A DNA stretch of 64,000 bases from Synechococcus sp. PROS-7-1. Lineage in GTDB: Bacteria > Cyanobacteriota > Cyanobacteriia > PCC-6307 > Cyanobiaceae. Each line of letters begins with the position of its first letter. The first letter of the stretch is position 1. Positions 1 to 64,000 of the stretch are shown here, one piece after another. The notes under the pieces are model-generated. The model searched no databases, was not told the DNA's origin, and saw only the letters and a list, made by a program, of their open reading frames with translations. The stretch is from the NCBI RefSeq assembly GCF_014279795.1, contig NZ_CP047945.1, forward strand, positions 888,572 to 952,571, written 5' to 3'. Made by a program: the position numbers and the translations under genes.

Positions 1-1
1 C

Positions 2-946
2 AAGGCCCTGCTCAGTGAAGGGCATCCCGCTTTTCTGGGGATGTACAACGGTGCGCGTTCCACCCCTGCCGCTCTGCAGGGTGTGGTGGAAGGGGCTGAT
101 GTCCTTCTTGATGTGGGCGGCCTGGTGATGGAGGACCTCAACACCGGTCTCTGGAGTGGGCATCTGGACAGCCGCCGGGTGATCTCTCTGCATGCCGACT
201 GGGTGCAGGCCGGGGATCAGGTGTTCACCAGCGTGAGCCTCAGCGAAGTGCTGGCTGGGCTGATCAAGCGCTTTAAGGCCTCGGATGCCAAACCGAGTCA
301 GTGGGGGGAGCAGCGGCCGGTGCAGCCCGAGCCCCTGATGCCTCTCGCCGGTGAGGGGGATCAACCCACGGCATCGGCCAATGTTTATCCGCGCCTGCAG
401 CGGTTCCTGCGGCCCACGGATCTGTTGATGTCAGACACCGGCACCTCTCTGCTCAAGCTCAATGCCATGCGTCTGCCGGATGGGGTGGCCATCGAAACGC
501 AGACTCTCTGGGGATCGATCGGCTGGGCAACGCCTGCCGCCCTGGGGTGTGCCCTGGCCGATGCCGAGCGTCGGGTGGTGCTGGTCACCGGTGATGGGGC
601 GCACCAACTCACGGTGCAGGAGATCGGGGTGATGGGCTTCACCGGGGTGAAGCCGGTGGTGATCGTGCTCAACAACGGTCTCTATGGGGTGGAGGCTCTG
701 CTCAGCGAAACCGGACATGCCTACAACGATCTGCCTCCCTGGCGTTATGCCCAGCTTCCCGAGGCCTTCGGTTGCCAGGGATGGTGGTGCGGGCAGGCCT
801 CAACCGTGGCGGAGCTGGAGCAGGCGTTGGCGGCGATCAATGCTCACGACGGTGCGGCTTATCTCGAGGTGAGCATTCCAGCGGAAGAAAGCCAGCCTCT
901 TCCGGAGGCGATGATCGAAACCCTGCACCAAACAGCGACGCCCTAG
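2..946 (+). CDS. Thiamine-diphosphate 2-oxo-acid decarboxylase (pyruvate/indolepyruvate decarboxylase family), 5'-truncated
   Basis: The reading frame is open from base 2, so the gene begins outside the window and only about the last 314 codons are present. The ThDP-binding signature GDG, followed about 25 residues later by NN, is visible (GDGAHQLTVQEI to VIVLNNGLYG). The preceding part, with VVEGADVLLDVGG, fits the central domain of the family. Enzymes of this family decarboxylate pyruvate, indolepyruvate or related 2-oxo acids to aldehydes in the cytosol. An iron alcohol dehydrogenase lies 2.8 kb downstream on the other strand, so a fermentative aldehyde-to-alcohol route is possible but inferred. 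The substrate cannot be decided from this C-terminal part. Confidence 0.88.
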   Translation, partial: KALLSEGHPAFLGMYNGARSTPAALQGVVEGADVLLDVGGLVMEDLNTGLWSGHLDSRRVISLHADWVQAGDQVFTSVSLSEVLAGLIKRFKASDAKPSQWGEQRPVQPEPLMPLAGEGDQPTASANVYPRLQRFLRPTDLLMSDTGTSLLKLNAMRLPDGVAIETQTLWGSIGWATPAALGCALADAERRVVLVTGDGAHQLTVQEIGVMGFTGVKPVVIVLNNGLYGVEALLSETGHAYNDLPPWRYAQLPEAFGCQGWWCGQASTVAELEQALAAINAHDGAAYLEVSIPAEESQPLPEAMIETLHQTATP

Positions 947-947
947 G

Positions 948-3725
948 TCAAAGATCAATCGACGTGACCGTGAAGATGCCGTCGTTGCGATCGTGGTCAT
1001 CCCCGCCGCCGATCTGATCCTCAAAGCCGAAGCTGCTCTTGCTGATCAGATTGAAATGGCGGTAGTCACGGGCATTGGCGTTGTCGTAAGCCGTGAACAT
1101 CTGTGCATTGCCGGTCATCACGATCGGGGCATAGAGCTGGCCAGCCGTCAGCTCGATGGTTCCCTCACGGGTGGCATCTCTGTCGGCCACGATCGGCGTA
1201 TCCGCCTCAAGCCGCTGGCTCCAGGCTTCCTTGAGGTAACCGCGATCACCTGGTGAAAGTCCGTTGATGGTGCCAGTGATGTCGTCGATGGCATAGAAGA
1301 AGAGTTGATTGTCGTAGTCAGCGTTACGGGAGTAGCTGTAGTTCACCGTTGCTACTTCGCCATCGAGAGCGTCGGGCAGGATGGTGAGATCGATCAGGGC
1401 TCCCACCACTTCGCTGCTGTAGGGCGACGGTGTGTCCAGAGGACTTGTGGAACCGAAACTGGGGTCGCTGCTCTTGACCTGAGCTTCCGCTGCGCTGCTG
1501 AGTAGATCCCAGGTGTGGATGCGGTTCAGGCCCTGACGCTCGACGGCTGGCGGTGCGTAGACATCGGAGGACTTTGGGTTGGCCAGGATCGATTTAGCAC
1601 CATCGGAGATGTCGCTGGTGGGCCAATAAAACCGGGCCATGACCTGGAAGGCGCTGGCTGCTTCTAAATCGGAGGATCCTGATCCGGTCACCAGCGGAGT
1701 GGGTAGCCAGTTCTGGAGATTGCTTTGCGGGGCCAGGTTGGACAAGCTCAGATTGATCGAACCATCGCTTTCGGTTTGCAGCGTGATCTCATCACTGCTG
1801 ATGCCTTTCTGCTGGTTGGATCCGAGCTGAGCGACGGGGTTGATCCAACCGAAGGAGAGTGTGCTCCCTCTCGGGCCTGAAAGTTGAATCGCCTCACCCG
1901 GTGACCCCTGGCCGCCGATGGCGATGCCGTTGCTCCCGTAATCGGGTTGGTACTCGGAGGCCAGGGTGAGCAGGAGTTCGTCATCTTCATCAGTTTCGGT
2001 CTCGCTCCCAAGCTCGGTGACATCCTTCACGTAATAGATGGTGTCGGGATCCAGGCCCTCAACAGCGATGTCCGATTGGCTCTTGCCTGTCAACAATGCG
2101 GTGCCCTTGGCCGTGCCTGAATTCCAGTTTCCGGGTGTTTTGGTTCTCAGCTTGCCGTCGATTGTGAGTTTGGCTGTTGCATTGATTGGTGAATAGCTCG
2201 TGTTGCGGATTGCGTTCTCGATCAAAAACGGCTGATAATTATTGCCGGGATTCGGTTGGTAAATGGTGTACGCCCAGAATCCCTTGGCAGGCCCATACAG
2301 CTCGACAGGATTTCCAGAATCGGTCGTGGTCGATCGTTTGGGAAGAGCAATCCTGTAGGTGTAGGTGCTGGTGAGCGCGTTGCCCTGCGCGTCGATTTCC
2401 GTGGTGGGGTAGACCGCATCGTTGGGGATGTTGGCTGCCGCGCCTTCCACGGCAACGCCTGCCCGCACGAGCCACGACTCCCAGTCGTTCGGGTAAACGC
2501 CGACGTTCTTGTTACTGATGGACCATCCGTTGTTGGTCCCCTCCTGCCCTTTCACCAGCGCGTCGGTGGCTTTGCTGAGGAACTTGAGCGTGAAGAGGTA
2601 AGACGCATCGAACATCTCCTTCTCCCGGTCCGTCCAACTGGACGGCTGGGTGAAGCCGGTGTCGAGGTTGAGGCCGATCGTTTCAAAGCGTCGGTTCAAC
2701 TGATCCTTTCGTGCCGTTCCGAGGGCTGAAGGAGGCTGGTACTCCCGCGAGGCGTTCTGCAGCACGTTCTGATTATCGATCCAAACCTGGTAGGGAGGAG
2801 GGGTGTGGCCGGGATCACGGGACTGTTGCGCTGGCACCGGATTCAATGCCAGCGCTCTGGACACCTGGGTGAAGAACTCCTTGGCGGGATTGGGCTGATC
2901 CTTCGAGAGCGTGGGCACCGCTCCAAAGGCATCAAACGCCGCATCGCTGCTGGTGGATTGCGTGATCGGCTTGGCGTAGGGAACGGTGCCGTCGCGCTTG
3001 AACTGATCGAGGGTGGTGAGTTGAAATCCGGTTCCCACCTCGTCCTTGTCGCCGTTGATGAAGGTGCGGGTGGCGGCCATCGCCGTTGGATCCAACGTGT
3101 TGGTGTTGATCCGTGCGGTGATCCAGGCTCTGGGAGTATCGACCTGGAGCACCGGCATGGTGGTTTGCCCCCCTTGGTCGTCGGTGATGGTCGCCGACTT
3201 GTCACTGCCGTAGTGGATGCTGTTCGGACCCGCCAGCAACACGTACTGGGGCGCGTCGTCAGCACCTGCGAGCGGGTCTCTCGGCCCAAAGGAGCCGATG
3301 GTGTTGATGTAGCTGTCAAGAACGGCGAGAACGTAATAGTTGCCGTCGGGATTGGCGGGAAGTTGAAGGATGAGCTCGTTGGCGCTGTCCTCACCGCGCT
3401 TGCTGAGATCAAGCCAGGAGGTCATGTAGAGCAGCGAGGCATTGGGTGCCGGCGCTGAATTTTTATTGAGCCAGCTGGCGGCAAAGTCAGGTTTGAATAA
3501 CTGGTTTCTCGGTGCCTGCGTAATCGTGTTGAGGTTGAAATAGCGGTGTGTTTCTTCCAGGGGATAGGACCAGACCGTGGCTTCCACGGTGGATCGGAAG
3601 ATCTCGAGATCAGTTTCGGTGAGATCGGTAATGCCGCTGCTGTTTTTGAAGTCTTCGAGCAAGGCATCTGTGTTAAGCCCACTGCCATCGGCGGAGACGT
3701 AATCCGACCAAGCAAAAGAACTCAT
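948..3725 (-). CDS. DUF1254/DUF1214 protein with C-terminal DUF4114-like domain
   Basis: 925 residues. The first 300 or so match the DUF1254 layout (a FNLNT segment followed by MTSWLDLSKR and LPANPDGNYYVLAVLDSY). A DUF1214-like section sits near residues 430-520 (PTTEIDAQGNALTSTYTY, then PAKGFWAYTIYQP). The last 130 residues form a separate module ending in SFGFEDQIGGGDDHDRND, typical of DUF4114 domains on bacterial surface proteins. The module segment NGLSPGDRGYLKEAWSQ resembles NGLLPGTDGYLEAALDN in the beta-helix protein at 5.9-9.7 kb. There is no classical signal peptide, so export by a type I-like route is an inference. Its stop is one base from the stop of the convergent decarboxylase gene. 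Function unknown. Confidence 0.8.
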   Translation of the reverse strand: MSSFAWSDYVSADGSGLNTDALLEDFKNSSGITDLTETDLEIFRSTVEATVWSYPLEETHRYFNLNTITQAPRNQLFKPDFAASWLNKNSAPAPNASLLYMTSWLDLSKRGEDSANELILQLPANPDGNYYVLAVLDSYINTIGSFGPRDPLAGADDAPQYVLLAGPNSIHYGSDKSATITDDQGGQTTMPVLQVDTPRAWITARINTNTLDPTAMAATRTFINGDKDEVGTGFQLTTLDQFKRDGTVPYAKPITQSTSSDAAFDAFGAVPTLSKDQPNPAKEFFTQVSRALALNPVPAQQSRDPGHTPPPYQVWIDNQNVLQNASREYQPPSALGTARKDQLNRRFETIGLNLDTGFTQPSSWTDREKEMFDASYLFTLKFLSKATDALVKGQEGTNNGWSISNKNVGVYPNDWESWLVRAGVAVEGAAANIPNDAVYPTTEIDAQGNALTSTYTYRIALPKRSTTTDSGNPVELYGPAKGFWAYTIYQPNPGNNYQPFLIENAIRNTSYSPINATAKLTIDGKLRTKTPGNWNSGTAKGTALLTGKSQSDIAVEGLDPDTIYYVKDVTELGSETETDEDDELLLTLASEYQPDYGSNGIAIGGQGSPGEAIQLSGPRGSTLSFGWINPVAQLGSNQQKGISSDEITLQTESDGSINLSLSNLAPQSNLQNWLPTPLVTGSGSSDLEAASAFQVMARFYWPTSDISDGAKSILANPKSSDVYAPPAVERQGLNRIHTWDLLSSAAEAQVKSSDPSFGSTSPLDTPSPYSSEVVGALIDLTILPDALDGEVATVNYSYSRNADYDNQLFFYAIDDITGTINGLSPGDRGYLKEAWSQRLEADTPIVADRDATREGTIELTAGQLYAPIVMTGNAQMFTAYDNANARDYRHFNLISKSSFGFEDQIGGGDDHDRNDGIFTVTSIDL

Positions 3726-3757
3726 GACTCGACTGCTTGAGATGCTTTATCAAATAC

Positions 3758-5041
3758 CTAGATAATTTTCGGGGTGGCGTCCATGGAAGGAAATGGAAAC
3801 TTTGCTGTCGCGGAATCCGGCAGAAGCTGAGTGAGCAGGGCTTCACAATCGCTGCGGCGCATCAACCGCGGCACTGGATAGGAAGGGTGGGCTTCCTGGA
3901 GGGCATCGGCGCTGATTCGGGGAATGTCGACGCTGCGCAGAGATGCAATGAACGGTGGAACTCCCAGCTGTTGGTTGAGCGCCTCCACCCAGCGGATGAA
4001 GCCCAGCGCGAGATCGTGATCGCTGGTCTGGTCAGTGGCCAACCCGGCAGCGTGGGCCAGAGCGGCCAGCTTGGGCTCGCACGCCGGAAGGGAAAAGCGC
4101 AGCACACTCGGCAATACCAGCGCATTGGCGAGGCCATGGGGGATGGTGTAGAAGCAGCCGAGAGCATGGGCCAGGGCATGGGCATAGCCCACATTGGTGC
4201 GGGTGAACGCTTCACCGGCGGCATGGGCGGCAAGGGCCATCTGCAGGCGGGCCTCGAGGTCGTCCCCATGGGCGTAGGCCCTGGGCAGCCAGCGAGCAAT
4301 GGCGCTGATTGCCTCGAGGGCGCGGCGGTTGCTGAAAAGGCTGCCGCTGCGGCCGATATAGGCCTCCACCGCGTGGGTGAGGGCATCGAGGCCACCGGCG
4401 GCCGTGATCGCGGGCGGCAGGCCGAGCATCAACTCGGGGTCGATCACCGTGATCGCTGGCAGCAGCTTGAGATCGGCAATGGCGAGTTTGCGTTGCCGTT
4501 CGCTATCGGTGAGCACGGCTGCGATTGAGGCTTCTGAGCCTGTGCCGGCGGTGGTGGGCACGCAGGCCAGAGGTGGTGGCGGCAGCACCACTCGGAAGAG
4601 CCCCTCCATGGCCCGGCAGCTCAGCCAGGGGTTGGCTGCGCGCGCGCCAATGGCCTTGGCGCAATCGATCACTGAGCCGCCCCCCACGGCCACCAGGCTG
4701 TCGCAGCGGCCTGCGCGGTAGGCCTGCAGCCCGGCTTCCACGCTGGCAAGGGTGGGATTGTCAGGAACCTGATCAAACACCCTGAAGGGCCGCCCGATCC
4801 GATCGAGTTCCGCCAGCAGGGGCTGGGGCAGTTGCAGCTGCAGGAGTTGCTGGTTGGTCACCAGCAACGGCCGGCGCCAGCGACGTCCTTGCATCTGCGG
4901 TGGTAACAACCGCAAGGCACCGGCACCGATGAGCTTGCGGGGCTGGGGGAAGGGCAAGACCCGGGCCAGAGCCTGGAGCAGCCGCTGGTAAGCCCGCATC
5001 AGCAACACAGTGATGCCCGCTGGTTCGTTATCGGTGGGCAT
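3758..5041 (-). CDS. Iron-containing alcohol dehydrogenase
   Basis: About 427 residues with the two-domain layout of the iron-dependent (group III) alcohol dehydrogenases. The NAD-binding part has GGGSVIDCAKAIG and PTTAGTGSEAS. The metal site has Asp and His in GGLDALTHAVEAYIG and two His in AHALAHALG and PHGLANA. The ATG at 5041 is preferred; a TTG two codons upstream (5047) overlaps the stop of the upstream gene at 5044 and would imply translational coupling. Likely an NAD(P)H-dependent aldehyde reductase in the cytosol. Substrate unknown; the decarboxylase at the left edge makes a short aldehyde plausible. Confidence 0.92.
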   Translation of the reverse strand: MPTDNEPAGITVLLMRAYQRLLQALARVLPFPQPRKLIGAGALRLLPPQMQGRRWRRPLLVTNQQLLQLQLPQPLLAELDRIGRPFRVFDQVPDNPTLASVEAGLQAYRAGRCDSLVAVGGGSVIDCAKAIGARAANPWLSCRAMEGLFRVVLPPPPLACVPTTAGTGSEASIAAVLTDSERQRKLAIADLKLLPAITVIDPELMLGLPPAITAAGGLDALTHAVEAYIGRSGSLFSNRRALEAISAIARWLPRAYAHGDDLEARLQMALAAHAAGEAFTRTNVGYAHALAHALGCFYTIPHGLANALVLPSVLRFSLPACEPKLAALAHAAGLATDQTSDHDLALGFIRWVEALNQQLGVPPFIASLRSVDIPRISADALQEAHPSYPVPRLMRRSDCEALLTQLLPDSATAKFPFPSMDATPKII

Positions 5042-5043
5042 GT

Positions 5044-5367
5044 TCAAGGAATCGGGCAGTCGGGAAATTTCCGTTTCGCAACGGCATAGCCCTCCTTGCT
5101 GGCCTCAAGGCGTAAGCCTGTTTCTTGTTCGACAATGCTTTCCAGCATCCCTTGCATGAAGAGCCTTGCCTCGTCGGTGGTGAGGAGATCAGCGTCCTCG
5201 AGCATGCACGTCGTTGTGAGGATGCCTGAGGTGAAACCAACCCCGAATGCAAAAGATTCTTCCTGGCTGGGTTGCTTGTTTTGAGCGCTTGATGGTGACG
5301 CTGAACAAACCATCAGTAGGGCGAAGGCTGATGGTGCCGCAATCGCTTTGATCACCCGGACGATCAT
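5044..5367 (-). CDS. Small secreted hypothetical protein
   Basis: 107 residues when started at the internal ATG that gives a clean signal peptide (MIVRVIKAIAAPSAFALLMV, then SASPSSAQ). Longer starts would run into the divergent gene at 5459. The mature part is acidic with two cysteines (TTTCMLEDADLL and KFPDCPIP). It ends directly before the alcohol dehydrogenase start, so the two may share a transcript. Function not recognised. Confidence 0.6.
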   Translation of the reverse strand: MIVRVIKAIAAPSAFALLMVCSASPSSAQNKQPSQEESFAFGVGFTSGILTTTCMLEDADLLTTDEARLFMQGMLESIVEQETGLRLEASKEGYAVAKRKFPDCPIP

Positions 5368-5458
5368 CGGTGCCCTGTTCGGTTTGTTTCTGATCAAGTG
5401 TTTGGATGCAGCGTCAAGAGTCTGCAGGATGTGAGCATCAATCCCCCAGACCGTTGTC

Positions 5459-5878
5459 ATGCGTGCTTCTGTTTCCCTCCCCCTGGTGCTCGCCGCGTTC
5501 CTCCTGTCTTTGCTGCCTCCCGCAATGCGGGCCTCTGAGGTGTGTTCCTCAACCAAAAGCACTGTGGAGGAAACGGGTTGTGTGATTGCGGCATTGAAGG
5601 CAATGGACCAGCGCTTGGAGCAGGCTCTGGAGGCGGTGGCTCTGGAGGCCCGTGCGGTGCCCAGTGAAGTGTTTCAGACCCTCTGGCGCGACAATCTCAC
5701 CGGTTTTTACAAAACCAGTGCCGATCCAGCGGAACAGGCCGCGGGATTCCGGGACGAACGCCGCAAGGTGTGTGCTTATGCCAAATCTGTGGCGTTTCAG
5801 GGCACGGGATACGGCATCTTCACGACGCGCTGCGAGCTGGCGCTGACCCGAACTCTCTTGGATCAGTTGAAGCCGTGA
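5459..5878 (+). CDS. LprI-like (DUF1311) secreted protein, putative lysozyme inhibitor
   Basis: 139 residues with a signal peptide (MRASVSLPLVLAAFLLSLLP, cut near AMRASE). The mature part has the helical, cysteine-containing pattern of the LprI/DUF1311 family: a Cys pair near the N-terminus, a central LWRDN segment and C-terminal cysteines (KVCAYAKS, TTRCELALTRTLLDQL). Known members are periplasmic or lipoprotein lysozyme inhibitors. An MliC-type inhibitor homologue is found at 14.8 kb. A diverged copy of this gene's last 11 codons lies at 10010-10045, beyond the beta-helix gene. Confidence 0.7.
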   Translation: MRASVSLPLVLAAFLLSLLPPAMRASEVCSSTKSTVEETGCVIAALKAMDQRLEQALEAVALEARAVPSEVFQTLWRDNLTGFYKTSADPAEQAAGFRDERRKVCAYAKSVAFQGTGYGIFTTRCELALTRTLLDQLKP

Positions 5879-5915
5879 GTGGCTATTTTGATCGTAATTG
5901 CTGTTGATTTCAGTG

Positions 5916-8900
5916 CTAAATCATTGGAGGCAGCGAAATAATCAAGTCATTGAAATCTTGATCTGACTTTTCAGTAGCCAGCAAATCTTCGACTCCGATT
6001 GTGAGTCCGCCACCTGGCGTTGTGAAACTTGTGAATTGGATGCTTTGACCTGGGTTGCTTGCAGCGTACGAGCTGTAAAGTGTCGATTCATTACCATCAA
6101 CAAGAATCAAGAAGCTGTAGTTGTTTTGTGTTGATATGGAAAATTCGATGGTCCCGGTTTGATCGTATCCAGGTAGTTGTGAAGAGGAGAACACGCGCTC
6201 AGCCTGTTTGGCATTGTCGAGAGCTGCCTCCAGATAGCCATCAGTGCCGGGAAGGAGGCCATTCACCGCTCCGGTCAGCGCGTCAGATTCGTAGATTGCG
6301 ATCGCGTTGTTGTAATCACTTAGACGTCGGATTGTGGCCGTGACCGTCGCAACCGGCTCAGCAGCAGCGGTCGCCAGCACCCCTGTCCCCCCAACGGAGT
6401 ACACCGCCTGAATGCCTCCTGAGAATGTTGCAGTGGCGCTGTCACCAGCAAGCGTAAGATTTTCCAAGACCAGAACTTCGTTGTCTTGGTTGGTCGCCAC
6501 TGGAATCCAGGTTCCCCGCACAAGTTCTGAGATCTCGCGACCACCAAGGGCAACTCCCTCGGTCTGTGACCAGGTGTTCTCGATGATGTCCTCAAGGTTG
6601 AGCGATTGTCTGCTGGCAGCATTGAGTTGCGTCAGGGACAGCACGGTGTCTGTTGATTGGTTCCTTAGCCCGAAATTCACAATCTGATCACTCGTGTCCT
6701 GTCGCAGCACACTGATTTCAGTGTCAGCGGCCACACTGAAGCTGTTCGTGTCAACTTCTTGACTCAAGCTGAGGTTGGCCCATCCAGGTGCCACTTCAAC
6801 AGTGCCGAAAGCGTTGCCTGCATAAGTGATCCCTTTGTTGATCTGTTGTTCGGCTTCGGCTTCGGTAAGGCCTAGGAAGCTTAGACCGTACTCATCATTG
6901 TTTCTGAATACAATATTCGAGAGTTGATTGTTGAGTCTTCCTTCAACCGTTAAACCACTGCCTAAGTTATTGGCAATCAGTACGTTCTCGCTTCCTGTTG
7001 GATCTCCGAGATTAATGTCATTGGTATTTCCGCCAACGAAAATGCCACCCAGGGTGTTGCCAAATTGCTCTTCAACTCTTTCAGTGAGCGATCCAGTGCC
7101 GATTGCGGTATTTGCGATCTGGACCTGTTTGGCATTGCCAAGAACATTGATCCCATAGCCGTTGTTGTTGGAAATCGTGTTCTGGGGGATGACGGATCGA
7201 TAGGTTCCGGCGATCGAGATGTTCTCGGCATTGCCATCGACGCGGATTCCATCGAGGCCATTGGCATACGAAACAATTTCACCCGAGGGGTAGGTGTAGG
7301 TTGCCGAATTGCCAGCGGTATTGAGGCCGATGATATTGGGATCGACCGTGATGTCTGCAGCGCTGCCAGTGATATGGATTCCATTCTCGATGTTGCCACC
7401 GATCACATTGGTGCGAATGGTGTTGTCACCACCACTGCTGGTGAAGAGCATGCCATTGCGTTGATTTGGGGCAATGCCTCCGAATGCTGTGGTCCCGGCG
7501 AAGGTGTTGAAGGTGATGAAGCCACTGGCTGTGTCCTTTACTTCAATGCCATTCAGGGAATTCCCTGAATTCACATTGCCAAGGGGGATCACCCCACCGT
7601 ATTGGGTATTGTTTGAATCTCCCTCGATGAGGGCCCCATTCAGTCCGTTGCCCAGTGAGTCGAGATTGTTTGCGGCTAAGCCAAAGAAATTGGCATGAAT
7701 CGTGGAATTATCGCTGTTCGTAATGCGTACACCGTTGCCTTCGTTTCCACTCACCACGTTGTAATAAATGAATGGTGAGCTTTCTAATTGACAACCAAGG
7801 AGTCGATTGTTGTCGGCATTGAGAATGGCGACGCCATCCGCTTTGTTACCCAGTTTGACGTTTCCGGTTGCTGTTGTGCCAATGAAATTGCCGCTCAGGC
7901 TGTTGCCCTCGGCACCGTCGCGGATCAACACACCATTGCCTGTGTTTCCGGAAATCAGATTTCCCAGGGGTGGTGGTGTTGTGTCTTCTTTTGTGGGGTT
8001 ATTGCCGCCACTCAAGGTGCCACCAATCAGATTGCGGTTGCTGGCATTGATCAGAATGCCGTTTTCGCCATTGGCTAATGCAGTGCTCCCATCGGCGCTG
8101 GTGCCGATTCTGTTCTGGGCAATGGTGTTGTTGGTTTCAAAGGCCGTGCTCGAGCCGAGAATGGCGATGCCATTGCCTCCATTGCCGCTGATCACATTGC
8201 TGGGATCCACGAAGAAGCTCGTCTCTGACGACCAGGTTGTGACGCTTCCGTCGGAGGCCTCATATTCGCCGGTCATCACATCACCGGCCACAGAGGTGGG
8301 GACTGTGGTTCCTCCAGTTTGGTTGTTGTAGTTGACTTCGGTCCAGAGTCGCTCTCCGAATCCCCCATCAGCTGTGCGCTGCACGGTCATCAGTTGACCT
8401 GTCAGGGGGAGGCCTGTTGCGGCGTCGATGGCCCAAGTCGCCAGGGTGAAGGTGTTGTCGGTGCTGTTGTAGCTGATGCCATCTGCATGGCTGGCGATGT
8501 TCCCCAGAGCGACGTCATTCACATCCCAGCTGGTCCATTCGCTAAAGCTGTTGTCACTACGCCGGTAATACACAAGGTAGCCATGGGCTACGCCGTCGGG
8601 TTCGCCATCAAGGCTGTATGAGCCAGTGATCGCGAACAGATCGTCGTTAACTTTGGCAATGCCATAGGCGGTGGTGGATTTGGAGCCGGGATAGGCAATG
8701 TCGGCAATCGACAGGCCACTGCTCACCTCGTAGATGATGGCCTTCCCTGTACCGATGATTGGTCGATTGGTGTCTGGAATGGTGACGGTATTATCCCAGT
8801 TGCCGACGACCAATCCTTCCTGGGTGCTGTGAAAAAACGTCCAGGTTGCATCCGGATGCTGGTATTCCGTGAACCCCTCTGTGGTGCCATTGGCCTGATC

Positions 8901-9707
8901 AATGGCACCCGTGTAGATGAATGCCGATGTGTTGGTTGGGGGAAAGTCTCCATTGCTGTTGTAAGAACCAACCAAGCGAATCGTGTTGGCATCGAGTTGT
9001 TCCGGGCCATAGCAACTGGTGAGAGCACTGCTGCTACCTCCGAATGCCGTCGCGGCATTCACCGTGAACCACTCACCGCTGCCGTCTGCAGCACCAAGGC
9101 TGACCAGGCCAACGACTTGGGGAGCGTCGCCTTCGGTGCCACTACCGCAGAGAATGTATGGATCGGACGTGTTGCTTGCGGAGCGGATGCCCTGGATCGC
9201 GGAAATGGCGTAACCCCCTTCTTCAGAGAGGTCATTCCATGAGGTGCTGTCGCCTGGCGTGGTGCTGCCGATCAGGTTGCCTGCGGAGCTAGCTGTGATC
9301 GTGATGCCATCGCCGTTGTTGGCACTTGCACTCTGTCCATCGAGATCAACGCCGATGTAGTTGTTTTGAACGGTGTTGTTTGAACTTTCAAGTGTCAAGG
9401 CTGCACCAGATGCGCCGACCAGCGACAGACCAATCAGCGATGATCCATCACTTCCTGCGGAAAAGGTGATCCCGCGATTTCCAGCAAAATCAATCTGAAT
9501 GCTCGGTGCTGTCTGCCCCGTTGGCAAAGCGTTGATGCTTAATGGAGAAGAGATATCTGGAAGCGCATTCGATAAAGAGATCACTCCACTGAGTTCTGGC
9601 GAGAAAGTGATGGTGTCGAAATCACGACTCGCATTTGACAGCTCAATGGCTTCCCGCAGGCTCCCTGGGCCACTGCTGTTGAGGTTGGTGACAGTGAAAT
9701 TGCTCAT
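5916..9707 (-). CDS. Large parallel beta-helix surface protein with DUF4114-like tail
   Basis: 1263 residues. The N-terminus (FTVTNLNSSGPGSLREAIEL) matches the SLREAI region that opens many bacterial beta-helix adhesins. Much of residues 100-150 and 520-960 is right-handed beta-helix rungs of the type NNTIAQNRIG, SGNTGNGVLI and GNFIGTTATG. A propeller-like insertion spans about residues 165-500. The C-terminus (IGVEDLLATEKSDQDFND) is a DUF4114-like module shared with the protein at 948-3725. No Sec signal is seen; non-classical or type I export is likely. Probably a cell-surface or secreted adhesin or polysaccharide-binding protein. It lies between the intact LprI-like gene and a displaced copy of that gene's tail. 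Confidence 0.78.
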   Translation of the reverse strand: MSNFTVTNLNSSGPGSLREAIELSNASRDFDTITFSPELSGVISLSNALPDISSPLSINALPTGQTAPSIQIDFAGNRGITFSAGSDGSSLIGLSLVGASGAALTLESSNNTVQNNYIGVDLDGQSASANNGDGITITASSAGNLIGSTTPGDSTSWNDLSEEGGYAISAIQGIRSASNTSDPYILCGSGTEGDAPQVVGLVSLGAADGSGEWFTVNAATAFGGSSSALTSCYGPEQLDANTIRLVGSYNSNGDFPPTNTSAFIYTGAIDQANGTTEGFTEYQHPDATWTFFHSTQEGLVVGNWDNTVTIPDTNRPIIGTGKAIIYEVSSGLSIADIAYPGSKSTTAYGIAKVNDDLFAITGSYSLDGEPDGVAHGYLVYYRRSDNSFSEWTSWDVNDVALGNIASHADGISYNSTDNTFTLATWAIDAATGLPLTGQLMTVQRTADGGFGERLWTEVNYNNQTGGTTVPTSVAGDVMTGEYEASDGSVTTWSSETSFFVDPSNVISGNGGNGIAILGSSTAFETNNTIAQNRIGTSADGSTALANGENGILINASNRNLIGGTLSGGNNPTKEDTTPPPLGNLISGNTGNGVLIRDGAEGNSLSGNFIGTTATGNVKLGNKADGVAILNADNNRLLGCQLESSPFIYYNVVSGNEGNGVRITNSDNSTIHANFFGLAANNLDSLGNGLNGALIEGDSNNTQYGGVIPLGNVNSGNSLNGIEVKDTASGFITFNTFAGTTAFGGIAPNQRNGMLFTSSGGDNTIRTNVIGGNIENGIHITGSAADITVDPNIIGLNTAGNSATYTYPSGEIVSYANGLDGIRVDGNAENISIAGTYRSVIPQNTISNNNGYGINVLGNAKQVQIANTAIGTGSLTERVEEQFGNTLGGIFVGGNTNDINLGDPTGSENVLIANNLGSGLTVEGRLNNQLSNIVFRNNDEYGLSFLGLTEAEAEQQINKGITYAGNAFGTVEVAPGWANLSLSQEVDTNSFSVAADTEISVLRQDTSDQIVNFGLRNQSTDTVLSLTQLNAASRQSLNLEDIIENTWSQTEGVALGGREISELVRGTWIPVATNQDNEVLVLENLTLAGDSATATFSGGIQAVYSVGGTGVLATAAAEPVATVTATIRRLSDYNNAIAIYESDALTGAVNGLLPGTDGYLEAALDNAKQAERVFSSSQLPGYDQTGTIEFSISTQNNYSFLILVDGNESTLYSSYAASNPGQSIQFTSFTTPGGGLTIGVEDLLATEKSDQDFNDLIISLPPMI

Positions 9708-9908
9708 GGAATGCCCAGGGCCGCTTGTTTAAGTTAAAGCTTGCACTTGAAGTTCTTTATGGTTGTTTCGTGCATGCCCATTTTCATTCTGCTGTGAACG
9801 TTTGGCGTTGCTTTGAAATTAAGTTATTCTTAATTTGTGAATTCCATTCGTGTTCAATTAGGTTTTGCGTAGGAACCGTTTAGGTTGATGGGTTGCTTGC
9901 TGCTGAGC

Positions 9909-9945
9909 GGTGATGCTGTGGATGTGCGCTCTGTGTTTTCTCAAC
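9909..9945 (+). pseudogene. Degraded copy of the tail of the small secreted-protein gene at 16.3 kb
   Basis: Twenty-two bases (9909-9930) are identical to 16656-16677, which encode the end of the gene at 16320-16691 (GDAVDVRF). Allowing one deleted base, the copy continues as FCVF, like the intact gene. Nothing upstream is recognisable, so this is a 3'-end relic. It lies in the otherwise empty stretch 9708-10102 together with a second relic. Confidence 0.55.
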
Positions 9946-10009
9946 GCATTGGGAGGTCGGTGATGGAGGAATGGGCTGATGCGCTTGCGGTGTGGGGGAA
10001 GGGCAACAC

Positions 10010-10045
10010 CTGACCCGAACTCTCTTGGATCAACTACGGCCCTAA
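10010..10045 (+). pseudogene. Displaced 3'-end copy of the LprI-like gene
   Basis: Twenty-three bases match 5843-5865 exactly. The following codons are synonymous or conservative and then stop: LTRTLLDQLRP-stop here, LTRTLLDQLKP-stop in the intact gene. The upstream part of the gene is absent. Same strand as the intact copy, with the beta-helix gene between them. Confidence 0.7.
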
Positions 10046-10102
10046 CGCTTCCAACGATGTCTGCGCAAAGCGCGGTGTCTGGATTTTGGAATTCCGGTCA
10101 TG

Positions 10103-10128
10103 AAAAAACCCGCCCTGAGGCGGGTTTG
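10103..10128 (-). terminator. Rho-independent terminator
   Basis: Stem AACCCGCC / GGCGGGTT with a four-base loop. On the minus strand it is followed by a run of six T. It sits just after the stop of the gene at 10139 and fits termination of that minus-strand gene. Confidence 0.8.
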
Positions 10129-10138
10129 AACGCTTGCT

Positions 10139-11596
10139 TCAGATCAGCGTTTGATCCTGGGGTGGCAAGGTGTCTGATGTCAGTCCCGTTTGGTTGAGGT
10201 AGCGATCAACCGATGCATCAACCAGGGCATCGAACTGTTCTCCACCGCCAGCGAACAAATCAAGGGCTTCGATGTAGCCATCGGTGCCGCTGCCGAGGTT
10301 GATTCCTGCCTGTTCAGCGTGCGTTCTGAGGCTGCGGGCGCGGTTGGCGGCCTGGGAAAATTCGCCTGCGTAGAGATCCTCGATGAAGGCGGTGGCCTCT
10401 TCCCTCAGCCTCTGGCTGCTGCCGAGAGAAGGAAGTCCTCCCATGGCTTTCTCGGTGAGAGCCACAACTTTGTCGGCATCGGGGAGTTGCAGGTCTTCCC
10501 AGTAGCCCGTTCCTTTCTCGGCCATGCGGGAGAGAACATTCGGGATGGGATTGACGCGCAGCAGCAGTGTTTCGGCCGCCGTGTTGAAGTCTCCGTTGAT
10601 CAGAGCGTCAAAACCACCGTTCATCTGTTCTTTGATGTCGGTGATTCCCATGCTGTCGCTCACATCGCGCACTTTGGAGAAATAGCCTCCGGTGCGCAGA
10701 TTCAGCGTTGCATCAACCATGCCGGTGAGGGCATCGGCTTTGGGCGCACCGAGGGTGATCGCATGCCCAAAGGCGCCTTCGGTGTTGTTGTCGGCGTTGT
10801 CCACGGTGTTGGCCACCAGATTGCCGACAGGTCCTGTTGCCGCCACGGCATGCTGCACGCCATCGCCGATGTTGCCCTCCTGAAAGCTTTCGATGGCTGC
10901 GAGCTGGCGCTCTTTCATGTTGGTCAGCCCGGTGCTGTCCACCAGATCGCGGGCAGCGGTGTAGAAGCCCTCGGTCTGCTTGTTGAGCGCTCCATCAATG
11001 GCTTTGGACACCGTGTCGGGTTCGTTCATCAACTGTTCCTTGACGACACCGATCTCCTGGGCCGCGCGAGGATCACGTTCAGCCGTGACTGCCTGGGCGA
11101 CTTCAGTGGCTGCATCCACCAAGGTCATTTCACCGGCGACGACTTCGCTGCCAGCGTTCACCGCTTTGGCGATGGGTGTGTGCTCCCCGGCCAGTTTGTT
11201 GACTCCTTCACTGACGCTGCTTTCCCCTGAAATCACCTGAACGGTGGTGTCAATCGCTTCCCCGACGCTTGTTTTCTTGGCGGCATCCACCAAGGCGTCG
11301 CCGACATCTTTTCCGTTGGCAACATCGATCACACCCTCCACGACGGTGCCAAGGGTGGTGTTCTTGGCCGATTCAACGAGATCAGTTCCATAGTCCTCCC
11401 AGGTTTTGTCACCGGAGGCGACCTCGATCAGACCTGTGACGCTTTTGACCAATGGCGATTCGGTGACGGTTTCTGCGACAGCACTCAGGGCTTCGGCAGG
11501 TGTTTTTCGACCGGCGACCACATCAACGGTGGAGGTGACGGTTTTGGCGACCACGTCGACAGCGGAGACGACGGCGCTGAACAGTTGAGCAAACAT
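10139..11596 (-). CDS. Repetitive alanine/valine-rich helical protein of unknown function
   Basis: 485 residues from the ATG giving MFAQLFSAVVSAVDVVAKTV; an earlier start (11629) is possible. The N-terminal half consists of degenerate repeats of about 35-40 residues that alternate segments like VVEGVIDVANGKDVGDALVD, VQVISGESSVSEGVNKLAG and GSEVVAGEMTLVDAATEV. The second half has two related blocks (FYTAARDLVDSTGLTNMKER and YFSKVRDVSDSMGITDIKEQ). The end GSGTDGYIEALD faintly resembles the tail motif of the two large surface proteins upstream. No signal peptide or obvious enzyme motif. A good terminator follows. Confidence 0.7.
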   Translation of the reverse strand: MFAQLFSAVVSAVDVVAKTVTSTVDVVAGRKTPAEALSAVAETVTESPLVKSVTGLIEVASGDKTWEDYGTDLVESAKNTTLGTVVEGVIDVANGKDVGDALVDAAKKTSVGEAIDTTVQVISGESSVSEGVNKLAGEHTPIAKAVNAGSEVVAGEMTLVDAATEVAQAVTAERDPRAAQEIGVVKEQLMNEPDTVSKAIDGALNKQTEGFYTAARDLVDSTGLTNMKERQLAAIESFQEGNIGDGVQHAVAATGPVGNLVANTVDNADNNTEGAFGHAITLGAPKADALTGMVDATLNLRTGGYFSKVRDVSDSMGITDIKEQMNGGFDALINGDFNTAAETLLLRVNPIPNVLSRMAEKGTGYWEDLQLPDADKVVALTEKAMGGLPSLGSSQRLREEATAFIEDLYAGEFSQAANRARSLRTHAEQAGINLGSGTDGYIEALDLFAGGGEQFDALVDASVDRYLNQTGLTSDTLPPQDQTLI

Positions 11597-11745
11597 GATG
11601 GTGAAGTGGTGAGTGGAGCAGAGGAGCAAGTCCGATCTGTCCTTGACTCATTCACCATCTCGAGAGGGTCTTAAGCCGTTCGGTGCTGTTCCGGAGGGAA
11701 TCGCGAGAGGTTCTGGTGAGAATCAGGTGAAGCGATCGCAGCATC

Positions 11746-12624
11746 TCAGCGATCACGCTTGAGCCCAAGGGCTGAGGCGTGATGGCGCAGGTGGGTGTCG
11801 ATCACACTGGCCACAAAGAAATAGCTGTGGTCGTAGCCCTCATGCACAGTGAGCGTGAGCGGCTGGCCGCAGCGCTCGGCCGCTGCCTTGAGGTCGCTCG
11901 GGCGCAGCTGTTCTTCCAGAAAGGGATCGGCGGAGCCGACATCCACGAGCAGGCAGTCCTCCCGGCGATGACCATCCTCGAGCAGGGCCACGCCATCCCA
12001 GGCTCGCCAGCGGGTCTGGGCCTCGGCGCTGTTTCCGAGGAAATGAGTGAAGGCCTTCTGCCCCCAGGGGCAGGCGCTGGGATGGCAGATCGGTGCCACC
12101 GCCGAAACGGAACGGAAGCGCTGCGGGTGACGCAAGCCCAGCACCAGGGCTCCATGACCGCCCATGGAATGACCAGCCAGCCCCAGGCGGTTGGGGTCCA
12201 GGGGCAAGGCTGCGCTGAGCCGGGCCGGGAGCTCCTCCACCACATAGCTGTGCATGCGGTAGTGCTGGTGCCATGGCTCCTGCTCCGCATCCAGATAGAA
12301 GCCGGCGCCATGGCCGAAATCCCAGTGTCCCTCTGGATCATTGGGCACCGCATCACCACGGGGGCTGGTGTCGGGCATGACCAGGGCCAGCCCGAGCTCG
12401 GAGGCCAGTCGCTGGGCTCCCGCCTTCTGCACCGCGTTTTCATCGCTGCAGGTGAGACCTGACAGCCAGATCAGGGCGGGCAGGGCAGCGACACGCGACG
12501 CTGCGCTGAGCGCGGCGGGGGGCAGATACACGCTCACCGTGGTGTCACTGTGCAGCGTTTCGGCGTGCAGTCGGTAACGCCGCTGTTCTCCGTTGAAGCA
12601 GCGGTGGGTGCTGATCAGTTCCAT
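11746..12624 (-). CDS. fghA: S-formylglutathione hydrolase
   Basis: 292 residues, normal for the esterase-D family. The catalytic serine lies in GHSMGGHGALV (about residue 150), the acid in DVGSADPFL and the histidine in GYDHSYFF. It hydrolyses S-formylglutathione to formate and glutathione in the cytosol. It directly follows the S-(hydroxymethyl)glutathione dehydrogenase gene (24-base gap, same strand), so the two make up a glutathione-dependent formaldehyde detoxification operon. Confidence 0.95.
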   Translation of the reverse strand: MELISTHRCFNGEQRRYRLHAETLHSDTTVSVYLPPAALSAASRVAALPALIWLSGLTCSDENAVQKAGAQRLASELGLALVMPDTSPRGDAVPNDPEGHWDFGHGAGFYLDAEQEPWHQHYRMHSYVVEELPARLSAALPLDPNRLGLAGHSMGGHGALVLGLRHPQRFRSVSAVAPICHPSACPWGQKAFTHFLGNSAEAQTRWRAWDGVALLEDGHRREDCLLVDVGSADPFLEEQLRPSDLKAAAERCGQPLTLTVHEGYDHSYFFVASVIDTHLRHHASALGLKRDR

Positions 12625-12648
12625 GGCGATGGGTTGGGGACGGGACCT

Positions 12649-14271
<1,623 letters not shown>

Positions 14272-14303
14272 GTTCTGATGTTGCGAGCCAATCTGGTTCT
14301 GTT

Positions 14304-14720
14304 TCAGCAGCCTTCGCCATTGATGTTGTACGACTGAATCTTGAAGTAGAGCGGGTCGGATTCCATCCCGGGGATGATGTATTTGATGCGTTGTCTCCCC
14401 AGGTTGAGAATGGCTTGAAGCCGGCTGTTCTGAATCGATTCCAGCTTGATCGATTCTGTGGAGCGGCGCGTCTCACGGAAGATGAATGGATCCGGGTCGT
14501 TGACGCCCATGGTCATTTCCCAAACCCCTGGGCTGATCACCTGAAAGCGCCGTTCCCAGTTGGCCACGCAGGTCACATCGCGCACGTTGCCGATGCGCGG
14601 TCCCCGCATCTGGGCCAGTGCTGAGGTGCCGCCCAAGGCGATGCCCAGCCCTAGGCCGATCGCTAATAAGCCCCTGCTGGCGATGGATGCCTGTGGGTAC
14701 TGGTGGTGGTGACAACTCAT
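14304..14720 (-). CDS. Secreted hypothetical protein
   Basis: 138 residues with a signal peptide (RGLLAIGLGLGIALGGTSAL, cut after ALA-Q). The mature part has two cysteines (DVTCVANWERR and NINGEGC at the very end) and no recognised domain. It is one of several small exported proteins of unknown role in this 14-17 kb stretch. Confidence 0.6.
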   Translation of the reverse strand: MSCHHHQYPQASIASRGLLAIGLGLGIALGGTSALAQMRGPRIGNVRDVTCVANWERRFQVISPGVWEMTMGVNDPDPFIFRETRRSTESIKLESIQNSRLQAILNLGRQRIKYIIPGMESDPLYFKIQSYNINGEGC

Positions 14721-14805
14721 GCTTCCTGCGGGTGTTGGTCGCTTCCAGCGGCGTTGCTTGTGAACAACGCCATCATGACCGTGACGCGATTAGCCCTCTG
14801 AACTG

Positions 14806-15144
14806 ATGCCTGTGTTCACCGTGTCCGGCAGCCTGATTGCTGGTTTGATCGCACTGTCGGTGGTGCAGGGAGAGACGATTCGCTACCGCTGCGGTGGGGG
14901 GCAGATCATCGAAGCGCGTTACGGCTCTCTCAGTGATCAGTCGCTGGCGTTCGTGCGCCTGCGCCTTCCCGATGGGCGGCGCCTCACCTTGCCCCAGGTG
15001 GCGTCCGCCTCTGGTGCCCGCTACAGCGCGGATCAAGCCGTCACCTGGTGGAGCAAAGGCAACAGTGGCTTTCTGCAGGAACGAGGTGACAACGGCGAAT
15101 GGCGCATCACCCTGGATGCCTGCGACGCGCAGAGTCCTGGCTGA
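14806..15144 (+). CDS. MliC-family protein, putative lysozyme inhibitor
   Basis: 112 residues. After a short hydrophobic N-terminus (GSLIAGLIALSVVQG) comes the MliC pattern: YRCGGGQIIEARY, a mid-section ending RRLTLPQVASASGARY, and WWSKGNSGFLQE, with a C-terminal cysteine (DACDAQ). MliC proteins block c-type lysozyme in the periplasm or outer membrane. The SASGARY and WW.KG motifs are typical. It lacks a clear lipobox, so it is probably soluble or anchored by its hydrophobic segment. Confidence 0.8.
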   Translation: MPVFTVSGSLIAGLIALSVVQGETIRYRCGGGQIIEARYGSLSDQSLAFVRLRLPDGRRLTLPQVASASGARYSADQAVTWWSKGNSGFLQERGDNGEWRITLDACDAQSPG

Positions 15145-15153
15145 TCGCGGGCC

Positions 15154-15417
15154 TCAGGCGCTGCGTTGCTCTGGTTTGCGCCAGAAGCCAAGCCATTCCT
15201 CACTGCGGCCGGCAACCGAACCCTGGGCCGGCTCCCAGATCAGGGGGTGAAAGCCGATCTGCGCCCAGCTCGCAGCCAGTTGCTCCGGGTTGCTGCCGAA
15301 GGGGGGACCGCCTGGGCGGGGGTGGCAGAAGAACAAGCCCAGCAGCCAACCCTCGGCGCGCAGCAGGCGATCCACCGTGCTGCGGTAGTGCGCCCGGTTG
15401 GCTCCGCTCTCTGACAA
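15154..15417 (-). pseudogene. 3' fragment of a TPMT-type SAM-dependent methyltransferase
   Basis: The 87 codons encode the C-terminal part of a thiopurine-methyltransferase-like enzyme: LLRAEGWLLGLFFCHPRPG is the beta-strand region after the SAM fold, followed by WEPAQGSVAGRSEEWLGFWR. The SAM-binding half that should precede it is missing, and the frame is closed 30 bases above the only start (a TTG). The homology stops close to 15400, near the neighbouring gene at 15445. Best read as a truncated relic. Confidence 0.7.
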
Positions 15418-15444
15418 TGTGGTGTCGATTGCAAGGCTGTCTCA

Positions 15445-15888
15445 GTGTCGAATTGCATCACGCTTGGCGAAGTTTCTGCTCTCGCAAAGGATTGGTTTTG
15501 TGGAGTCGCATCCGATGAATGCGCAAGCAGTATCGCCAGGCTTTTCTTGTATCCCGATGCGCGAATTCATGCGCCTGATGGACAAGCTTTCTCTCTCGAG
15601 GAGCACCGTTTACTGCATCAACAATGGATCGACGAATCGCATCAGCTCGGTGATTTCGCTCTCACTACCCTGTGCGAGGACCCCTGCCGTATTCATGCAT
15701 CGGGCACGGTGTATTGGCAGGCCCGCTATCGCGAAAGCCCTGCTTCTGGCTCGGGTGTGATTAAGGCTGTGGTTGGGGAGGATTGGGTGATTGAGAGGAG
15801 AGCGGATGGCACACTTTGTTTTGTCTTGTATTGGACGAAGTTTTTTCATCCATTACCTGACTCGGCGTCCATCCGTCTCGATCAGTGA
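15445..15888 (+). CDS. SnoaL/NTF2-like domain protein
   Basis: 147 residues. The pattern fits the NTF2-like fold: helices, then LFLYPDARIHAPDGQAFSLE, HQQWIDESHQLGDFALTTL and strands CRIHASGTVYWQARY and IKAVVGEDWVIERR. Base composition is lower in GC than the neighbours. Such proteins can be small enzymes or ligand-binding subunits; no active site can be assigned. Confidence 0.6.
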   Translation: MSNCITLGEVSALAKDWFCGVASDECASSIARLFLYPDARIHAPDGQAFSLEEHRLLHQQWIDESHQLGDFALTTLCEDPCRIHASGTVYWQARYRESPASGSGVIKAVVGEDWVIERRADGTLCFVLYWTKFFHPLPDSASIRLDQ

Positions 15889-15907
15889 TCCTGCGCTCTT
15901 CAATCCC

Positions 15908-16264
15908 TCACTCCAGGACCCTGGCCGGCCCGGTGCACACCCAGGTGCGGCTGATGCCTTTCGCGGAAAGGAAGGGGGCGTCGTAGAAGCTGGGGCGACC
16001 TTGTGGGTTGTCGCTGTTCTGAACGCGCCACTGCTCGCGCTCGCAGCTCACGCTCACGGTGAGGCTGCCGCCGCCCTGCTTGTTGATGCGCAGCAGGCGC
16101 ACCCCGTCGTAGAGGCCCAGGGGCTTGGCATCAAGCTGCCTGAGCAGGATCGCTAAGGCCTGCTGGGGTTCGGCGGCCATGGCCTTCTCGGCACTGCTCG
16201 CTGTGATGGCGTTGATCCCACCGAGGAGGAGTGCCCCACCCACAACCAGTGCAATGCGGATCAT
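15908..16264 (-). CDS. Small exported hypothetical protein
   Basis: 118 residues from the ATG giving MIRIALVVGGALLLGGINAI. Longer starts would overlap the divergent gene at 16320. The N-terminus is a signal peptide or membrane anchor. The rest has two cysteines (VSVSCEREQW, TWVCTGPA) and no recognised domain. Confidence 0.55.
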   Translation of the reverse strand: MIRIALVVGGALLLGGINAITASSAEKAMAAEPQQALAILLRQLDAKPLGLYDGVRLLRINKQGGGSLTVSVSCEREQWRVQNSDNPQGRPSFYDAPFLSAKGISRTWVCTGPARVLE

Positions 16265-16319
16265 GTTGTGCGTGATGCCGTGGCTGTCCATCATCATCCG
16301 TTGAGCCACTGCATCGCCC

Positions 16320-16691
16320 ATGCGTTGTTCGTTTCTTGCTGGGCTCGCATCGATGCTGCTGCCGTTGCTGAGTGCAGCGGCTTCGGCAGCGCCAATCCCG
16401 GTGGTGCCGATTGAATTCGCAAGGGGATCCAGTTGCGGCACTTACGCGGGAGCAGCCCCGGTTGAGCTCACGCTGCAACTGGGTGGCGCTCAGGAGTGGC
16501 GGATCGAGCCACGCCTTGATCCACGGCCCGAGGCGGTTCCTTTGCAGGTGATGGTGCTCTATCCGGGCGAGGAGACCGATGGCATGGCCGAACCTGCGGG
16601 CTATCGGCGGATCAGAACACCCCGTGCCGGCCTGTACCGCTACAGGGTGCTCAACGGTGATGCTGTGGATGTGCGCTTTTGCGTGTTCTGA
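16320..16691 (+). CDS. Secreted hypothetical protein
   Basis: 123 residues with a clear signal peptide (MRCSFLAGLASMLLPLLSAA, cut near ASA-AP). The mature part has one cysteine near the start (GSSCGTYAG) and one at the end (VRFCVF), suggesting a disulphide-closed small fold. A 22-base stretch of its 3' end recurs at 9909-9930 in a degraded context. Function unknown. Confidence 0.6.
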   Translation: MRCSFLAGLASMLLPLLSAAASAAPIPVVPIEFARGSSCGTYAGAAPVELTLQLGGAQEWRIEPRLDPRPEAVPLQVMVLYPGEETDGMAEPAGYRRIRTPRAGLYRYRVLNGDAVDVRFCVF

Positions 16692-16697
16692 GTTGCT

Positions 16698-16946
16698 TCA
16701 ACGCAGTAGCAGCCACGTGGCCAGGGCTCCCAGCCCCACCCCTTTGCCGAACTGCGCCCAGGTCAACCCGTAGGTATCCAGCCCGAACGTTCGCATCATC
16801 CAATTGAGCACTTCTTTGTGCTTGCGAATCACGAATGCGCTATCGGCCGTATTCAGCTGCTGAACACGTTTGAGCTTGAGTTCTGCCAGCTTGGCCATGG
16901 GCTCTGTGTGGTCTGCCGCGACTGTAAAGACGTTGTCTTGCCCCAT
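16698..16946 (-). CDS. Small protein with C-terminal membrane segment
   Basis: 82 residues from the ATG giving MGQDNVFTVAADHTEPMAKL; an upstream start would overlap the phosphatase gene. The C-terminus (FGKGVGLGALATWLLLR) is a single hydrophobic tail. The charged middle section (LKLKRVQQLNTADSAFVIRK) is helical. No family recognised. Confidence 0.5.
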   Translation of the reverse strand: MGQDNVFTVAADHTEPMAKLAELKLKRVQQLNTADSAFVIRKHKEVLNWMMRTFGLDTYGLTWAQFGKGVGLGALATWLLLR

Positions 16947-16965
16947 GGCGGGAGCGTTCTTCTCA

Positions 16966-17817
16966 TTAAGGGCGAATTGCCAAGGCAGCTTCCTCCAGAC
17001 TGCAGTCGCCATTGGGCTGGGCCTTCCGGGCTCTGAGCGCCTCCACTTCCTGGCGTGCTGCTTGGAGATCGGCCTGGAAGACAGGGTCAGCCTGAAGCCT
17101 GGCGGTGGTTGCTGAACCCATCAATTCACCGGCCTGCACATCGCTGGTCCAGTGCACATTGCAGATGCTGCGGCTTTCACCGAAGGCCCGGCCTCTGGCG
17201 ATCAGTTCATCGCTGCGTTCCGGCGCGATCGTGCTCAGGATCAATCCCCATCCCCAGCCCACTGCGGTGTGGCCCGAGGGATAGGAGCCGTCGCCGCGTA
17301 AGCCCTGTTCGTCTGCAGGTGTGCAGATGGGCTGGTTGTTGACCATGAACGGGCGCTGGCGCTGGTAGCGGTTCTTGGCGGGGTAGGTGGAGAGCCCCAG
17401 ATCCGTCATGCTGCGGCGCATCAGCAGCAGCAATCTGGGCGTGTCCGTTGCATTGATCGGCACGCCCAGGGCGCAGGAGAAGCTGATGGCCGCTGCTGGG
17501 AAGTGCAGATCGGCATCCCTGGCGGCGAGCGTCCAGCGGGCTGAGTCGCGCAGCGCAAAGCTGGCGTTGGCCTGGGCTTGATCGAGGGCTGCAGCGGCGC
17601 TGCCCGCAGGCGGCGGACCCTCGAGCAGGGCCAGGGCATCGGCCATCGCCTCCTGCTCGAGATAGCCCTTCAGCAATCCCGGCTTGATCTCCGGCAGCGT
17701 GGCGGGTGATCCGGCCCCGAGCTCACAGGGGGTGGCGGCTCTGGCCGGCGCGGGGACCCCCGCCAGCAGGGCGAGCAACAGCGTCATCACAGCTGAGCTG
17801 CAGCAAAGCCTGACCAT
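16966..17817 (-). CDS. Class A acid phosphatase (PAP2 superfamily)
   Basis: 283 residues from the ATG giving MVRLCCSSAVMTLLLALLAG, a good signal peptide. The PAP2 signature is complete: KNRYQRQRP (KxxxxxxRP), YPSGHTAVGW (PSGH) and SRSICNVHWTSD (SRxxxxxHxxxD). This is the arrangement of secreted PhoN-like non-specific acid phosphatases, which release phosphate from organic esters outside the cytoplasm. A role in phosphate scavenging is inferred. Confidence 0.93.
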   Translation of the reverse strand: MVRLCCSSAVMTLLLALLAGVPAPARAATPCELGAGSPATLPEIKPGLLKGYLEQEAMADALALLEGPPPAGSAAAALDQAQANASFALRDSARWTLAARDADLHFPAAAISFSCALGVPINATDTPRLLLLMRRSMTDLGLSTYPAKNRYQRQRPFMVNNQPICTPADEQGLRGDGSYPSGHTAVGWGWGLILSTIAPERSDELIARGRAFGESRSICNVHWTSDVQAGELMGSATTARLQADPVFQADLQAARQEVEALRARKAQPNGDCSLEEAALAIRP

Positions 17818-17879
17818 GGTTCCCGACGAGATCTTGTGGGTTACTAGCAACGCCGAAGGCGCCTTGGTTGTTGCTGGGT

Positions 17880-18314
17880 TCAGATGGACCGGCCACTCCG
17901 GCTCCAGGGATTGATTAGGGGCAGGCCGATCGCTTCGAAATCAGCGGTGTTGCGTGTCGCCAGATGCCCGTCATGGGCAAGGGCTGTGGCGGCGATCACG
18001 GCGTCAGCGGTGCTGATCGGACGAGCCATGCCCTCGCGATGGCTTACCAGGGCTGCAAACCAGTGCGCTGCACCACTGTCGAACGGAAGAACCGGGTGCT
18101 GGAGCACGGTCGTCAGCAGGGCGTCCCAACCCTGCTCAAGCTGTTGCTTGCGCCGTGAGTCGGGCAGTCGGGCGATGCCGTGCAGGATCTCGGCTTCGTT
18201 CATGGCGGTGATGGCCACCTCCTGGGGGCTGAGCTGATCCGCCCAGCACAGAACGGCCTCAGCCGGTTGCTGCCGCATCAGTTCCGACAACACGTTGGTG
18301 TCGAGAACGATCAC
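17880..18314 (-). CDS. vapC: PIN-domain toxin (VapC/FitB-like)
   Basis: 144 residues beginning MIVLDTNVLSELMR, the typical PIN start with the first catalytic Asp. Further acidic residues are in AMNEAEILHGIARL, in STADAVIAATALAHDG and in RNTADFEAIGL. PIN toxins are Mg-dependent ribonucleases. The gene overlaps the 3' end of the antitoxin gene by 4 bases, the usual coupled arrangement. Confidence 0.93.
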   Translation of the reverse strand: MIVLDTNVLSELMRQQPAEAVLCWADQLSPQEVAITAMNEAEILHGIARLPDSRRKQQLEQGWDALLTTVLQHPVLPFDSGAAHWFAALVSHREGMARPISTADAVIAATALAHDGHLATRNTADFEAIGLPLINPWSRSGRSI

Positions 18315-18565
18315 AGCTCAAAGCTTGTCGCGGTTGGAGTGTCATTCCGTGATGGCAGCTCAAGCTCAAGGCCCCCGAGCCGGGCGAAATGGTTGTGAAT
18401 GCGTGTGCCCAATCCTTCTTTGGTTGCCGCTGGTTTCGTGGGTTCAACCACCTGACGAAGGATCTGGCGCACCTCTTCCTCCATCGAGTGGCCATGCTCG
18501 GCGGCGCGTCGCCTGAGCCGATCGCGCACGGCGTCATCAAGGTTGCGGATCGTGAGGGTGGCCAT
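18311..18565 (-). CDS. vapB: Ribbon-helix-helix antitoxin (FitA/VapB-like)
   Basis: 84 residues from the ATG giving MATLTIRNLDDAVRDRLRRR, then AAEHGHSMEEEVRQILRQVV: the Arc/FitA-type ribbon-helix-helix DNA-binding fold. The C-terminal part would wrap the toxin. It precedes and overlaps the PIN toxin. Autoregulation of the operon is usual for the family. The frame runs further upstream, but without plausible protein. Confidence 0.9.
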   Translation of the reverse strand: MATLTIRNLDDAVRDRLRRRAAEHGHSMEEEVRQILRQVVEPTKPAATKEGLGTRIHNHFARLGGLELELPSRNDTPTATSFEL

Positions 18566-18738
18566 GGCTTGACTGCTGCCAGCAGTGCTGTCATTGCTGT
18601 CAACGCTAGCGGTTGGCATGAATTGATTCTCTGCAGATCTGATGGATGAATGCCCGGGCTGTCTCATGGATGAACACGGATAATTTGCTGCAGATATGCA
18701 GCAGATTTGCTTCAATTAGTTGGTCTGCTTCATGCGCG

Positions 18739-19311
18739 ATGTCTGTTTCGGCTCCCTTCAAGGCCAATGCCCGGCTTTCAGTGACACCCACCGCGCCAGC
18801 CCATGGGGTACTGCTGTGGGCCTGGGCCGAAGTGACGGGCCGCTCCATGTCTGGCCTGGCGGCGATGCTGCTGGAAAACGGCATCACCCAGGCACTGCGT
18901 GATGGCGATGTGCCGATGGAGGCGGTGCGGGCGATGGAGCGCTATCAGGCCGCCCAGGCATTGCGGGTGGAGGAGGAGTTTGAGGCCTTCATGGCCGTTG
19001 AGGGATATCCTCCCGCGAAGAGTCGCAGAACTGCTGCGGAATTGCTGCAGATGCTCGAACCGCGGTTGCAGCCGGAGCGGCTGCGTGAGCTTGTGCGGCA
19101 TGCGACTGCTGATCAGCGCCACTGGCTGAAGGCCTATCTGGAGCATGTGCGTCGCCACCCTGATGTGGAAGCTGCCCGTGAAGCCGGCGGTGAGGTGATC
19201 GGCTATCTGTTTCAGGAGCTACGCCAGGCCTACAGCGACCTTGCGGACGACGACTTCAAGGCGATGGTGCTGATGGCATTGGATGAGGGCGTGGAGCTGC
19301 CGGAGGATTGA
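18739..19311 (+). CDS. Hypothetical protein, helical, possible ribbon-helix-helix N-terminus
   Basis: 190 residues from the ATG giving MSVSAPFKANARLSVTPTAP. The first 45 residues (ARLSV, then LLWAWAEVTGRSMSGLAAML) could be a short strand plus helices of a ribbon-helix-helix protein. The rest is long helices rich in charged residues. Its 3' end overlaps the 3' end of the convergent DUF429 gene by 82 bases. Function unknown. Confidence 0.6.
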   Translation: MSVSAPFKANARLSVTPTAPAHGVLLWAWAEVTGRSMSGLAAMLLENGITQALRDGDVPMEAVRAMERYQAAQALRVEEEFEAFMAVEGYPPAKSRRTAAELLQMLEPRLQPERLRELVRHATADQRHWLKAYLEHVRRHPDVEAAREAGGEVIGYLFQELRQAYSDLADDDFKAMVLMALDEGVELPED

Positions 19312-20144
19312 TCCGGCACCCAGATGGCAGCGGTGGAGTCACCCAGGCCAACGGTGCGGTTTTCGAGGTGTTCGATGCCGATCCAGGCGCAGATCAGGGC
19401 ATCGAGCATGTCTTCCACGGGCTTGAGCGATGAGAGCGTGCTCACCTCATTGGGTTGGGGCAGGGTGAGAGGGATGGCGCTGATGCGCTGGCTGAGGGCC
19501 TGGTGGATGCCGCTGAATTCAGCGAGCAGACGCTTGACCCGTTCGGCAATCGGTGGCCGCTCCGCCTTCCAGTACTGAGCCGAGCGGCTCACCTTGTAGG
19601 GCACGCGGTAGTCGCGATTGAGCAAGGCCAGCAGGGCCACATGGGGATAACACTCGATCAGGGCCGGACCTAAGCGAGCTGGAGTTGTGGTGTGCAGGGG
19701 AACGCCGAGTTCGCCGAAGCGTTCGCGCAGTTGATCGGCGATGGCACCGGGGCGTTTGGCTGATGGACTGTGTACGGCGCAACCCTTCGGCCCGAAGCGG
19801 CTGGCGATGGCGGTGTCTGCAGCGCGCCGGCTGGTGATCGGTGTTGTGGCCAGGGGCATGTCGACCGACACGCAGTCCACGGGCTGCCCTGACAGTTGTT
19901 GGCAGGCCTTGAGCAGAGCGGCGGGATCGGGTTCACTGCCCTGGGCTTTCTGGCTCTGGTCCCAGGGTTGGCCCGCAGCCAGGGCGAGAAAGGCGTCGTA
20001 GCTGGGGGCCAGGGCCAGGCATTGCCAGCCCTCAGCCGCCCGTTGCACCAGGGCCACACCACTGGGGTTGTGAGCCGTCCAGGCGGCATCGATGCCGAGG
20101 ACCAGGGCTGGTGGGGGCTGATTGACCTCGTGTTCCTTGGGCAC
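19230..20144 (-). CDS. DUF429 domain protein
   Basis: 304 residues. The start LVLGIDAAWTAHNPSGVALV and the internal VDCVSVDMPLATTPITSRRA match the DUF429 family, which has an RNase H-like fold and often acts as a predicted nuclease. The acidic residues at GIDAAW and SVDMPL would be the metal ligands. The C-terminus has LDALICAWIGIEHLENRTV. Family members are often found near DNA-repair and defence genes; here rmuC follows. Substrate unknown. Confidence 0.8.
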   Translation of the reverse strand: MPKEHEVNQPPPALVLGIDAAWTAHNPSGVALVQRAAEGWQCLALAPSYDAFLALAAGQPWDQSQKAQGSEPDPAALLKACQQLSGQPVDCVSVDMPLATTPITSRRAADTAIASRFGPKGCAVHSPSAKRPGAIADQLRERFGELGVPLHTTTPARLGPALIECYPHVALLALLNRDYRVPYKVSRSAQYWKAERPPIAERVKRLLAEFSGIHQALSQRISAIPLTLPQPNEVSTLSSLKPVEDMLDALICAWIGIEHLENRTVGLGDSTAAIWVPDQSSGSSTPSSNAISTIALKSSSARSL

Positions 20145-20231
20145 GGTTGCGTTGACGAATGCCGTTCATCACGAGCCTGAAGGCTTGCTTGCCGTAATGC
20201 ATCACTCAACTGAAGGTCAGCGGAGGCTTTC

Positions 20232-20256
20232 CTGCTCCCCCATTCGGGGGAGGCAG
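20232..20256. repeat. Intergenic palindrome (TCCCCC-N4-GGGGGA type)
   Basis: Arms TCCCCC and GGGGGA around ATTC, extended by CTGC/GGCAG on the outside. It lies between DUF429 and rmuC, 45 bases before the rmuC start. One of about seven such palindromes in this window (others near 35.26, 35.29, 36.01, 38.73, 45.40 and 53.73 kb). Confidence 0.7.
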
Positions 20257-20300
20257 TCTGAGGCAATTGCTGTCACGTTGTTTCAAGCCCCTGGTTTGTC

Positions 20301-21743
20301 TTGGCCCCAATCCTTCTCTTCATCACCGGCGTACTCGCTGGCTTGATTGCTGGCTTCATCCTCAGCCGCTTGTTCAGCAAAGGCCGCAGCGGTGATGGTT
20401 CCGGTGAGGCGCGTCTCCTTGAAGAGCGGCTGCTGAAGGCCGACCAGGGCCTGGAGCAATTCAGTAGGCAGCTGGAGGCCCAGAGCAGTGAACTCAAGGC
20501 AGTGCAACAGCAGGCCCAACAAGCGAGCGAACAGGCGGCGATCAGCCGCACTCAACTGGAGGGGGTGAGCCAGGAGAGAGATGCCCTCAAGGCTGGCCAT
20601 GACACTGCACTGGCAGCGATGGATCAGTTGCGCACTGAGAAGGAGAGCCTCAGCACCGCGATGGCGGAGGTGGCCGAGAAGCTGCGCAGTCAGGAAAGCC
20701 AAACCCAGTTCCTGGAGCAGGCCCGCACGGATCTGCTCACCCAGTTCCGCTCCCTCAGCGGTCAGATGCTGGATGGCTCCCGCGAAGCCTTACTCAAGAG
20801 CACCAAGGAAACGGTGAGTGAGCCGTTCGCCAAGGAGGTGTTGCAGTTACGGCAGCAGGTGGAGGCCTTGCAGAAGGAGTCCAACGCCAAGCTCACGGTG
20901 CTGGCGGAAACCACTCGCGATCTGCGCCAGCGCAGTGAAGACGTGCAAGGTGCAGCCCAGCAGCTCACCTCCGCGCTGCGTTCCCCGAATGTGAAGGGCC
21001 AGTGGGGGGAGGTAAACCTGCGCCGGATCCTTGAGTTTGTGGGCTTGATCGCCTACTGCGACTTCGATGAGCAGGTGCATGTGGGCACCGAGGAGGGCGC
21101 CTACCGGCCGGACTGTGTGATCACCATCCCCGGCTCACGCCGTTTGATCGTGGATTCCAAGGCACCGATCGAGAGCTATCTCGATGCATTGCAGGCCAAT
21201 GATCAAGCCCAACGGGACGCAGCACTCAATGAGCACTTGAAGAAGGTGCGCAGCCACATCGATCTATTGAGCAAGAAGGATTACGCCGGCAAGCTCAGTG
21301 CCCTGGGCCAGGTGGTGGATGGGGTGGTGCTGTTCATCCCGGTGGAAGGCGCCCTGTCGATGGCCTTGGAGCGAGATCCACAGCTGCTGGAGTACGCCTT
21401 CAGCAAGAACATCATCCTCACCTTCCCCACCAGCCTGCTGGCGATTTTGAAGGGATTGGCGATGACGATTCAGCAGGCGGAGATCGCCAAAAACATCGAT
21501 GAGATTCAGGCGCAGGCAGTTGAACTGCACAAGCGTTTCTCCACCTTTATCGACAAGTTCAACGACATCGGCAGCAACCTCACGCGCTTGAACAAGAGCT
21601 TCAATGCAGCGGTGGGTTCAGCGCAGAGCCGGCTCTTGCCGCAGGGTCGGCGTTTTGCAGAGCTGGCGGGGCAAAGCGGTGAGATTGATGTGAGTGATCC
21701 AATCGATGAGGTTGTGCGTGAGATTCAGGCGGGGGAGGTTTGA
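20301..21743 (+). CDS. rmuC: DNA recombination protein RmuC
   Basis: 480 residues with a TTG start. Order: N-terminal membrane anchor (PILLFITGVLAGLIAGFILS), a long coiled coil (about residues 35-200, rich in Q/E), then the conserved RmuC nuclease-like core (NVKGQWGEVNLRRILEFVGL, YRPDCVITIPGSRRLIVDSK, ALERDPQLLEYAFSKNIILT). RmuC is linked to limiting recombination between inverted repeats and to defence islands. Its 3' end recurs behind the next gene and its first 33 codons recur at 40.58 kb. Confidence 0.93.
   Translation: MAPILLFITGVLAGLIAGFILSRLFSKGRSGDGSGEARLLEERLLKADQGLEQFSRQLEAQSSELKAVQQQAQQASEQAAISRTQLEGVSQERDALKAGHDTALAAMDQLRTEKESLSTAMAEVAEKLRSQESQTQFLEQARTDLLTQFRSLSGQMLDGSREALLKSTKETVSEPFAKEVLQLRQQVEALQKESNAKLTVLAETTRDLRQRSEDVQGAAQQLTSALRSPNVKGQWGEVNLRRILEFVGLIAYCDFDEQVHVGTEEGAYRPDCVITIPGSRRLIVDSKAPIESYLDALQANDQAQRDAALNEHLKKVRSHIDLLSKKDYAGKLSALGQVVDGVVLFIPVEGALSMALERDPQLLEYAFSKNIILTFPTSLLAILKGLAMTIQQAEIAKNIDEIQAQAVELHKRFSTFIDKFNDIGSNLTRLNKSFNAAVGSAQSRLLPQGRRFAELAGQSGEIDVSDPIDEVVREIQAGEV
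21702..21737 (+). repeat. Left copy of the rmuC-tail direct repeat
   Basis: Encodes IDEVVREIQ plus GE at the end of intact rmuC. It matches 22684-22716 with one substitution and a three-base codon difference. The EVE-HNH gene lies exactly between the two copies. Confidence 0.8.
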
Positions 21744-21746
21744 TTG

Positions 21747-22691
21747 ATGGCGTTCTGGTGGGTGAATCACAAGCAGACCTTCCGGCAGGAAACGGAAGGT
21801 GGCTACATCTGGTCGCCTAAACAAAATGCCAATGGCGCCAAGAATGTCAGTTACGACAACTTGGCGCGCTGCCAGGTGGGTGATGTGGTGTTCAGTTATG
21901 CGTACGCCAAGATCAGCCAGATTGGTTTGGTGGAATCGGTGGCGGAGACGGCACCAAAGCCACCTGAATTTGGCAGCACAGGAGAGTATTGGGGTGAAAA
22001 CGGCTGGCTGGTGAGGGTGAATTGGCAGCCCCTGCAACAGCCCTTGGTGCCGCGCGAACACTTTGAGCTGATTCAGCCACTGCTGCCTGAGCGCCATAGC
22101 CCGATCAGTGCAACATCAGGGCGGGGCAATCAGGGGGTGTACTTGGCAGGGCTTGATGAGGCGTTGGGCCATCTGCTGATCAAGATGATTGAGCAGCATG
22201 CTGATGCAGCGATCAAGGTTCATCTCCTGGTGCTGGCAGAAGAGCGTGATTCTTCCCACGCACTTTTCGATGATGTGCAGGCCTTACAGGAGGTCGTGAG
22301 CACAACGGAGCGAGATGCATTGACCAAAGCACGATTGGGCCAGGGTCTGTTTCGGCATCGTGTTGCTGAACAGGAGTCGATTTGCCGTGTAACTGGTTTG
22401 GCTAGGCAAGAATTCCTCATTGCCAGCCACATCAAACCCTGGCGGGATTGTGATAACCATGAGCGGCTCGATGGTGCCAATGGGTTGCTTCTTTCTCCTC
22501 ATGTCGACAAATTGTTTGACCGGCATTGGATCAGTTTTGACTCTGATGGCCAGTTGATTTGGCAACACGAAGCAGCAGCAGATGCGCTCCATTGTTGGGG
22601 CATTGCGTCAGCCAATGTGATTCGGCCCTTTAGTCGCGAGCAAGAGGCGTTTCTTGAGCAGCATCGGCGCCACCTGCGGACAGATCGATGA
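21747..22691 (+). CDS. EVE/PUA-like - HNH endonuclease, putative modification-dependent restriction enzyme
   Basis: 314 residues; the ATG begins 3 bases after the rmuC stop (a TTG directly before it is also possible). Residues 1-100 (FWWVNHKQTFRQETEGGYIW, YDNLARCQVGDVVFSYA) look like an EVE/PUA-type modified-base-reading domain. The C-terminal part is an HNH nuclease: CRVTGLARQEFLIASHIKPW, then NGLLLSPHVDKLFD. EVE-HNH fusions are known type IV-like restriction enzymes that cut DNA with modified bases. The gene is bracketed by two copies of the rmuC tail, and its last codons lie inside the right copy. Confidence 0.8.
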   Translation: MAFWWVNHKQTFRQETEGGYIWSPKQNANGAKNVSYDNLARCQVGDVVFSYAYAKISQIGLVESVAETAPKPPEFGSTGEYWGENGWLVRVNWQPLQQPLVPREHFELIQPLLPERHSPISATSGRGNQGVYLAGLDEALGHLLIKMIEQHADAAIKVHLLVLAEERDSSHALFDDVQALQEVVSTTERDALTKARLGQGLFRHRVAEQESICRVTGLARQEFLIASHIKPWRDCDNHERLDGANGLLLSPHVDKLFDRHWISFDSDGQLIWQHEAAADALHCWGIASANVIRPFSREQEAFLEQHRRHLRTDR

Positions 22692-22716
22692 GGTGGTGCG
22701 TGAGATTCAGGGGGAA
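22684..22716 (+). repeat. Right (displaced) copy of the rmuC tail
   Basis: Reads IDEVVREIQGE-stop in the same frame type as rmuC, where the intact gene has IDEVVREIQAGEV-stop. It lies directly behind the EVE-HNH gene and overlaps its last bases. The AT-rich end of the defence island follows. Confidence 0.8.
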
Positions 22717-22808
22717 TAAAGTTCTGTTCGTGTGGAATTCGCGCGAAGATATGATTATTTTTTTGATTCTGCGAATTTGTTAGTGAGGTCTAAAAGTGGA
22801 TAGATCAA

Positions 22809-25784
22809 TTACGAGTGTTTGCTCAAGATGTCATCGAGGTTTGTGGCTATTTCATAGTGAGCCGCTCTATCACTACCGCCTAAGGCTTGAAAGTGAGCTT
22901 TCCCGCACTCGATTTTTGCTCGCTCCTTGTCACGTAGGTCATCGGCGAATTTGCCGCTCTTGGTCTCCACCACGAAGTAAAGCTTCTCGGATCCATCCTG
23001 CTCGATGAGCAGTGCCCAGTCTGGGTTGTAGCTTCCCAGAGGGGTTGGAATGGTGAACCAGCCAGGCAATTTGGCGTACACCTTCACAGCACTGTTGTTC
23101 TCCAGCTGGTCTCCAAAGCTGCGTTCGGTCTCAGAGTCGTAGATCACTTGCTCATAGACGGCTTTGGAAGCATTAAGAAGATTTCTGAGATAGCCGGTCA
23201 GCTCCTCTTGTTCGAAGAGCTCCTGCGCGTAGTAGTGCTCATCGCCAAGGCGCTGATACTTGATGCCATCAACAACTGCAAAGCGTTTACAGCGATTGAT
23301 TGCCTCGGCGGTGAGCTCGATAAAAACTTGCGGATTGCGTTTGAAATCATCGAGCCGCCGACTACCGCGCAGAATGCGCTGCAGGCTTCGCCTGGTGAGC
23401 TGTGTGCGGTCCTGAAGGTCCGTGAGCAGATCAGGAAGCTCAATGTCACTTTCGTTGAGCACCACTGTGGCCGCTCCCACGCGCTCTGTTGCTTCCACTC
23501 CTGCCTGTCCAATGGCGAGGTCAGCCTTGCGCCACTGCAGGCGGGTTTTCGCAATCTGCGGCGCTTCCTGCACAGCGCAAATACATTTCTCGATCAGCCA
23601 TTCGTTGTCGAACTCAACTCTGTAAGTCGTCTTGTGTTTGATGCGATCCCATAATGCCCTGAACTCAGGGCTGTGCAGTACGGCCTGTCGGGTACGTACC
23701 TGACGGCGTTCATCAGCGTTCTTGATCTCCAGGCGACCAGCCAGTTTCTTGAGCACGGCTGTTATTTGGTCACGCTGTGCTTCGAATAGCTCTGGCACGC
23801 TGAGCGTGTCGCTCTTCAGTGCCTGGCGGAGCGAATCCTGCACCTTGCCTTTGTTGTCGAGATGGCCTTCTGCCTTTAAGTGCTCCCACAAAACCTTGGA
23901 CTGTTCAACACCCAGAGGAATAGTGCCGCCGTCAGAACTGACAACAGCAACGTTGGCGAACTCGTGGGGTTCCACGACACCAAAGCGAATGCCAGTGTCT
24001 TGTTCAATTTCCTTCTGCAGATTTTCTGCAAACTGCTCGTAGCTCTCCATTGCAACGACGGTCAAGGTATTGACGTCAAAACCCCGGATGCGATCACCCT
24101 CCTGGTTGACACACAGGCGAAGTCCACGGCCAATAGTTTGTCGCCGTTCGCGTTCCGTTGAAATATCTCGCAGAGTGCAAATCTGGAACACATTAGGATT
24201 GTCCCAACCTTCTTTCAATGCTGAGTGCGAGAAAATGAACTTCAAAGGAGTTTGAAGCGATAACAGCTTCTCTTTCTCCTTCATGATCAGGTTGTAGGCG
24301 CGCTCAGCACAGTCGCGGTTCGACTGATTGTTCTCGGCGGTATTTGTCCACCCTCCAGCCTTGTCAATCGAAAAGTAGCCGTTGTGTACAACTTCTGCGG
24401 CATGCGAAAGGTCTACTTCTTGAAACAGTGTGTGGTAGTCAGGCATTGTTGCTGCACGCCGATACTCCTCTTCAAAGATGCGTGCGTAGTCGCCTTTAAT
24501 GGGATTCCCCTCACTGTCATAGGAACGGTATTTCGCCACTTCGTCGATGAAGAAGAGAGAGAGAACCTTGATGCCTTGTGGGCGCAGACGCTTCTCCTTA
24601 TCGAGGTGCTCACGGATCGTGCGACGAATCATCTCGCGCTGGACGGCCAACAGATCTACATCGCCCCAAGCTTGTCCAATCCGCAGATACTGCTCACCGC
24701 CAGGCACACGCAGCTGAAGGTATTCATCGCCCTTGGCGACACGGATCTCGCCGATCAGGCAATCGGAATAGATAGAACGGCCCGTCGTCTGCTTTAAATC
24801 ATCACCATCTTGCACATTCACTGCCTGTCGTCGAATCCCACCCGCAGCTGTTTGCATATCCAGCTGAACCTGAGCGCTAATCGTGCCGCGCTGATTTTTC
24901 ACCGATAAAAGCCGCACGTAAGGCTTGTTGTGAGCATCTTCCACGGTGGCTGAGGCCACCTCGATTTGTTTGACAAGCCGCTTCTCGTAGGCGTCGACTG
25001 CATCCAGGCGATAGACCATGTGATGTCGATCAACGTGGGTAGCGGAAAAGCGGAGCGTGCAGAGTGGATTCATTTCCTCAAGAGCTTTCTTCCCACTTCC
25101 TTTCAGGCCCCCATCAACACTCTGTGGTTCATCCACAATCACAATGGGCCTTGTGGCCTTGATCAGATCAATCGGCTCTTCTCCGCCTGTTTTTTCGCTC
25201 TTCTTGTAGAGGTTGTTGACGTCCTTCTTGTTGATGGCGCCAACGGTTACCACCATGATCTGGATACTGGCGCTGGTTGCGAAATTCCGAACCTGGCCGA
25301 GCTTATTGGAGTCGTAGAGAAAGTATTCGTAAGGCACTCCTGCGTAGAGGCCTTTGAAATGCTGTTCCGTTATCTGCAGTGATTTGTAGACCCCTTCTTT
25401 GATTGCCACGGAAGGGACCACGATGACAAACTTTTGGAAGCCGTAGCGCTTATTCAGCTCAAAGATGGACCGCAAGTAGACATATGTCTTTCCGGTACCA
25501 GTCTCCATCTCAACAGTGAAGTCACCCGACGTGAGCTCAGTTGATGGTGCTAGGCCATTGCGAAGTTGGATGTTGGTAAGGTTTTTGAGTAACTCGTCAT
25601 CTAATAGTGACAGGCGGTTACCAACGCCCAGGTCACTCTCAAGACCAGGTATGAACGCTCCACCTAGAGCACTCTTGGTGACGGTGAACTCGGTACGGCA
25701 GATCTCCTGACCTCGAAATAAGTCACAAACTGATTCGATCGCTTCAAGCTGATAGTCGAGATTGGGTTCGAAGTGGAGCTTCAT
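22809..25784 (-). CDS. res: Type III restriction endonuclease subunit (Res)
   Basis: 991 residues. An SF2 helicase core with Walker A METGTGKTYVYL, motif II VDEPQS and late motifs (SHSALKEGWDNPNVFQICTL, QTIGRGLRLCVNQEGDR). A C-terminal nuclease part shows NPDWALLIEQDGSEKLYFVV followed by ETKSGK, which is the PD-(D/E)xK site (D, E, K). This is the layout of EcoP15I-type Res subunits: ATP-driven DNA sensing and cutting with the Mod subunit. Last gene of a five-gene operon, 10 bases behind mod. Confidence 0.94.
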   Translation of the reverse strand: MKLHFEPNLDYQLEAIESVCDLFRGQEICRTEFTVTKSALGGAFIPGLESDLGVGNRLSLLDDELLKNLTNIQLRNGLAPSTELTSGDFTVEMETGTGKTYVYLRSIFELNKRYGFQKFVIVVPSVAIKEGVYKSLQITEQHFKGLYAGVPYEYFLYDSNKLGQVRNFATSASIQIMVVTVGAINKKDVNNLYKKSEKTGGEEPIDLIKATRPIVIVDEPQSVDGGLKGSGKKALEEMNPLCTLRFSATHVDRHHMVYRLDAVDAYEKRLVKQIEVASATVEDAHNKPYVRLLSVKNQRGTISAQVQLDMQTAAGGIRRQAVNVQDGDDLKQTTGRSIYSDCLIGEIRVAKGDEYLQLRVPGGEQYLRIGQAWGDVDLLAVQREMIRRTIREHLDKEKRLRPQGIKVLSLFFIDEVAKYRSYDSEGNPIKGDYARIFEEEYRRAATMPDYHTLFQEVDLSHAAEVVHNGYFSIDKAGGWTNTAENNQSNRDCAERAYNLIMKEKEKLLSLQTPLKFIFSHSALKEGWDNPNVFQICTLRDISTERERRQTIGRGLRLCVNQEGDRIRGFDVNTLTVVAMESYEQFAENLQKEIEQDTGIRFGVVEPHEFANVAVVSSDGGTIPLGVEQSKVLWEHLKAEGHLDNKGKVQDSLRQALKSDTLSVPELFEAQRDQITAVLKKLAGRLEIKNADERRQVRTRQAVLHSPEFRALWDRIKHKTTYRVEFDNEWLIEKCICAVQEAPQIAKTRLQWRKADLAIGQAGVEATERVGAATVVLNESDIELPDLLTDLQDRTQLTRRSLQRILRGSRRLDDFKRNPQVFIELTAEAINRCKRFAVVDGIKYQRLGDEHYYAQELFEQEELTGYLRNLLNASKAVYEQVIYDSETERSFGDQLENNSAVKVYAKLPGWFTIPTPLGSYNPDWALLIEQDGSEKLYFVVETKSGKFADDLRDKERAKIECGKAHFQALGGSDRAAHYEIATNLDDILSKHS

Positions 25785-25794
25785 CTTCGAGTCC

Positions 25795-27711
25795 TCACAA
25801 GCTCCGCACAGTGGTAATGCCGTGCTGGTTCAATATGGCTGTGAGATTTGTTTTGGCTACATCATCAGTAAATGCGCTGTCGCGGAACACGCAGGTTGTA
25901 TCGCCTGCTGGGGCAAGTGCCTGATGCCAAGTGATGAATCCTTGGGCAAGAGGCTCAACATTTTCACGGTTGATTTCTTGCGCAAGGCAAGCCATCAAGA
26001 CACCACCGCCAATGCTGTGCACGGCTTTGCCCGCTATTTCTTTTTGTTCGATCGGCACGCATAGATCAAGTCCGAGCTTGAGAAGTAACTCGTAAAGAAT
26101 GTCCTCCTCGGTGCGCCCTTCTTTAATGTTATTTGTGTAGTCCAGAATGCTCTGATCTAAATTTTTTAGATCCGGTTCCCATGCGTGGATATTGCTAGTA
26201 TCAAGCATGAAGCTACGAAATCCAAAATCAGCAATTGAGAGCGAGTAGTTGTCTTTTATTTTAACTGCAGCACGTCGCAATCTTTCTTTAGTAAGCTCTG
26301 CAAGATTAGGCTTAATGCCAATTTTTTTACACGTATCGGCCGCAAACTTCTGATTTTTGTCGGATGGGTCGAGGCGCTCCGGGAGCTGCACCAGAATGTA
26401 CCTACGGCTTCCGCCATCTTCTGCATTGGCTTCCAAAACCGCGTGCGCAGTTGTTCCGCTTCCAGCGAAGAAGTCAAGGACAATACTATTGGATTCCGTC
26501 GCAAGATTACATATCTTCCTGAGAAGTTTTACCGGTTTTGGTGTTTGGAAACAGGCTTCACCGTCAAACAAGGCCTTCAACTCAATGCTTGCCTCCTTGT
26601 TTGAGCCAAAATCTTCATGCCTCCACCATGTACTTGGTGTAAGGCCGTCAGGCGCTTCTGCAAGAAATTTCTTTAACATCGGCCGCCCTTGCCCCGATTT
26701 TCCGAAAGTTATCCGATTATCAGCCAACCATGCCTCGTACTGGTCTTCATTGCATCTCCAGTACCTTCCTTGAGGCGGTGAGAACTTGAGTCCAGTTGGC
26801 CCTTCTATTTCATATTGTCCTGCGGAGTAAAATTTACCGGCCGAGAGGTTTTCGGCTTTCCAAGGTCCACGTGGATCGTTGTCCGGATTTGCGAATTTAG
26901 ATTTCTGCTCCTCTGATCTATCAACTTTTCCCATGGACGCACGAGTTGAATCTTTTGCGTATATCAAGATGTGATCATGGGTATTGGATATATGTGCAGC
27001 TGTCATATTTGCGGTATATGCTTTTTGCCAAACGGCATTGCCGACAAAGTTTTCGGGGCCAAAAACTTCATTTGTCAAAGTTCTGAGATGCCCAGCTTCG
27101 CCATCATCTATTGAGATAAAAATGAGGCCATCATCCCTGAGCAAGTTTCTTGCAAGCACAAGCCTGGGATACATCATATTGAGCCAGTCGGTATGAAATC
27201 TTCCGCTTGCATCTGCATTGCTGGTAAGTGCTCGACCACTCCCGGTTTGTCCAGTTAACTCCAAATAGTTTTTGATGCTATCTCTGAAGTCATCTGGATA
27301 GACAAAGTCAATTCCTGTGTTGTAGGGTGGATCAATATAAATAAGTTTTACCTTGCCCGCGTAGCTCTTTTGCAAGAGTTTTAGTACCTCTAGATTGTCC
27401 CCCTCGATCATCAGATTCTGCGTAGTTTCCCAGTCCACGCTCTCTTCCGGGCAGGGCCTCAATGTGCCAGTTGAGGGCTTGAGCGCCAGTTGCCTGGCCT
27501 GACGTTTGCCATGCCAATTGAGGCCATATTTCTCGTCGGCGTCAGACACAGTTTTGTCGCCGACCAGCGCCTTCAATACATCCACATTCACAGCGGTCCC
27601 TTCCGGCCCTTCTGTCACCAGCTCTGGAAATAGCGCCTTTAGCCGCTCGAGATTGGTTGCGGCCAGGTCGGGGCTCATGGTCTCGGGATCGCCAAAAGTC
27701 AGTTTTTTCAT
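25795..27711 (-). CDS. mod: Type III DNA N6-adenine methyltransferase (Mod)
   Basis: 638 residues. A beta-class amino-methyltransferase: the catalytic motif DPPYNTGIDFVYPDDF comes first (about residue 127) and the SAM motif LDFFAGSGTTAHAVLEA later. The target-recognition region between them (about residues 200-400) and part of the C-terminus are clearly richer in A+T than the ends, as if exchanged with a foreign source. With Res it would form the type III restriction complex; alone it methylates and protects host DNA. Located 13 bases behind DUF4391. Confidence 0.95.
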   Translation of the reverse strand: MKKLTFGDPETMSPDLAATNLERLKALFPELVTEGPEGTAVNVDVLKALVGDKTVSDADEKYGLNWHGKRQARQLALKPSTGTLRPCPEESVDWETTQNLMIEGDNLEVLKLLQKSYAGKVKLIYIDPPYNTGIDFVYPDDFRDSIKNYLELTGQTGSGRALTSNADASGRFHTDWLNMMYPRLVLARNLLRDDGLIFISIDDGEAGHLRTLTNEVFGPENFVGNAVWQKAYTANMTAAHISNTHDHILIYAKDSTRASMGKVDRSEEQKSKFANPDNDPRGPWKAENLSAGKFYSAGQYEIEGPTGLKFSPPQGRYWRCNEDQYEAWLADNRITFGKSGQGRPMLKKFLAEAPDGLTPSTWWRHEDFGSNKEASIELKALFDGEACFQTPKPVKLLRKICNLATESNSIVLDFFAGSGTTAHAVLEANAEDGGSRRYILVQLPERLDPSDKNQKFAADTCKKIGIKPNLAELTKERLRRAAVKIKDNYSLSIADFGFRSFMLDTSNIHAWEPDLKNLDQSILDYTNNIKEGRTEEDILYELLLKLGLDLCVPIEQKEIAGKAVHSIGGGVLMACLAQEINRENVEPLAQGFITWHQALAPAGDTTCVFRDSAFTDDVAKTNLTAILNQHGITTVRSL

Positions 27712-27724
27712 CGATTCGATGCTC

Positions 27725-28483
27725 TCAGAGGCGTGTCAGTGCGGAGGCTCGTGCCGCTTCGGTGCGCTTCAGTGCCAGGTTTAGTTCTACCTGCCGGGGC
27801 ATTTGTTTCTCTTTTGCAGCGGCAGCCCGCAGGCGGTTGATCTCGGCTCCCAGCCGAGAGGCTTCGCGCAGTGCCTCCCGCCTGGCCAAGGCATGCTCAG
27901 GCGTCGACGGCAAGCTGAAGCTCCCTGTGATCTGAGCCGCTAGCAGAGCTAGCACCGCATCGACACAACCTTGGTAAAGCTTGTATAGATCAGCTCTCGG
28001 CAGCGAGCTCAGCGAGAGAGCTCCAAGAAACAACGGGATTACCTGGGAGGAGTTGGCCGTAGCTAGAGCAGCCGCCACCAGGTCTCCATCTAGCACCGTG
28101 GCACCCGCCTCCCCTTCGGACCAGCGCTTGTGCGCTAGTGAGAGGGTGAGTCCCGTACCAACGTCCATGAGCAGGAAAAGCGGGTAGGGCACGGCACGGT
28201 GCAGGAGTTCTGTCAGCCTCTCGGCTTTGCTGTCCGCACGCAAGGTCACGTTCAGAACTGCAATTTCCAGGTATTCACGCGTCGCATCACGGAACGCAGG
28301 CACACCGATCGTGGTGGGTTTGAGCGTTGCCACCCACTGGACCTCTTCAATACCTTCTTTGATTCGTTGCTTATCCGCAGCCGTTGGAGCTCCATGCTCC
28401 AACAGCAAGGTTTTGGGTACCCGCCGGTCCACCCGTGCATTGGGTGGCAGATCCAATGCGGCAATCAGGTCGGTAGCGATCAT
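27725..28483 (-). CDS. DUF4391 domain protein
   Basis: 252 residues. The features of DUF4391 are visible: a start of MIATDLIAALDLPPNARVDR with KTLLLEHG, a middle VQWVATLKPTTIGV, and a C-terminal coiled coil (LGAEINRLRAAAAKEKQMPR). The biochemical role is unknown, but the family is typically coded beside an SNF2-type helicase and a DNA methyltransferase, as here. Its start overlaps the stop of the SNF2 gene by 4 bases, so translation is probably coupled. Confidence 0.85.
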   Translation of the reverse strand: MIATDLIAALDLPPNARVDRRVPKTLLLEHGAPTAADKQRIKEGIEEVQWVATLKPTTIGVPAFRDATREYLEIAVLNVTLRADSKAERLTELLHRAVPYPLFLLMDVGTGLTLSLAHKRWSEGEAGATVLDGDLVAAALATANSSQVIPLFLGALSLSSLPRADLYKLYQGCVDAVLALLAAQITGSFSLPSTPEHALARREALREASRLGAEINRLRAAAAKEKQMPRQVELNLALKRTEAARASALTRL

Positions 28484-31400
28484 GTAGCCGCCTCCGGAAG
28501 GATCGCAAGGAAGGCAATCACCTCAAAATCATCGATCCCGGCAAACTCGCCAGGCAACACGTGCGTTCCACCCGGCGCGAACAAGCTGGCGACGGCACGT
28601 TGTTCCGTCTTGCCGGCAACGGAACCCACTGCTGCTGCCAACAAGCGCTGGGCGTGACGCATGTCCGCGCCTTGCTTCGTGGCTTTGTCAAAGCGAGCAC
28701 AAGCCGCTTGGTTGGGTTGGTCCCGCCCACCACAGAGTCGCTTTAGCCGGTCAAGGATGCATTTGGCCTGGGTAAAGGGAAGCAGTACGGCACCGTCATC
28801 GCTCATGTGCACGAGGTAATGGGGTGCCATGGGGTACCCAGGCTCGAAAGCCTGCTTGGCAGCCTCGCCCTCGGCGCGAAGACAGAAGATGATGCCGGGG
28901 GGCAGATCGGCATCAGCCGTTGTGGTCACGGACATCGTGCCCAGCGGCAACGTGTCCAGCACCTCGGGGTGTGCCCGCCTGTACTCAGCGAGGTCGATGC
29001 GGAAGTCGCTCAGCGTCAGGTCGGCGATAGAAACGCCAGTGGAGAGGTCCTCGAGATCGATGACCGCGTCTTGGAGCTTCAGGAGCTGCTTACGCCGATA
29101 CTCAAGGTCATTCATCGGGTTTCCCGACTGCTGCTCGATCAGGTTCTCCTCGCCTGTGGCAGAGATGTCGAGCAAGACCATGCGCCCGCTGACGCGCTGT
29201 TCCAAGTTGATGTATTCCTCAAGTTCCATGTTTGGCCAGAAGTTGACCAGCTGAATCCGCTCGTTTGGTGAGCCAAGGCGGTCGATGCGACCGAAACGCT
29301 GGATGATCCGCACTGGATTCCAATGGATGTCGTAGTTGATCAGCCAATCGCAGTCCTGTAGGTTCTGCCCCTCTGAGATGCAGTCGGTGGCGATCAGCAG
29401 GTCGAGTTCACCCTCGTCCGCAAGCTCGGCAGGCCGTTCCTTTGCGCGTGGCGCAAAAGCAGACAGGATCGATCCCAAGTCCTTTCGCAGAAGCGGCAAA
29501 GTGGCTTGGTTGCTACCAGTGCCTGTGACCAAAGCCGTATGGATACCAAGAGTGTTGTTTGCCCACGGAGCAAGCTGCTCGTAGAGATATCTGGCGGTAT
29601 CGGCAAAGGCCGTGAAGACAATCAGCTTGCGGTTGCCGGGATTGATTGGCTGTTGGCACTTTTGATCAATCAGCTCGCGCAAGGCCTGGAGCTTGGCGTC
29701 CCGCTGTGGCTTTACGTCTTGGGCAGCTGCGACGAGCTTGACCAGCCTGTCGCGGTCTTCGCTCAGGTCCTGCTTCCAACGAACAAGGTCGACATCCTTG
29801 AGCAGGACTTTGACCTTGCGGCCCACGAGAAGGCTCTCAAAAGTTGGATCGTCAAGGTCCACATTCTCGATGTCTAGACCCTCGAGCTCATCAGCTTGTG
29901 CCTCGATGCGAGCCAGGGTGGCTTCTACGTCAGAGAGCTGGCGTTGCAACGTCAGAGCAAAGGATGAAACAGCGCTTTCCATTCGCTTGAGTACGTTGAC
30001 GCGCAGAAGATGGATCAGGCTCTCCTCGCGGTCTGCCTGGCGAAAGAAACCGCTGCCTCCCTTGACCTCGGTGCTGTACTTGCGGTCATAGGCCGCCTGC
30101 CTATGCGAGAGCACATAGCGCAATGGCGCATAGGAAGCCAGGTTCAATCGGCGGATCTCTCGATTGATGTCGGCAATGGGCAGGAAGGCCCCTGCACTAT
30201 CCACATCTGCCTTGATATTGATTGGCTGGAGACGATCAGGGAAACGACCTGTCTCGGCGGTGCCGTAGTACTTCTCGATGTGCCGCCTGGATCGCGCGAT
30301 CGTTAGATGGTCGAGCAGCGTGAAGTAGTCGAAGCCCAGCATCTCGACCAAAAGAGAGGGCGTACGGTCCGGCTCCTCCAGATCGAGCCAACGGTTGAAT
30401 TGCTTCTGCGCTAAGCGAGTGGTGGCGTCAATGCTGTTGATGCCATGGTCGATCAAAGCTCTGTCGTCACCTTCCGTCGCGAATGAAATTTGGTTGCGTA
30501 GGTCAGCAAGGCGATTGTTAACCGGGGTGGCCGACAACATGAGCACCCGTGTCTTCACTCCCTCGTGAATGATCTTGCGCATCAACCGGTCGTAGCGGGT
30601 CTCGCCTTCCGCTTGGGGCGTCTTCTTGTTTCGGAAGTTGTGCGATTCGTCGATGACGACGAGGTCGTAATTGCCCCAGTTCACATGGGCAAGATCAATG
30701 TCGCCCGATAGTCCAGCATCGCGTGAGAGGTCCGTGTGGTTCAGGACGTCATAGTTGAAGCGATCCGCAGCAAGGACATTCCGACGATCGTTTGCTATGT
30801 AGAGAGTCCAGTTGTCGCGAAGTCGTTTCGGGCAGAGGACCAAAACGCGGTCATTCCGCAATTCCTGGTACTTGATGATGGCCAGTGCCTCGAATGTCTT
30901 GCCGAGCCCAACGCTATCGGCAATGATGCATCCTCCAAACCTGTTGAGTTTGTCGATTGCGCCGATCACTCCATCACGCTGGAATTTGTAAAGCTTGTTC
31001 CAGACGACAGTCTGGCGGATTCCCGTCGCGGCGTTAACGATTTGATCTTCATCTAGTTGATCTTCTGGCTTGTGAAAAATGCTTTCGAGTATTAATGCAT
31101 AAATGCAGGCCGGGTCTTTATGGTTCGCTATTGTCTGCAGGTGCTCAATGAGTGCATTTTTCGCTGTTTCGTCTTCTAGGGCATCCCATTGTTCCTTGAA
31201 CCATGTGTTAATTGCCTTTGCTTCTTCCTCGCTTTCAGATGCTTGAATTAGATTGAGCGGATTTCCGGGAGATAATCCAAGCCCGGAGTCGCTTAGCGAG
31301 AGCGAGCCTATTAGCGCTTTGATTGGTTTTTGGCCTGAGTCTCTGATGACAAATGCGCCCTGGGGTATATTCGTTTTCGCGTTGCGTATTTGAAAATCTT

Positions 31401-31674
31401 TTTCTGCAAGGTTGAGGATTTGTTTGGTTATCCAGCGCAAGCGAAGTGTGTTTCGTGAGTGCCTTTCTTCTGTGGATCCTGTTGTTTTGAGGTCTGATCC
31501 CTTGGGGGCGAGGATTAGTTGGAACTTTTGAAAATTATATTCACTTTGCAAGAGCCGTGAAAACGCAAAAATAGAAAAGCTGTTCGTTATGCCGCAAAGC
31601 TCTTCTCCTTGGCTTGAAGTTGCTTGGATCTCGTCAATTGCTCTGTTATTTGCTGAGTTTTTTATGAATCTCAT
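28480..31674 (-). CDS. SNF2-family helicase with degenerate PLD-like N-terminus
   Basis: 1064 residues. Helicase core: Walker A ADSVGLGKTFEALAI, motif II VVIDESHNFRNKK, motif III MLSATPVNNR, motif V ATDCISEGQNLQDCD and motif VI QRFGRIDRLGS. The first 170 residues resemble a phospholipase-D-like domain (ALIGSLSLSDSGLGL where active members have GSxNLTxxGL), but no HKD catalytic set is visible, so it is probably inactive. That N-terminal 600 bases is much richer in A+T than the rest. ATP-driven DNA translocation in a defence complex is inferred. Overlaps both neighbours by 4 bases. Confidence 0.9.
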   Translation of the reverse strand: MRFIKNSANNRAIDEIQATSSQGEELCGITNSFSIFAFSRLLQSEYNFQKFQLILAPKGSDLKTTGSTEERHSRNTLRLRWITKQILNLAEKDFQIRNAKTNIPQGAFVIRDSGQKPIKALIGSLSLSDSGLGLSPGNPLNLIQASESEEEAKAINTWFKEQWDALEDETAKNALIEHLQTIANHKDPACIYALILESIFHKPEDQLDEDQIVNAATGIRQTVVWNKLYKFQRDGVIGAIDKLNRFGGCIIADSVGLGKTFEALAIIKYQELRNDRVLVLCPKRLRDNWTLYIANDRRNVLAADRFNYDVLNHTDLSRDAGLSGDIDLAHVNWGNYDLVVIDESHNFRNKKTPQAEGETRYDRLMRKIIHEGVKTRVLMLSATPVNNRLADLRNQISFATEGDDRALIDHGINSIDATTRLAQKQFNRWLDLEEPDRTPSLLVEMLGFDYFTLLDHLTIARSRRHIEKYYGTAETGRFPDRLQPINIKADVDSAGAFLPIADINREIRRLNLASYAPLRYVLSHRQAAYDRKYSTEVKGGSGFFRQADREESLIHLLRVNVLKRMESAVSSFALTLQRQLSDVEATLARIEAQADELEGLDIENVDLDDPTFESLLVGRKVKVLLKDVDLVRWKQDLSEDRDRLVKLVAAAQDVKPQRDAKLQALRELIDQKCQQPINPGNRKLIVFTAFADTARYLYEQLAPWANNTLGIHTALVTGTGSNQATLPLLRKDLGSILSAFAPRAKERPAELADEGELDLLIATDCISEGQNLQDCDWLINYDIHWNPVRIIQRFGRIDRLGSPNERIQLVNFWPNMELEEYINLEQRVSGRMVLLDISATGEENLIEQQSGNPMNDLEYRRKQLLKLQDAVIDLEDLSTGVSIADLTLSDFRIDLAEYRRAHPEVLDTLPLGTMSVTTTADADLPPGIIFCLRAEGEAAKQAFEPGYPMAPHYLVHMSDDGAVLLPFTQAKCILDRLKRLCGGRDQPNQAACARFDKATKQGADMRHAQRLLAAAVGSVAGKTEQRAVASLFAPGGTHVLPGEFAGIDDFEVIAFLAILPEAAT

Positions 31675-34600
31675 GGCATTGATCCGTTGGCTTCGATTGA
31701 GGGATAATTAGAGTTTTGTCTGTTTTTCCTTGTGCCGATAAGGCACAACTGATTGATCTGCTCGGCCTCCGCCACCGTGTTGGCGACGCCACTGGCTAGG
31801 CCAGGTGAGCCCACCACGATCGAGAGGCATTGGGCGCGGCTGATTGCCACGTTCAACCGGTTGGGCTCCAGCAGAAAGCTCAACCCCCTCGGTGCTTCAT
31901 CGCCGCTGCTCGCCGTGAGCGAGTGAATGGCAACCGGGGCTTCCTGGCCCTGGAACTTGTCCACCGTGCCCACCCGGGCTTTGCCAGCCAGCCGTTGCTG
32001 CAGCCGGTTCACCTGCACGTTGTAGGGAGCCGTCACCAGGATTGTGTCTGGCGTGAGCGTGCCTGCTGCGATGCCCCCGGCTTTGGCGTGTTGATAGCTG
32101 CCCCCCAGCAGGGCATCCACCAGCGATTCGATGCGGTTGATTTCTTCTTCGCTGCAGACGCTGTTGCCGCTGTGCGCCACCGGATCAAACACCAGGCCTT
32201 GTCCTTGTAATAGCTGCCCATCACTGCTTTGCCAGGGTTTGGCCCATGTGATGCAATTTCTGCCATTGGCGGGGCTGGCCTGCAGCCGGCCCTCATAAAA
32301 CAAGGCACTCACCATTGCGGTGAGGCTTGGTTCCATCCGCCAGCTGGTGGAGAGAAACACGCCGCGATCGCTTGGCACCACCGAGGCGCCTTCCATCCAG
32401 TACTCCAGGCAGCTCTGGCCTGACTCCCCGGGGTGATCGGCCTGGGAGGGCTGGGCCAACTGCTGTTGATCGCCCACCAGCAGGATCGAGCGGGCACAAC
32501 GCGCCATGACCAGCAGATTGGCGAGCGACATCTGCCCCGCCTCATCCACCACCAGCCAATCGAACTGCTCTGCCAGCTCCTCTTTGCAGAACATCCAGGT
32601 GGTGCCGCCCACCACCGCCATGGCCTCCGAGAGTTGGCCGGGCTTCACAACGCTGATGCCTGCCGCGCTCAGCGCTTCTTCTTTGCTGTTGTTGCACTTC
32701 ACCACCTCGCCGGCCACCCCTGCAGCGCTGCAGGTGCTCTTGGCTTTTTTGAGCAGGTTGTTGATGGCGGCATGGCCGTTGGAGCTGATTGCCACCCGTT
32801 GGCCTGAGGCCACCAGTTGGGCGATCACCTGGCCGGTGACGGTGGTTTTACCCGTGCCCGGTGGGCCCTGCAGCGCCAGGCTGATGCCTGAGTGCTCCTG
32901 CAGGAAACCCGCCAGGGCATCAGCAACCGCGTTGGGATCTCCGGCAATGGCTGCATTGAGCTCTTGCAGTGCCGGCAGCGGTTGCCGTTCCAGCAGTTGC
33001 AGGATTGCCGGCGGGATCGCCTGGTGCTCGTGCACCCACGCCATGGCCTGCTCTTCCAGCCGTTCGCGCAGGCTTTTGCTGATGTCGGCCGGCACCTTGA
33101 TCACCGAGGTGGCGTCTTTGGGGATGCCTTCGCCTTCGCCGTTGGCGAGGCGTTGATCGCGCTTGCTCCAGGGCAGCTTCAGGCTCAGCGTTCCCCGTTC
33201 GGCATCGAGCGCATCCACATCCAGCTTCAGGCCAGTGGCGGGCAGTTCAACGGTGAGCCGGCTGTCGCCATCGCCGGCATGCAATTTCAGCGTTTGGCTG
33301 GGGTCAAAGCGGAAGTGGTGGATGTCGGCGCCGGTGCGGGCACTGGGGCGTTCGTCCATCCCCACCCATTGGGCGTCGGCGATCGCTTCGCCGTCGTCGA
33401 TCAGCTCCGATGGACTGAGTTCGGCCTTGGACCGGCGATCGAAATAGGCCCACCAGCCCACCTTGGCTTCGCGGTGGTGGAACGGCAGCAGCTGAGCCAG
33501 CAGCCTGTGGGCCCGCCAGCTCATCCCGCGCGGCCCCAGTTCACCTTCATCAACCAGGTGATCGGGGATCTCCTCGAGCAGCTGTTGGCTGAGCAACTCG
33601 AGGGGTTGCGGTTCCCGTGGCTCCTGATCAGCCTCATCCAGGGGCTGCTGCAGGGGTTGCTCCGGCAGGCCTTGCTCACGCCTGAGCTTCAGCAGCCAGT
33701 CGTGCAGGAACACGGTGCTTTCGCAGTCTTCGCGGTTGTAGTCCTCAATCGCCTGCAGCTTCGGGCTGGCGTCCGGCGATTCACCCGGTATCTCCGGCTC
33801 GCCGGAGAGTTGCCAGTGCAGGTAGGCCACCACCGAATCGCCGGCGTTGGTCACCCCCGCCTGGCGTTGCTCCATATAAAGGTGCTCCACCTTCTTGATC
33901 GAGTAGCTCGGCTCACCCAGCACGATCGCGCTGGTCACCACCGGCAGCAGGTCCACCAGCAGGCCGCTGCGCAGCCAGTCGTCGATCTCGGCTTCCCGGG
34001 TGGCGTGCTGCTGCGCCAGACGCCGCATCGCCGTTTTCTCGTAGGCCGCGTAGTGGTAGACGTGCAGGCCCGGATGGCTCCGCCGCCGCGCTTCCACCCA
34101 ATCGACCCAGGCAGCAAAGGCTGCTTTTTCTTCGGCCTCACTGTGGGCCCACCAGCCCTTGAAGCGGGGCTTGTCCTCCGGACTGTCGCGATAGCAAGCA
34201 CCGAAGAGGTATTCGAGCTTGGTTCCCGCCACGGAATCCTGGATGCCCTCCATGTCGAACCAGATGTCGCCGGGATCCGCTGCCGGCAAGGCAGACAATC
34301 CTTTGCCCGCCACCAGCGGCCGAAGCCGAAAGGCCGGGCGGCCGTCAGAACCCACAGGGGTGAGTTGCAGTTCGGCTTGTTGGCGCAGCTCATGCAACGC
34401 CTCGCCAGACAGCCCTTTCACGCTGCTGCCAGCCGGCAACGCCGCCAGCTGCTCGATTGTGTTGATACCGTCGGCGCGCAGTTTCTGGCGTTGGCTCTGG
34501 CGCATGCCCGCCACCAGCATCAGATCACGCTGCTGCTTGAGCCGTTCGTCGATGAAGGCCGTCCAGCTGCCGTGATCACCCGGGGCATCTTCCGGTGGCT

Positions 34601-35204
34601 GGCTTGGGTCAAAGCTCTGTTGAAACGCCGTGAAGCGTTGGCGCAGCAGTTGGTACCAGGCCCAGAATTGATCGGTGGCGTAGTGCTGAAACTTGCCGCC
34701 ACCCAGGTACAGCTCGAACTGATCGGGGCGATGTCCCAGCAGCGGCGTGAGCAGTTCGCAGTAGGCCGAGGCCTGCACCAGGAAGGTGGTTTTCGGCTTA
34801 CTTGCCAGCTTGCATTCGATCGGGATGTAGCTCCAATCGCCCAGGGCCGATGGCTGCTCGATCTTGCGCAACAGATCGGCACTGCCGCGCATGCCGCCAT
34901 GGCACAGCGAGGCCTGATGGATGAAGTCCACTCCTTCTGCCATCGCAGCCTGGGTGGCGGCGTAATCGGCCTCGCTTTGTTTGCCTGGTAGGCGGGCAAT
35001 CCGGTGCCCTTCCTTCTCCAGCTTCTCGAGCAAGACCTGCTCGTGGCGCAGGCCATCGGCAAACAGTTGCTGATCCAGCTCACTCACCGCTGGCTTGTTG
35101 CCATCAAACAGCTTGCGAGCTTCCAGCTCCTGCCACCACGCCCCGATCACCGGGCTGATCGAGAACAGCGACAGCTGGCTAGGGGTGATCAGGCGAGTGG
35201 GCAT
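31671..35204 (-). CDS. RecB-like / DEDD exonuclease - SF1 helicase fusion (TM0106 family)
   Basis: 1177 residues in three parts. (1) Residues 1-220: RecB/Cas4-like nuclease, with IECKLASKPKTTFLVQASAY and the start SLFSISPVIGAWW. (2) About 300-540: RNase H-like DEDD exonuclease (DIWFDMEGIQD, HYAAYEKTAMRRLAQQ, EDYNREDCESTVFLHDWL). (3) About 770-1150: SF1 helicase with GPPGTGKTTVTGQVI, VVDEAGQMSLANLL and a late VGTVDKFQGQEAPV. Such TM0106-type fusions are known but poorly characterised. First gene of the operon; its stop overlaps the SNF2 start by 4 bases, which ties it to the restriction genes. Confidence 0.88.
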   Translation of the reverse strand: MPTRLITPSQLSLFSISPVIGAWWQELEARKLFDGNKPAVSELDQQLFADGLRHEQVLLEKLEKEGHRIARLPGKQSEADYAATQAAMAEGVDFIHQASLCHGGMRGSADLLRKIEQPSALGDWSYIPIECKLASKPKTTFLVQASAYCELLTPLLGHRPDQFELYLGGGKFQHYATDQFWAWYQLLRQRFTAFQQSFDPSQPPEDAPGDHGSWTAFIDERLKQQRDLMLVAGMRQSQRQKLRADGINTIEQLAALPAGSSVKGLSGEALHELRQQAELQLTPVGSDGRPAFRLRPLVAGKGLSALPAADPGDIWFDMEGIQDSVAGTKLEYLFGACYRDSPEDKPRFKGWWAHSEAEEKAAFAAWVDWVEARRRSHPGLHVYHYAAYEKTAMRRLAQQHATREAEIDDWLRSGLLVDLLPVVTSAIVLGEPSYSIKKVEHLYMEQRQAGVTNAGDSVVAYLHWQLSGEPEIPGESPDASPKLQAIEDYNREDCESTVFLHDWLLKLRREQGLPEQPLQQPLDEADQEPREPQPLELLSQQLLEEIPDHLVDEGELGPRGMSWRAHRLLAQLLPFHHREAKVGWWAYFDRRSKAELSPSELIDDGEAIADAQWVGMDERPSARTGADIHHFRFDPSQTLKLHAGDGDSRLTVELPATGLKLDVDALDAERGTLSLKLPWSKRDQRLANGEGEGIPKDATSVIKVPADISKSLRERLEEQAMAWVHEHQAIPPAILQLLERQPLPALQELNAAIAGDPNAVADALAGFLQEHSGISLALQGPPGTGKTTVTGQVIAQLVASGQRVAISSNGHAAINNLLKKAKSTCSAAGVAGEVVKCNNSKEEALSAAGISVVKPGQLSEAMAVVGGTTWMFCKEELAEQFDWLVVDEAGQMSLANLLVMARCARSILLVGDQQQLAQPSQADHPGESGQSCLEYWMEGASVVPSDRGVFLSTSWRMEPSLTAMVSALFYEGRLQASPANGRNCITWAKPWQSSDGQLLQGQGLVFDPVAHSGNSVCSEEEINRIESLVDALLGGSYQHAKAGGIAAGTLTPDTILVTAPYNVQVNRLQQRLAGKARVGTVDKFQGQEAPVAIHSLTASSGDEAPRGLSFLLEPNRLNVAISRAQCLSIVVGSPGLASGVANTVAEAEQINQLCLIGTRKNRQNSNYPSIEANGSMP

Positions 35205-35252
35205 GGCTGCTTGTTGGCCCTTCCATTTTTTTGCATTGGCCCATTTCTCGCA

Positions 35253-35268
35253 TCACCCAAATGGGTGA
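35253..35268. repeat. Intergenic palindrome upstream of the defence operon
   Basis: Perfect arms TCACCC / GGGTGA around AAAT, 49 bases before the first operon gene. A second palindrome of the family follows at 35285. Candidate operator. Confidence 0.55.
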
Positions 35269-35284
35269 GTGCAGGGAGGCCCTA

Positions 35285-35304
35285 TCTCCCCTAATTGGGG
35301 GATG
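35285..35304. repeat. Intergenic palindrome (TCCCC-N4-GGGGA type)
   Basis: TCTCCCC and GGGGGA arms around TAAT/T, followed by ATGTTTTG. It lies between the start of the five-gene operon and the stop of the DUF6998 gene. Same family as the perfect palindrome at 35999. Confidence 0.6.
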
Positions 35305-35328
35305 TTTTGATGGAGTTGCCATCGAAGC

Positions 35329-35829
35329 TCAATTCAGCGCCTTCTTTTGGTAAGCCAATGCGTTGCCGCTTGGTTGCAGCTGAAGTTCGAGTGGAATCTT
35401 TCGTGCTAGCCGTTCGAGTGGTCCTCTTGACACAAACGCCACGCCACCGCTTTTTGGTGTGGGTTGCCGAATGCCCCAGGCCAGCACCATGGGGCCATTA
35501 AAGATCACTTCGCAAGTGCCGTTGGCGTGAAGGAGGCCTGCTAACAAATAAATGTCGTCATCAGGTTGCCCATGCCCAAGCGGGATGCCAACCCCTCGGC
35601 TCGTTGTGGTTTTGATTTGTACCTTTGTGCCGTCGGCGGTGTGGGCATCGATACCCTTGCGCATCGGTGGTGTGAGTTCCAGCCCAAAGCGATCGGCGAT
35701 CAGCAGTTCTCCAAGGTTTCCAAGTTGTTGTCCTGCAGGCAAAAGCCCTCTCCCGGGTAATGCGGCTTCCAGCTGATTGGAGATCTTGAATAACTCTTGG
35801 ATGAGCTGGCGTACTTTGCTGTTGTTCAT
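35329..35829 (-). CDS. DUF6998-like restriction-endonuclease-fold protein
   Basis: 166 residues. An N-terminal helix is followed by GNLGELLIADRFGLELT and GIDAHTADGTKVQIKTTTSR, giving the E...D...xxK arrangement of a PD-(D/E)xK nuclease fold (acid in NLGE, D in GIDAH, K in VQIK). The family is predicted nuclease-like and of unknown substrate. It stands upstream of the restriction operon on the same strand, 124 bases away with two palindromes between, so it may or may not be co-transcribed. Confidence 0.75.
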   Translation of the reverse strand: MNNSKVRQLIQELFKISNQLEAALPGRGLLPAGQQLGNLGELLIADRFGLELTPPMRKGIDAHTADGTKVQIKTTTSRGVGIPLGHGQPDDDIYLLAGLLHANGTCEVIFNGPMVLAWGIRQPTPKSGGVAFVSRGPLERLARKIPLELQLQPSGNALAYQKKALN

Positions 35830-35998
35830 CGGCTTTATTTGATAAAGGATTTAAGATCGAATTCACGTCGAGATACTCTTGGCGCAAAGTCGTGAGGTTG
35901 TCGAGGTGGCGGAAAGCTTTTTGAGGTGTTGTAAGTCAAAACTTCGATCTGCATCCTCAACAAATCTCGCTTCTTCATTGTTCACCGGATGAGCATGA

Positions 35999-36026
35999 CA
36001 AACATCCCTCAACTGAGGGATGTTTG
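35999..36026. repeat. Perfect 12-bp inverted repeat
   Basis: Arms CAAACATCCCTC and GAGGGATGTTTG around AACT. The 16-base core TCCCTCAACTGAGGGA recurs, on the other strand, at 53721-53736. It lies in the promoter region of the plus-strand gene at 36089 and of the minus-strand gene at 35329. A dimeric-regulator binding site is likely; a hairpin function in RNA is the alternative. Confidence 0.75.
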
Positions 36027-36088
36027 TTGGGTGTGATTGGGCAATTCTGGGGGAGTTCATTCCTGTTTCCCCAATCACGATTGAGGCC

Positions 36089-36388
36089 ATGCGTGAGATT
36101 CCGAACCGTGAGCTCATTGCTGAGCGCATTCCTGCTGCTGATGGCAATCGCCATCGCTTGATTTGCTTCGCGCATACGTTCAATGGCTATGCGTTCTTGG
36201 GTGGTGAGGAGCCTTTAGAGCGCCTGTCTGGTGATTGGTCTGATCTGAGCCTTAGTGAGCTGCGCTGTCTGCTGTTTTGGCAGGTGCGCAGTGATCGTTG
36301 GAGCGGAGGCCACTCCACGGATTGGGCTTCGCTGTGGAATCTCTTGGATGTGATTCGAAGCAGGGTTGAAGCCGGCGAGCTGGATTGA
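36089..36388 (+). CDS. Hypothetical protein
   Basis: 99 residues from the ATG giving MREIPNRELIAERIPAADGN. A longer start at 36020 exists but is less likely. No domain recognised; moderately tryptophan-rich, soluble (RSDRWSGGHSTDWASLWNLL). It is preceded by the perfect palindrome at 35999. Confidence 0.55.
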   Translation: MREIPNRELIAERIPAADGNRHRLICFAHTFNGYAFLGGEEPLERLSGDWSDLSLSELRCLLFWQVRSDRWSGGHSTDWASLWNLLDVIRSRVEAGELD

Positions 36389-36406
36389 GCACCTGGGGGG
36401 TGAGGC

Positions 36407-36964
36407 TTAGCCCTGGCCCCACTCCAGAACGCTCAGCTCGGCTCTTGCGCCTAACAGCCCCCGCAGGCGATCCGCGGCCTGATGTTGTTTGGCACTGAGC
36501 GCGTCTTTCCCGCTCAGTTTCAGCTCCTGCAGGCTGATCCTGCCGTCGTCCCAGAAGGCCACCACATCCGGAAAGCCTCCGATCCGGCCTTCGCTTGCGG
36601 CCATGAATTGATCTATCAGACCATGGATCGGTTCATCGCTGCCGGCTCCGTACCAATCGGCGCGCATCACCCCCTGGCGCCCTTCCCAGGCCTCCACCAC
36701 ATAGGCCGATCGTGCTCCAGCATTGATCCATTCCTGAGCCGCGAGCGCAGCCGGTGGAATCGGCGCCCCCAGCTCCTGGGCCACATGGGTTTCCCAAAGC
36801 GTTTCCGCATTGGCGGCGGGCAGATCGAACCAGCGACTGGTGGGCGTCAACTCCTTCAGGCGCCGGTAAGGGCAACGGGGTACAGGCCGCCAGTGCGGTC
36901 GTTGCTGCAACGGCACGGCCTGGTTGCCGTAGGCAATGGTGGTGATCACAAGGTCAGCGGTCAT
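36407..36964 (-). CDS. PD-(D/E)xK (VRR-NUC-like) nuclease-fold protein
   Basis: 185 residues. The C-terminal GGFPDVVAFWDDGRISLQEL followed by KLSGKDALSAKQHQAADRL shows the PD...ExK catalytic set of VRR-NUC/Holliday-junction-resolvase-type nucleases. The N-terminal half (CPYRRLKELTPTSRWFDL) has no known domain. It overlaps the upstream HD gene by 11 bases and is the end of a small minus-strand operon. The substrate is unknown. Confidence 0.65.
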   Translation of the reverse strand: MTADLVITTIAYGNQAVPLQQRPHWRPVPRCPYRRLKELTPTSRWFDLPAANAETLWETHVAQELGAPIPPAALAAQEWINAGARSAYVVEAWEGRQGVMRADWYGAGSDEPIHGLIDQFMAASEGRIGGFPDVVAFWDDGRISLQELKLSGKDALSAKQHQAADRLRGLLGARAELSVLEWGQG

Positions 36965-37598
36965 GACGTTCGGGGTAGGTGTTGATCCAGGTTTCGGTCG
37001 TTGATTCCGTTGGAATCAGCTGCTGATAGGCGTTGCTGCTGAGGATGTCGTTCACCGCTTCGCCCAGCCGCTCCACTGAGCGGCTGTCGGGCAGGCGATC
37101 CACCAGCTCCTGATGCATCCGCTGCAGATACCAGGCACTGCCATCGAGGCCGGCACTGAACTTGCTCCACATCGCTGGATCGCGCCGGGCATCCAGCACC
37201 ATGTCGCCAGCGTTGTGCGCCTTGTCGGCGGCGGTCACCAGCAGTGATGTCAACGGTTTGCCGGCGAGGGACTCGAGATAGCGCGTCTTGCGCAGCAGCC
37301 ACGGCTCTTTCACGCCAGGCGCTGCATCGTGAGAGGTGTCGGTGCAGTCGCGCACGATGTCGGCAACCGCACCACCGAAACGTTCGGCGATTGAAGCGTG
37401 GCTCTGGCCGGCGTCTTCGATGGCGTCGTGCAGTAGAGCAGCGATCGCCTGGTCTTCATTGCCGCCGTCTTCCCAAACCAGGGCGCTGACGCTGATTAGG
37501 TGGGAGATGTAGGGCACATCTTTGCCTTTGCGTCGCTGTTGGCGGTGGAGTTCGTCGGCCCACTGGAGAGCTTCGCCGTAGCGAGGGGTGATGGTCAT
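36954..37598 (-). CDS. HD-domain phosphohydrolase (RelA/SpoT-hydrolase-like)
   Basis: 214 residues. YISHLISVSALVWEDGGNED, then AALLHDAIEDAGQSHASI, has the HD metal motif (HD and preceding His) and the ED of (p)ppGpp hydrolases. A later VTAADKAHNAGDMV carries the second Asp-containing helix. No synthetase domain is present, so this is a stand-alone hydrolase-like protein. Alarmone or other nucleotide cleavage is inferred. Start overlaps the stop of the SAP-like gene by 1 base. Confidence 0.82.
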   Translation of the reverse strand: MTITPRYGEALQWADELHRQQRRKGKDVPYISHLISVSALVWEDGGNEDQAIAALLHDAIEDAGQSHASIAERFGGAVADIVRDCTDTSHDAAPGVKEPWLLRKTRYLESLAGKPLTSLLVTAADKAHNAGDMVLDARRDPAMWSKFSAGLDGSAWYLQRMHQELVDRLPDSRSVERLGEAVNDILSSNAYQQLIPTESTTETWINTYPERHDR

Positions 37599-37966
37599 CA
37601 ACAGTCACCGCCCAGGAGTTGCTTCACCAGCGCGATTAACTCAGCCTTTTTGAAGTTCTCCAGCGGCCTCGGTGGTGGCACCACCCCATGGCGTTCCAGC
37701 TCCTTGGCCAGTTCGGCTTTGCGCAGCTTTGAGTAACCCGTGATGCCGTGCTCTTTGCACAAGCGTTTGAGTGTGGCCACCGTTTGCTGTTGGAAGCTGC
37801 CCTGGCCCAGCAAGGCCGCCATGCGTTCATGGCCCGTGAGTTGGGGAGTAACTGTTGCCGGCGCAGTGGCATTGCGCAGCTCCTGATCGAACTCCCTGAG
37901 ACTGCGGGCATCCGATGCCACAACGGCCCTGAGATTGGCGCGCAGGGCCTCAGCGATCTGTCCCAT
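37598..37966 (-). CDS. SAP/Rho-N-like small protein
   Basis: 122 residues. Two helix-extended-helix motifs resemble SAP or Rho N-terminal domains: TLKRLCKEHGITGYSKLRKA ending ELAKELERHG, and NFKKAELIALVKQLLG. Such motifs bind nucleic acids. The start overlaps the 3' end of the next gene by 17 bases, so the three genes 36407-37966 and the two upstream probably form one operon. Confidence 0.65.
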   Translation of the reverse strand: MGQIAEALRANLRAVVASDARSLREFDQELRNATAPATVTPQLTGHERMAALLGQGSFQQQTVATLKRLCKEHGITGYSKLRKAELAKELERHGVVPPPRPLENFKKAELIALVKQLLGGDC

Positions 37967-38432
37967 CAGTGCCCTCCAGGCTGAGTTGCACGGCTTGCTG
38001 CTTCTCCACGATGGCGGCGAGCTGTTGCTTCGTCCCGGTCCAGCGGCGGATGAAGCGGATCACAGCACCCACCAGCCGTCCGATGAAGCGGCCGCCCTGG
38101 TACGTGCTTTTCCCTTTTTGATACAGCCCGAATTCATTCACCAGGTCGTCGCCGGCGTCTTCCAGTTCGCCCACCACGTTGGTGACGATCTCCAGCATCT
38201 CGTAGGCCTCCTTGCGTACGGAGGCTTCCCGCTCAGCGATCAAACGCAGCTTCTGTTCCAGCTGATGCATGGCTTCTTGGCTGCGCTGGGCCTGTCCGCG
38301 GTACTGCCCCCGGCTCACCATCAGGCCCCGGTAGTTGTGGCGCAGGTGGAGGTAAAGCGTTTCCAGTGCACTCCGCTCGAGAGCCCCCGGATCGGAGGGG
38401 AAAGTGCCTGTGGGTGGATAAAGGATCGGCAT
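37950..38432 (-). CDS. Coiled-coil hypothetical protein
   Basis: 160 residues from the ATG giving MPILYPPTGTFPSDPGALER. A central coiled coil (AQRSQEAMHQLEQKLRLIAE and following) is followed by a basic-hydrophobic segment (GRFIGRLVGAVIRFIRRWTG) that could touch membranes or nucleic acid. The frame is open for 160 codons upstream, but that part has no plausible protein. Function unknown. Confidence 0.6.
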   Translation of the reverse strand: MPILYPPTGTFPSDPGALERSALETLYLHLRHNYRGLMVSRGQYRGQAQRSQEAMHQLEQKLRLIAEREASVRKEAYEMLEIVTNVVGELEDAGDDLVNEFGLYQKGKSTYQGGRFIGRLVGAVIRFIRRWTGTKQQLAAIVEKQQAVQLSLEGTDGTDR

Positions 38433-38446
38433 TATCTGATGCTCCT

Positions 38447-38695
38447 TCAGTTGCCGATGTTGAAAGCACGGAAGCGGTCGGCTCTCACCGCCATCCCCGC
38501 ATGTTCCACATAGGTGTTGCCATCGTTGAGTCGAAAGGGCCCCTGATCGGACGGCCATGAGGACGGCAATGGTTCGGCCTTGGATTCCGACTCGGGCATG
38601 GTGAGCACGATCAGAACCGCAACGCAGGTGTCGAGGATCAGCAGCGGGTCGAAGAGAGGAAGCATCGGAATCGGTGGATGCGTGGAATCCTCCAT
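38447..38695 (-). CDS. Small single-pass membrane protein, hypothetical
   Basis: 82 residues from the ATG giving MEDSTHPPIPMLPLFDPLLI; one transmembrane segment (FDPLLILDTCVAVLIVLTM) then a polar tail. A start at 38665 is the alternative. It is 14 bases upstream of the coiled-coil gene on the same strand, and a palindrome lies just above it at 38721. Confidence 0.5.
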   Translation of the reverse strand: MEDSTHPPIPMLPLFDPLLILDTCVAVLIVLTMPESESKAEPLPSSWPSDQGPFRLNDGNTYVEHAGMAVRADRFRAFNIGN

Positions 38696-38720
38696 AGCTT
38701 TGGCTGAAAGGCCTTTTGGA

Positions 38721-38747
38721 ACCTCCCCCAATCGGGGGAGAAGGTTC
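38721..38747. repeat. Intergenic palindrome (TCCCCC-N4-GGGGGA type)
   Basis: Core TCCCCC-AATC-GGGGGA at 38724-38739, with outer AACC / AAGGTT adding imperfect arms. It lies 26 bases before the start of the small membrane protein, in its promoter region. Confidence 0.65.
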
Positions 38748-38814
38748 TGAAAGTTGGATGAGCGTGGAAGCCGTCTCGCCGGTGAGAGGCTCAACGTTGA
38801 TCGCTCGTTCTGCC

Positions 38815-38893
38815 CCTGACCAGCACCGCGCCGATGCCGGCGCCAACCTCAAGCGGGCCCCCGAGCAGCTCAATGAAAACGAAGCTGGGGTGG
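38815..38893 (+). pseudogene. 5'-end relic of the gene at 44.4 kb
   Basis: About 70 bases align closely with 44435-44512, the first codons of the gene at 44432. The copy reads ADAGANLKRAPEQLNENEAG against ADADANLKRALEQLNENEAA. It then diverges and stops at 38961. It is on the same strand as the intact gene. The rest of 38696-39016 holds only the palindrome. Confidence 0.75.
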
Positions 38894-39016
38894 AGCGGTT
38901 GGGCATCATGAGTCGAAGGCCTGATCGACCCACTGAATTGAGGGTCTACCAGCTGCAGTGAAGGCCTCAACGCCACTTAGGATTTCTGTGTCTTTCGATA
39001 AGGACCGTTCGCGGCC

Positions 39017-40417
39017 TTGACCAAAAAAATCATTGTCGGCAGTGAGGAGTGGTGCTCCCTGCCAGGGCTTGGGCTGCCGGCAATCAAGGCACGGGTTGAC
39101 TCCGGCGCAGCAACGTCCTCCTTGCATGCCTTCAACATCGTGCCGTTTCAGCGCGATGGAGACCGGTGGATCAGTTTTGAAGTGCATCCGCTTCAGAACG
39201 ACCGTTCCGTGGTGATTCGCCATGAGTCGCCTGTGCTGGAACAGCGTGGTGTGCGCAACACCAGCGGCATCACCGAAACCCGCTATGTGATTCGTGAACA
39301 GCTGGTGCTCGGTGAAGAGAGCTGGCCGATTGAGCTCACCCTCACCAACCGCGATGCGATGGGCTATCGCATGCTGCTCGGCCGTGAAGCCATGGTGGGT
39401 CGCGTGTTGGTGGATCCCGAGGGCAGCCATCAACTCGGCGATCTCCGCCAGGACGAGCTCGAGGCGATGTATGCCCCTCTGCGCACCGAGCGCAATGGCC
39501 TGCGTATTGCCCTGCTGGCCTCGGACCCGGAGCTTTACAGCAACCGCCGTCTTCTGGAGGCCGGCGAGGAACGGGGCCACCGCATGGAGTTCCTCAATGT
39601 CAAGCAGTGCTACATGCGCTTGGATCCACAGAATCCTGAGATGCATTACCGGGGTGGCAATGTGCTGGAGCGCATCGATGCGGTGATTCCGCGGATTCGC
39701 CCCAGTGTCACCTTCTACGGCTGTGCGATCACACGACAGTTCGAGGCGATGGGCATCCGCGTGCTCAATGCCGCAGAACCGATCAAGCGCTCTCGCGACA
39801 AGCTTCTGGCGTCCCAGTTGTTTGTGCGGCACGGCCTGAACATGCCGGTCACCGGCTTTGCCAGCTCACCTCTCGACACCAAAGACCTGATCAAGATGGT
39901 GGGTGGTGCCCCGTTGATCCTCAAGTTGCTGGAGGGAGCTCAGGGGCGTGGTGTTGTGTTGGCTGAGACCCAGAAAGCGGCAGAAAGTGTGATCAACGCC
40001 ATGAAAAGCCTGAACGCCAACCTTCTGGTGCAGGAATTCATCAAGGAAGCAGGTGGAAAAGATCTGCGTTGTTTCGTGATCGGCGGCAAAGTTGTTTCCG
40101 CGATTGAACGCACGGCTGCGGTCGGAGATTTTCGCTCCAATATTCATCAAGGTGGGTCGGCCCAGGCCGTGCGCATCCGCCCGGAAGAACGCAAGTTGGC
40201 TGTTTCGGCGACCCGTGCCCTCGGGTTGGATGTCGCCGGAGTTGACATCATTCGCTCTGAGCGAGGCCCTCTGCTGTTGGAGGTGAATTCAAGTCCTGGC
40301 TTGGAGGGCATTGAAACGGCCACAGGCAAGGATCTGGCCGGCTTGATGATTCAAGAAATCGAGCGAAAACTGGGCTGGGTCCGCACACGCTTATCGGAAC
40401 CTCTGGTCGCTTGTTGA
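39017..40417 (+). CDS. RimB-like protease domain fused to RimK-like ATP-grasp ligase
   Basis: 466 residues with a TTG start. The first 145 residues form a retropepsin-like RimB/DUF785 domain ([20 protein letters not shown] with the DSGA active aspartate, and [18 protein letters not shown]). Residues 160-455 are Rim[55 protein letters not shown] and [20 protein letters not shown]. RimK adds glutamate to proteins or makes poly-glutamate; RimB cleaves such chains. The two are often separate neighbouring genes; here they are one polypeptide. Confidence 0.92.
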
Positions 40418-40581
40418 TCTGGATCCTGCTGGATTCGTCTCGGCCCTTTCTCAAGCAAAGTATCGATGCTCTGTTTTAAAAGCCCTTCGATGCTGGCACT
40501 GCTGGTGTTGGTGATTTGGATGAGTTCGATTTCATGGCGTCTATCGCGAAAGGCGTTGTAAGTGGCGACCAGGGCTAGTCA

Positions 40582-40683
40582 TTGCCATTCCCTTTGCTTA
40601 TCATCACTGATGTGCTGATCTGGCTCATCGCTGGCTTCATCCTCAGCCGGGTGTTCAGCAAGAGCCGCAGAACTAGGAACTGA
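40582..40683 (+). pseudogene. rmuC 5'-end relic (33-codon open frame)
   Basis: From a TTG the frame reads LLIITDVLIWLIAGFILSRV, then FSKSRR and a stop, against LLFITGVLAGLIAGFILSRL FSKGRS in intact rmuC. Only the membrane anchor is present. The frame is uninterrupted, so a functional small membrane protein is not excluded. Same strand as rmuC at 20.3 kb. Confidence 0.75.
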
Positions 40684-40742
40684 GAGGCCAGGGCGAGCTG
40701 TTAGCTGGATCCAGCGAAAAGTCAATGAGGCATGAGAACAGA

Positions 40743-41108
40743 ATGAAAGCATTGTTCACATCATTCCCCGCATCCGACTATGCCGCCAGCAAACGATTTT
40801 ATGAAAGGGTGATTGGTCTGCGGTTGCTGAGGGAGTTCGACGGTGAACCGCACAGGTTCACGAACTACGATCTCGGCGGCATGATGTTAAAAGTGTATGA
40901 GTGGCAAGAGAAGTACTACGGAGTCGGCCACTCGGGTTTGTTTATCGAGACAGACGATCTCGACGAAGTGGTGAATCGGATTCGCAGCCTCGGTGGGAAG
41001 ACCACAGACATCGTTGTGCACACATGGGGTGGCCGAAGTTGCTCTGTTACCGATCCTTTCGGGACTATCTTCGATCTGATCGATTCGAATCAGAAAGGAA
41101 ATACTTAA
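40743..41108 (+). CDS. VOC-family (glyoxalase/dioxygenase-like) protein
   Basis: 121 residues from the ATG giving MKALFTSFPASDYAASKRFY; a start 6 codons upstream is possible. One vicinal-oxygen-chelate half-domain pair: FYERVIGLRLLREFDGEPHR, then HSGLFIETDDLDEVVNRIRS and CSVTDPFGTIFDLIDSN. The terminal metal acid (E) is not obvious. Base composition is AT-richer than the core, like the peptidase gene that follows on the other strand. Substrate unknown. Confidence 0.82.
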   Translation: MKALFTSFPASDYAASKRFYERVIGLRLLREFDGEPHRFTNYDLGGMMLKVYEWQEKYYGVGHSGLFIETDDLDEVVNRIRSLGGKTTDIVVHTWGGRSCSVTDPFGTIFDLIDSNQKGNT

Positions 41109-41301
41109 CCAGTTGGATGCACCGTTGTATCCGGAAGAAGACTCGTCTCTCGTTGTGGTGGAGTATGAATCGACGTAAAACCCAGCTGTATTCGAGGGCC
41201 AGGCACGCGTGCGCCGACGCTTTTGCTGAGTCAAAAGACGCCGCTTTGATCACTTATAAAGACTGTTTCTGCAGTGTTTTCATCTCGTTTTATCACTTCA
41301 T

Positions 41302-43338
41302 TTAAAGGTATCTCCTGTACCACTGGAGAACTTTCTCCATCAGCTTGACCGTGTTATTGCGATCCTTGAAGTAGTGGCCTTCGCCTTCGAAGAGGATGAG
41401 TTCGGTTGGAACCTTGTTTTTTTTCAGCGCTGCATACAACTCCCGGGCCTGCCCGACTGGCGTTCGCTTGTCGACAGTGCCTTGGTAGATCAGAGTTGGC
41501 GTTGATGCGTGCTGGGCATGATTCACTGGCGATCGCTCGGCATAAAGTTCTGGGTTCTCCTCGGGGGTTCCCAACAGGAGCGTGGTAAACATTCCGGGTA
41601 TTATCGATGTGTTCCAGAGTGTTTTCCAGTTCGCGATCACTCCTCCGGCGACAGCGACCTTGAAGCGATTCGTTTGCGTGATGGCCCATGGAGTCATGAA
41701 TCCCCCATAACTGAAACCGCCAATGCCAAGGCGCTCGGGATCGGCTATTCCAGACGAAATCAGTGAATCGACTCCGCTCATGATGTCGACATAGTCAACA
41801 CCCCCTAAATCACCAACAATTGCGTCTGCATATTTGGTCCCACCGCCTCTCGATCCTCTTGGGTTTGGGAGAAAGACCGCGTAACCGTGGGAAGCCAGAA
41901 ACTGTCCCCAGCCGATGTAGCCCTCCTGCCAGCCATTCCACCAAGCCCAATAGGGACCGCCATGGATCAGAGTGATCAGCGGTAAGGGTGTATTGAGAGC
42001 CTGCCCGTTGGGCTTGATCAGCATTCCATGAATCACTTCCTTGTCATTTTTGTTCCGCCATGTCACTTCTTCGATCGGTGACAATCTGAGATTTTGTATG
42101 TCTGGATTGAGAGCTGTCAGCTTCCGCCTCTCTCCCGATCGGCTGAGCCAGACATCTGCTGGAGATGTGGCAGACTCTTTGAGATAGAGAAAGTCGCCCT
42201 GATCACTGAAGCTGAATGTTGTGAATGTTGGCGACTCTGAAAGCCAGTCCACAGAGGCCCTCTCGAGTGCGGTAGTGGCGCCTGTTCTGATGTCTATCGT
42301 CGCAATAATCCCATTGTTCTTATCCAGAATCTTGGTTCTCAGCGAGGTTGAATCCGGGGCCCATTCCACCTCAAGAATGTCGCCGCTCTGGCTCATTGGC
42401 AGGGCTGTCACCGTGCCGGCCTTGACGTTAAGAAGCATGGGAACAACAGAAGCCCTTGTGGCTGATGGCCCGAGGAAAAAGACATAGTTCCCATCTGGAG
42501 ACCATCGAATCAGAGTGAAGTAGCCCGTGTCGAGGGTGAAATCCTTGATGGTGCGTTGTGATGCGATGTCGACAAGCGACAGTGATTTCTTGGCAAACCA
42601 ACCCTCGTAACCTGTTGCCGTATTCCTTAGAACTGCAAGTGTGGATGAATCGGGCCCCCATGAAAAGTCAATGAGGTGCTCATCGTCTTTGAGCACTGGT
42701 CTGGCTAATTTCCTGTGAATATTTACACTGAACAATTTGAGCTTCCCTGAGCCCAGCGATTCGGCCCCTTCTTTCTGCTCCGCCTGGGCGATGAAGGCGA
42801 TGGTTTCGCTGTCAGGTGCCCAGCGAAACGCCTTGACTTGATGATGCAATGTTGTCAGCGGAGTGGGGTTGGACCCGTCGGCATCGGCAATGAAGATCTG
42901 AGCGCTCTCGGCAGCTTCTGGTTTTGCCGATTGACTGGCGCGCCTGGCCACGAAGGCCAGGCGTCGTCCATTGGGTGACCAGGCCGGCGACCAGGATTCG
43001 GCAAGATCCGTGAATGGCTGGTTCCATTTCTGATCTTGATCCAGTGCTTTGATCCAGATCGTTCTTGTGGAGAGCCACTTCGGTGATTTCTCCTGATTGG
43101 GGGTGTTCAACACGAACGCGCCAAACGTTCCCCGCGGCGACATCTGCAGGTCAGTTGCTTTTCTGACTTTTACAAAATCAACCGGCTCGGCAACTCTCGT
43201 TTGCGCCACTGTTGGGACTGCGCTCGAGATCAAGCAACAGGAGGCTAATGAGATGAACTTGAGAATGCTCTCAAGAAAGCCGTTGACCGCTTTGTGTTTG
43301 CTGATTGAATTAAAAGATGCCGGTGAAAATATTGCCAT
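41302..43338 (-). CDS. Prolyl-oligopeptidase-family (S9) serine peptidase, exported
   Basis: 678 residues. A signal peptide at the N-terminus (ILKFISLASCCLISSAVPTV, cut near AQT). A WD40/PD40-like propeller from about residue 60 to 390, then the alpha/beta-hydrolase domain: HGGPYWAWWNGWQEGYIGWG, Ser in GGFSYGGFMTPW, Asp in YQGTVDKRTPVGQ and His in GEGHYFKDR. It probably trims peptides outside the cytoplasm. GC is visibly lower than in the flanking core genes, which suggests acquisition. A palindrome with a third half-site lies upstream at 43412. Confidence 0.9.
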   Translation of the reverse strand: MAIFSPASFNSISKHKAVNGFLESILKFISLASCCLISSAVPTVAQTRVAEPVDFVKVRKATDLQMSPRGTFGAFVLNTPNQEKSPKWLSTRTIWIKALDQDQKWNQPFTDLAESWSPAWSPNGRRLAFVARRASQSAKPEAAESAQIFIADADGSNPTPLTTLHHQVKAFRWAPDSETIAFIAQAEQKEGAESLGSGKLKLFSVNIHRKLARPVLKDDEHLIDFSWGPDSSTLAVLRNTATGYEGWFAKKSLSLVDIASQRTIKDFTLDTGYFTLIRWSPDGNYVFFLGPSATRASVVPMLLNVKAGTVTALPMSQSGDILEVEWAPDSTSLRTKILDKNNGIIATIDIRTGATTALERASVDWLSESPTFTTFSFSDQGDFLYLKESATSPADVWLSRSGERRKLTALNPDIQNLRLSPIEEVTWRNKNDKEVIHGMLIKPNGQALNTPLPLITLIHGGPYWAWWNGWQEGYIGWGQFLASHGYAVFLPNPRGSRGGGTKYADAIVGDLGGVDYVDIMSGVDSLISSGIADPERLGIGGFSYGGFMTPWAITQTNRFKVAVAGGVIANWKTLWNTSIIPGMFTTLLLGTPEENPELYAERSPVNHAQHASTPTLIYQGTVDKRTPVGQARELYAALKKNKVPTELILFEGEGHYFKDRNNTVKLMEKVLQWYRRYL

Positions 43339-43411
43339 TTCTTTTCTGTCAATTCGCTTTGATTCCTAACTGATAGCAACATCTGCCTCAACAAGCTGTC
43401 GAGCGCAATGA

Positions 43412-43466
43412 TTGTGTCAATTCAACACAATTTGGCTCAACGTAAGAGGCGTTGCGTCAACACAAT
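43412..43466. promoter_or_regulatory. Candidate operator: TTGTGT-N7-ACACAA plus a repeated half-site
   Basis: TTGTGT (43412-43417) and ACACAA (43425-43430) form an inverted repeat. The half-site TCAACACAAT occurs at 43422-43431 and again at 43457-43466. It lies in the 269-base gap between the divergently placed peptidase promoter and the lipoprotein stop, 74 bases from the peptidase start. Confidence 0.5.
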
Positions 43467-43607
43467 GTCCATATCGCTGCGGATTGACGGGATCTCGGCA
43501 GAGGTGAGGCCTACTTGTTATGCAACGGTTCTCACGTTCTGTGAAATCCGCTCGACCAGTGTTTGAAGCAAAGGCTGAAAACCAAGCGCCAGGGTTACCG
43601 ATCCTTC

Positions 43608-44348
43608 TCAGGGGCTGCTCACTGTGATGCGGTTGCCGTACCCGCCGATCTCCTCCAGTTCAAAGGAGTGATGGCCGCTCATCGCCCAGCGCTGCCCGGA
43701 GCTGTCGACCATCTCCCGGCGATCGGTCGTGGGCGCACCGACCGGCGTGAAGGTGAAGATCGGCTGCTCGGCGTGGGAGAAGTAAATCGTGAAGCCATCC
43801 TTCGCGGCAGGCTCTGTACGGCAGGTGGACGCAATCTCGTTGAGCGTGCATTGCAGTGGCCACTCAGGCTTGCTGGCCTGCTCCTCGCTCAGTGCCGTGA
43901 GGTCTGGATACTTGCCGCGAACGGCCCCTTGGGCGTCGTAGGTCACCACCTTGAGGGTCTTTGACCCATCCAGCGGCTTGGCCAGCTGGATCACGGCCAC
44001 ACCGGTTGGGCATGGATCTGGCTGAAGCGTGAGCCTGACGACGGCATAGGCCAGCTCCGTCGGCTCAGTGGGCGCAATCAGCTGATCGGGGAAGCGACCG
44101 TTCTCCCCATTGGGCAGGGTCTCAGCGCTGTACTCGCTGTCGCAGACACCATTCAGGTCATTGCCCCATCGCACCCGCTTGGGCTCGACGGTGAGCACAT
44201 CCAACACGGCGCGCCCAGCGGTGCTGTTGCCTTGCCAGCGCCCCAGGAACACGCTGTCCAAGTTCGATGCTGGCTTGGGCTGACTGCAGGCGCCGAGCAG
44301 AACGGCCGCCGCCAGCGGGGCCATCAGTTGGCGGGTGATCCTGTGCAT
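43608..44348 (-). CDS. Putative lipoprotein
   Basis: 246 residues from the ATG giving MHRITRQLMAPLAAAVLLGA, with lipobox LLGAC. The mature protein is a soluble domain with cysteine pairs (LNGVCDSEYS, PDPCPTGVAV, PLQCTLNEIASTCRTEPAAK), probably disulphide-bonded, in an envelope location. No family recognised. Confidence 0.65.
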   Translation of the reverse strand: MHRITRQLMAPLAAAVLLGACSQPKPASNLDSVFLGRWQGNSTAGRAVLDVLTVEPKRVRWGNDLNGVCDSEYSAETLPNGENGRFPDQLIAPTEPTELAYAVVRLTLQPDPCPTGVAVIQLAKPLDGSKTLKVVTYDAQGAVRGKYPDLTALSEEQASKPEWPLQCTLNEIASTCRTEPAAKDGFTIYFSHAEQPIFTFTPVGAPTTDRREMVDSSGQRWAMSGHHSFELEEIGGYGNRITVSSP

Positions 44349-44431
44349 CGCAGCCAAGCCTTGGGCTTTCACAGTCTGATGATTCCCTGATGGCAATGAC
44401 ATCGTGGAACCAGCCCTCCGCTTGATGTCCC

Positions 44432-45046
44432 TTGGCCAGCCCCGCCGATGCCGACGCCAACCTCAAGCGGGCCCTCGAGCAGCTCAATGAAAACGAAGCG
44501 GCGGTGGCCGAGGCGATCAATGAGGCCCGGGCTGAACACTCCCGCAGCGAACCGCCGCTCACTGGGCCGGAGTTGCTCGAACGCATCGATGAATTGGCGG
44601 CGCAGCGCTCGCTCGACAGCCAGGACGCCGCGATCCTTTGCCATTGGCCCGATGCCGCCTCGATCGGTCAGGCCTGGTTTGCGCTCAAACACCCTGGTCA
44701 GAGCGTGCCCAGCCCGATGCTGGTGCTCGATGCCTATCTGGTGGGGGCGCCGCCGTTTCTGAGCAAGGCCCAGCGGGATCAGGTGAGCGACTGGTACCGC
44801 AGCCAGGTGTCGGCCAATCCTGAGTACACCGACGCGGTGACCGGTGCGGCCAAGGCCTTTGTGCTCATCGGTGATCTCAATGCCAGTGCCGCCGGCATGG
44901 CCTGGCAGACGATCATTCCCGATCTGCTCGCCAAGGGCCACAACCTGGCGTTCAACGTCACCAAGGAACAGGTCACGGCGGCCGCCGCCCGCTGGATCGT
45001 GGCGGTGGCTGATACCTTCACGCCACCCTCGCTCACTGGCCAATGA
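44432..45046 (+). CDS. Hypothetical protein, helical
   Basis: 204 residues with a TTG start. N-terminal coiled-coil-like segment (ANLKRALEQLNENEAAVAEA), then two helical blocks (ELLERIDELAAQRSL; AFVLIGDLNASAAGMAWQTI). No family recognised. A relic copy of its first 25 codons lies at 38.8 kb. Its stop overlaps the start of the next gene (ATGA), suggesting coupling. Confidence 0.65.
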   Translation: MASPADADANLKRALEQLNENEAAVAEAINEARAEHSRSEPPLTGPELLERIDELAAQRSLDSQDAAILCHWPDAASIGQAWFALKHPGQSVPSPMLVLDAYLVGAPPFLSKAQRDQVSDWYRSQVSANPEYTDAVTGAAKAFVLIGDLNASAAGMAWQTIIPDLLAKGHNLAFNVTKEQVTAAAARWIVAVADTFTPPSLTGQ

Positions 45047-45387
45047 GGTTGTTGATGCGGAATCCACCCACGCTCGTTGTTGCTCTGGGGCTTGCCGCTG
45101 CATGGCTCCCAAGCGCCCTGGCCCAGCAACCGGTGCGTCCGTTGCCCAAGGTTGGCTCCTGTCCGATTGGGTATTACACCTCCAGCAGTTACTGCGTACC
45201 CAGCAAAAACGGCAACGTCAGAGGGGCGATTGAAAAAGTCGGCAATGGCTGCCCCATCGGGTTTTACGCATCGGGTAGCTACTGCCTGAGCAGCCCCAGC
45301 AACCAACGCCAGGCGATTGAGAAAACGGGCAATGGCTGTCCGATTGGTTGGTTCAGCTCAGGGCGCTATTGCGTTCAAAGCCGCTGA
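45043..45387 (+). CDS. Secreted cysteine-rich repeat protein
   Basis: 114 residues with a signal peptide (TLVVALGLAAAWLPSALA-Q). The mature part is three tandem repeats of about 30 residues: SCPIGYYTSSSYCVPS, GCPIGFYASGSYCLSS and GCPIGWFSSGRYCVQS, each with two cysteines and the core CPIGxYxSGxYC. The repeats are near-identical in sequence and spacing, joined by an AIEKxGN linker. Function unknown; a small extracellular or surface protein is inferred. Confidence 0.65.
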   Translation: MRLLMRNPPTLVVALGLAAAWLPSALAQQPVRPLPKVGSCPIGYYTSSSYCVPSKNGNVRGAIEKVGNGCPIGFYASGSYCLSSPSNQRQAIEKTGNGCPIGWFSSGRYCVQSR

Positions 45388-45389
45388 AG

Positions 45390-45408
45390 TATCCCTGAAT
45401 GGGGGACG
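45390..45408. repeat. Imperfect intergenic palindrome (TCCCT-N4-GGGGA type)
   Basis: TATCCCTGAATGGGGGA is an imperfect member of the palindrome family. It lies between the repeat-protein stop and the YqaE-like gene. Confidence 0.4.
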
Positions 45409-45439
45409 TGGCTAGCAAGAAGGAGTCATCTTCAGACCC

Positions 45440-45646
45440 ATGACGTTCGGCGACCTCCTTCGCATCATCCTGGCCTTCTTCTTGCCGCCCCTGGCGGTGG
45501 CCACCCAGGTGGGTCTCACCGGTGCGTTCTGGCTCAATCTGCTCTTCTGGTTGCTCAGCTTCGGAGGGCTGGGGCTGCCATTCATGGCCATCATGTGGCC
45601 TGTGGCAGTGATCCACGCGATCTACATCTGCGTGACCCGCAAGTGA
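45440..45646 (+). CDS. YqaE/Pmp3-family membrane protein
   Basis: 68 residues with two transmembrane segments (IILAFFLPPLAVATQVG and LLFWLLSFGGLGLPFMAIM). LPPLAV and the GLPFMAIMWPVAVIHAIYI end match the Pmp3/YqaE family of small stress-related membrane proteins. Family members influence membrane potential and salt tolerance in other organisms; the role here is inferred. Confidence 0.8.
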   Translation: MTFGDLLRIILAFFLPPLAVATQVGLTGAFWLNLLFWLLSFGGLGLPFMAIMWPVAVIHAIYICVTRK

Positions 45647-45737
45647 GGGCTGGTGGTCCACGCTGATGTTGCGTGCCCAAGGTCAAGAAATGGCACGGTT
45701 CCCTTCATCAGCATCAAAAGGGCTCGAAGCTGCATCC

Positions 45738-45893
45738 ATGGGATTGATGCACTGCCCCCTCTGTGTTGGCCTGGCCGTTGTTTCGGCAGCTCGCTTCTCG
45801 GCCTACGTTGTGATGCTGCTGCAGCTGGAGCTGATGCGCACGGATGGCTCTGAGCATCCGGCCGATCTGCTGGGAACCCTTCTGGAGCTCTGA
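45738..45893 (+). CDS. Possible small protein
   Basis: 51 residues from an internal ATG (MGLMHCPLCVGLAVVSAARF), ending 7 bases before the next gene. One CxxC (CPLC) and a hydrophobic stretch. A longer frame from 45666 exists. Only weak support: no recognised family. Confidence 0.35.
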   Translation: MGLMHCPLCVGLAVVSAARFSAYVVMLLQLELMRTDGSEHPADLLGTLLEL

Positions 45894-45900
45894 AGCGCAC

Positions 45901-46428
45901 GTGGTGGAGAGACCCTGGCGATCCTTGCCGGTGTTCGATGAGAAGCCGCCCGCGTTTCTCGATGCTGTGGCCGCCTATGGGCATGCGCTGAACGCTCTGA
46001 GCCTCCAGCAGCGCAGGGATCTGGCGGTGTTCAAAGCGGCTGAGCTCCTGAATGCCTTGATTCAGATCCGTGAGCGCAGGCAGGCACCTGATCGGCTTGG
46101 AGACGCCGTCGCGAAAGCCTCCTTCCAGCGCGTGCGCCAAGTGATCCGGGATCGGCGCATCGTGTTGCAGGGGGGCGAGGTGATCGATCTGCGCGATCCT
46201 GCGCTCCGAGACCTGATCGATGAAGGCTGCCGCCTGTTCCATGCCGGCCGCAAGGATGCCGAGGTGTATCAACAGGCCCTGGCCCTGTCGGCGGCCCAGT
46301 GTCTGGCGCTCAACGATCAGCTCGATGAAGGAATCGCCCGCTACGTGGACGGCAGCGGATTGTCGTTTCCAGACTCCCTGCTGCAGGCGGTGCGCACCGC
46401 CTTCATCGAGGCCTATCGAACGGCCTGA
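45901..46428 (+). CDS. Hypothetical protein
   Basis: 175 residues from a GTG; an ATG at 45844 in the same frame would overlap the preceding small ORF. Mostly helical (AVAAYGHALNALSLQQRRDL; DEGCRLFHAGRKDAEVYQQA). It ends 1 base before the convergent methyltransferase gene. No family recognised. Confidence 0.6.
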   Translation: MVERPWRSLPVFDEKPPAFLDAVAAYGHALNALSLQQRRDLAVFKAAELLNALIQIRERRQAPDRLGDAVAKASFQRVRQVIRDRRIVLQGGEVIDLRDPALRDLIDEGCRLFHAGRKDAEVYQQALALSAAQCLALNDQLDEGIARYVDGSGLSFPDSLLQAVRTAFIEAYRTA

Positions 46429-46429
46429 A

Positions 46430-47131
46430 TCAGGTCTGCGCCCGGCACAGCCAGAGGCGGATGAACAATCCCTGGTACAGCTGCAGCGGAGAAGACCAGC
46501 CGGCTTGCGCCAGCACCGTTGAGAGCTGGCTTGGATCCATTGAGAACACCACCTTGTTGCGGCTCTCCACGATCGCTTCCACCGTGTCCGGCGGGACGCC
46601 GCGATCCAGGAGCCGTTGACGCGCCACGTTGAACACCAGGCGTTGGCTCTCGGGCTCCTCCGCTTCGCTGTAGGCGCTCAACAGCAGAACGCCGCCATCC
46701 GCTGTGCATTGCGTCAGTTGCTGCAGCATCACGGTTTGTGCGTCGCTGCCCAGGAGATGAAGCACGTTGTGGCACACCACCAGATCAAAGCGGGCGCCTG
46801 ACAGCTCGCCCTCGAGGGCCTCGTTCAGGCTCTGCTGCAACAGGCGGCAGCGCGCGCTGCCGGGGTGATCGGCCAGCGTGTGGCGGCATTGCTCCAGCAT
46901 CTGAGCACTGGGCTCGAGCACGGTGAGCGCAGCATCCGCGCAGGCGTTGAGCAGAGGCAGGAGCTCATCGCCTGGGCCGGGGCCCACCACCAGCACCTGC
47001 TGGACATCGCTGGCCATGCTCTGCACCGCTGCAGCGGCGATCTCGTGGAGAACGTCGTGGCCGGGAATGGAGTTCTGGATGCTCTGGCGATAGCTGCGTC
47101 CGTAGTCGCCATCGAAATCAAGCGAGGGCAT
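46430..47131 (-). CDS. Class I SAM-dependent methyltransferase
   Basis: 233 residues from the ATG giving MPSLDFDGDYGRSYRQSIQN. SAM motifs are clear: VLVVGPGPGDELLPLLNACA (motif I), TVLEPSAQMLEQC (acidic loop) and DLVVCHNVLHLLGSDAQ (motif IV region), then VLLLSAYSEAEEP. Methyltransf_12-like. Substrate unknown. It is 30 bases downstream of the racemase/DUF1611 pair, same strand, so possibly the third operon gene. Confidence 0.8.
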   Translation of the reverse strand: MPSLDFDGDYGRSYRQSIQNSIPGHDVLHEIAAAAVQSMASDVQQVLVVGPGPGDELLPLLNACADAALTVLEPSAQMLEQCRHTLADHPGSARCRLLQQSLNEALEGELSGARFDLVVCHNVLHLLGSDAQTVMLQQLTQCTADGGVLLLSAYSEAEEPESQRLVFNVARQRLLDRGVPPDTVEAIVESRNKVVFSMDPSQLSTVLAQAGWSSPLQLYQGLFIRLWLCRAQT

Positions 47132-47161
47132 CAAGGCACCGCAATGGAGCAATCCCGATCA

Positions 47162-48268
47162 TCATCGGCAACGGGCGGATGGAGCGCTGCAGGAACCATC
47201 CACCAAGCAACGGTCCACGAAGGGAGAGGTCATGGCCCGGAGCAGGGCGCTGTAGCTGAGCTGGTAGCGCTGTTCATCACCCACAGCCAAACGCTGCCCA
47301 GGGCTTTCCACCACCAGGTGGTCGCTGGAGGCGCCCCGGATCACCGTGCCCCGAGGGGGGATGAGGCCAGCCGGATCCACATCCTGTTCTCCCAATGCCA
47401 ACAGGGCCCGCTGAACATGCTGGGACGATCCCTCGCGACGCGGAGCCCTCGGCGATCCCTCGAAGCTGGTGCGGCCGCGCTCGCCCCAGGGTTGGCTGGG
47501 CTTGTGTTTGGCTTCAATCACCTCGGCCACCAGGCTGATGGCATCGGTGTGCAGGCCAGGGATCGCCGTGCGATGGAGGGGTTCGCGGCCCAGCAGCAGG
47601 GCTTCCCCCAGGCGCAGGTGATTGATCCGGGCTGGATCACCGCCGGCGGCCAGCCAGGGGAGATTGGCGGAATTGCCGCCGGAGCACCAGGGCAAGGTGA
47701 GATGGAAGCGTTGCTCCAGGGCTGTTGTGAGCCGGGAGAGATCGCCCATGTTCTGCGCATCGGGTGCGATGCCGTTCTGGCAGCCCAGGTTGGTGCCGAT
47801 GCCCATCAGCTGCAGATTGGCCATGGCCAGGATCTGCTGAGCCACCGATTCCAGGTCTGCCGGCAGGATTCCCTCCCGCAGATCGCCGAGTTCCACCATC
47901 AGCAGCACCCCGTGGCGTCGACCCTGCTGCTTCGCTGCGGCGGCCAGGGCGTTGAGCACGCCGAGGTCTGTGTTGCAACTGATCGAGGCACTGGCCACCA
48001 CCCGATCCACCTGGCTGAGCATCGGCGAGCGCACCAACAGCAGCGGCACGGTGATGCCGCTGCGCACCAAGGCTTCGATGGCTTCAATGCGCGATTCGCC
48101 AATGGAGCCCACACCTGCGCCCAGCCAGGTGTGCACGATTTCAACCATTCCGAGCGTGGCTTTGCTCACGCCGGTCACCGCAATGCCCTGGCCGGCCAGT
48201 CGCTTCACCAGGGTTCGGGCGTTGTGATGCAGTTTTTGCAGGTTGATCTCGAGGCGAGGGGCACTCAA
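47162..48268 (-). CDS. PLP-dependent alanine/ornithine-racemase-family enzyme
   Basis: 368 residues. LEINLQKLHHNARTLVKRLA and VTGVSKATLG (the lysine that would bind PLP), then GIGTNLGCQNGIAPDAQNMG and LPWCSGGNSANLPWL place it in the fold-III racemase family. It overlaps the DUF1611 gene by 4 bases. A DUF1611 protein beside a racemase- or epimerase-type enzyme points to D-amino-acid (D-glutamate-type) metabolism, by analogy to DgcN; specificity is not shown by the sequence. Confidence 0.85.
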   Translation of the reverse strand: MSAPRLEINLQKLHHNARTLVKRLAGQGIAVTGVSKATLGMVEIVHTWLGAGVGSIGESRIEAIEALVRSGITVPLLLVRSPMLSQVDRVVASASISCNTDLGVLNALAAAAKQQGRRHGVLLMVELGDLREGILPADLESVAQQILAMANLQLMGIGTNLGCQNGIAPDAQNMGDLSRLTTALEQRFHLTLPWCSGGNSANLPWLAAGGDPARINHLRLGEALLLGREPLHRTAIPGLHTDAISLVAEVIEAKHKPSQPWGERGRTSFEGSPRAPRREGSSQHVQRALLALGEQDVDPAGLIPPRGTVIRGASSDHLVVESPGQRLAVGDEQRYQLSYSALLRAMTSPFVDRCLVDGSCSAPSARCR

Positions 48269-49413
48269 AGGGCCAGCGGCTGCCGCACGCCACTGAGTTC
48301 AGGGAAGGCGCGCACCACCATGGCCACCAGATTCGCCGCGGGCCGGCTGATGGCATCGGTCACCGGGATGGAGAGTTCAGCCTCATAGAGGGCGATCGCC
48401 GCGGTGAGCTGGGCTTCATTCATGCCTTCGTGGTTGATCGTGAGTCCAATCACCCGCGTTGGGGCGAAGGACTCGATCAGCTGAATCTCACTGGCTGGGG
48501 TGGGGATCGGTGCAAAGGGAAAATCACTCAGACAACGCCGTGCCGGCGCATGCTGCAGGATCACGGCCTGGGGCTGGCTCCCTCGCAGAATGAAACTCGA
48601 GGAGAGGTAGGCGGGATGGCTGAGGGCTCCCTGGCCTTCAATCACGATCACCTGCGGACGTTCGGCCTCGTAGGCCGCGACCACTGCGGCTTCCACCTCT
48701 CCGGAGCCGAACTGGGAGGGGATTGCATCGAGAGGCACCCCGAATCGGCCCCCCTGGATCAGGCCGGTCTGGCCCGTGCTCACCAACACAGCCCTGATGC
48801 CATGGGCCCGCAGGGCCTGAACCAGCAGTGTGGCCGTGGTGCGCTTGCCGATGGCACCGTCCGTGCCGAGCACGGCGATGCGGGCGCAGCGAACACGGCT
48901 GATGCTGCCGCTGAACAGCTTGAGATCCTTGAGGGCTGAAGGACGACGCACGTCGCGGATCGTCACGCCATGGTGCTGGGCCGCGGCTTGGAAGGCGGCC
49001 TCATCACCGAGGAATTCGCGCATGCCGCTCACCAGATTGAGCCCGGCGGCCATCGCCGTCAGCAGCATGTGGCGGTCCTCGTCGCTGAATAGCCCGCTGG
49101 CTGGAGCCATGCCGTAGATCAGGGTTCCCTTTGACCCTCCCAGCAAGGCCATGGCCGCTGCCAGGTCGGCCACGATGGGGATGCCGTTGGCGATGCCATC
49201 GAGCACGAATCCGGCGTCGAGGCCTGCGCATTGGCTGTCGATCACAGCGCGGATGCTGTAGCCGTCGCAGGACCGAACCAGACCGTGGGCCGTTTTGCCA
49301 TCGAGTCCGGAGAAGTGACCTTCGCAGTAGACAACTGCTGGTGTTGTTCTGTCTGAAATGGCCTCGCTGGTGGCGAGGGTCCGATTGGAGTCTTGAACGG
49401 GTTGAGGAATCAA
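48265..49413 (-). CDS. DUF1611 (DgcN-like) P-loop protein
   Basis: 382 residues. N-terminal alpha/beta domain (VVYCEGHFSGLDGKTAHGLV, GTLIYGMAPASGLFS), then a P-loop-like GTDGAIGKRTTATLLVQAL and STGQTGLIQGGRFGVPLDAI. This is the DUF1611 family, some members of which (DgcN) act in D-glutamate catabolism together with a partner enzyme. It is the first gene of the operon with the racemase-family enzyme. A short GC-rich stretch of 149 bases separates it from the ArsR gene. Confidence 0.85.
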   Translation of the reverse strand: MIPQPVQDSNRTLATSEAISDRTTPAVVYCEGHFSGLDGKTAHGLVRSCDGYSIRAVIDSQCAGLDAGFVLDGIANGIPIVADLAAAMALLGGSKGTLIYGMAPASGLFSDEDRHMLLTAMAAGLNLVSGMREFLGDEAAFQAAAQHHGVTIRDVRRPSALKDLKLFSGSISRVRCARIAVLGTDGAIGKRTTATLLVQALRAHGIRAVLVSTGQTGLIQGGRFGVPLDAIPSQFGSGEVEAAVVAAYEAERPQVIVIEGQGALSHPAYLSSSFILRGSQPQAVILQHAPARRCLSDFPFAPIPTPASEIQLIESFAPTRVIGLTINHEGMNEAQLTAAIALYEAELSIPVTDAISRPAANLVAMVVRAFPELSGVRQPLAL

Positions 49414-49562
49414 AGGAGCCAGGCCGTGCCTGCTGCGCGCTTCAAAAGCGCAAGCCGGGTGGTCGCAGAGGTGGCGGCACGGAGGTGGCCGCCTGGTGGC
49501 GTGGATCGCTTCACCCTAGGTGGGGTTGACCGTTCGGCTTGCTAAATGCACCGACATCGCCG

Positions 49563-49889
49563 TCATCCCATGCTGCGCAGCCTGGCTTCCAGGGTCTGCC
49601 GCAGCCGTTGGCTGACGAGCGCGCAGAGGTCATCCACCAGGGGGTCATCGGCGTGAAAGATCAGCCGTTGGCCCTGGCGTTCGCTGCGCACCAGCCGGGC
49701 CTGGCTCAGCTGGCCGAGTTGCCGGCTGAGGTGCGACTGGGAAAAGCCCGTGCGCTCCATCAGCGTCTGCACGTCGCTGGGTGAGTCGCGCAGTTCGCAG
49801 AGCAGCTGCAGACGGGCCGGCTCACTCAGCAGCCGGAAGAAGCGGCTGATTTCGGCGAGTTGCTCAGCTCCTGGTTTGGCCTCAGCCAT
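49563..49889 (-). CDS. ArsR-family regulator, candidate persulfide sensor (BigR/SqrR-like)
   Basis: 108 residues, winged helix-turn-helix with RLQLLCELRDSPSDVQTLME and FSQSHLSRQLGQLSQARLVR as recognition region. Only two cysteines: Cys31 (LLCEL) and Cys89 (DDLCALV). These two helix positions correspond to the redox-active pair of BigR/SqrR sulfide regulators, so direct persulfide sensing is inferred. It is divergent from the persulfide dioxygenase gene, and the shared gap contains repeated TTATG boxes. Confidence 0.88.
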   Translation of the reverse strand: MAEAKPGAEQLAEISRFFRLLSEPARLQLLCELRDSPSDVQTLMERTGFSQSHLSRQLGQLSQARLVRSERQGQRLIFHADDPLVDDLCALVSQRLRQTLEARLRSMG

Positions 49890-49911
49890 GGCGGTGCGGC
49901 ATCTGCACTGA

Positions 49912-49947
49912 TTATGGCGTTATGCAGTTATGCGTGTACAGTCATAA
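49912..49947. promoter_or_regulatory. Operator of the sulfide module
   Basis: Three TTATG boxes spaced 8 bases apart (49912, 49920, 49928) are followed by CATAA at 49943, which forms an inverted repeat (TTATG-N10-CATAA) with the third box. It lies in the divergent gap between the ArsR gene and the persulfide dioxygenase gene and overlaps the first possible start of the latter. Fits binding of the ArsR protein. Confidence 0.7.
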
Positions 49948-49965
49948 ATGAAGTTGGAGGGTCTG

Positions 49966-51066
49966 ATGGCTGAGTCTTTGGCCAAGCTCGCCGCCGGGGT
50001 TGGATCCCTGTTGTTTCGCCAGCTCCAGGATGCCGACACCGGCACCTTCACCTATCTGCTAGCGGATCCAGCGACCGCCGAGGCGGTGCTGATCGATCCG
50101 GTGTTCGAGCGCCAGCACCGTGATCTGGCCCTGATCCGGGAGCTGGGTCTTCAGCTGGTGGCCTCCCTCGATACCCACGTGCACGCCGATCACGTCACTG
50201 CCAGCTGGTGCCTCCATGCCGCCAGCGGTTGTGCCATCGGCCTGTCGGCCATTGCCGGGGCTGACTTCGTCACCCGGCCGCTCGCCCATGGCGACCGCAT
50301 CCCTTTCGGCACCCGTTCGCTGCTGGTGCGGGCGACACCGGGGCATACCGATGGCTGCCTCACCTATGTGCTCGACGACGCCTCGATGGCCTTCACCGGT
50401 GATGCCCTGCTGATCCGCGGCTGCGGCCGCTGTGATTTTCAGCAGGGCAGTGCCCGCAAGCTCTGGCAATCGATTCAGGGCCAGATCCTCACCCTGCCGG
50501 ACACCTGCCTGCTCTATCCCGGCCACGACTACAGCGGCCGTTCCGTCACCAGCGTGGCGGAGGAGCGTCGCTTCAACCCGCGCTTCGGCGGAGCTGCGCG
50601 CGAGCAGGACTTCGTGCTGCACATGGACCATCTGCGCTTGCCCCACCCTCACCGGATTGATGAAGCGGTGCCAGGCAACCTGCGCAGTGGTCGCCCCCAG
50701 CAGACCAGCGAACCCCAGGAGCCCTGGGCTCCGCTGCAGCGCACCTATGCCGGCCTCGATGAAGTGCTCCCCGACTGGGTGAGTGCCCATCGCGATCAGG
50801 TCACCCTGCTCGATGTGCGCTCCCTCGAGGAATGGCAGGGCCCTGACGGCCGGGTGCCGGGAAGCATTCACCTGCCGCTCTCGGAGCTCAGTGAGCGCCA
50901 GGCGGAGTTGCCTCGGGATCGCCCGCTGGTGGTGGTCTGTTACGCCGGCAGTCGTTCGGCGCTCGCCACCCAGCAGCTCCAGCGCAACGGCTGGTCCCGC
51001 GTCGCCAATCTGCACGGCGGCCTGCATCGCTGGGCGGATGAGGGCTATCCGCTCGCGTGCCCCTGA
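49966..51066 (+). CDS. Persulfide dioxygenase - rhodanese fusion
   Basis: About 366 residues. The ATG at 49966 has a strong GGAGG five bases upstream; the ATG at 49948 lies inside the operator. N-terminal metallo-beta-lactamase fold of the ETHE1 type: DTHVHADHVTASW, GHTDGCLTYVL and FTGDALLIRGCGRCDFQQGS. C-terminal rhodanese domain from about residue 275 with the active-site CYAGSRSA. It oxidises glutathione persulfide to sulfite, and the rhodanese part handles sulfane sulfur. Controlled by the divergent ArsR-type gene, by analogy to BigR. Confidence 0.92.
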   Translation: MAESLAKLAAGVGSLLFRQLQDADTGTFTYLLADPATAEAVLIDPVFERQHRDLALIRELGLQLVASLDTHVHADHVTASWCLHAASGCAIGLSAIAGADFVTRPLAHGDRIPFGTRSLLVRATPGHTDGCLTYVLDDASMAFTGDALLIRGCGRCDFQQGSARKLWQSIQGQILTLPDTCLLYPGHDYSGRSVTSVAEERRFNPRFGGAAREQDFVLHMDHLRLPHPHRIDEAVPGNLRSGRPQQTSEPQEPWAPLQRTYAGLDEVLPDWVSAHRDQVTLLDVRSLEEWQGPDGRVPGSIHLPLSELSERQAELPRDRPLVVVCYAGSRSALATQQLQRNGWSRVANLHGGLHRWADEGYPLACP

Positions 51067-51075
51067 GCTCCCTGT

Positions 51076-51101
51076 TTCTTCTCTTCTCTTCTCTTCTCTC
51101 T
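51076..51101. repeat. Pyrimidine simple-sequence repeat (TTCTC units)
   Basis: Four tandem CTCTT/TTCTC units lie in the 46-base gap between the dioxygenase stop and the next start. The number of units sets the spacing between the genes. Confidence 0.6.
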
Positions 51102-51112
51102 CTGTTTCTGTG

Positions 51113-51622
51113 ATGTCTGAACGTTTGTCTCCCCTTGCTCTCCACGCCCGTCTGGCGTCCGTGACGGTGGTGGATGTGCGCCAGCCGATGGAGGTGGCCG
51201 GTGGCCGCATCCCTGGCAGCCGTTGCATTCCCCTCGACCGGATCGAGCGGGCGGAACTGCCGGAGGGTGATCTGGTGCTGGTGTGCCACAGCGGCAACCG
51301 CAGCGCCCAGGCGGCAACGCTGGTGGAGCGGCGCTGGCCAGGCCGCACGGTGATGGATCTCGAGGGTGGCCTGGAGGCTTGGCAGCAGGCAGGTTTGCCC
51401 GTGGAGCGTCAGGCCCGTGCTCCCCTGCCGCTGATGCGCCAGGTGCAGATCGCGGCCGGCAGTCTGGTGCTGTTGGGGTTGATCGGTAGCCAGGTCCTGG
51501 CCCCTGCCTGGATCGCATTGAGCTGGTTTGTGGGCGCGGGGTTGGTGTTCGCCGGCATCAGCGGCTTCTGCGGGATGGCTCGGCTGCTGGCGGTGATGCC
51601 CTGGAACCGGGTGCGGCTTTGA
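51113..51622 (+). CDS. Rhodanese - DUF2892 membrane protein
   Basis: 169 residues. Rhodanese part: VVDVRQPMEVAGGRIPGSRC, active-site cysteine in CHSGNRSAQA. The C-terminal half has two hydrophobic helices (IAAGSLVLLGLIGSQVLAPA; FVGAGLVFAGISGFCGMARL) of the DUF2892 type. It is membrane-attached sulfurtransferase machinery, second gene of the sulfide operon. Its stop overlaps the next gene's TTG start. Confidence 0.92.
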   Translation: MSERLSPLALHARLASVTVVDVRQPMEVAGGRIPGSRCIPLDRIERAELPEGDLVLVCHSGNRSAQAATLVERRWPGRTVMDLEGGLEAWQQAGLPVERQARAPLPLMRQVQIAAGSLVLLGLIGSQVLAPAWIALSWFVGAGLVFAGISGFCGMARLLAVMPWNRVRL

Positions 51623-52425
51623 GTGTGCTGTTGCTTCTCGGCGGCGGTGTTCTGATCGGCGCTCTGCTGGCCCTGCTCGGTGCCGGCGGCTCGATTCTGC
51701 TGCTGCCGCTGTTAGTGACGGGTCTGGCTCTGCCGCTGCGCGAGGCCGTTCCGCTGTCGCTGCTGGTGGTGCTGATCCTGGCCCTGGCCAACCTGATCCC
51801 GGCCCTGCAGCAGCGGCGAGTGGCCTGGCGGCCGGCCCTGTGGCTGGGCATCCCCGCCCTGGCCGGCAGCTGGCTGGGTGCGGGCTGGGTGCGCAGCGGT
51901 GTGATCGCCCCCTCCATGCAGCTGATGCTGTTTGCCTTGGCAGCCCTGGCCGCGGCCTGGTTGATGCTGCGCCAGCCACAGGCATCGGCGCCTGCACGTC
52001 AACGGGAGGGCCGAATTCAGCTGCTGGTTCAGGGTTTGGGGGTGGGCCTGCTCACGGGAATCGCCGGTGTGGGTGGGGGCTTCGCCATTGTTCCCGCCCT
52101 GGTGCTGCTGGCCCGCCTGCCCATGACCCTTGCCTCCGGCACCAGCCTGTTGGTGATCTCCGCCAGTTCCCTGATGGCCCTGGTCCGTCATGGCCATTGG
52201 CCGGCAGCGAGTTTGCCCCTGTTGCTGCCGTTGCTCCTCGGTGGTGGCATCGGCATCCTCCTCGGCCAGCGTTGGGTGTCCCGCGTGTCGGAGCGCAGGC
52301 TGCGCCAGGGGTTTGCCGCTCTGCTGCTGGTGTCAGCCATCACCACCGGTCTTGAAGCCTTGCAACCGCAGCCGCAATCAACCGAGGCGGGGTTGCGCAT
52401 TTCGACACGTTGGCCTGAAGCCTGA
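51619..52425 (+). CDS. TauE/SafE-family sulfite exporter
   Basis: 268 residues, about eight transmembrane segments. Conserved glycine-rich LGAGGSILLLPLLVTG near the N-terminus and GIAGVGGGFAIVPALVLLAR in the second half are the family signatures. The likely substrate is sulfite produced by the persulfide dioxygenase; this is inferred from the operon. The TTG start overlaps the rhodanese stop by 4 bases. Confidence 0.9.
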   Translation: MSVLLLLGGGVLIGALLALLGAGGSILLLPLLVTGLALPLREAVPLSLLVVLILALANLIPALQQRRVAWRPALWLGIPALAGSWLGAGWVRSGVIAPSMQLMLFALAALAAAWLMLRQPQASAPARQREGRIQLLVQGLGVGLLTGIAGVGGGFAIVPALVLLARLPMTLASGTSLLVISASSLMALVRHGHWPAASLPLLLPLLLGGGIGILLGQRWVSRVSERRLRQGFAALLLVSAITTGLEALQPQPQSTEAGLRISTRWPEA

Positions 52426-52462
52426 TGACAGGGGGGTTCTCGATGCTTTAGCTGTAAAGACG

Positions 52463-52699
52463 ATGTGCATCACAACGCGCATGGTCGCGACTCCCTTGGC
52501 ATCTGTGCCAGCAGAAGAAACCCTGATCAATGCCCTGCGTGGCTGCCGTGATCAGCAGGAACTCAAAGACCTCGAACAACGGCTCGCCGCGGTGGACGAT
52601 GCCCCGCCCCTGTTCGACTGGATCTGCGATCTGCTGGTGAAGCGGCGCCTGTCTCGCATCCTTGCCGCGCAACTGCTTCGGCAACTGCATCAGTCTTGA
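52463..52699 (+). CDS. Small hypothetical protein
   Basis: 78 residues. Helical, with ETLINALRGCRDQQELKDLE and LVKRRLSRILAAQLLRQLHQ. A start at 52481 is possible. It directly precedes the DUF411 gene (1-base gap). The role in the sulfide or metal context is unknown. Confidence 0.6.
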   Translation: MCITTRMVATPLASVPAEETLINALRGCRDQQELKDLEQRLAAVDDAPPLFDWICDLLVKRRLSRILAAQLLRQLHQS

Positions 52700-52700
52700 G

Positions 52701-53138
52701 ATGCAGTGGCGTTGCCATCGGCGGCTTGTGTTCGCCCTGCTGTTGGCGTTGATCCTCGCCTCCCCCCTGCCGGTGTGGGCTGAGGCCGAGGCACCGGTGA
52801 TCACGGTGGTGCGCTCAGCCAGTTGTGAGTGCTGCCGGCAGTGGGAACGGCACCTCGAAGCAGCGGGCTTTCGCATCAACGATCAGATCAGCGACAGCAT
52901 CGATCCCACCCAGGCCTTCTGCCACACCGCCAGCGTTGCGGGCTACGGGATCGACGGCCACGTTCCAGCGGCATCGGTTCAGCGCCTGCTCGCCGAACGT
53001 CCTGATATCGAGGGCCTGGCGGTGCCGGGGATGCCGATCGGCTCTCCCGGGATGGAGATGGAGGGGATCGACCCCGACTCCTTTGTGGTGATGGCCATCG
53101 CCCACGACGGCACCACCCGGGTGGTGGAGCGTTATTAA
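52701..53138 (+). CDS. DUF411 metal-binding protein, exported
   Basis: 145 residues with a signal peptide (RLVFALLLALILASPLPVWA). The mature part has the DUF411 motif VVRSASCECCRQWERHL (Cys pair) and GIDGHVPAASVQRLLAERPD, then PGMPIGSPGMEMEG. Members bind copper or other soft metals outside the cytoplasm. Its closeness to the sulfide operon suggests a shared response to thiophilic stress, which is an inference. Confidence 0.88.
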   Translation: MQWRCHRRLVFALLLALILASPLPVWAEAEAPVITVVRSASCECCRQWERHLEAAGFRINDQISDSIDPTQAFCHTASVAGYGIDGHVPAASVQRLLAERPDIEGLAVPGMPIGSPGMEMEGIDPDSFVVMAIAHDGTTRVVERY

Positions 53139-53158
53139 TCAGCCAGGTCGTTACAGGC

Positions 53159-53202
53159 AAAACCCCCGCAGGTCTCTGTTGAAGGGAGACCTGCGGGGGT
53201 TT
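53159..53202. terminator. Strong hairpin terminator after the DUF411 gene
   Basis: A long perfect stem, AAACCCCCGCAGGTCTC with GAGACCTGCGGGGGTTT, around a short loop, 20 bases after the DUF411 stop. It ends in TTT on the plus strand and starts with AAAA, so it can work on both strands. A weaker hairpin follows at 53204-53222. Confidence 0.85.
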
Positions 53203-53368
53203 CAATCAGCCTGGGGCTGATTTGTGGAGGCCGTCGTCCCTCGGCGGGACAGGCGGCCTAACGCGCTCGTTTGTGCATCACGACCTTGCGAATTTCAGTG
53301 TTGCCATACGGTTGTTCAACCTCCAGCAAGTGGACTGAAAGAAAAGGGTCGAAGCGACTGGCTGTGGC

Positions 53369-53600
53369 GCCTGGGGCCAGGTTCCTAGGTGGGAGGGTGG
53401 TTGACTCCTTGGGGCACCTGGAACGGTGCAGATGGAGTGCCGATCGACGTGGCGAACCTCAGTGCCTGCCGAAGGGCGATCCCTCTCTGATGCGTGAAAA
53501 CTGTTGGAGCAGGGGCCAGAAAGTCAGCGAGCTTCGTGTGTCGGCTCGGGTGGAGTGTCGGCCGTCATCGGTGCCTCCGATCTCGATGCACACAGTGTTG
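53369..53600. repeat. Non-coding element, copy A
   Basis: About 230 bases that align along most of their length with copy B at 58866-59115. Conserved blocks include CGCCTGGGGCC, GGGGCACCT, a GGAGTG box followed by TCGACGTGGCG, TTGGAGCAGGGGCC, TGGAGTGTCGG and CCTCCGATCTCGATG. On the minus strand two internal near-repeats of CCGACACTCCA lie about 100 bases apart. The reading frames are not conserved between the copies, so the signal is at nucleotide level. Most of the gap between the DUF411 gene and 53789 is this element. Confidence 0.65.
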
Positions 53601-53720
53601 GTGTTCCAGGCGACAAGTGCAATCAGTGAAATCGCGCATTGCCGATCGGCCGCAGACCGCTGAGAGTGAAAACGGCGTGCCTGATGCGAGTGGAACCGGC
53701 AGCAGAATGCTGCCGGTCTC

Positions 53721-53736
53721 TCCCTCAGTTGAGGGA
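53721..53736. repeat. Palindrome TCCCTCAGTTGAGGGA
   Basis: The same 16-base core, on the other strand, as in the perfect palindrome at 35999-36026, with ACATCCCTC extension also shared. It lies 53 bases before the small gene at 53789 and 250 bases before the LuxR-type regulator gene. Confidence 0.7.
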
Positions 53737-53788
53737 TGTGCAACCCGCCGCTTTCTGCCTCAATGAAGGGGCTGCACGATCCGGCGCG

Positions 53789-53962
53789 ATGCCCCCCGCT
53801 TACGACCTCATCCTTGAGCGCGATGGTCAGTTGACCACCCACACCGTGGAGGTGGCCGATGCTCTGGAGGCCTGGCGGCTGGCCCGTGCGCGCTATCCAT
53901 CCTGCATTCGCGGCGTTGTGTGGCGTGATCCCCAGCAGGTGCGTCCGGACCATCCGCGCTAA
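53789..53962 (+). CDS. Small hypothetical protein
   Basis: 57 residues: MPPAYDLILERDGQLTTHTV, then EVADALEAWRLARARYPSCI. Longer frames start inside the repeat region and are rejected. It probably shares a transcript with the regulator gene 23 bases downstream. Confidence 0.55.
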   Translation: MPPAYDLILERDGQLTTHTVEVADALEAWRLARARYPSCIRGVVWRDPQQVRPDHPR

Positions 53963-53985
53963 AACCGGGTATCCGTGTGCCGATC

Positions 53986-54693
53986 ATGGAGCTTCGGCTC
54001 GACTCCCGTGCCAATCAGGAGGCGATCGCTCAGGCCTCTGCGTTGTTGAAGGAGCGCCGCATTGTTGTGGTGTTTGGCGATCGCCTGGCGCTGGTTTCCT
54101 TTGTGCTGGTTGATGCGATTGCCTCGAGCCTGGTGGGTGCCGCCACCACGGAAGACGAGGGCTTTGAGCTGGTGCTGCGCACCCAGCCGGATCTGCTGAT
54201 CTGCAGCTCGGATCTCGAATCCGGCTATGGCATCAACCTGATTCGCCGGGTGAAGGCGGAGTTGCCCACCTGTCAGCTCATGATCGTGCTGGTGCGCGAA
54301 ACCCAAACGGTGGTGCAGGAGGCGATGGAGGCCTTCGCTGATGGCGTGATCTTCAAATCCAGCCTGGGCACCGGCCGCGGCGATCTGATCAATGCCCTGC
54401 GCACCCTCGCTGATGGTGGTGTGTACTTTCCAGAGCAGATCCGCCGCATCGCCGCCTCTACACCGCAACCCGATCTGCCCCCATTGGTGGAGGAACTCAC
54501 CCCACGCGAACTGGAGGTGACCGCCGGCGTGGCGCGCGGTCTTAAGAACAACGCCATTGCCACCCTGCTCGGCCTCTCGGTGGAAACGGTGAAGAGCCAC
54601 GTGGGGAACGCCATGGACAAGCTCGGTGCTCGTGATCGCACCCAGATGGCTGTGACAGCGCTTCTTTACGGCCTGATCGATCCCCTGCAGTGA
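53986..54693 (+). CDS. NarL/LuxR-type response-regulator-like transcription factor
   Basis: 235 residues from the ATG at 53986 (a GTG at 53977 is the alternative). The N-terminal receiver-like domain (VVVFGDRLALVSFVLVDAIA, QPDLLICSSDLESGYGINLI) has Ser-Ser-Asp around the expected phospho-site, so activity as a classic receiver is uncertain. The C-terminal LuxR helix-turn-helix is clear: ELTPRELEVTAGVARGLKNN, then TVKSHVGNAMDKLGARDRTQ. No kinase is adjacent. A palindrome of the family lies upstream. Confidence 0.9.
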   Translation: MELRLDSRANQEAIAQASALLKERRIVVVFGDRLALVSFVLVDAIASSLVGAATTEDEGFELVLRTQPDLLICSSDLESGYGINLIRRVKAELPTCQLMIVLVRETQTVVQEAMEAFADGVIFKSSLGTGRGDLINALRTLADGGVYFPEQIRRIAASTPQPDLPPLVEELTPRELEVTAGVARGLKNNAIATLLGLSVETVKSHVGNAMDKLGARDRTQMAVTALLYGLIDPLQ

Positions 54694-54699
54694 GCAGCT

Positions 54700-55155
54700 T
54701 CAGCTGCAGCGCTTGAAGATCACGATGCTGCGGGTCGGGCCTTGTTTCGGCCAGTTGGGCATCACCCGCCATGGGGTTCGCACCGTGAGCTGGTCAGCAT
54801 CAATCGAGAAGAAGCGCATCTGCTCGGTGCCGACCCATTCCGGCTTCCAAGCCACATCCACCGCAGTGATCCAGCGGTCGTCCTCCAGCCTGTAGGTGCC
54901 GGAGTAGGCCACCAAGCTGCTCAGCAGAGCCGCATCGCCTTCGCGGTCGGTTGTTGGTTTGCGGCCTTCAGCAGTGAGCGTGAACGACACCCGTCCAGCC
55001 GGGGTGAACAGCGCGTAGCCCGTGGGGTGGTCACCCATCGGCCTGAAGGTGTTGCCGCTGATTTTCTCCTCCACCAGGTAGCTATCCAGTTGCCAGGCGC
55101 CATGGATACAGGGGGCTTCAACGGCACTCAGTGATTGCAAAGGCGTTGCGTTCAC
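54700..55155 (-). CDS. Lipocalin-like domain protein
   Basis: 151 residues. HGAWQLDSYLVEEKISGNTF, then FTPAGRVSFTLTAEG and SYSGTYRLEDD-like strands with a final NWPKQGPTRSIVIFKR give the beta-barrel pattern of the lipocalin-like family (often annotated Lipocalin_5). Cytosolic; ligand unknown. Convergent with the regulator gene (7-base gap). Confidence 0.8.
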   Translation of the reverse strand: MNATPLQSLSAVEAPCIHGAWQLDSYLVEEKISGNTFRPMGDHPTGYALFTPAGRVSFTLTAEGRKPTTDREGDAALLSSLVAYSGTYRLEDDRWITAVDVAWKPEWVGTEQMRFFSIDADQLTVRTPWRVMPNWPKQGPTRSIVIFKRCS

Positions 55156-55283
55156 AATTGATGGATGGCTTAGGCGGAAATTACCAATGGTTCCTTCAGC
55201 GCCTCAGCGGCTCAGGGCGCTGAATGAGCAGATCGACATCCATTTGTTGATGGTTGGTATCAACCACAACCGAGACATTCCGT

Positions 55284-55436
55284 TCAGTCCGCACGCTCGC
55301 AGTGCTCGTCGTCGCAGCGCACTGTGCAGCTGGGGGCTTTCTCGCCGTAGCTCTGCGGTTCGCGCATGGTCCAGTACTCATCCACCAGGCCCATCAGATA
55401 GGAGCCGAGCCGCTGCAGCAGGGAGCGCTGTTTCAT
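55284..55436 (-). CDS. Possible small protein
   Basis: 50 residues from the ATG giving MKQRSLLQRLGSYLMGLVDE, ending in a cysteine-rich tail (SCTVRCDDEHCERAD). Longer starts exist. It is preceded by a terminator-like hairpin. Supported only by plausible composition. Confidence 0.45.
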   Translation of the reverse strand: MKQRSLLQRLGSYLMGLVDEYWTMREPQSYGEKAPSCTVRCDDEHCERAD

Positions 55437-55495
55437 GATTTCAAAATGCCATTGCCCATGGCCTGTTGTCATCAGGCGCAGTGGGAAGAGCAATG

Positions 55496-55519
55496 AAAAG
55501 GCCCTGCCTGAGCAGGGCC
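55496..55519 (-). terminator. Rho-independent terminator
   Basis: Stem GGCCCTGC / GCAGGGCC around a four-base loop; on the minus strand it is followed by TTTT. It lies 28 bases after the stop of the DUF4278 gene. Confidence 0.75.
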
Positions 55520-55546
55520 GCAGGTCCGCCGTGAGGCGGCATCAAT

Positions 55547-55651
55547 TCACTTGGCCAACTTCAGACCGCGGTACTTCAGAACCACAGGATGCTGCCGGGT
55601 GGCTGCAGTGTGATTCGGCACGTACTTCTGGCCGCGATAGGTGAGCGTCAT
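55547..55651 (-). CDS. DUF4278 mini-protein
   Basis: 34 residues. MTLTYRGQKYVPNHTAATRQ, then HPVVLKYRGLKLAK. The start (LTYRGQKY) and the second YRG are the hallmark of the cyanobacterial DUF4278 family. A terminator follows. Function unknown. Confidence 0.8.
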   Translation of the reverse strand: MTLTYRGQKYVPNHTAATRQHPVVLKYRGLKLAK

Positions 55652-55820
55652 GATGGTTCCTCGAAGCAAGCTCAGGTCCCCGTTCCATGGCCTGAGTCGA
55701 ACTGCGCCTCACCGGAGGTGAGGTGAACGTGTTCTTGTAGCTGTTGCTACAGACTCTTCATAGCGAAGCCGTCAACCACCGTGTCGTTCATTCGGATACA
55801 CAGCGATGAATGGGCGGTGA

Positions 55821-56009
55821 TCAACCCGCTTCCGGCAACGGACATGGCATTAGAGGCAAGCAATCCCCGGTGGGGTTAAGCCATTCATCGAATTCTCGGC
55901 GGATGGCCTCGGCGTCGGAGAGACGCTCGGTGCTGGCGAGCAGCTTGCTGCGTTGTTGGCTGTAGTCCACAGCGGAGCCGATCAATTCAATGGCCTGTTC
56001 GCTGGTCAT
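55821..56009 (-). CDS. Small hypothetical protein
   Basis: 62 residues: MTSEQAIELIGSAVDYSQQR, helical, then EFDEWLNPTGDCLPLMPCPL. No family recognised. The next 350 bases hold no convincing gene. Confidence 0.5.
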   Translation of the reverse strand: MTSEQAIELIGSAVDYSQQRSKLLASTERLSDAEAIRREFDEWLNPTGDCLPLMPCPLPEAG

Positions 56010-56365
56010 GGCTGAACATGTCGATCAGCTCATGGTTGGGGGGACAGGGCAAGCCGGCCGTGACAACGGCGACAACTTTGCAAGTACGGCCTGGAAGATT
56101 TTCTGAACATGGCTCGTCAAGAGCCCTTGAATCCGCGAGGCTGCGTGAAGGAATCAAGGCGACGCAGATTCCGTTTCACAACCGGTTTGACGATGAAGCT
56201 CAATCTTGCCCACTCCCATCCAATGGGAACGTTGATTGTGGAGGGCGTGCATCAGCCGTTCCGCGCCCTGGCCTGTGCTCTGAGGCCGACATCGATCAAG
56301 ATTCAACCGAAAGCCAATTCAGTGCAATCCTCAGTTGAAAAGCATGCGTTCAGCCTGGGCTGACG
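56010..56365. other. Gene-poor stretch between 56009 and FRP
   Basis: Plus-strand frames of 84-106 codons run through here (from 56018 and 56109), but they have arginine-rich, low-complexity composition and no recognised protein. An eight-base fragment similar to the palindrome family (TCAGTTGA) lies at 56331. Nothing else is seen. Confidence 0.5.
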
Positions 56366-56686
56366 TCAAAACATGGCCATGGCTTTGATTTTGCTGAGTT
56401 TGGTTTGTTCAAGGCCTTCAATGTCTTCGTAGCTTATTAAATTTTGTTTGATCATGTCAGCCAGATTGAACAAAATATTGGATGTGTCAAATTCAGCTCG
56501 TCCTTCATATTGATAACGTTCACTGCTGAGAAAATCGTGATATTTCCAGATTGATTCGGGTGTGTCGAGCAGAGCACTTTGCTCTCTCAAAATCACAATC
56601 AATGCTTCAATTGAGCGCTGTTTGCCAGTTTCAAAGGCGTTCTTGGCAATGGACTGTTCCTGGTGTGTCCAGTCAGCTGCTGACAT
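56366..56686 (-). CDS. frp: Fluorescence recovery protein (FRP)
   Basis: 106 residues. WTHQEQSIAKNAFETGKQRS, WKYHDFLSSERYQYEGRAEF and the end KLSKIKAMAMF align along the whole length with the known FRP, including the WK.HDFLS.(K/E)R block. FRP binds the activated red form of OCP, speeds its return to orange and so switches off quenching of the antenna. It lies behind crtW and ocp on the same strand, 45 bases from crtW. It is AT-richer than the two genes upstream. Confidence 0.9.
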   Translation of the reverse strand: MSAADWTHQEQSIAKNAFETGKQRSIEALIVILREQSALLDTPESIWKYHDFLSSERYQYEGRAEFDTSNILFNLADMIKQNLISYEDIEGLEQTKLSKIKAMAMF

Positions 56687-56731
56687 GGTTTTGTCGAGGT
56701 GTGAGGTCGGGGCAGAGGTGCTGAACCGGGT

Positions 56732-57481
56732 TCAGATTTGAGCGTAAGCAGTGCGGGCTTCGGGGAGTTGATGCCAGGGCACTGTTGGATAACTGTGATG
56801 TTCGCGATGATAGCCAAAGTGGTAACAAGCTGCGAACGACAGTATCGGATGAAGATCGAGGCTGATTGGTTGATGGAAACCATCAGCTTGATGGGGGTTT
56901 TTGCGGTGCGGCAGAAAGGTTCCCACCACAAAAAGTTGCCAGGAGCTGATGATCAAAGGAATCACATAGATCAACGCCAGCGTGAGCAGAGGCTGATCCT
57001 GATTGGAGGGCATGATCAGCAGCAAAAGCCCCAAGCAGACCGCCAACCTGAGCAGCTGCATCGGATTCAGATAGTGACTGAGAAAGCGTGCATACCAGGC
57101 CAAGGGTGAAGGATCAGCCGCACTGCAGTAGTCGGGATCAGTGGCCGATCCAGGCGAGTGGTGATGCTGAATGTGATGGCTCAGGCACCTCTGGTAGTTC
57201 AGGCCGGCGTAAGCCCAGAGGCAACCTTGACCGATCCTTCGATTCAGCTTGCGGTGGCTTGCTGGAGCAAGGGTGCCATGCATGGCGTCGTGAGCCACGA
57301 TGAACAGCCCGGTGTGCAGAAAGCTGCGCAGCATCACGAAGGCCATGAGGGCCAAAGGGTGGAGCTGCTGGAAGGGAAGGCGAAGACCCACCGCGAGTGT
57401 GAGCAACCAGGCGCAGCCGATCAGCCCCGCCAGTTGCAATCCCCTCCAGTGATTGGTCCCCGAGGGATCACTTGCCACCAA
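56732..57481 (-). CDS. crtW: Beta-carotene ketolase CrtW
   Basis: 249 residues, several membrane helices. The di-iron histidine clusters are complete: HDAMHG, HHIQHHH (in LSHHIQHHHSPG) and HREHH (in HFGYHREHHSYP). It adds 4-keto groups to beta-carotene in the membrane, giving echinenone/canthaxanthin, the pigments OCP needs. It starts inside the ocp gene (14-base overlap), so the two are co-translated. Confidence 0.93.
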   Translation of the reverse strand: MVASDPSGTNHWRGLQLAGLIGCAWLLTLAVGLRLPFQQLHPLALMAFVMLRSFLHTGLFIVAHDAMHGTLAPASHRKLNRRIGQGCLWAYAGLNYQRCLSHHIQHHHSPGSATDPDYCSAADPSPLAWYARFLSHYLNPMQLLRLAVCLGLLLLIMPSNQDQPLLTLALIYVIPLIISSWQLFVVGTFLPHRKNPHQADGFHQPISLDLHPILSFAACYHFGYHREHHSYPTVPWHQLPEARTAYAQI

Positions 57482-58424
57482 GCTTCAGCAGCTCGGCGGG
57501 GGAAGCGAGCAGGTCGATCGCCACGAAGTAGATCTTGTTGTTGTCGTCGAGCAGGAAGCGCCAGGCCACATTCATGCCCACTTCCCGGCCGAACCAAGGG
57601 GTTTGCACCTTGCCGGTGACCTTGATCTGGGTGAAGCCACCGTCGGCAGGTTCGCCGAAACCACCCTGGGGAATCAGCTTGAGGTTCTGGCAGTCACGCT
57701 TGAAGAACTTGAGAATGGCCTCACGCCCCACGATCGGACGTTGGAAGGGAGGTTGCAGAGCACCGTCGTCGAGGAAGAGATCGATGAGGGTGTCGAAGTC
57801 GTTGGCGTTGAGCAGCTGCATGTAGCTGAGGATCGTCTGATTCAGCACACCGGGAATGAAGATCTCTTCACGCTGATCTTCAGGAGTCGGCGCCACGATC
57901 GGCTCAGCCACCACCTTGCTGTCGTCCACATCGGGGTCGTAGCCCATGTCGACGACGAAATTGCGCAGCAGGGTGATCTGTTGGCCCTGCTCCACCTTCT
58001 TCACCGCTTCCAGCACCGAGTTGGCGTTGGCAGAAAGCTTGTAGCCCTGGGGGATCGGGGCCACTTTGCCCTGACGCATGAGCTCTCCAAGCTCGTACCA
58101 GAAGCAGAGCTTCACGTTCACCGACCAGAAGGCATACCGGCAGGAGATCGGGCTGTTGATCTTGGCAGCCAGGTCGCACATCACCTTGGTTTGCTCGTCG
58201 AAGCTCATCGCCTCGATTTCATCGAGGGTGGGCTTCGCCAGAGCCATGCGGGCTGCGCCAGGTGCGGCAACGGTGATGGTTTGTCCCATCTCCAGGTAGG
58301 CGAACCAGATCAGAGCCAGTTGGTCTTCAGGGCTGAGCAGCTTGAACCGTGCGGTAATCGCCGGCACGGCATCGGCGGTCATGGTCTCCGGGAAAATCTG
58401 ACGAGCCTTGTCGAGCGTGAACAT
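57468..58424 (-). CDS. ocp: Orange carotenoid protein (OCP)
   Basis: 318 residues, the usual length. N-terminal carotenoid-binding domain (MFTLDKARQIFPETMTADAV; DQLALIWFAYLEMGQTITVA) and C-terminal NTF2-like domain (NQTILSYMQLLNANDFDTLI; GREVGMNVAWRFLLDDNNKI), with the linker around residue 165-190. The Tyr and Trp carotenoid ligands of the C-terminal domain are expected in SYMQLL and NVAWRF. OCP is a blue-light sensor that quenches phycobilisome energy. The ATG at 58424 gives the standard N-terminus; the frame runs further up but without matching the family. Confidence 0.97.
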   Translation of the reverse strand: MFTLDKARQIFPETMTADAVPAITARFKLLSPEDQLALIWFAYLEMGQTITVAAPGAARMALAKPTLDEIEAMSFDEQTKVMCDLAAKINSPISCRYAFWSVNVKLCFWYELGELMRQGKVAPIPQGYKLSANANSVLEAVKKVEQGQQITLLRNFVVDMGYDPDVDDSKVVAEPIVAPTPEDQREEIFIPGVLNQTILSYMQLLNANDFDTLIDLFLDDGALQPPFQRPIVGREAILKFFKRDCQNLKLIPQGGFGEPADGGFTQIKVTGKVQTPWFGREVGMNVAWRFLLDDNNKIYFVAIDLLASPAELLKLGGK

Positions 58425-58581
58425 CCGGAGCGATCGAGGTGCCTTGAACCGTAACACTATGTTGCGGATCTGGGCGATGCTCCGCCGATTTCTCGCGTTT
58501 TTGCCTTGCTTGTGGTAGGCCGCATGCAACACGTCCCGTCGCCCTGGGGCTTCCTAGGCTGAAAGCCCGCGGATTGTGATC

Positions 58582-58800
58582 ATGAATCCTCAACAGGTCG
58601 GAGCAATCCGGCGTGCGGTGATCTACTTCGTTGTGGGATATGGCGGGTTGGCAGTGATCAACAACAGTGGTCTGGCCCCAGATCGGATGTGGATCGCTTA
58701 TGTGCCTCTATTCGTGGGCGTGTATTTCTTCGCCCGTTGGGCTGATGCCCGGATCGGCGACTTCCGCAAACAAGGCGATGACACGGATCCATCCAAGTGA
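58582..58800 (+). CDS. Small membrane hypothetical protein
   Basis: 72 residues from the ATG giving MNPQQVGAIRRAVIYFVVGY. Two hydrophobic segments (AVIYFVVGYGGLAVI and IAYVPLFVGVYFFARWA) and a charged tail. It is divergent from ocp with a 157-base gap. No family recognised. Confidence 0.6.
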   Translation: MNPQQVGAIRRAVIYFVVGYGGLAVINNSGLAPDRMWIAYVPLFVGVYFFARWADARIGDFRKQGDDTDPSK

Positions 58801-58865
58801 AAAGCCGCCCCTTCCCTAAGGAGGAGACGGCAGCACCATGAGGATGAAGAAGCGTCTGGCCGTTA

Positions 58866-59115
58866 GGCGCCTGGGGCCTGAAGTTCAGAGGTAAGGCTGC
58901 TAGGACTCCGGGGCACCTATGGCTGCTCATGCAGCCCGAACGATGCAATGGAGTGTCGGTCGACGTGGCGTACCAGTGATTGCCTGCCGAGGGACGAAGC
59001 CTCACGGAAAGTGGAAACTATTGGAGCAGGGGCCGGTTGACTCAGGCTGCTTCGTGATTGGGCTGTGGTGGAGTGTCGGCTGTCATCAGCGCCTCCGATC
59101 TCGATGAGCACACTG
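58866..59115. repeat. Non-coding element, copy B
   Basis: About 250 bases that share blocks, in the same order, with copy A at 53369-53600: CGCCTGGGGCC, GGGGCACCT, a GGAGTGTCGG box followed by TCGACGTGGCG, TTGGAGCAGGGGCC, GGTGGAGTGTCGGC and CCTCCGATCTCGATG. It lies in the 425-base gap between the small gene at 58582 and the gene at 59226. The rest of the gap is unremarkable. Confidence 0.65.
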
Positions 59116-59225
59116 TCGTCGGCCTGAGCAGCGGAGGCAATCCGTGTTAAGGCGCATTGTTGCTCTGGTTAAAAGGGGCGAGAGTGCGAGTGATGTGCTT
59201 GCCGGGAAGCGGGGAATCAGAGCGA

Positions 59226-59450
59226 ATGGCCCTTCAGCTGCATTCGGCGGATTTCGTTCACGACGATGGCGTTACCTACTGCATCCGTCGCAACTCCCTC
59301 GAAGAGGATTTCACGATCTACGAGAAACGTGGCGATGCCTGGGTGGACTGCGGACTCGATCAGGCCATCACGAACTTGAACTTCTCGGAATTCAAGCGTT
59401 TGGGGTTGTTGATCAAGCGAATCATGGATGCAGACCAGTGGGTCGCCTGA
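59226..59450 (+). CDS. Small hypothetical protein
   Basis: 74 residues from the ATG giving MALQLHSADFVHDDGVTYCI; the upstream extension has poor coding character. Soluble, mixed alpha/beta (ITNLNFSEFKRLGLLIKRIM). No family recognised. Confidence 0.55.
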   Translation: MALQLHSADFVHDDGVTYCIRRNSLEEDFTIYEKRGDAWVDCGLDQAITNLNFSEFKRLGLLIKRIMDADQWVA

Positions 59451-59525
59451 GAGCCAATCAGGAGTGATTGGACCGGTCTCGGTCTGGTGGACTCCGACCG
59501 GTCGGGGATGGACCTGGAAGGGGCG

Positions 59526-59726
59526 TCAGCTCAAGCCGAGCACTCCGAAGGTGATCTGACTGAGGATGCTGTGTCCGGTGAGGGCCTCGGTGAGAACGCC
59601 GATCACGAAACCGAGCATGGCCACGCGACCGTTCAGCAGTTCAGCGCGTGCCATGCGCTCGCCTTTGATCTGTGCGGCAGCAGCGTCCTGGAACCAGGCG
59701 TCTTTGTTCGTTGAAGTGGAATCCAT
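59526..59726 (-). CDS. hli: High-light-inducible protein (HLIP)
   Basis: 66 residues with one membrane helix. ERMARAELLNGRVAMLGFVI, then GVLTEALTGHSI: the chlorophyll-binding signature ExxNGRxAMxGF of the light-harvesting superfamily. HLIPs protect photosystem II and carry chlorophyll under high light. The gene is 1.1 kb from ocp on the same strand. Confidence 0.93.
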   Translation of the reverse strand: MDSTSTNKDAWFQDAAAAQIKGERMARAELLNGRVAMLGFVIGVLTEALTGHSILSQITFGVLGLS

Positions 59727-59787
59727 GTTTCATTAACCAGTTAACGAAACATTACGACCCTTTGTTAAGGAGTGCAACGTACCGGCG

Positions 59788-60402
59788 TTATGGCCAGGCC
59801 TGGCTCAAGGGCAGTAAGCCTCCGTTGGCGCCGTAGCGACGCACCATCTGCCGCACTGTTCCGTCTGGAAGGGTCCAGCGCAGTCCGCAAGCTGTGGCGT
59901 CGCCCGCTTGGCGATCGCGCGGGTCCAGCAGCAGTTCAACGCCCTCTTCGGGTTCCCAGATCATCAGGTCTGCCTCGCTTTGCCTGCGGCATTGCAGTGG
60001 TTCCAAGGGCGCCTCAGGTTTCCTGGTGCCTTCGATTTCCACCACGTACACCACCTGCTCCAATCCACTCATTCCATGACGCGCCACGATCCTCTTGCGC
60101 TCTTGCTGGTGCACCACGCAGAGTTCCGCCACCCAGCTCCTGGGCGTGATGCTTGAGGGGCCAAGGGACCATCCGCCCTGGGAACTCACCTGCATGGCGG
60201 GTGGCAGGGTCTGAAAGGTCATCGACCGCTGCTGGCCGGTGTGTTCGTAGGAGAGGCAGGCTTGAATCAGTCCGTCGCACTCCTTCACCGAAAGCGACGT
60301 GGGGAAGCGTGCCTGCTCGTAGCCATCCCCATTGAGACGGATGAAGCATCCCGCCCATCGGCCGATGTTGTGCTGCAGCAACGCTGCCCGTTGGTCGTGC
60401 AT
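59788..60402 (-). CDS. DUF3598-like protein (lipocalin-like, CpcS/CpeS-related fold)
   Basis: 204 residues. HNIGRWAGCFIRLNGDGYEQ, a strand-rich middle (QGGWSLGPSSITPRSWVAEL, CVVHQQERKRIVARHGMSGL) and RWTLPDGTVRQMVRRYG fit DUF3598, a cyanobacterial lipocalin-like family distantly related to the bilin-handling CpcS proteins. Role inferred from family; not known. Confidence 0.75.
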   Translation of the reverse strand: MHDQRAALLQHNIGRWAGCFIRLNGDGYEQARFPTSLSVKECDGLIQACLSYEHTGQQRSMTFQTLPPAMQVSSQGGWSLGPSSITPRSWVAELCVVHQQERKRIVARHGMSGLEQVVYVVEIEGTRKPEAPLEPLQCRRQSEADLMIWEPEEGVELLLDPRDRQAGDATACGLRWTLPDGTVRQMVRRYGANGGLLPLSQAWP

Positions 60403-60481
60403 GGCGGCTGGTGAGGAGCTGAGTGCCTTCAGGTTGGCGCGCCGTCAGGGACGATGGAGCCTTCTGCTCCTGCTCGGCGCG

Positions 60482-60709
60482 ATGGACTCCTCCCCAGTGC
60501 AGGCGTTTCTGGCTCATCTCGGCCGTGACCCTCGGCTGCAGGCACAGGTGCAGGCCGCCGTCACAGCCGATGAGGTGGCCCTGCTGGCTCAGGAGCTCGG
60601 CTATGCAGTGTCCGGGACTGATCTGCTGCTGCTCTCTGGCCGCAATGTTGATGGCGTGCGGGTGACCCGCGTGGATCACCCGGGGGAATACCCAGGCCGG
60701 TATTACTGA
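60482..60709 (+). CDS. Nif11-family peptide
   Basis: 75 residues. SPVQAFLAHLGRDPRLQAQV, then AADEVALLAQELGY-type helix and VSGTDLLLLSG are the Nif11-like leader domain. In related organisms such leaders precede ribosomally made modified peptides. Here the tail (GVRVTRVDHPGEYPGRYY) lacks a GG cleavage site and cysteines, and no modification enzyme is nearby, so it may be a stand-alone Nif11 protein. Confidence 0.82.
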   Translation: MDSSPVQAFLAHLGRDPRLQAQVQAAVTADEVALLAQELGYAVSGTDLLLLSGRNVDGVRVTRVDHPGEYPGRYY

Positions 60710-60716
60710 AGCCGGC

Positions 60717-61025
60717 TCAGCTCACGTGCAGGGCCAGGAAGGCATCGTCGAGGGCGGTCATCTCAGTCTCGTCGTCCTGAAACCAGCAGCCATATAGAAG
60801 GTTGAGGATGCGACCCACCTCCATGTCGCGGTCGGCAACCTCCTGCCACAGGCGCTGGCTGAGCACACCATCGGCCAGAACGAACTGTGCCTGCACAAGC
60901 GCGCGCGTGATGGCGAAATAGCTCTGACGGTCGTTGCGCAGGCGGCACTCAGCGGTTGGCTGGGCAGTCGTCAGCAGAGTCTCCTGCTTCCTAACGTCAG
61001 CCGTCTTGGTCGAGGACTGGTTCAT
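60717..61025 (-). CDS. Hypothetical protein
   Basis: 102 residues from the ATG giving MNQSSTKTADVRKQETLLTT. The second half is helical (FAITRALVQAQFVLADGVLS; EVGRILNLLYGCWFQDDETE). Convergent with the Nif11 gene (7-base gap). No family recognised. Confidence 0.55.
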   Translation of the reverse strand: MNQSSTKTADVRKQETLLTTAQPTAECRLRNDRQSYFAITRALVQAQFVLADGVLSQRLWQEVADRDMEVGRILNLLYGCWFQDDETEMTALDDAFLALHVS

Positions 61026-61094
61026 GCTGTGCACCGTTGACCTTGTTTTCAGTCTTGTGTCCTGTGTCGAAAGGCACAATCAGCGTTCCTACCC

Positions 61095-61313
61095 ATGCCT
61101 GCTAGCGAGCTCACTCACGAATTGAACGGCAAGCCCATCAGGATTTCCGTGCCCAGCGATCGCCTTGTCGTGGATCGGGTGGCCAGGCATATGCAGCGTC
61201 GCCTTGCCGAGAATGACTGGCGTCCCTATGGCTCGCAAGCCGACGCTCTTCAGGCCTGGGCGCGCCTTGGCGGCATCCGCGTGGATGTGCTCCGGGCCTT
61301 GGATTTGCTGTGA
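61095..61313 (+). CDS. Small hypothetical protein
   Basis: 72 residues: MPASELTHELNGKPIRISVP, then VVDRVARHMQRRLAENDWRP. Its stop overlaps the start of the TIGR03643-type gene by 4 bases, so the two are translated together. Confidence 0.6.
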   Translation: MPASELTHELNGKPIRISVPSDRLVVDRVARHMQRRLAENDWRPYGSQADALQAWARLGGIRVDVLRALDLL

Positions 61314-61561
61314 GTCGTCCCGTTGAACGTTTTGATTCCGCCGATCTCGACCGGATCATTGAAATGGCCTGGGAAGACCGCACCACCTTTGAGGCCATCC
61401 AGCATCAGTTCGGTCTCGGCGAACCGGAGGTGATCGCCATCATGCGCAGCGCGCTGAAACCCTCCTCCTTCCGGATGTGGCGCAAACGCGTGAGCGGACG
61501 TCGCACAAAGCATGGGATGACCAGTCGGTCGTCTCGCTTCCGAGCCAGCGGCCACCGTTAG
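61310..61561 (+). CDS. TIGR03643 (DUF2805) family protein
   Basis: 83 residues. DLDRIIEMAWEDRTTFEAIQ, then FGLGEPEVIAIMRSALKPSS and FRMWRKRVSGRRTKH are the conserved core of this small family, a likely helix-turn-helix protein with basic end. DNA or RNA binding is inferred. Coupled to the gene before it. Confidence 0.85.
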   Translation: MSRPVERFDSADLDRIIEMAWEDRTTFEAIQHQFGLGEPEVIAIMRSALKPSSFRMWRKRVSGRRTKHGMTSRSSRFRASGHR

Positions 61562-61591
61562 TGGCAGGCTGAAGGGGATGCTCCCCTCGCG

Positions 61592-61861
61592 ATGAAGCAG
61601 CTGCCTGGCCGGGGCCGGCCGAAGTGGATCCAACAACTGGCTGCATTGGGTGCCGCCGTTGTCGGCACGATCTGGCTGGTCACCCTGCTTCCCGTTCTGC
61701 TGTTCGTGGGGCTGATTGCGGGGTTGCTGCTGATCCCCGTTCTCAGACAGCTGAGGCTCGAGGTGGAGCAGCTGGAGCGGCGTCAGCGTGGTGAGCCTCC
61801 TCTCCCTAGAGATGTCACGCCCTGGCACCGCAGGATCTGGAATCAATGGCGCGGCCGCTGA
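61592..61861 (+). CDS. Small membrane hypothetical protein
   Basis: 89 residues. One long hydrophobic region (LAALGAAVVGTIWLVTLLPV followed by LLFVGLIAGLLLIPVL), then a basic tail (RQLRLEVEQLERRQRGEPPL). No family recognised. Confidence 0.6.
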   Translation: MKQLPGRGRPKWIQQLAALGAAVVGTIWLVTLLPVLLFVGLIAGLLLIPVLRQLRLEVEQLERRQRGEPPLPRDVTPWHRRIWNQWRGR

Positions 61862-61906
61862 ACCGCGTTCAGCATGAAGGCAGAGCCCGTTCTGTCTTGA
61901 TCGTCC

Positions 61907-62356
61907 ATGGAGTTCACCCTTGAGCAGCTCTCCCCCGACAACGTCACGTCGCTGTTCGATGGAGCCTTCTACAAGGCCGAGACCAACCGGGTTCGCAACC
62001 AGGATGATCAAACAGATGTGGCCGTGACCACCACGGTCTGGTCGGATGGACGTCCTGTGCAGGTGTATGCCAGCCCAACCGATCAGGTGTTCGTCTTCCG
62101 TTACAGCGCCAATTACGGAGAGGCGACGGAGGCCCAAGTGCTCAGGGCTTGCAATCTGATCGATGAATTCCCCGTCCACGCCCGTGCGGAGAAGGACGAG
62201 GGTGGTGCCTGGGTGATCACCTTTATCTATAAGCACATCGTGCCGGAGGGGGTGGGCCTTGGTGCTCGGGAAATCGTCGGTGTGTTCCGGGTGTTCGAGA
62301 AACTGCTCACGGCCCATATGCAGAACTTTCACGCTCTGGTGATGCAGGCGGAGTGA
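61907..62356 (+). CDS. YbjN-domain protein
   Basis: 149 residues. LDGAFYKAETNRVRNQDDQT-type strands, PVQVYASPTDQVFVFRYSAN, then ACNLIDEFPVHARAEKDEGG and FRVFEKLLTAHMQNFHALVM fit the YbjN / type III secretion chaperone-like fold. A chaperone or regulatory role is suggested by the fold only. Its 3' end overlaps the convergent gene by 50 bases. Confidence 0.75.
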   Translation: MEFTLEQLSPDNVTSLFDGAFYKAETNRVRNQDDQTDVAVTTTVWSDGRPVQVYASPTDQVFVFRYSANYGEATEAQVLRACNLIDEFPVHARAEKDEGGAWVITFIYKHIVPEGVGLGAREIVGVFRVFEKLLTAHMQNFHALVMQAE

Positions 62357-63422
62357 TCCAGGGGTAGTCCGCCAGGATCCGCCGCAGTGAACAGAGCATG
62401 GCCAGAACGTCGTGTTGCTCCACCCGACGGCTCCGGCCCGTGTCCTGCGGATGTCCCATCCAATTCCCGAAGGTGCGCACTTGGTGCATGCAGCTCAGCA
62501 GCCAGGGGTCCAGCCCCAGGCTGCGCAACTGCTGAATACCGCTGTTGAGGCCTCGCTGCTGGTGGTCTCCGCACTGATGCAGGCAGTGCGCCACCAGACG
62601 CTCCAGCAGCCGGCGGGAATGCAGCCCCAGGGAGATCGGTGAGACCTGGTCGCTTTGGAGAAGCTGGATCAGTTCCGTGAGGTCCGCGCCAACCCGCAGT
62701 CGTTTGAGGCTGTCGTCCTCCAGAACACAGCGGCACAGATGACGCAGGCTCTCCAGGGCTGCCAGATCCTGGGGTAGTTCCACCAAGGTGTGATGGGGAT
62801 CCTTGCGCTGAATCCTGCGGTCGATGGTGGCGCCGAGCGGGCGCAGCACCTGATCATCCCGATCGAACAGGATCAGCCGGTGCAGTTCAGGCAGATGCCG
62901 GAAGGCCTGTTTGCAGATCTCCAGCAGATGGGGGTAATCAGCGGCAGCGTCAGGGCCGTTGGGATGGAGACCAAACAGTGGAGCGGCCACGGTGCGGCAG
63001 TGGATCCCCTGCATCGGCAGGATGGCCAGCAGGGAGAACAGACGGTTGAACGCTGTCCAGGGTTGATCCCGCTCCTGTTCATGGCCCAGACCTCCCGCCA
63101 CCACCGCCACCCGCTGAAAGTGGCTGTTCACCGGGCGGCCCCCCTGTCCTGCAGGGACCGGGTGCAGGGTCAGTTCAGCGCTGACCCAGCTGTTCACCAG
63201 GCTTCCGCTGAGATCCACGGCACGTTGTGTGCTCTGAAGCCTGAGCCCGTAGTCCCGTTGCAGTCGGGTGAGGAAGGCATCCGGTGCGGCGCCATTCGTC
63301 AGGCCTTCAGACGACACCGCCAGGAGATCGGCCTCGATTCCCAGACCGGCAAAGGCACCGGCGCGAAGCTCCAGGTTGCGCGTGCCGCTACTGGTCTCGA
63401 GATCGAAGGCATTGAGCAGCAT
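62307..63422 (-). CDS. Macro-like domain and DUF4145/HEPN-like C-terminal domain protein
   Basis: 371 residues from the ATG giving MLLNAFDLETSSGTRNLELR; a longer start (63509) is possible. Residues 20-210 resemble a macro-type fold (IEADLLAVSSEGLTNGAAPD, RTVAAPLFGLHPNG and RLILFDRDDQ). The C-terminal part (SRRLLERLVAHCLHQCGD, MHQVRTFGNWMGHP and RRVEQHDVLAMLCSLRRIL) matches the DUF4145-type HEPN domain found in many defence and stress proteins. The combination suggests nucleotide or ADP-ribose sensing tied to a HEPN effector; inferred, not shown. Confidence 0.6.
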   Translation of the reverse strand: MLLNAFDLETSSGTRNLELRAGAFAGLGIEADLLAVSSEGLTNGAAPDAFLTRLQRDYGLRLQSTQRAVDLSGSLVNSWVSAELTLHPVPAGQGGRPVNSHFQRVAVVAGGLGHEQERDQPWTAFNRLFSLLAILPMQGIHCRTVAAPLFGLHPNGPDAAADYPHLLEICKQAFRHLPELHRLILFDRDDQVLRPLGATIDRRIQRKDPHHTLVELPQDLAALESLRHLCRCVLEDDSLKRLRVGADLTELIQLLQSDQVSPISLGLHSRRLLERLVAHCLHQCGDHQQRGLNSGIQQLRSLGLDPWLLSCMHQVRTFGNWMGHPQDTGRSRRVEQHDVLAMLCSLRRILADYPWITPPASPERESSAYGP

Positions 63423-63520
63423 CGCTGCGTTCCCCACATCTCGCTTCAGGATGGCGACCAAGGCGGATCGACGCCCGCAGTCCGCTACTGGCAAAGTTAT
63501 GCAGCGCATGCGTACGTGCC

Positions 63521-63766
63521 ATGGATGCCACCGATCCCCTCGACCAAGCCAAGGCCATTGCTGATGCGATCGAACGGATCGCCAATCAGCTCACCCCAGC
63601 GGTGATTCGCGCTGCGCGCAACGATGGCGAGGGACGAAACGATCTCGATCGGATCGAATATGCCTTGGGCACCATCGGCAAGGCGTTGATCCTCACCGAC
63701 TACACGATCGATGAGGAGAAAGACATGGACAAGCTTCAGGCCTTCCGGGACTCCCAACAGACCTGA
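63521..63766 (+). CDS. Small hypothetical protein
   Basis: 81 residues: MDATDPLDQAKAIADAIERI, acidic, helical, with EYALGTIGKALILTDYTIDE. No family recognised. Confidence 0.55.
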   Translation: MDATDPLDQAKAIADAIERIANQLTPAVIRAARNDGEGRNDLDRIEYALGTIGKALILTDYTIDEEKDMDKLQAFRDSQQT

Positions 63767-63808
63767 GGGGCGCAGCGGGTGTAGACCGGAAACAGACGAG
63801 GAGGAACG

Positions 63809-63958
63809 ATGAACAATCTCTTCAAACGCCCGCAGGCTCTCAACACCAAGCCCGTCTTCCGCCCACCCCTCGATCATCGCGGCGAGGATCTGGAGTATTG
63901 GACCCGTCGTTGCGCTGCTGATCCAACGGCGCCCGGGTGCAAGTTGTACGACGTCTGA
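63809..63958 (+). CDS. Small conserved-looking protein
   Basis: 49 residues: MNNLFKRPQALNTKPVFRPP, then EDLEYWTRRCAADPTAPGCK. A strong ribosome-binding site (GAGGAGG) lies 5 bases before the ATG, which supports expression. Two cysteines. Function unknown. Confidence 0.65.
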   Translation: MNNLFKRPQALNTKPVFRPPLDHRGEDLEYWTRRCAADPTAPGCKLYDV

Positions 63959-63965
63959 ATCGACC

Positions 63966-64000
63966 ATGCCCCTGATCAACGTGCGCACGTCTTTGACGTC
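63966..64000 (+). CDS. Macrophage migration inhibitory factor-like (phenylpyruvate) tautomerase, 3'-truncated by the window
   Basis: The first 11 codons are visible: MPLINVRTSLT. MPLINV with the N-terminal catalytic Pro2 is the typical start of cyanobacterial MIF-like tautomerases. The rest lies outside the window, so the call rests on the start alone. It begins 7 bases after the previous stop. Confidence 0.5.
   Translation, partial: MPLINVRTSLT

Follow-up and report, generated by a model that had tools for sequence, protein, structure and literature searches.

What does the five-gene defence operon of Synechococcus sp. PROS-7-1 represent, a single restriction system or an assembly of parts with separate histories? 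We analyzed a window of 64,000 nucleotides (the whole stretch of DNA studied here) around this operon. All five genes are on the minus strand: a TM0106 RecB-like nuclease fused to a DEDD-like RNase_H_2 domain and an SF1 helicase (31671-35204, 1177 aa; SF1 from here on), an SNF2 motor with a PLD-like N-terminus (28480-31674, 1064 aa), a DUF4391 protein (27725-28483, 252 aa), the type III adenine methyltransferase Mod (25795-27711, 638 aa) and the type III restriction subunit Res (22809-25784, 991 aa). The overlaps of 4 and 4 nt, the first of them between SF1 and SNF2 (31671..31674 by the ORF coordinates), and the gaps of 13 and 10 nt agree with a preliminary description of this DNA, and its domain identities for all five proteins were matched by Pfam, PADLOC and NCBIfam profiles. 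Its statement that the genes act as one unit has to be revised, as they look like two, a conserved SNF2-DUF4391-Mod-Res set and a separable SF1. On the plus strand, convergent with this cassette, we found an RmuC gene (20301..21743, Pfam RmuC 4e-84) and an ORF with an HNH_2 domain (21744..22691, Pfam HNH_2 6e-12) whose start is uncertain. Neither promoter-like sites (5, against an expectation of 6.3) nor terminator-like ones (22, against 17.0 with an sd of 3.8) clearly exceeded the chance level. We consider it fairly probable that the operon is a chimera, in which a four-gene cassette sits in a hotspot, bounded on one side by the end of RmuC and on the other by the 3' end of SF1, a resident gene, and works in the way proposed below.

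SF1 belongs to the TM0106 family (TIGR03491, 215 bits for a curated cut-off of 97.45) and the profile search found RNase_H_2 and an AAA_11/AAA_12 helicase in the same protein, with the motifs ECK 130, QASAY 144, GPPGTGKT 780 and DEA 887. Mokosh systems consist of MkoA with MkoB, or of MkoC; the best stretches of the PADLOC Mko models fall in the helicase part, at residues 859-1151. Five relatives carried proteins 74-93% identical to SF1 with no match to DUF4391 or to the C3a139-type SNF2. The SF1 DNA was 91-92% identical to that of two genomes from a different genus; elsewhere, the parts of these genomes that matched were 72-79% identical. Judged by its sequence relatives, TM0106-SF1 is a resident gene of the cyanobacterial family of the window, separable from the cassette.

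The region behind this gene is where the relatives differ. In nine genomes a variable segment lay between RmuC and SF1, either of which could be complete or a remnant, and RmuC was present in 8 of the 10 SF1-bearing relatives tested, once only as a fragment. In the window this segment (21738..31742, unstranded) spans the HNH_2 ORF, the four cassette genes (Res to SNF2) and about 23 codons at the 3' end of SF1, and has no DNA homology in the relatives that match both flanks. Homology stops at 21736-21737 on the RmuC side in five relatives and at 31742-31751 on the SF1 3' side, which leaves some 70-80 nt up to the stop codon of SF1. At the 5' side of SF1 it ends near the start codon (35190-35209) in seven of eight near-full-length matches, and at 35331 in G401. 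Relatives with SF1 proteins 78-94% identical had Hma-like, ARMADA-like or type I operons behind this gene, overlapping it by 1-4 nt: HmaC/HmaB/PLD-helicase in G272 and G227, DruE-like and DpdE-like genes in G291 and G399 (with a GmrSD_N gene between them in G399 and an Eco57I methylase after them in G291) and HsdM/HsdS/HsdR in G401, while G221 carried SbcD/SbcC-like genes there. Overlaps of this size with the following cassette were found for five cassette types in the family, that of the window included. The linkage of both borders is not strict, since among the genomes of this family in the 386-genome sample RmuC and SF1 were found together in 4 genomes, RmuC alone in 4 (G169, G239, G270 and G316) and SF1 alone in 5, among them G291 with its RmuC fragment. 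The GC3 of the cassette (0.48-0.64) is below that of RmuC (0.76) and SF1 (0.77), but this difference is weak evidence because six other genes of the window range from 0.56 to 0.80. A search for repeats at the cassette borders gave only one 9-nt inverted match. Nothing related to the HNH_2 ORF came up in the remaining fetched loci at E<=1e-4, and this ORF may be extra cargo. We rejected the idea that the C-terminal tail of SF1 always tracks the cassette, as the tail in G401, next to HsdM/HsdS/HsdR, is that of the DruE-like cases. By sequence, different cassettes occupy one site, and the direction and mechanism of their exchange we infer.

A substantial alternative, although less probable than not, is that SF1 works by itself, as a one-gene defence or repair function. 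The cassettes behind it would then be adjacent genes that use the SF1 promoter, or for which SF1 serves as a homology handle, with no biochemical coupling to it. Plasmid-borne TM0106-SF1 genes near unrelated systems (type I with McrBC, ubiquitin-like genes, BREX-1 and WYL) fit this reading, and so do G330, where only small ORFs of the opposite strand are found directly behind SF1, and the second SF1 copy of G189, followed by no ORF >=100 aa for about 0.75 kb. The overlaps of 1-4 nt with five cassette types argue against it. So does the fact that TM0106-SF1 appears independently within four-gene operons elsewhere, in three outside loci out of 80 (L038, L065 and L094); these are the best 80 of 189 relatives, a sample that therefore leans towards close ones. 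In the tree, these three operon-embedded SF1s, from Nitrospira/Verrucomicrobia, formed a separate clade, indicating that the pairing of SF1 with the cassette arose at least twice, in different slots; upstream of SNF2, the gene was found in none of the same 80 loci, 53 of which had at least 3.6 kb of room. Beyond the chimera itself, we only tentatively suggest that SF1 and the RmuC of the far border are a common chassis, or shared end-processing module, within which complete, unrelated restriction systems would replace one another. The exchange would take place at a single junction close to the stop codon of SF1, and each newcomer would regain the stop/start overlap, coupling the translation of SF1 to that of the restriction system in place. 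With the same reserve, the systems swapped would be the type III with SNF2-DUF4391, Hma/BREX-related, ARMADA-like and type I.

Within the cassette, Mod and Res have sequence features of a type III system, the hallmark of which is a Mod2Res1 complex that cuts between inverted sites. Mod was recognized as a type III Mod (N6_N4_Mtase; PADLOC MTase_III, 2e-232; motifs DPPY 127 and FAGSG 415), with 6k0w (1.7e-79) and the EcoP15I Mod (4zcf, 1.2e-58) among its solved relatives. Res contains both the ATPase and the PD-(D/E)XK nuclease (ResIII and RE_endonuc; PADLOC REase_III, 1342 bits; GTGKT 96 and PD..ExK from 921), and EcoP15I Res (4zcf_C) matched it at 1.4e-67. The SNF2 protein has SNF2-rel_dom and Helicase_C domains, with the motifs DESH 342 and QRFGRIDR 792, and its best PADLOC model was C3a139 'HKD+Snf2' (7e-115), which covers most of the protein (residues 141-1053). 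The N-terminus is PLD-like and degenerate, as previously described, without the catalytic HxK of C3a139. This motif was absent in all 86 SNF2 proteins adjoining Mod/Res and kept in 9/9 related ones adjoining Eco57I-type methylases (101 of 117 loci plus the window, with an SNF2 ORF >850 aa and a score >250 required). The pattern suggests how a helicase-nuclease restriction complex could have passed the cutting to a separate subunit. Since the proteins counted are related, the correlation may reflect a single ancestral loss. Two of the nine Eco57I-partnered proteins, those of L293 and L294, are distant. The AF2 model of SNF2 was poor overall (pLDDT 55.5, better for residues 1-200); its first Foldseek match, SauUSI (E 2e-6), a PLD-helicase restriction enzyme, is a hint only.

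The DUF4391 protein is a clear member of PF14335 (3e-70; 237 bits for a curated cut-off of 29.9). Its AF2 model (pLDDT 93.8) predicts an alpha/beta domain with a C-terminal helical hairpin; there was no PDB match at E<=1 by sequence or at E<=0.001 by Foldseek, and VIA-align covered, among the matches listed, mainly the C-terminal helices. We do not take this to mean that the fold is new. In a profile comparison, Eco57I-type methylases matched DUF4391 with their N-termini (E 3.4e-8, probability 95%). Only that of L014 was above the Pfam DUF4391 cut-off, the methylases of L017 and L018 had no Pfam match at 1e-3, and two of eight Eco57I-type proteins had no match with the DUF4391 profile built here. 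Because of this resemblance DUF4391 may dock the SNF2 motor to the methylase, acting as an adaptor between SNF2 and Mod. Among the open-licence PMC papers searched, just one mentions DUF4391, and only in passing.

We propose the following mechanism. The cassette would have been inserted at a chromosomal hotspot, a place that other restriction operons occupy in relatives. Mod would recognize and methylate an asymmetric site, and Mod-Res would attack unmethylated DNA like other type III systems, as established for EcoP15I. DUF4391 would dock the SNF2 ATPase onto Mod, giving a second motor that translocates on DNA or clears it, and the PLD domain of SNF2 would no longer cut, as the nuclease comes from Res. 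SF1, a Dna2-like nuclease-helicase probably encoded on the same message, would process the ends produced by whichever restriction cassette follows it. A rather unlikely alternative is that SNF2 and DUF4391 are not restriction helpers and instead have a regulatory role, either holding back or remodelling DNA-bound Mod-Res or, like RapA, removing RNA polymerase. RapA is indeed the closest solved relative of SNF2 by sequence and the PLD motif is lost in the branch partnered with type III, but no Res was seen where HxK-bearing relatives adjoin Eco57I methylases, and this fits an origin as an effector.

The unity of the four genes comes from their neighbourhoods. As the preliminary description proposed to check, we examined how often the families recur together, and SNF2, DUF4391, Mod and Res do: among 80 DUF4391 loci (the best 80 of 189 relatives), SNF2 was found in 76, Mod in 75 and Res in 64. 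The cassette extends over several phyla and an archaeal plasmid. SNF2-type helicase, DUF4391 and Mod were found in 10 of 11 annotated plasmid or phage contexts, for which the gene tables are incomplete (SNF2 is missing from that of Sphingobium, with transposases inside, and Res from those of Acetobacter and Desulforapulum). Many cassettes hold other defence genes between the core genes, although some of the inter-core gaps counted have no gene and the cargo ORFs include at least one spurious ORF inside the SF1 of L094. Several plasmid loci pointed to a fifth core gene, a small regulator that precedes SNF2, but it was present in only 9 of the 71 loci with room for it, and RmuC was in none of the best 80 of 189 outside loci; both were discarded as members. 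These comparisons make SNF2-DUF4391-Mod-Res a conserved cassette, in which an SNF2 motor and DUF4391 are added to a type III R-M system. We recognized no name for the four-gene set or for the RmuC-SF1 hotspot in the open-licence PMC papers searched, and apparently this widespread restriction system is without a name so far.

The possibility of a single new multi-nuclease system to which all five genes are dedicated, raised in the preliminary description, has the tight overlaps and the operons of L038, L065 and L094 in its favour. We consider it very improbable, as SF1 was absent from the DNA examined in 77 of these 80 loci, close SF1 orthologues exist without the other four genes, and both the slot and the SF1 clade differ. 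The option of a composite of two systems fares better, with the cut falling between SF1 and the other four genes and not between the first three and Mod/Res. Separate occurrence of these two parts had been taken as the sign of independent systems placed side by side, and only half of this is found. Among 18 genomes of a class sample that have the Res family of the window (19 Res regions from 24 listed places, some being pieces of one gene), 5 had SNF2/DUF4391, 4 were ended by the contig and 9 had none in the fetched DNA. One close Res, in G634, had a Mod fragment only and no SNF2 in the fetched DNA. The converse is rare, as just 2 of the 80 DUF4391 loci (the best of 189) lacked Mod although more than 4.5 kb was available. 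An independent two-gene SNF2-DUF4391 system beside an ordinary type III one is likewise very improbable: the Mod/Res pairs of the wider family agree with it, and the rarity of DUF4391 without Mod speaks against it.

Compared with type III systems such as EcoP15I and EcoP1I, the operon has the same adjacent Mod and Res with catalytic motifs, and differs in the conserved SNF2 and DUF4391 upstream and in the cargo genes that may separate the subunits. The C3a139 loci with Eco57I-type methylases share the SNF2 family (38-43% identical to the window protein in L015 and L017-L019) and a DUF4391-like domain, but there this part is within the methylase, no Res was seen and the HxK is present. DISARM class 1, which combines DrmA, DrmB and DrmC with DrmD and a methylase, had been mentioned as a likeness that we could not uphold: among the matches listed, only SNF2 matched DrmD/DrmA models, and its NCBIfam DrmD score was 160 bits for a cut-off of 610. 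A parallel with Hma had also been drawn. Hma (HmaABC) and BREX-related systems have an HKD+Swi2/Snf2 helicase, according to PMC12839542. The window shares with Hma the logic of an SNF2 helicase with a methylase, yet its genes are not Hma, as the five proteins had no Pfam match at 1e-3 to DUF1156 (HmaB) or DUF499 (HmaC) and no PADLOC match to HmaB or HmaC (for SNF2 and Mod, among the matches listed); what stands is the Hma-like operon behind SF1 in two relatives. ARMADA is described in PMC12458937 as a YprA/Druantia-like helicase, a RapA-like helicase and a methylase; judging by our domain matches, it probably fills the hotspot in G399 and G291, whereas no YprA-like helicase was found by Pfam among the five window proteins. 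Accessory defence genes are known within restriction loci, such as PrrC in the EcoprrI type I locus and BrxU in a BREX island (PMC12707154). Here too backup defence genes travel with a restriction system, but the cargo is carried by a type III-SNF2-DUF4391 operon, which has three junctions inside it. Finally, an RmuC domain acts in phage defence in Shield (ShdA; PMC10270631), while the RmuC of the window looks ordinary and marks the hotspot border.

Type III R-M systems of this variant, with their conserved second motor, thus seem widespread in bacteria, and at least one archaeal plasmid carries one. The RmuC-SF1 hotspot provides a natural series in which closely related nuclease-helicases are paired with different restriction systems, so that whether such systems share a downstream DNA-degrading partner becomes a directly testable question.

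The five-gene operon is real and probably forms one transcript. The coordinates, strands, overlaps (4 and 4 nt) and gaps (13 and 10 nt) of the preliminary description were all correct, and profile searches upheld the domain names given to the five proteins. The genome, on a single 2.57-Mb contig, has two PsaA/PsaB genes and so is cyanobacterial. The N-terminus of SNF2 is indeed a degenerate PLD-like domain without the catalytic HxK motif, whereas Mod, Res, SF1 and the SNF2 ATPase all have their key motifs. That description had hesitated between a composite and one new system. The operon is a composite, but the cut separates SF1 (31671-35204), a TM0106 RecB-like nuclease with an SF1 helicase, from the cassette SNF2-DUF4391-Mod-Res, and not Mod/Res from the other three genes.

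Five aligned DUF4391 proteins served as the query in a scan of genome contigs, and we kept the best 80 of 189 relatives. Of these 80 loci, 76 had SNF2 upstream of DUF4391, 75 had Mod on the downstream side and 64 had Res. The four loci lacking SNF2 all offered 4 kb of room or less; Mod was missing despite more than 4.5 kb in two of the 80, and Res despite more than 9 kb in one. The hosts of the relatives include Pseudomonadota, Nitrospira, Myxococcales, Planctomycetota, Verrucomicrobia, Acidobacteriaceae, Caldilineaceae, Cyanobacteria and Paenibacillus. Among plasmids (DUF4391 matched 48 of 72,556 records) and in one phage record with a DUF4391 match, those viewed had the same gene order; they include a plasmid of the archaeon Methanomethylovorans and records from E. 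coli, Enterococcus, Vibrio, Shewanella and Lactococcus. DUF4391 matched 10 of 386 genomes of the phylum (5 above the Pfam cut-off), and the SNF2 family of the window protein (C3a139, the PADLOC model HKD+Snf2) matched 56 at E<=1e-40; within the genus or family of the window organism, these 386 genomes held neither except the window's own. In four cyanobacterial carriers outside the window (L046, L051, L052, L080), the DNA examined around the cassette contained neither SF1 nor RmuC.

The preliminary description would have seen two independent systems if Mod and Res were often found apart from the other genes, and vice versa. At E<=1e-60 the Res family was present in 18 of 274 genomes from the class of the Bordetella genome G407 (locus L064). 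C3a139-type SNF2 and DUF4391 were near Res in five (G407, G457, G683, G493 and G581, truncated SNF2 in G493), and a contig end cut off the neighbourhood in four (G606, G487, G466, G662). Mod/Res do occur without SNF2/DUF4391, since both were absent from the DNA fetched in the other nine, among them G634, with a Res close to the window's and Mod as a fragment only, and G611, with a different SNF2-like helicase. The converse was hardly seen.

Gaps of at least 300 nt occurred at 14 of 76 SNF2-DUF4391 junctions, 17 of 75 DUF4391-Mod junctions and 34 of 64 Mod-Res junctions. Of the 80 loci, 49 had one or more of these gaps, although some gaps contain no gene. The gaps held 65 ORFs of at least 150 aa, falling into 33 groups. 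Pfam matched 17 of 20 representatives (GmrSD-type, RhuM, Schlafen AlbA, Abi_2, Fic, YhcG/DUF1016, TIR, Macro, AAA, subtilase, DEAD-box helicase and others), and PADLOC nine of ten, including IetA, IetS, SoFic, AbiD and PDC-S02/S05 models. The GmrSD and Schlafen groups each appeared at more than one junction, and TM0106-SF1 itself was cargo between SNF2 and DUF4391 in three loci (L038, L065, L094). Across L037-L116, the operon thus has three internal junctions at which further defence genes are carried. A same-phylum genome has an AAA_13-type ATPase between DUF4391 and Mod (L011:7713-9929) as a further case, and in L012 ORFs between DUF4391 and Mod (10426-11169) and between Mod and Res (13117-13500) have, by eye, membrane-like N-termini.

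The window's SF1 protein matched 14 of the 386 phylum genomes at E<=1e-40, and proteins 74-93% identical to it were found in five family members (G272, G227, G291, G189, G330) with no match to DUF4391, nor to C3a139 at E<=1e-40. DNA homology to relatives runs out at 31742-31751, short of the SF1 stop codon. On the other side, seven of the eight near-full-length matches end at 35190-35209 and the one in G401 at 35331. Judged from these sequences, SF1 is resident in the family and separable from the cassette. Behind it, G272 and G227 have an Hma-like operon that encodes a DUF499 ATPase, a DUF1156 methylase and a PLD/SNF2 helicase. In G291 and G399 the genes behind SF1 are DruE-like and DpdE-like; they flank a GmrSD_N gene in G399 and precede an Eco57I methylase in G291, and by our own assignment this content is close to ARMADA. 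HsdM-HsdS-HsdR follows SF1 in G401, and SbcD/SbcC-like genes follow it in G221. The SF1 stop overlaps the next start by 4 nt in the window, G272, G227 and G221, and by 1 nt in G291, G399 and G401. Only small opposite-strand ORFs follow SF1 in G330, and no ORF of at least 100 aa follows the second G189 copy for ~0.75 kb. TM0106-SF1 was present in 165 of 72,556 plasmid records, its neighbours in the six contexts viewed being type I plus McrBC, ubiquitin-like genes, BREX-1 and others. In its helicase part the protein is similar to Upf1 and Dna2. In two distant hosts (L028, a Sphingobium plasmid, and L169, in G221), the genes after TM0106-SF1 encode an SbcD-like exonuclease and an SbcC-like ATPase, and the three genes may be a separate system.

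In a tree of 22 SF1 proteins, the window's grouped with those of the family (eight-row clade, support 98/97), and the three operon-embedded ones formed a separate clade (100/100); the label requires two changes. TM0106-SF1 has therefore come together with the cassette on two or more occasions and in different slots.

On the side opposite SF1 the cassette faces RmuC (20301-21743). In five relatives, homology across RmuC breaks off at 21736-21737. Directly after RmuC, an ORF with an HNH_2 domain (21744-22691) might belong to the cassette; it had no relative among the other loci fetched. In nine genomes (the window's, G399, G401, G388, G390, G189, G272, G227 and G291) a variable segment lies between RmuC and SF1, each of them either intact or a remnant. 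RmuC is a fragment in G291. SF1 is internally deleted in G388, which matches the window at ~78-94% on both sides of the segment but has other content inside it, GmrSD_N plus SNF2. G189 has two such loci (L176; L167/L206), one with both border genes broken; these surround a PLD-ResIII-DUF3427 gene. A strict RmuC-SF1 frame is counted against by the family members in the 386-genome sample with RmuC only (four) or SF1 only (five, one with an RmuC fragment), four having both, and by the absence of RmuC near all 80 outside cassettes. GC3 is higher in RmuC (0.76) and SF1 (0.77) than in the cassette genes (0.48-0.64), which is weak support because six other window genes span 0.56 to 0.80.

In cyanobacteria the C3a139 SNF2 family also adjoins Eco57I-type methylases. 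Among 102 SNF2 proteins, HxK was kept in all nine that adjoin an Eco57I methylase, of which L293 and L294 are distant, and in all three with no partner seen; it was absent from all 86 with Mod/Res and all four with DUF4391 only; since the rows are related, the absence with Mod/Res may be a single loss. At their N-terminus the Eco57I-type methylases are similar to DUF4391: Pfam gave 1.9e-9 for L014, which passes the cut-off, and 6.7e-6 for L015, which does not, and listed no row for L017 or L018. A DUF4391 profile matched six of eight such methylases in a small database, and hhalign gave 95% (E 3.4e-8) with a diverse alignment and 71% (E 3.8e-5) with a closer one. For the function of the cassette, we infer that DUF4391 would link the methylase with the SNF2 motor, and that the cutting role would have moved from the PLD domain to Res. 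What appears novel is that unrelated restriction systems follow a single nuclease-helicase at one site and, beyond it, a four-gene type III variant that is widespread, apparently has no name and shows a correlated loss of the nuclease motif.
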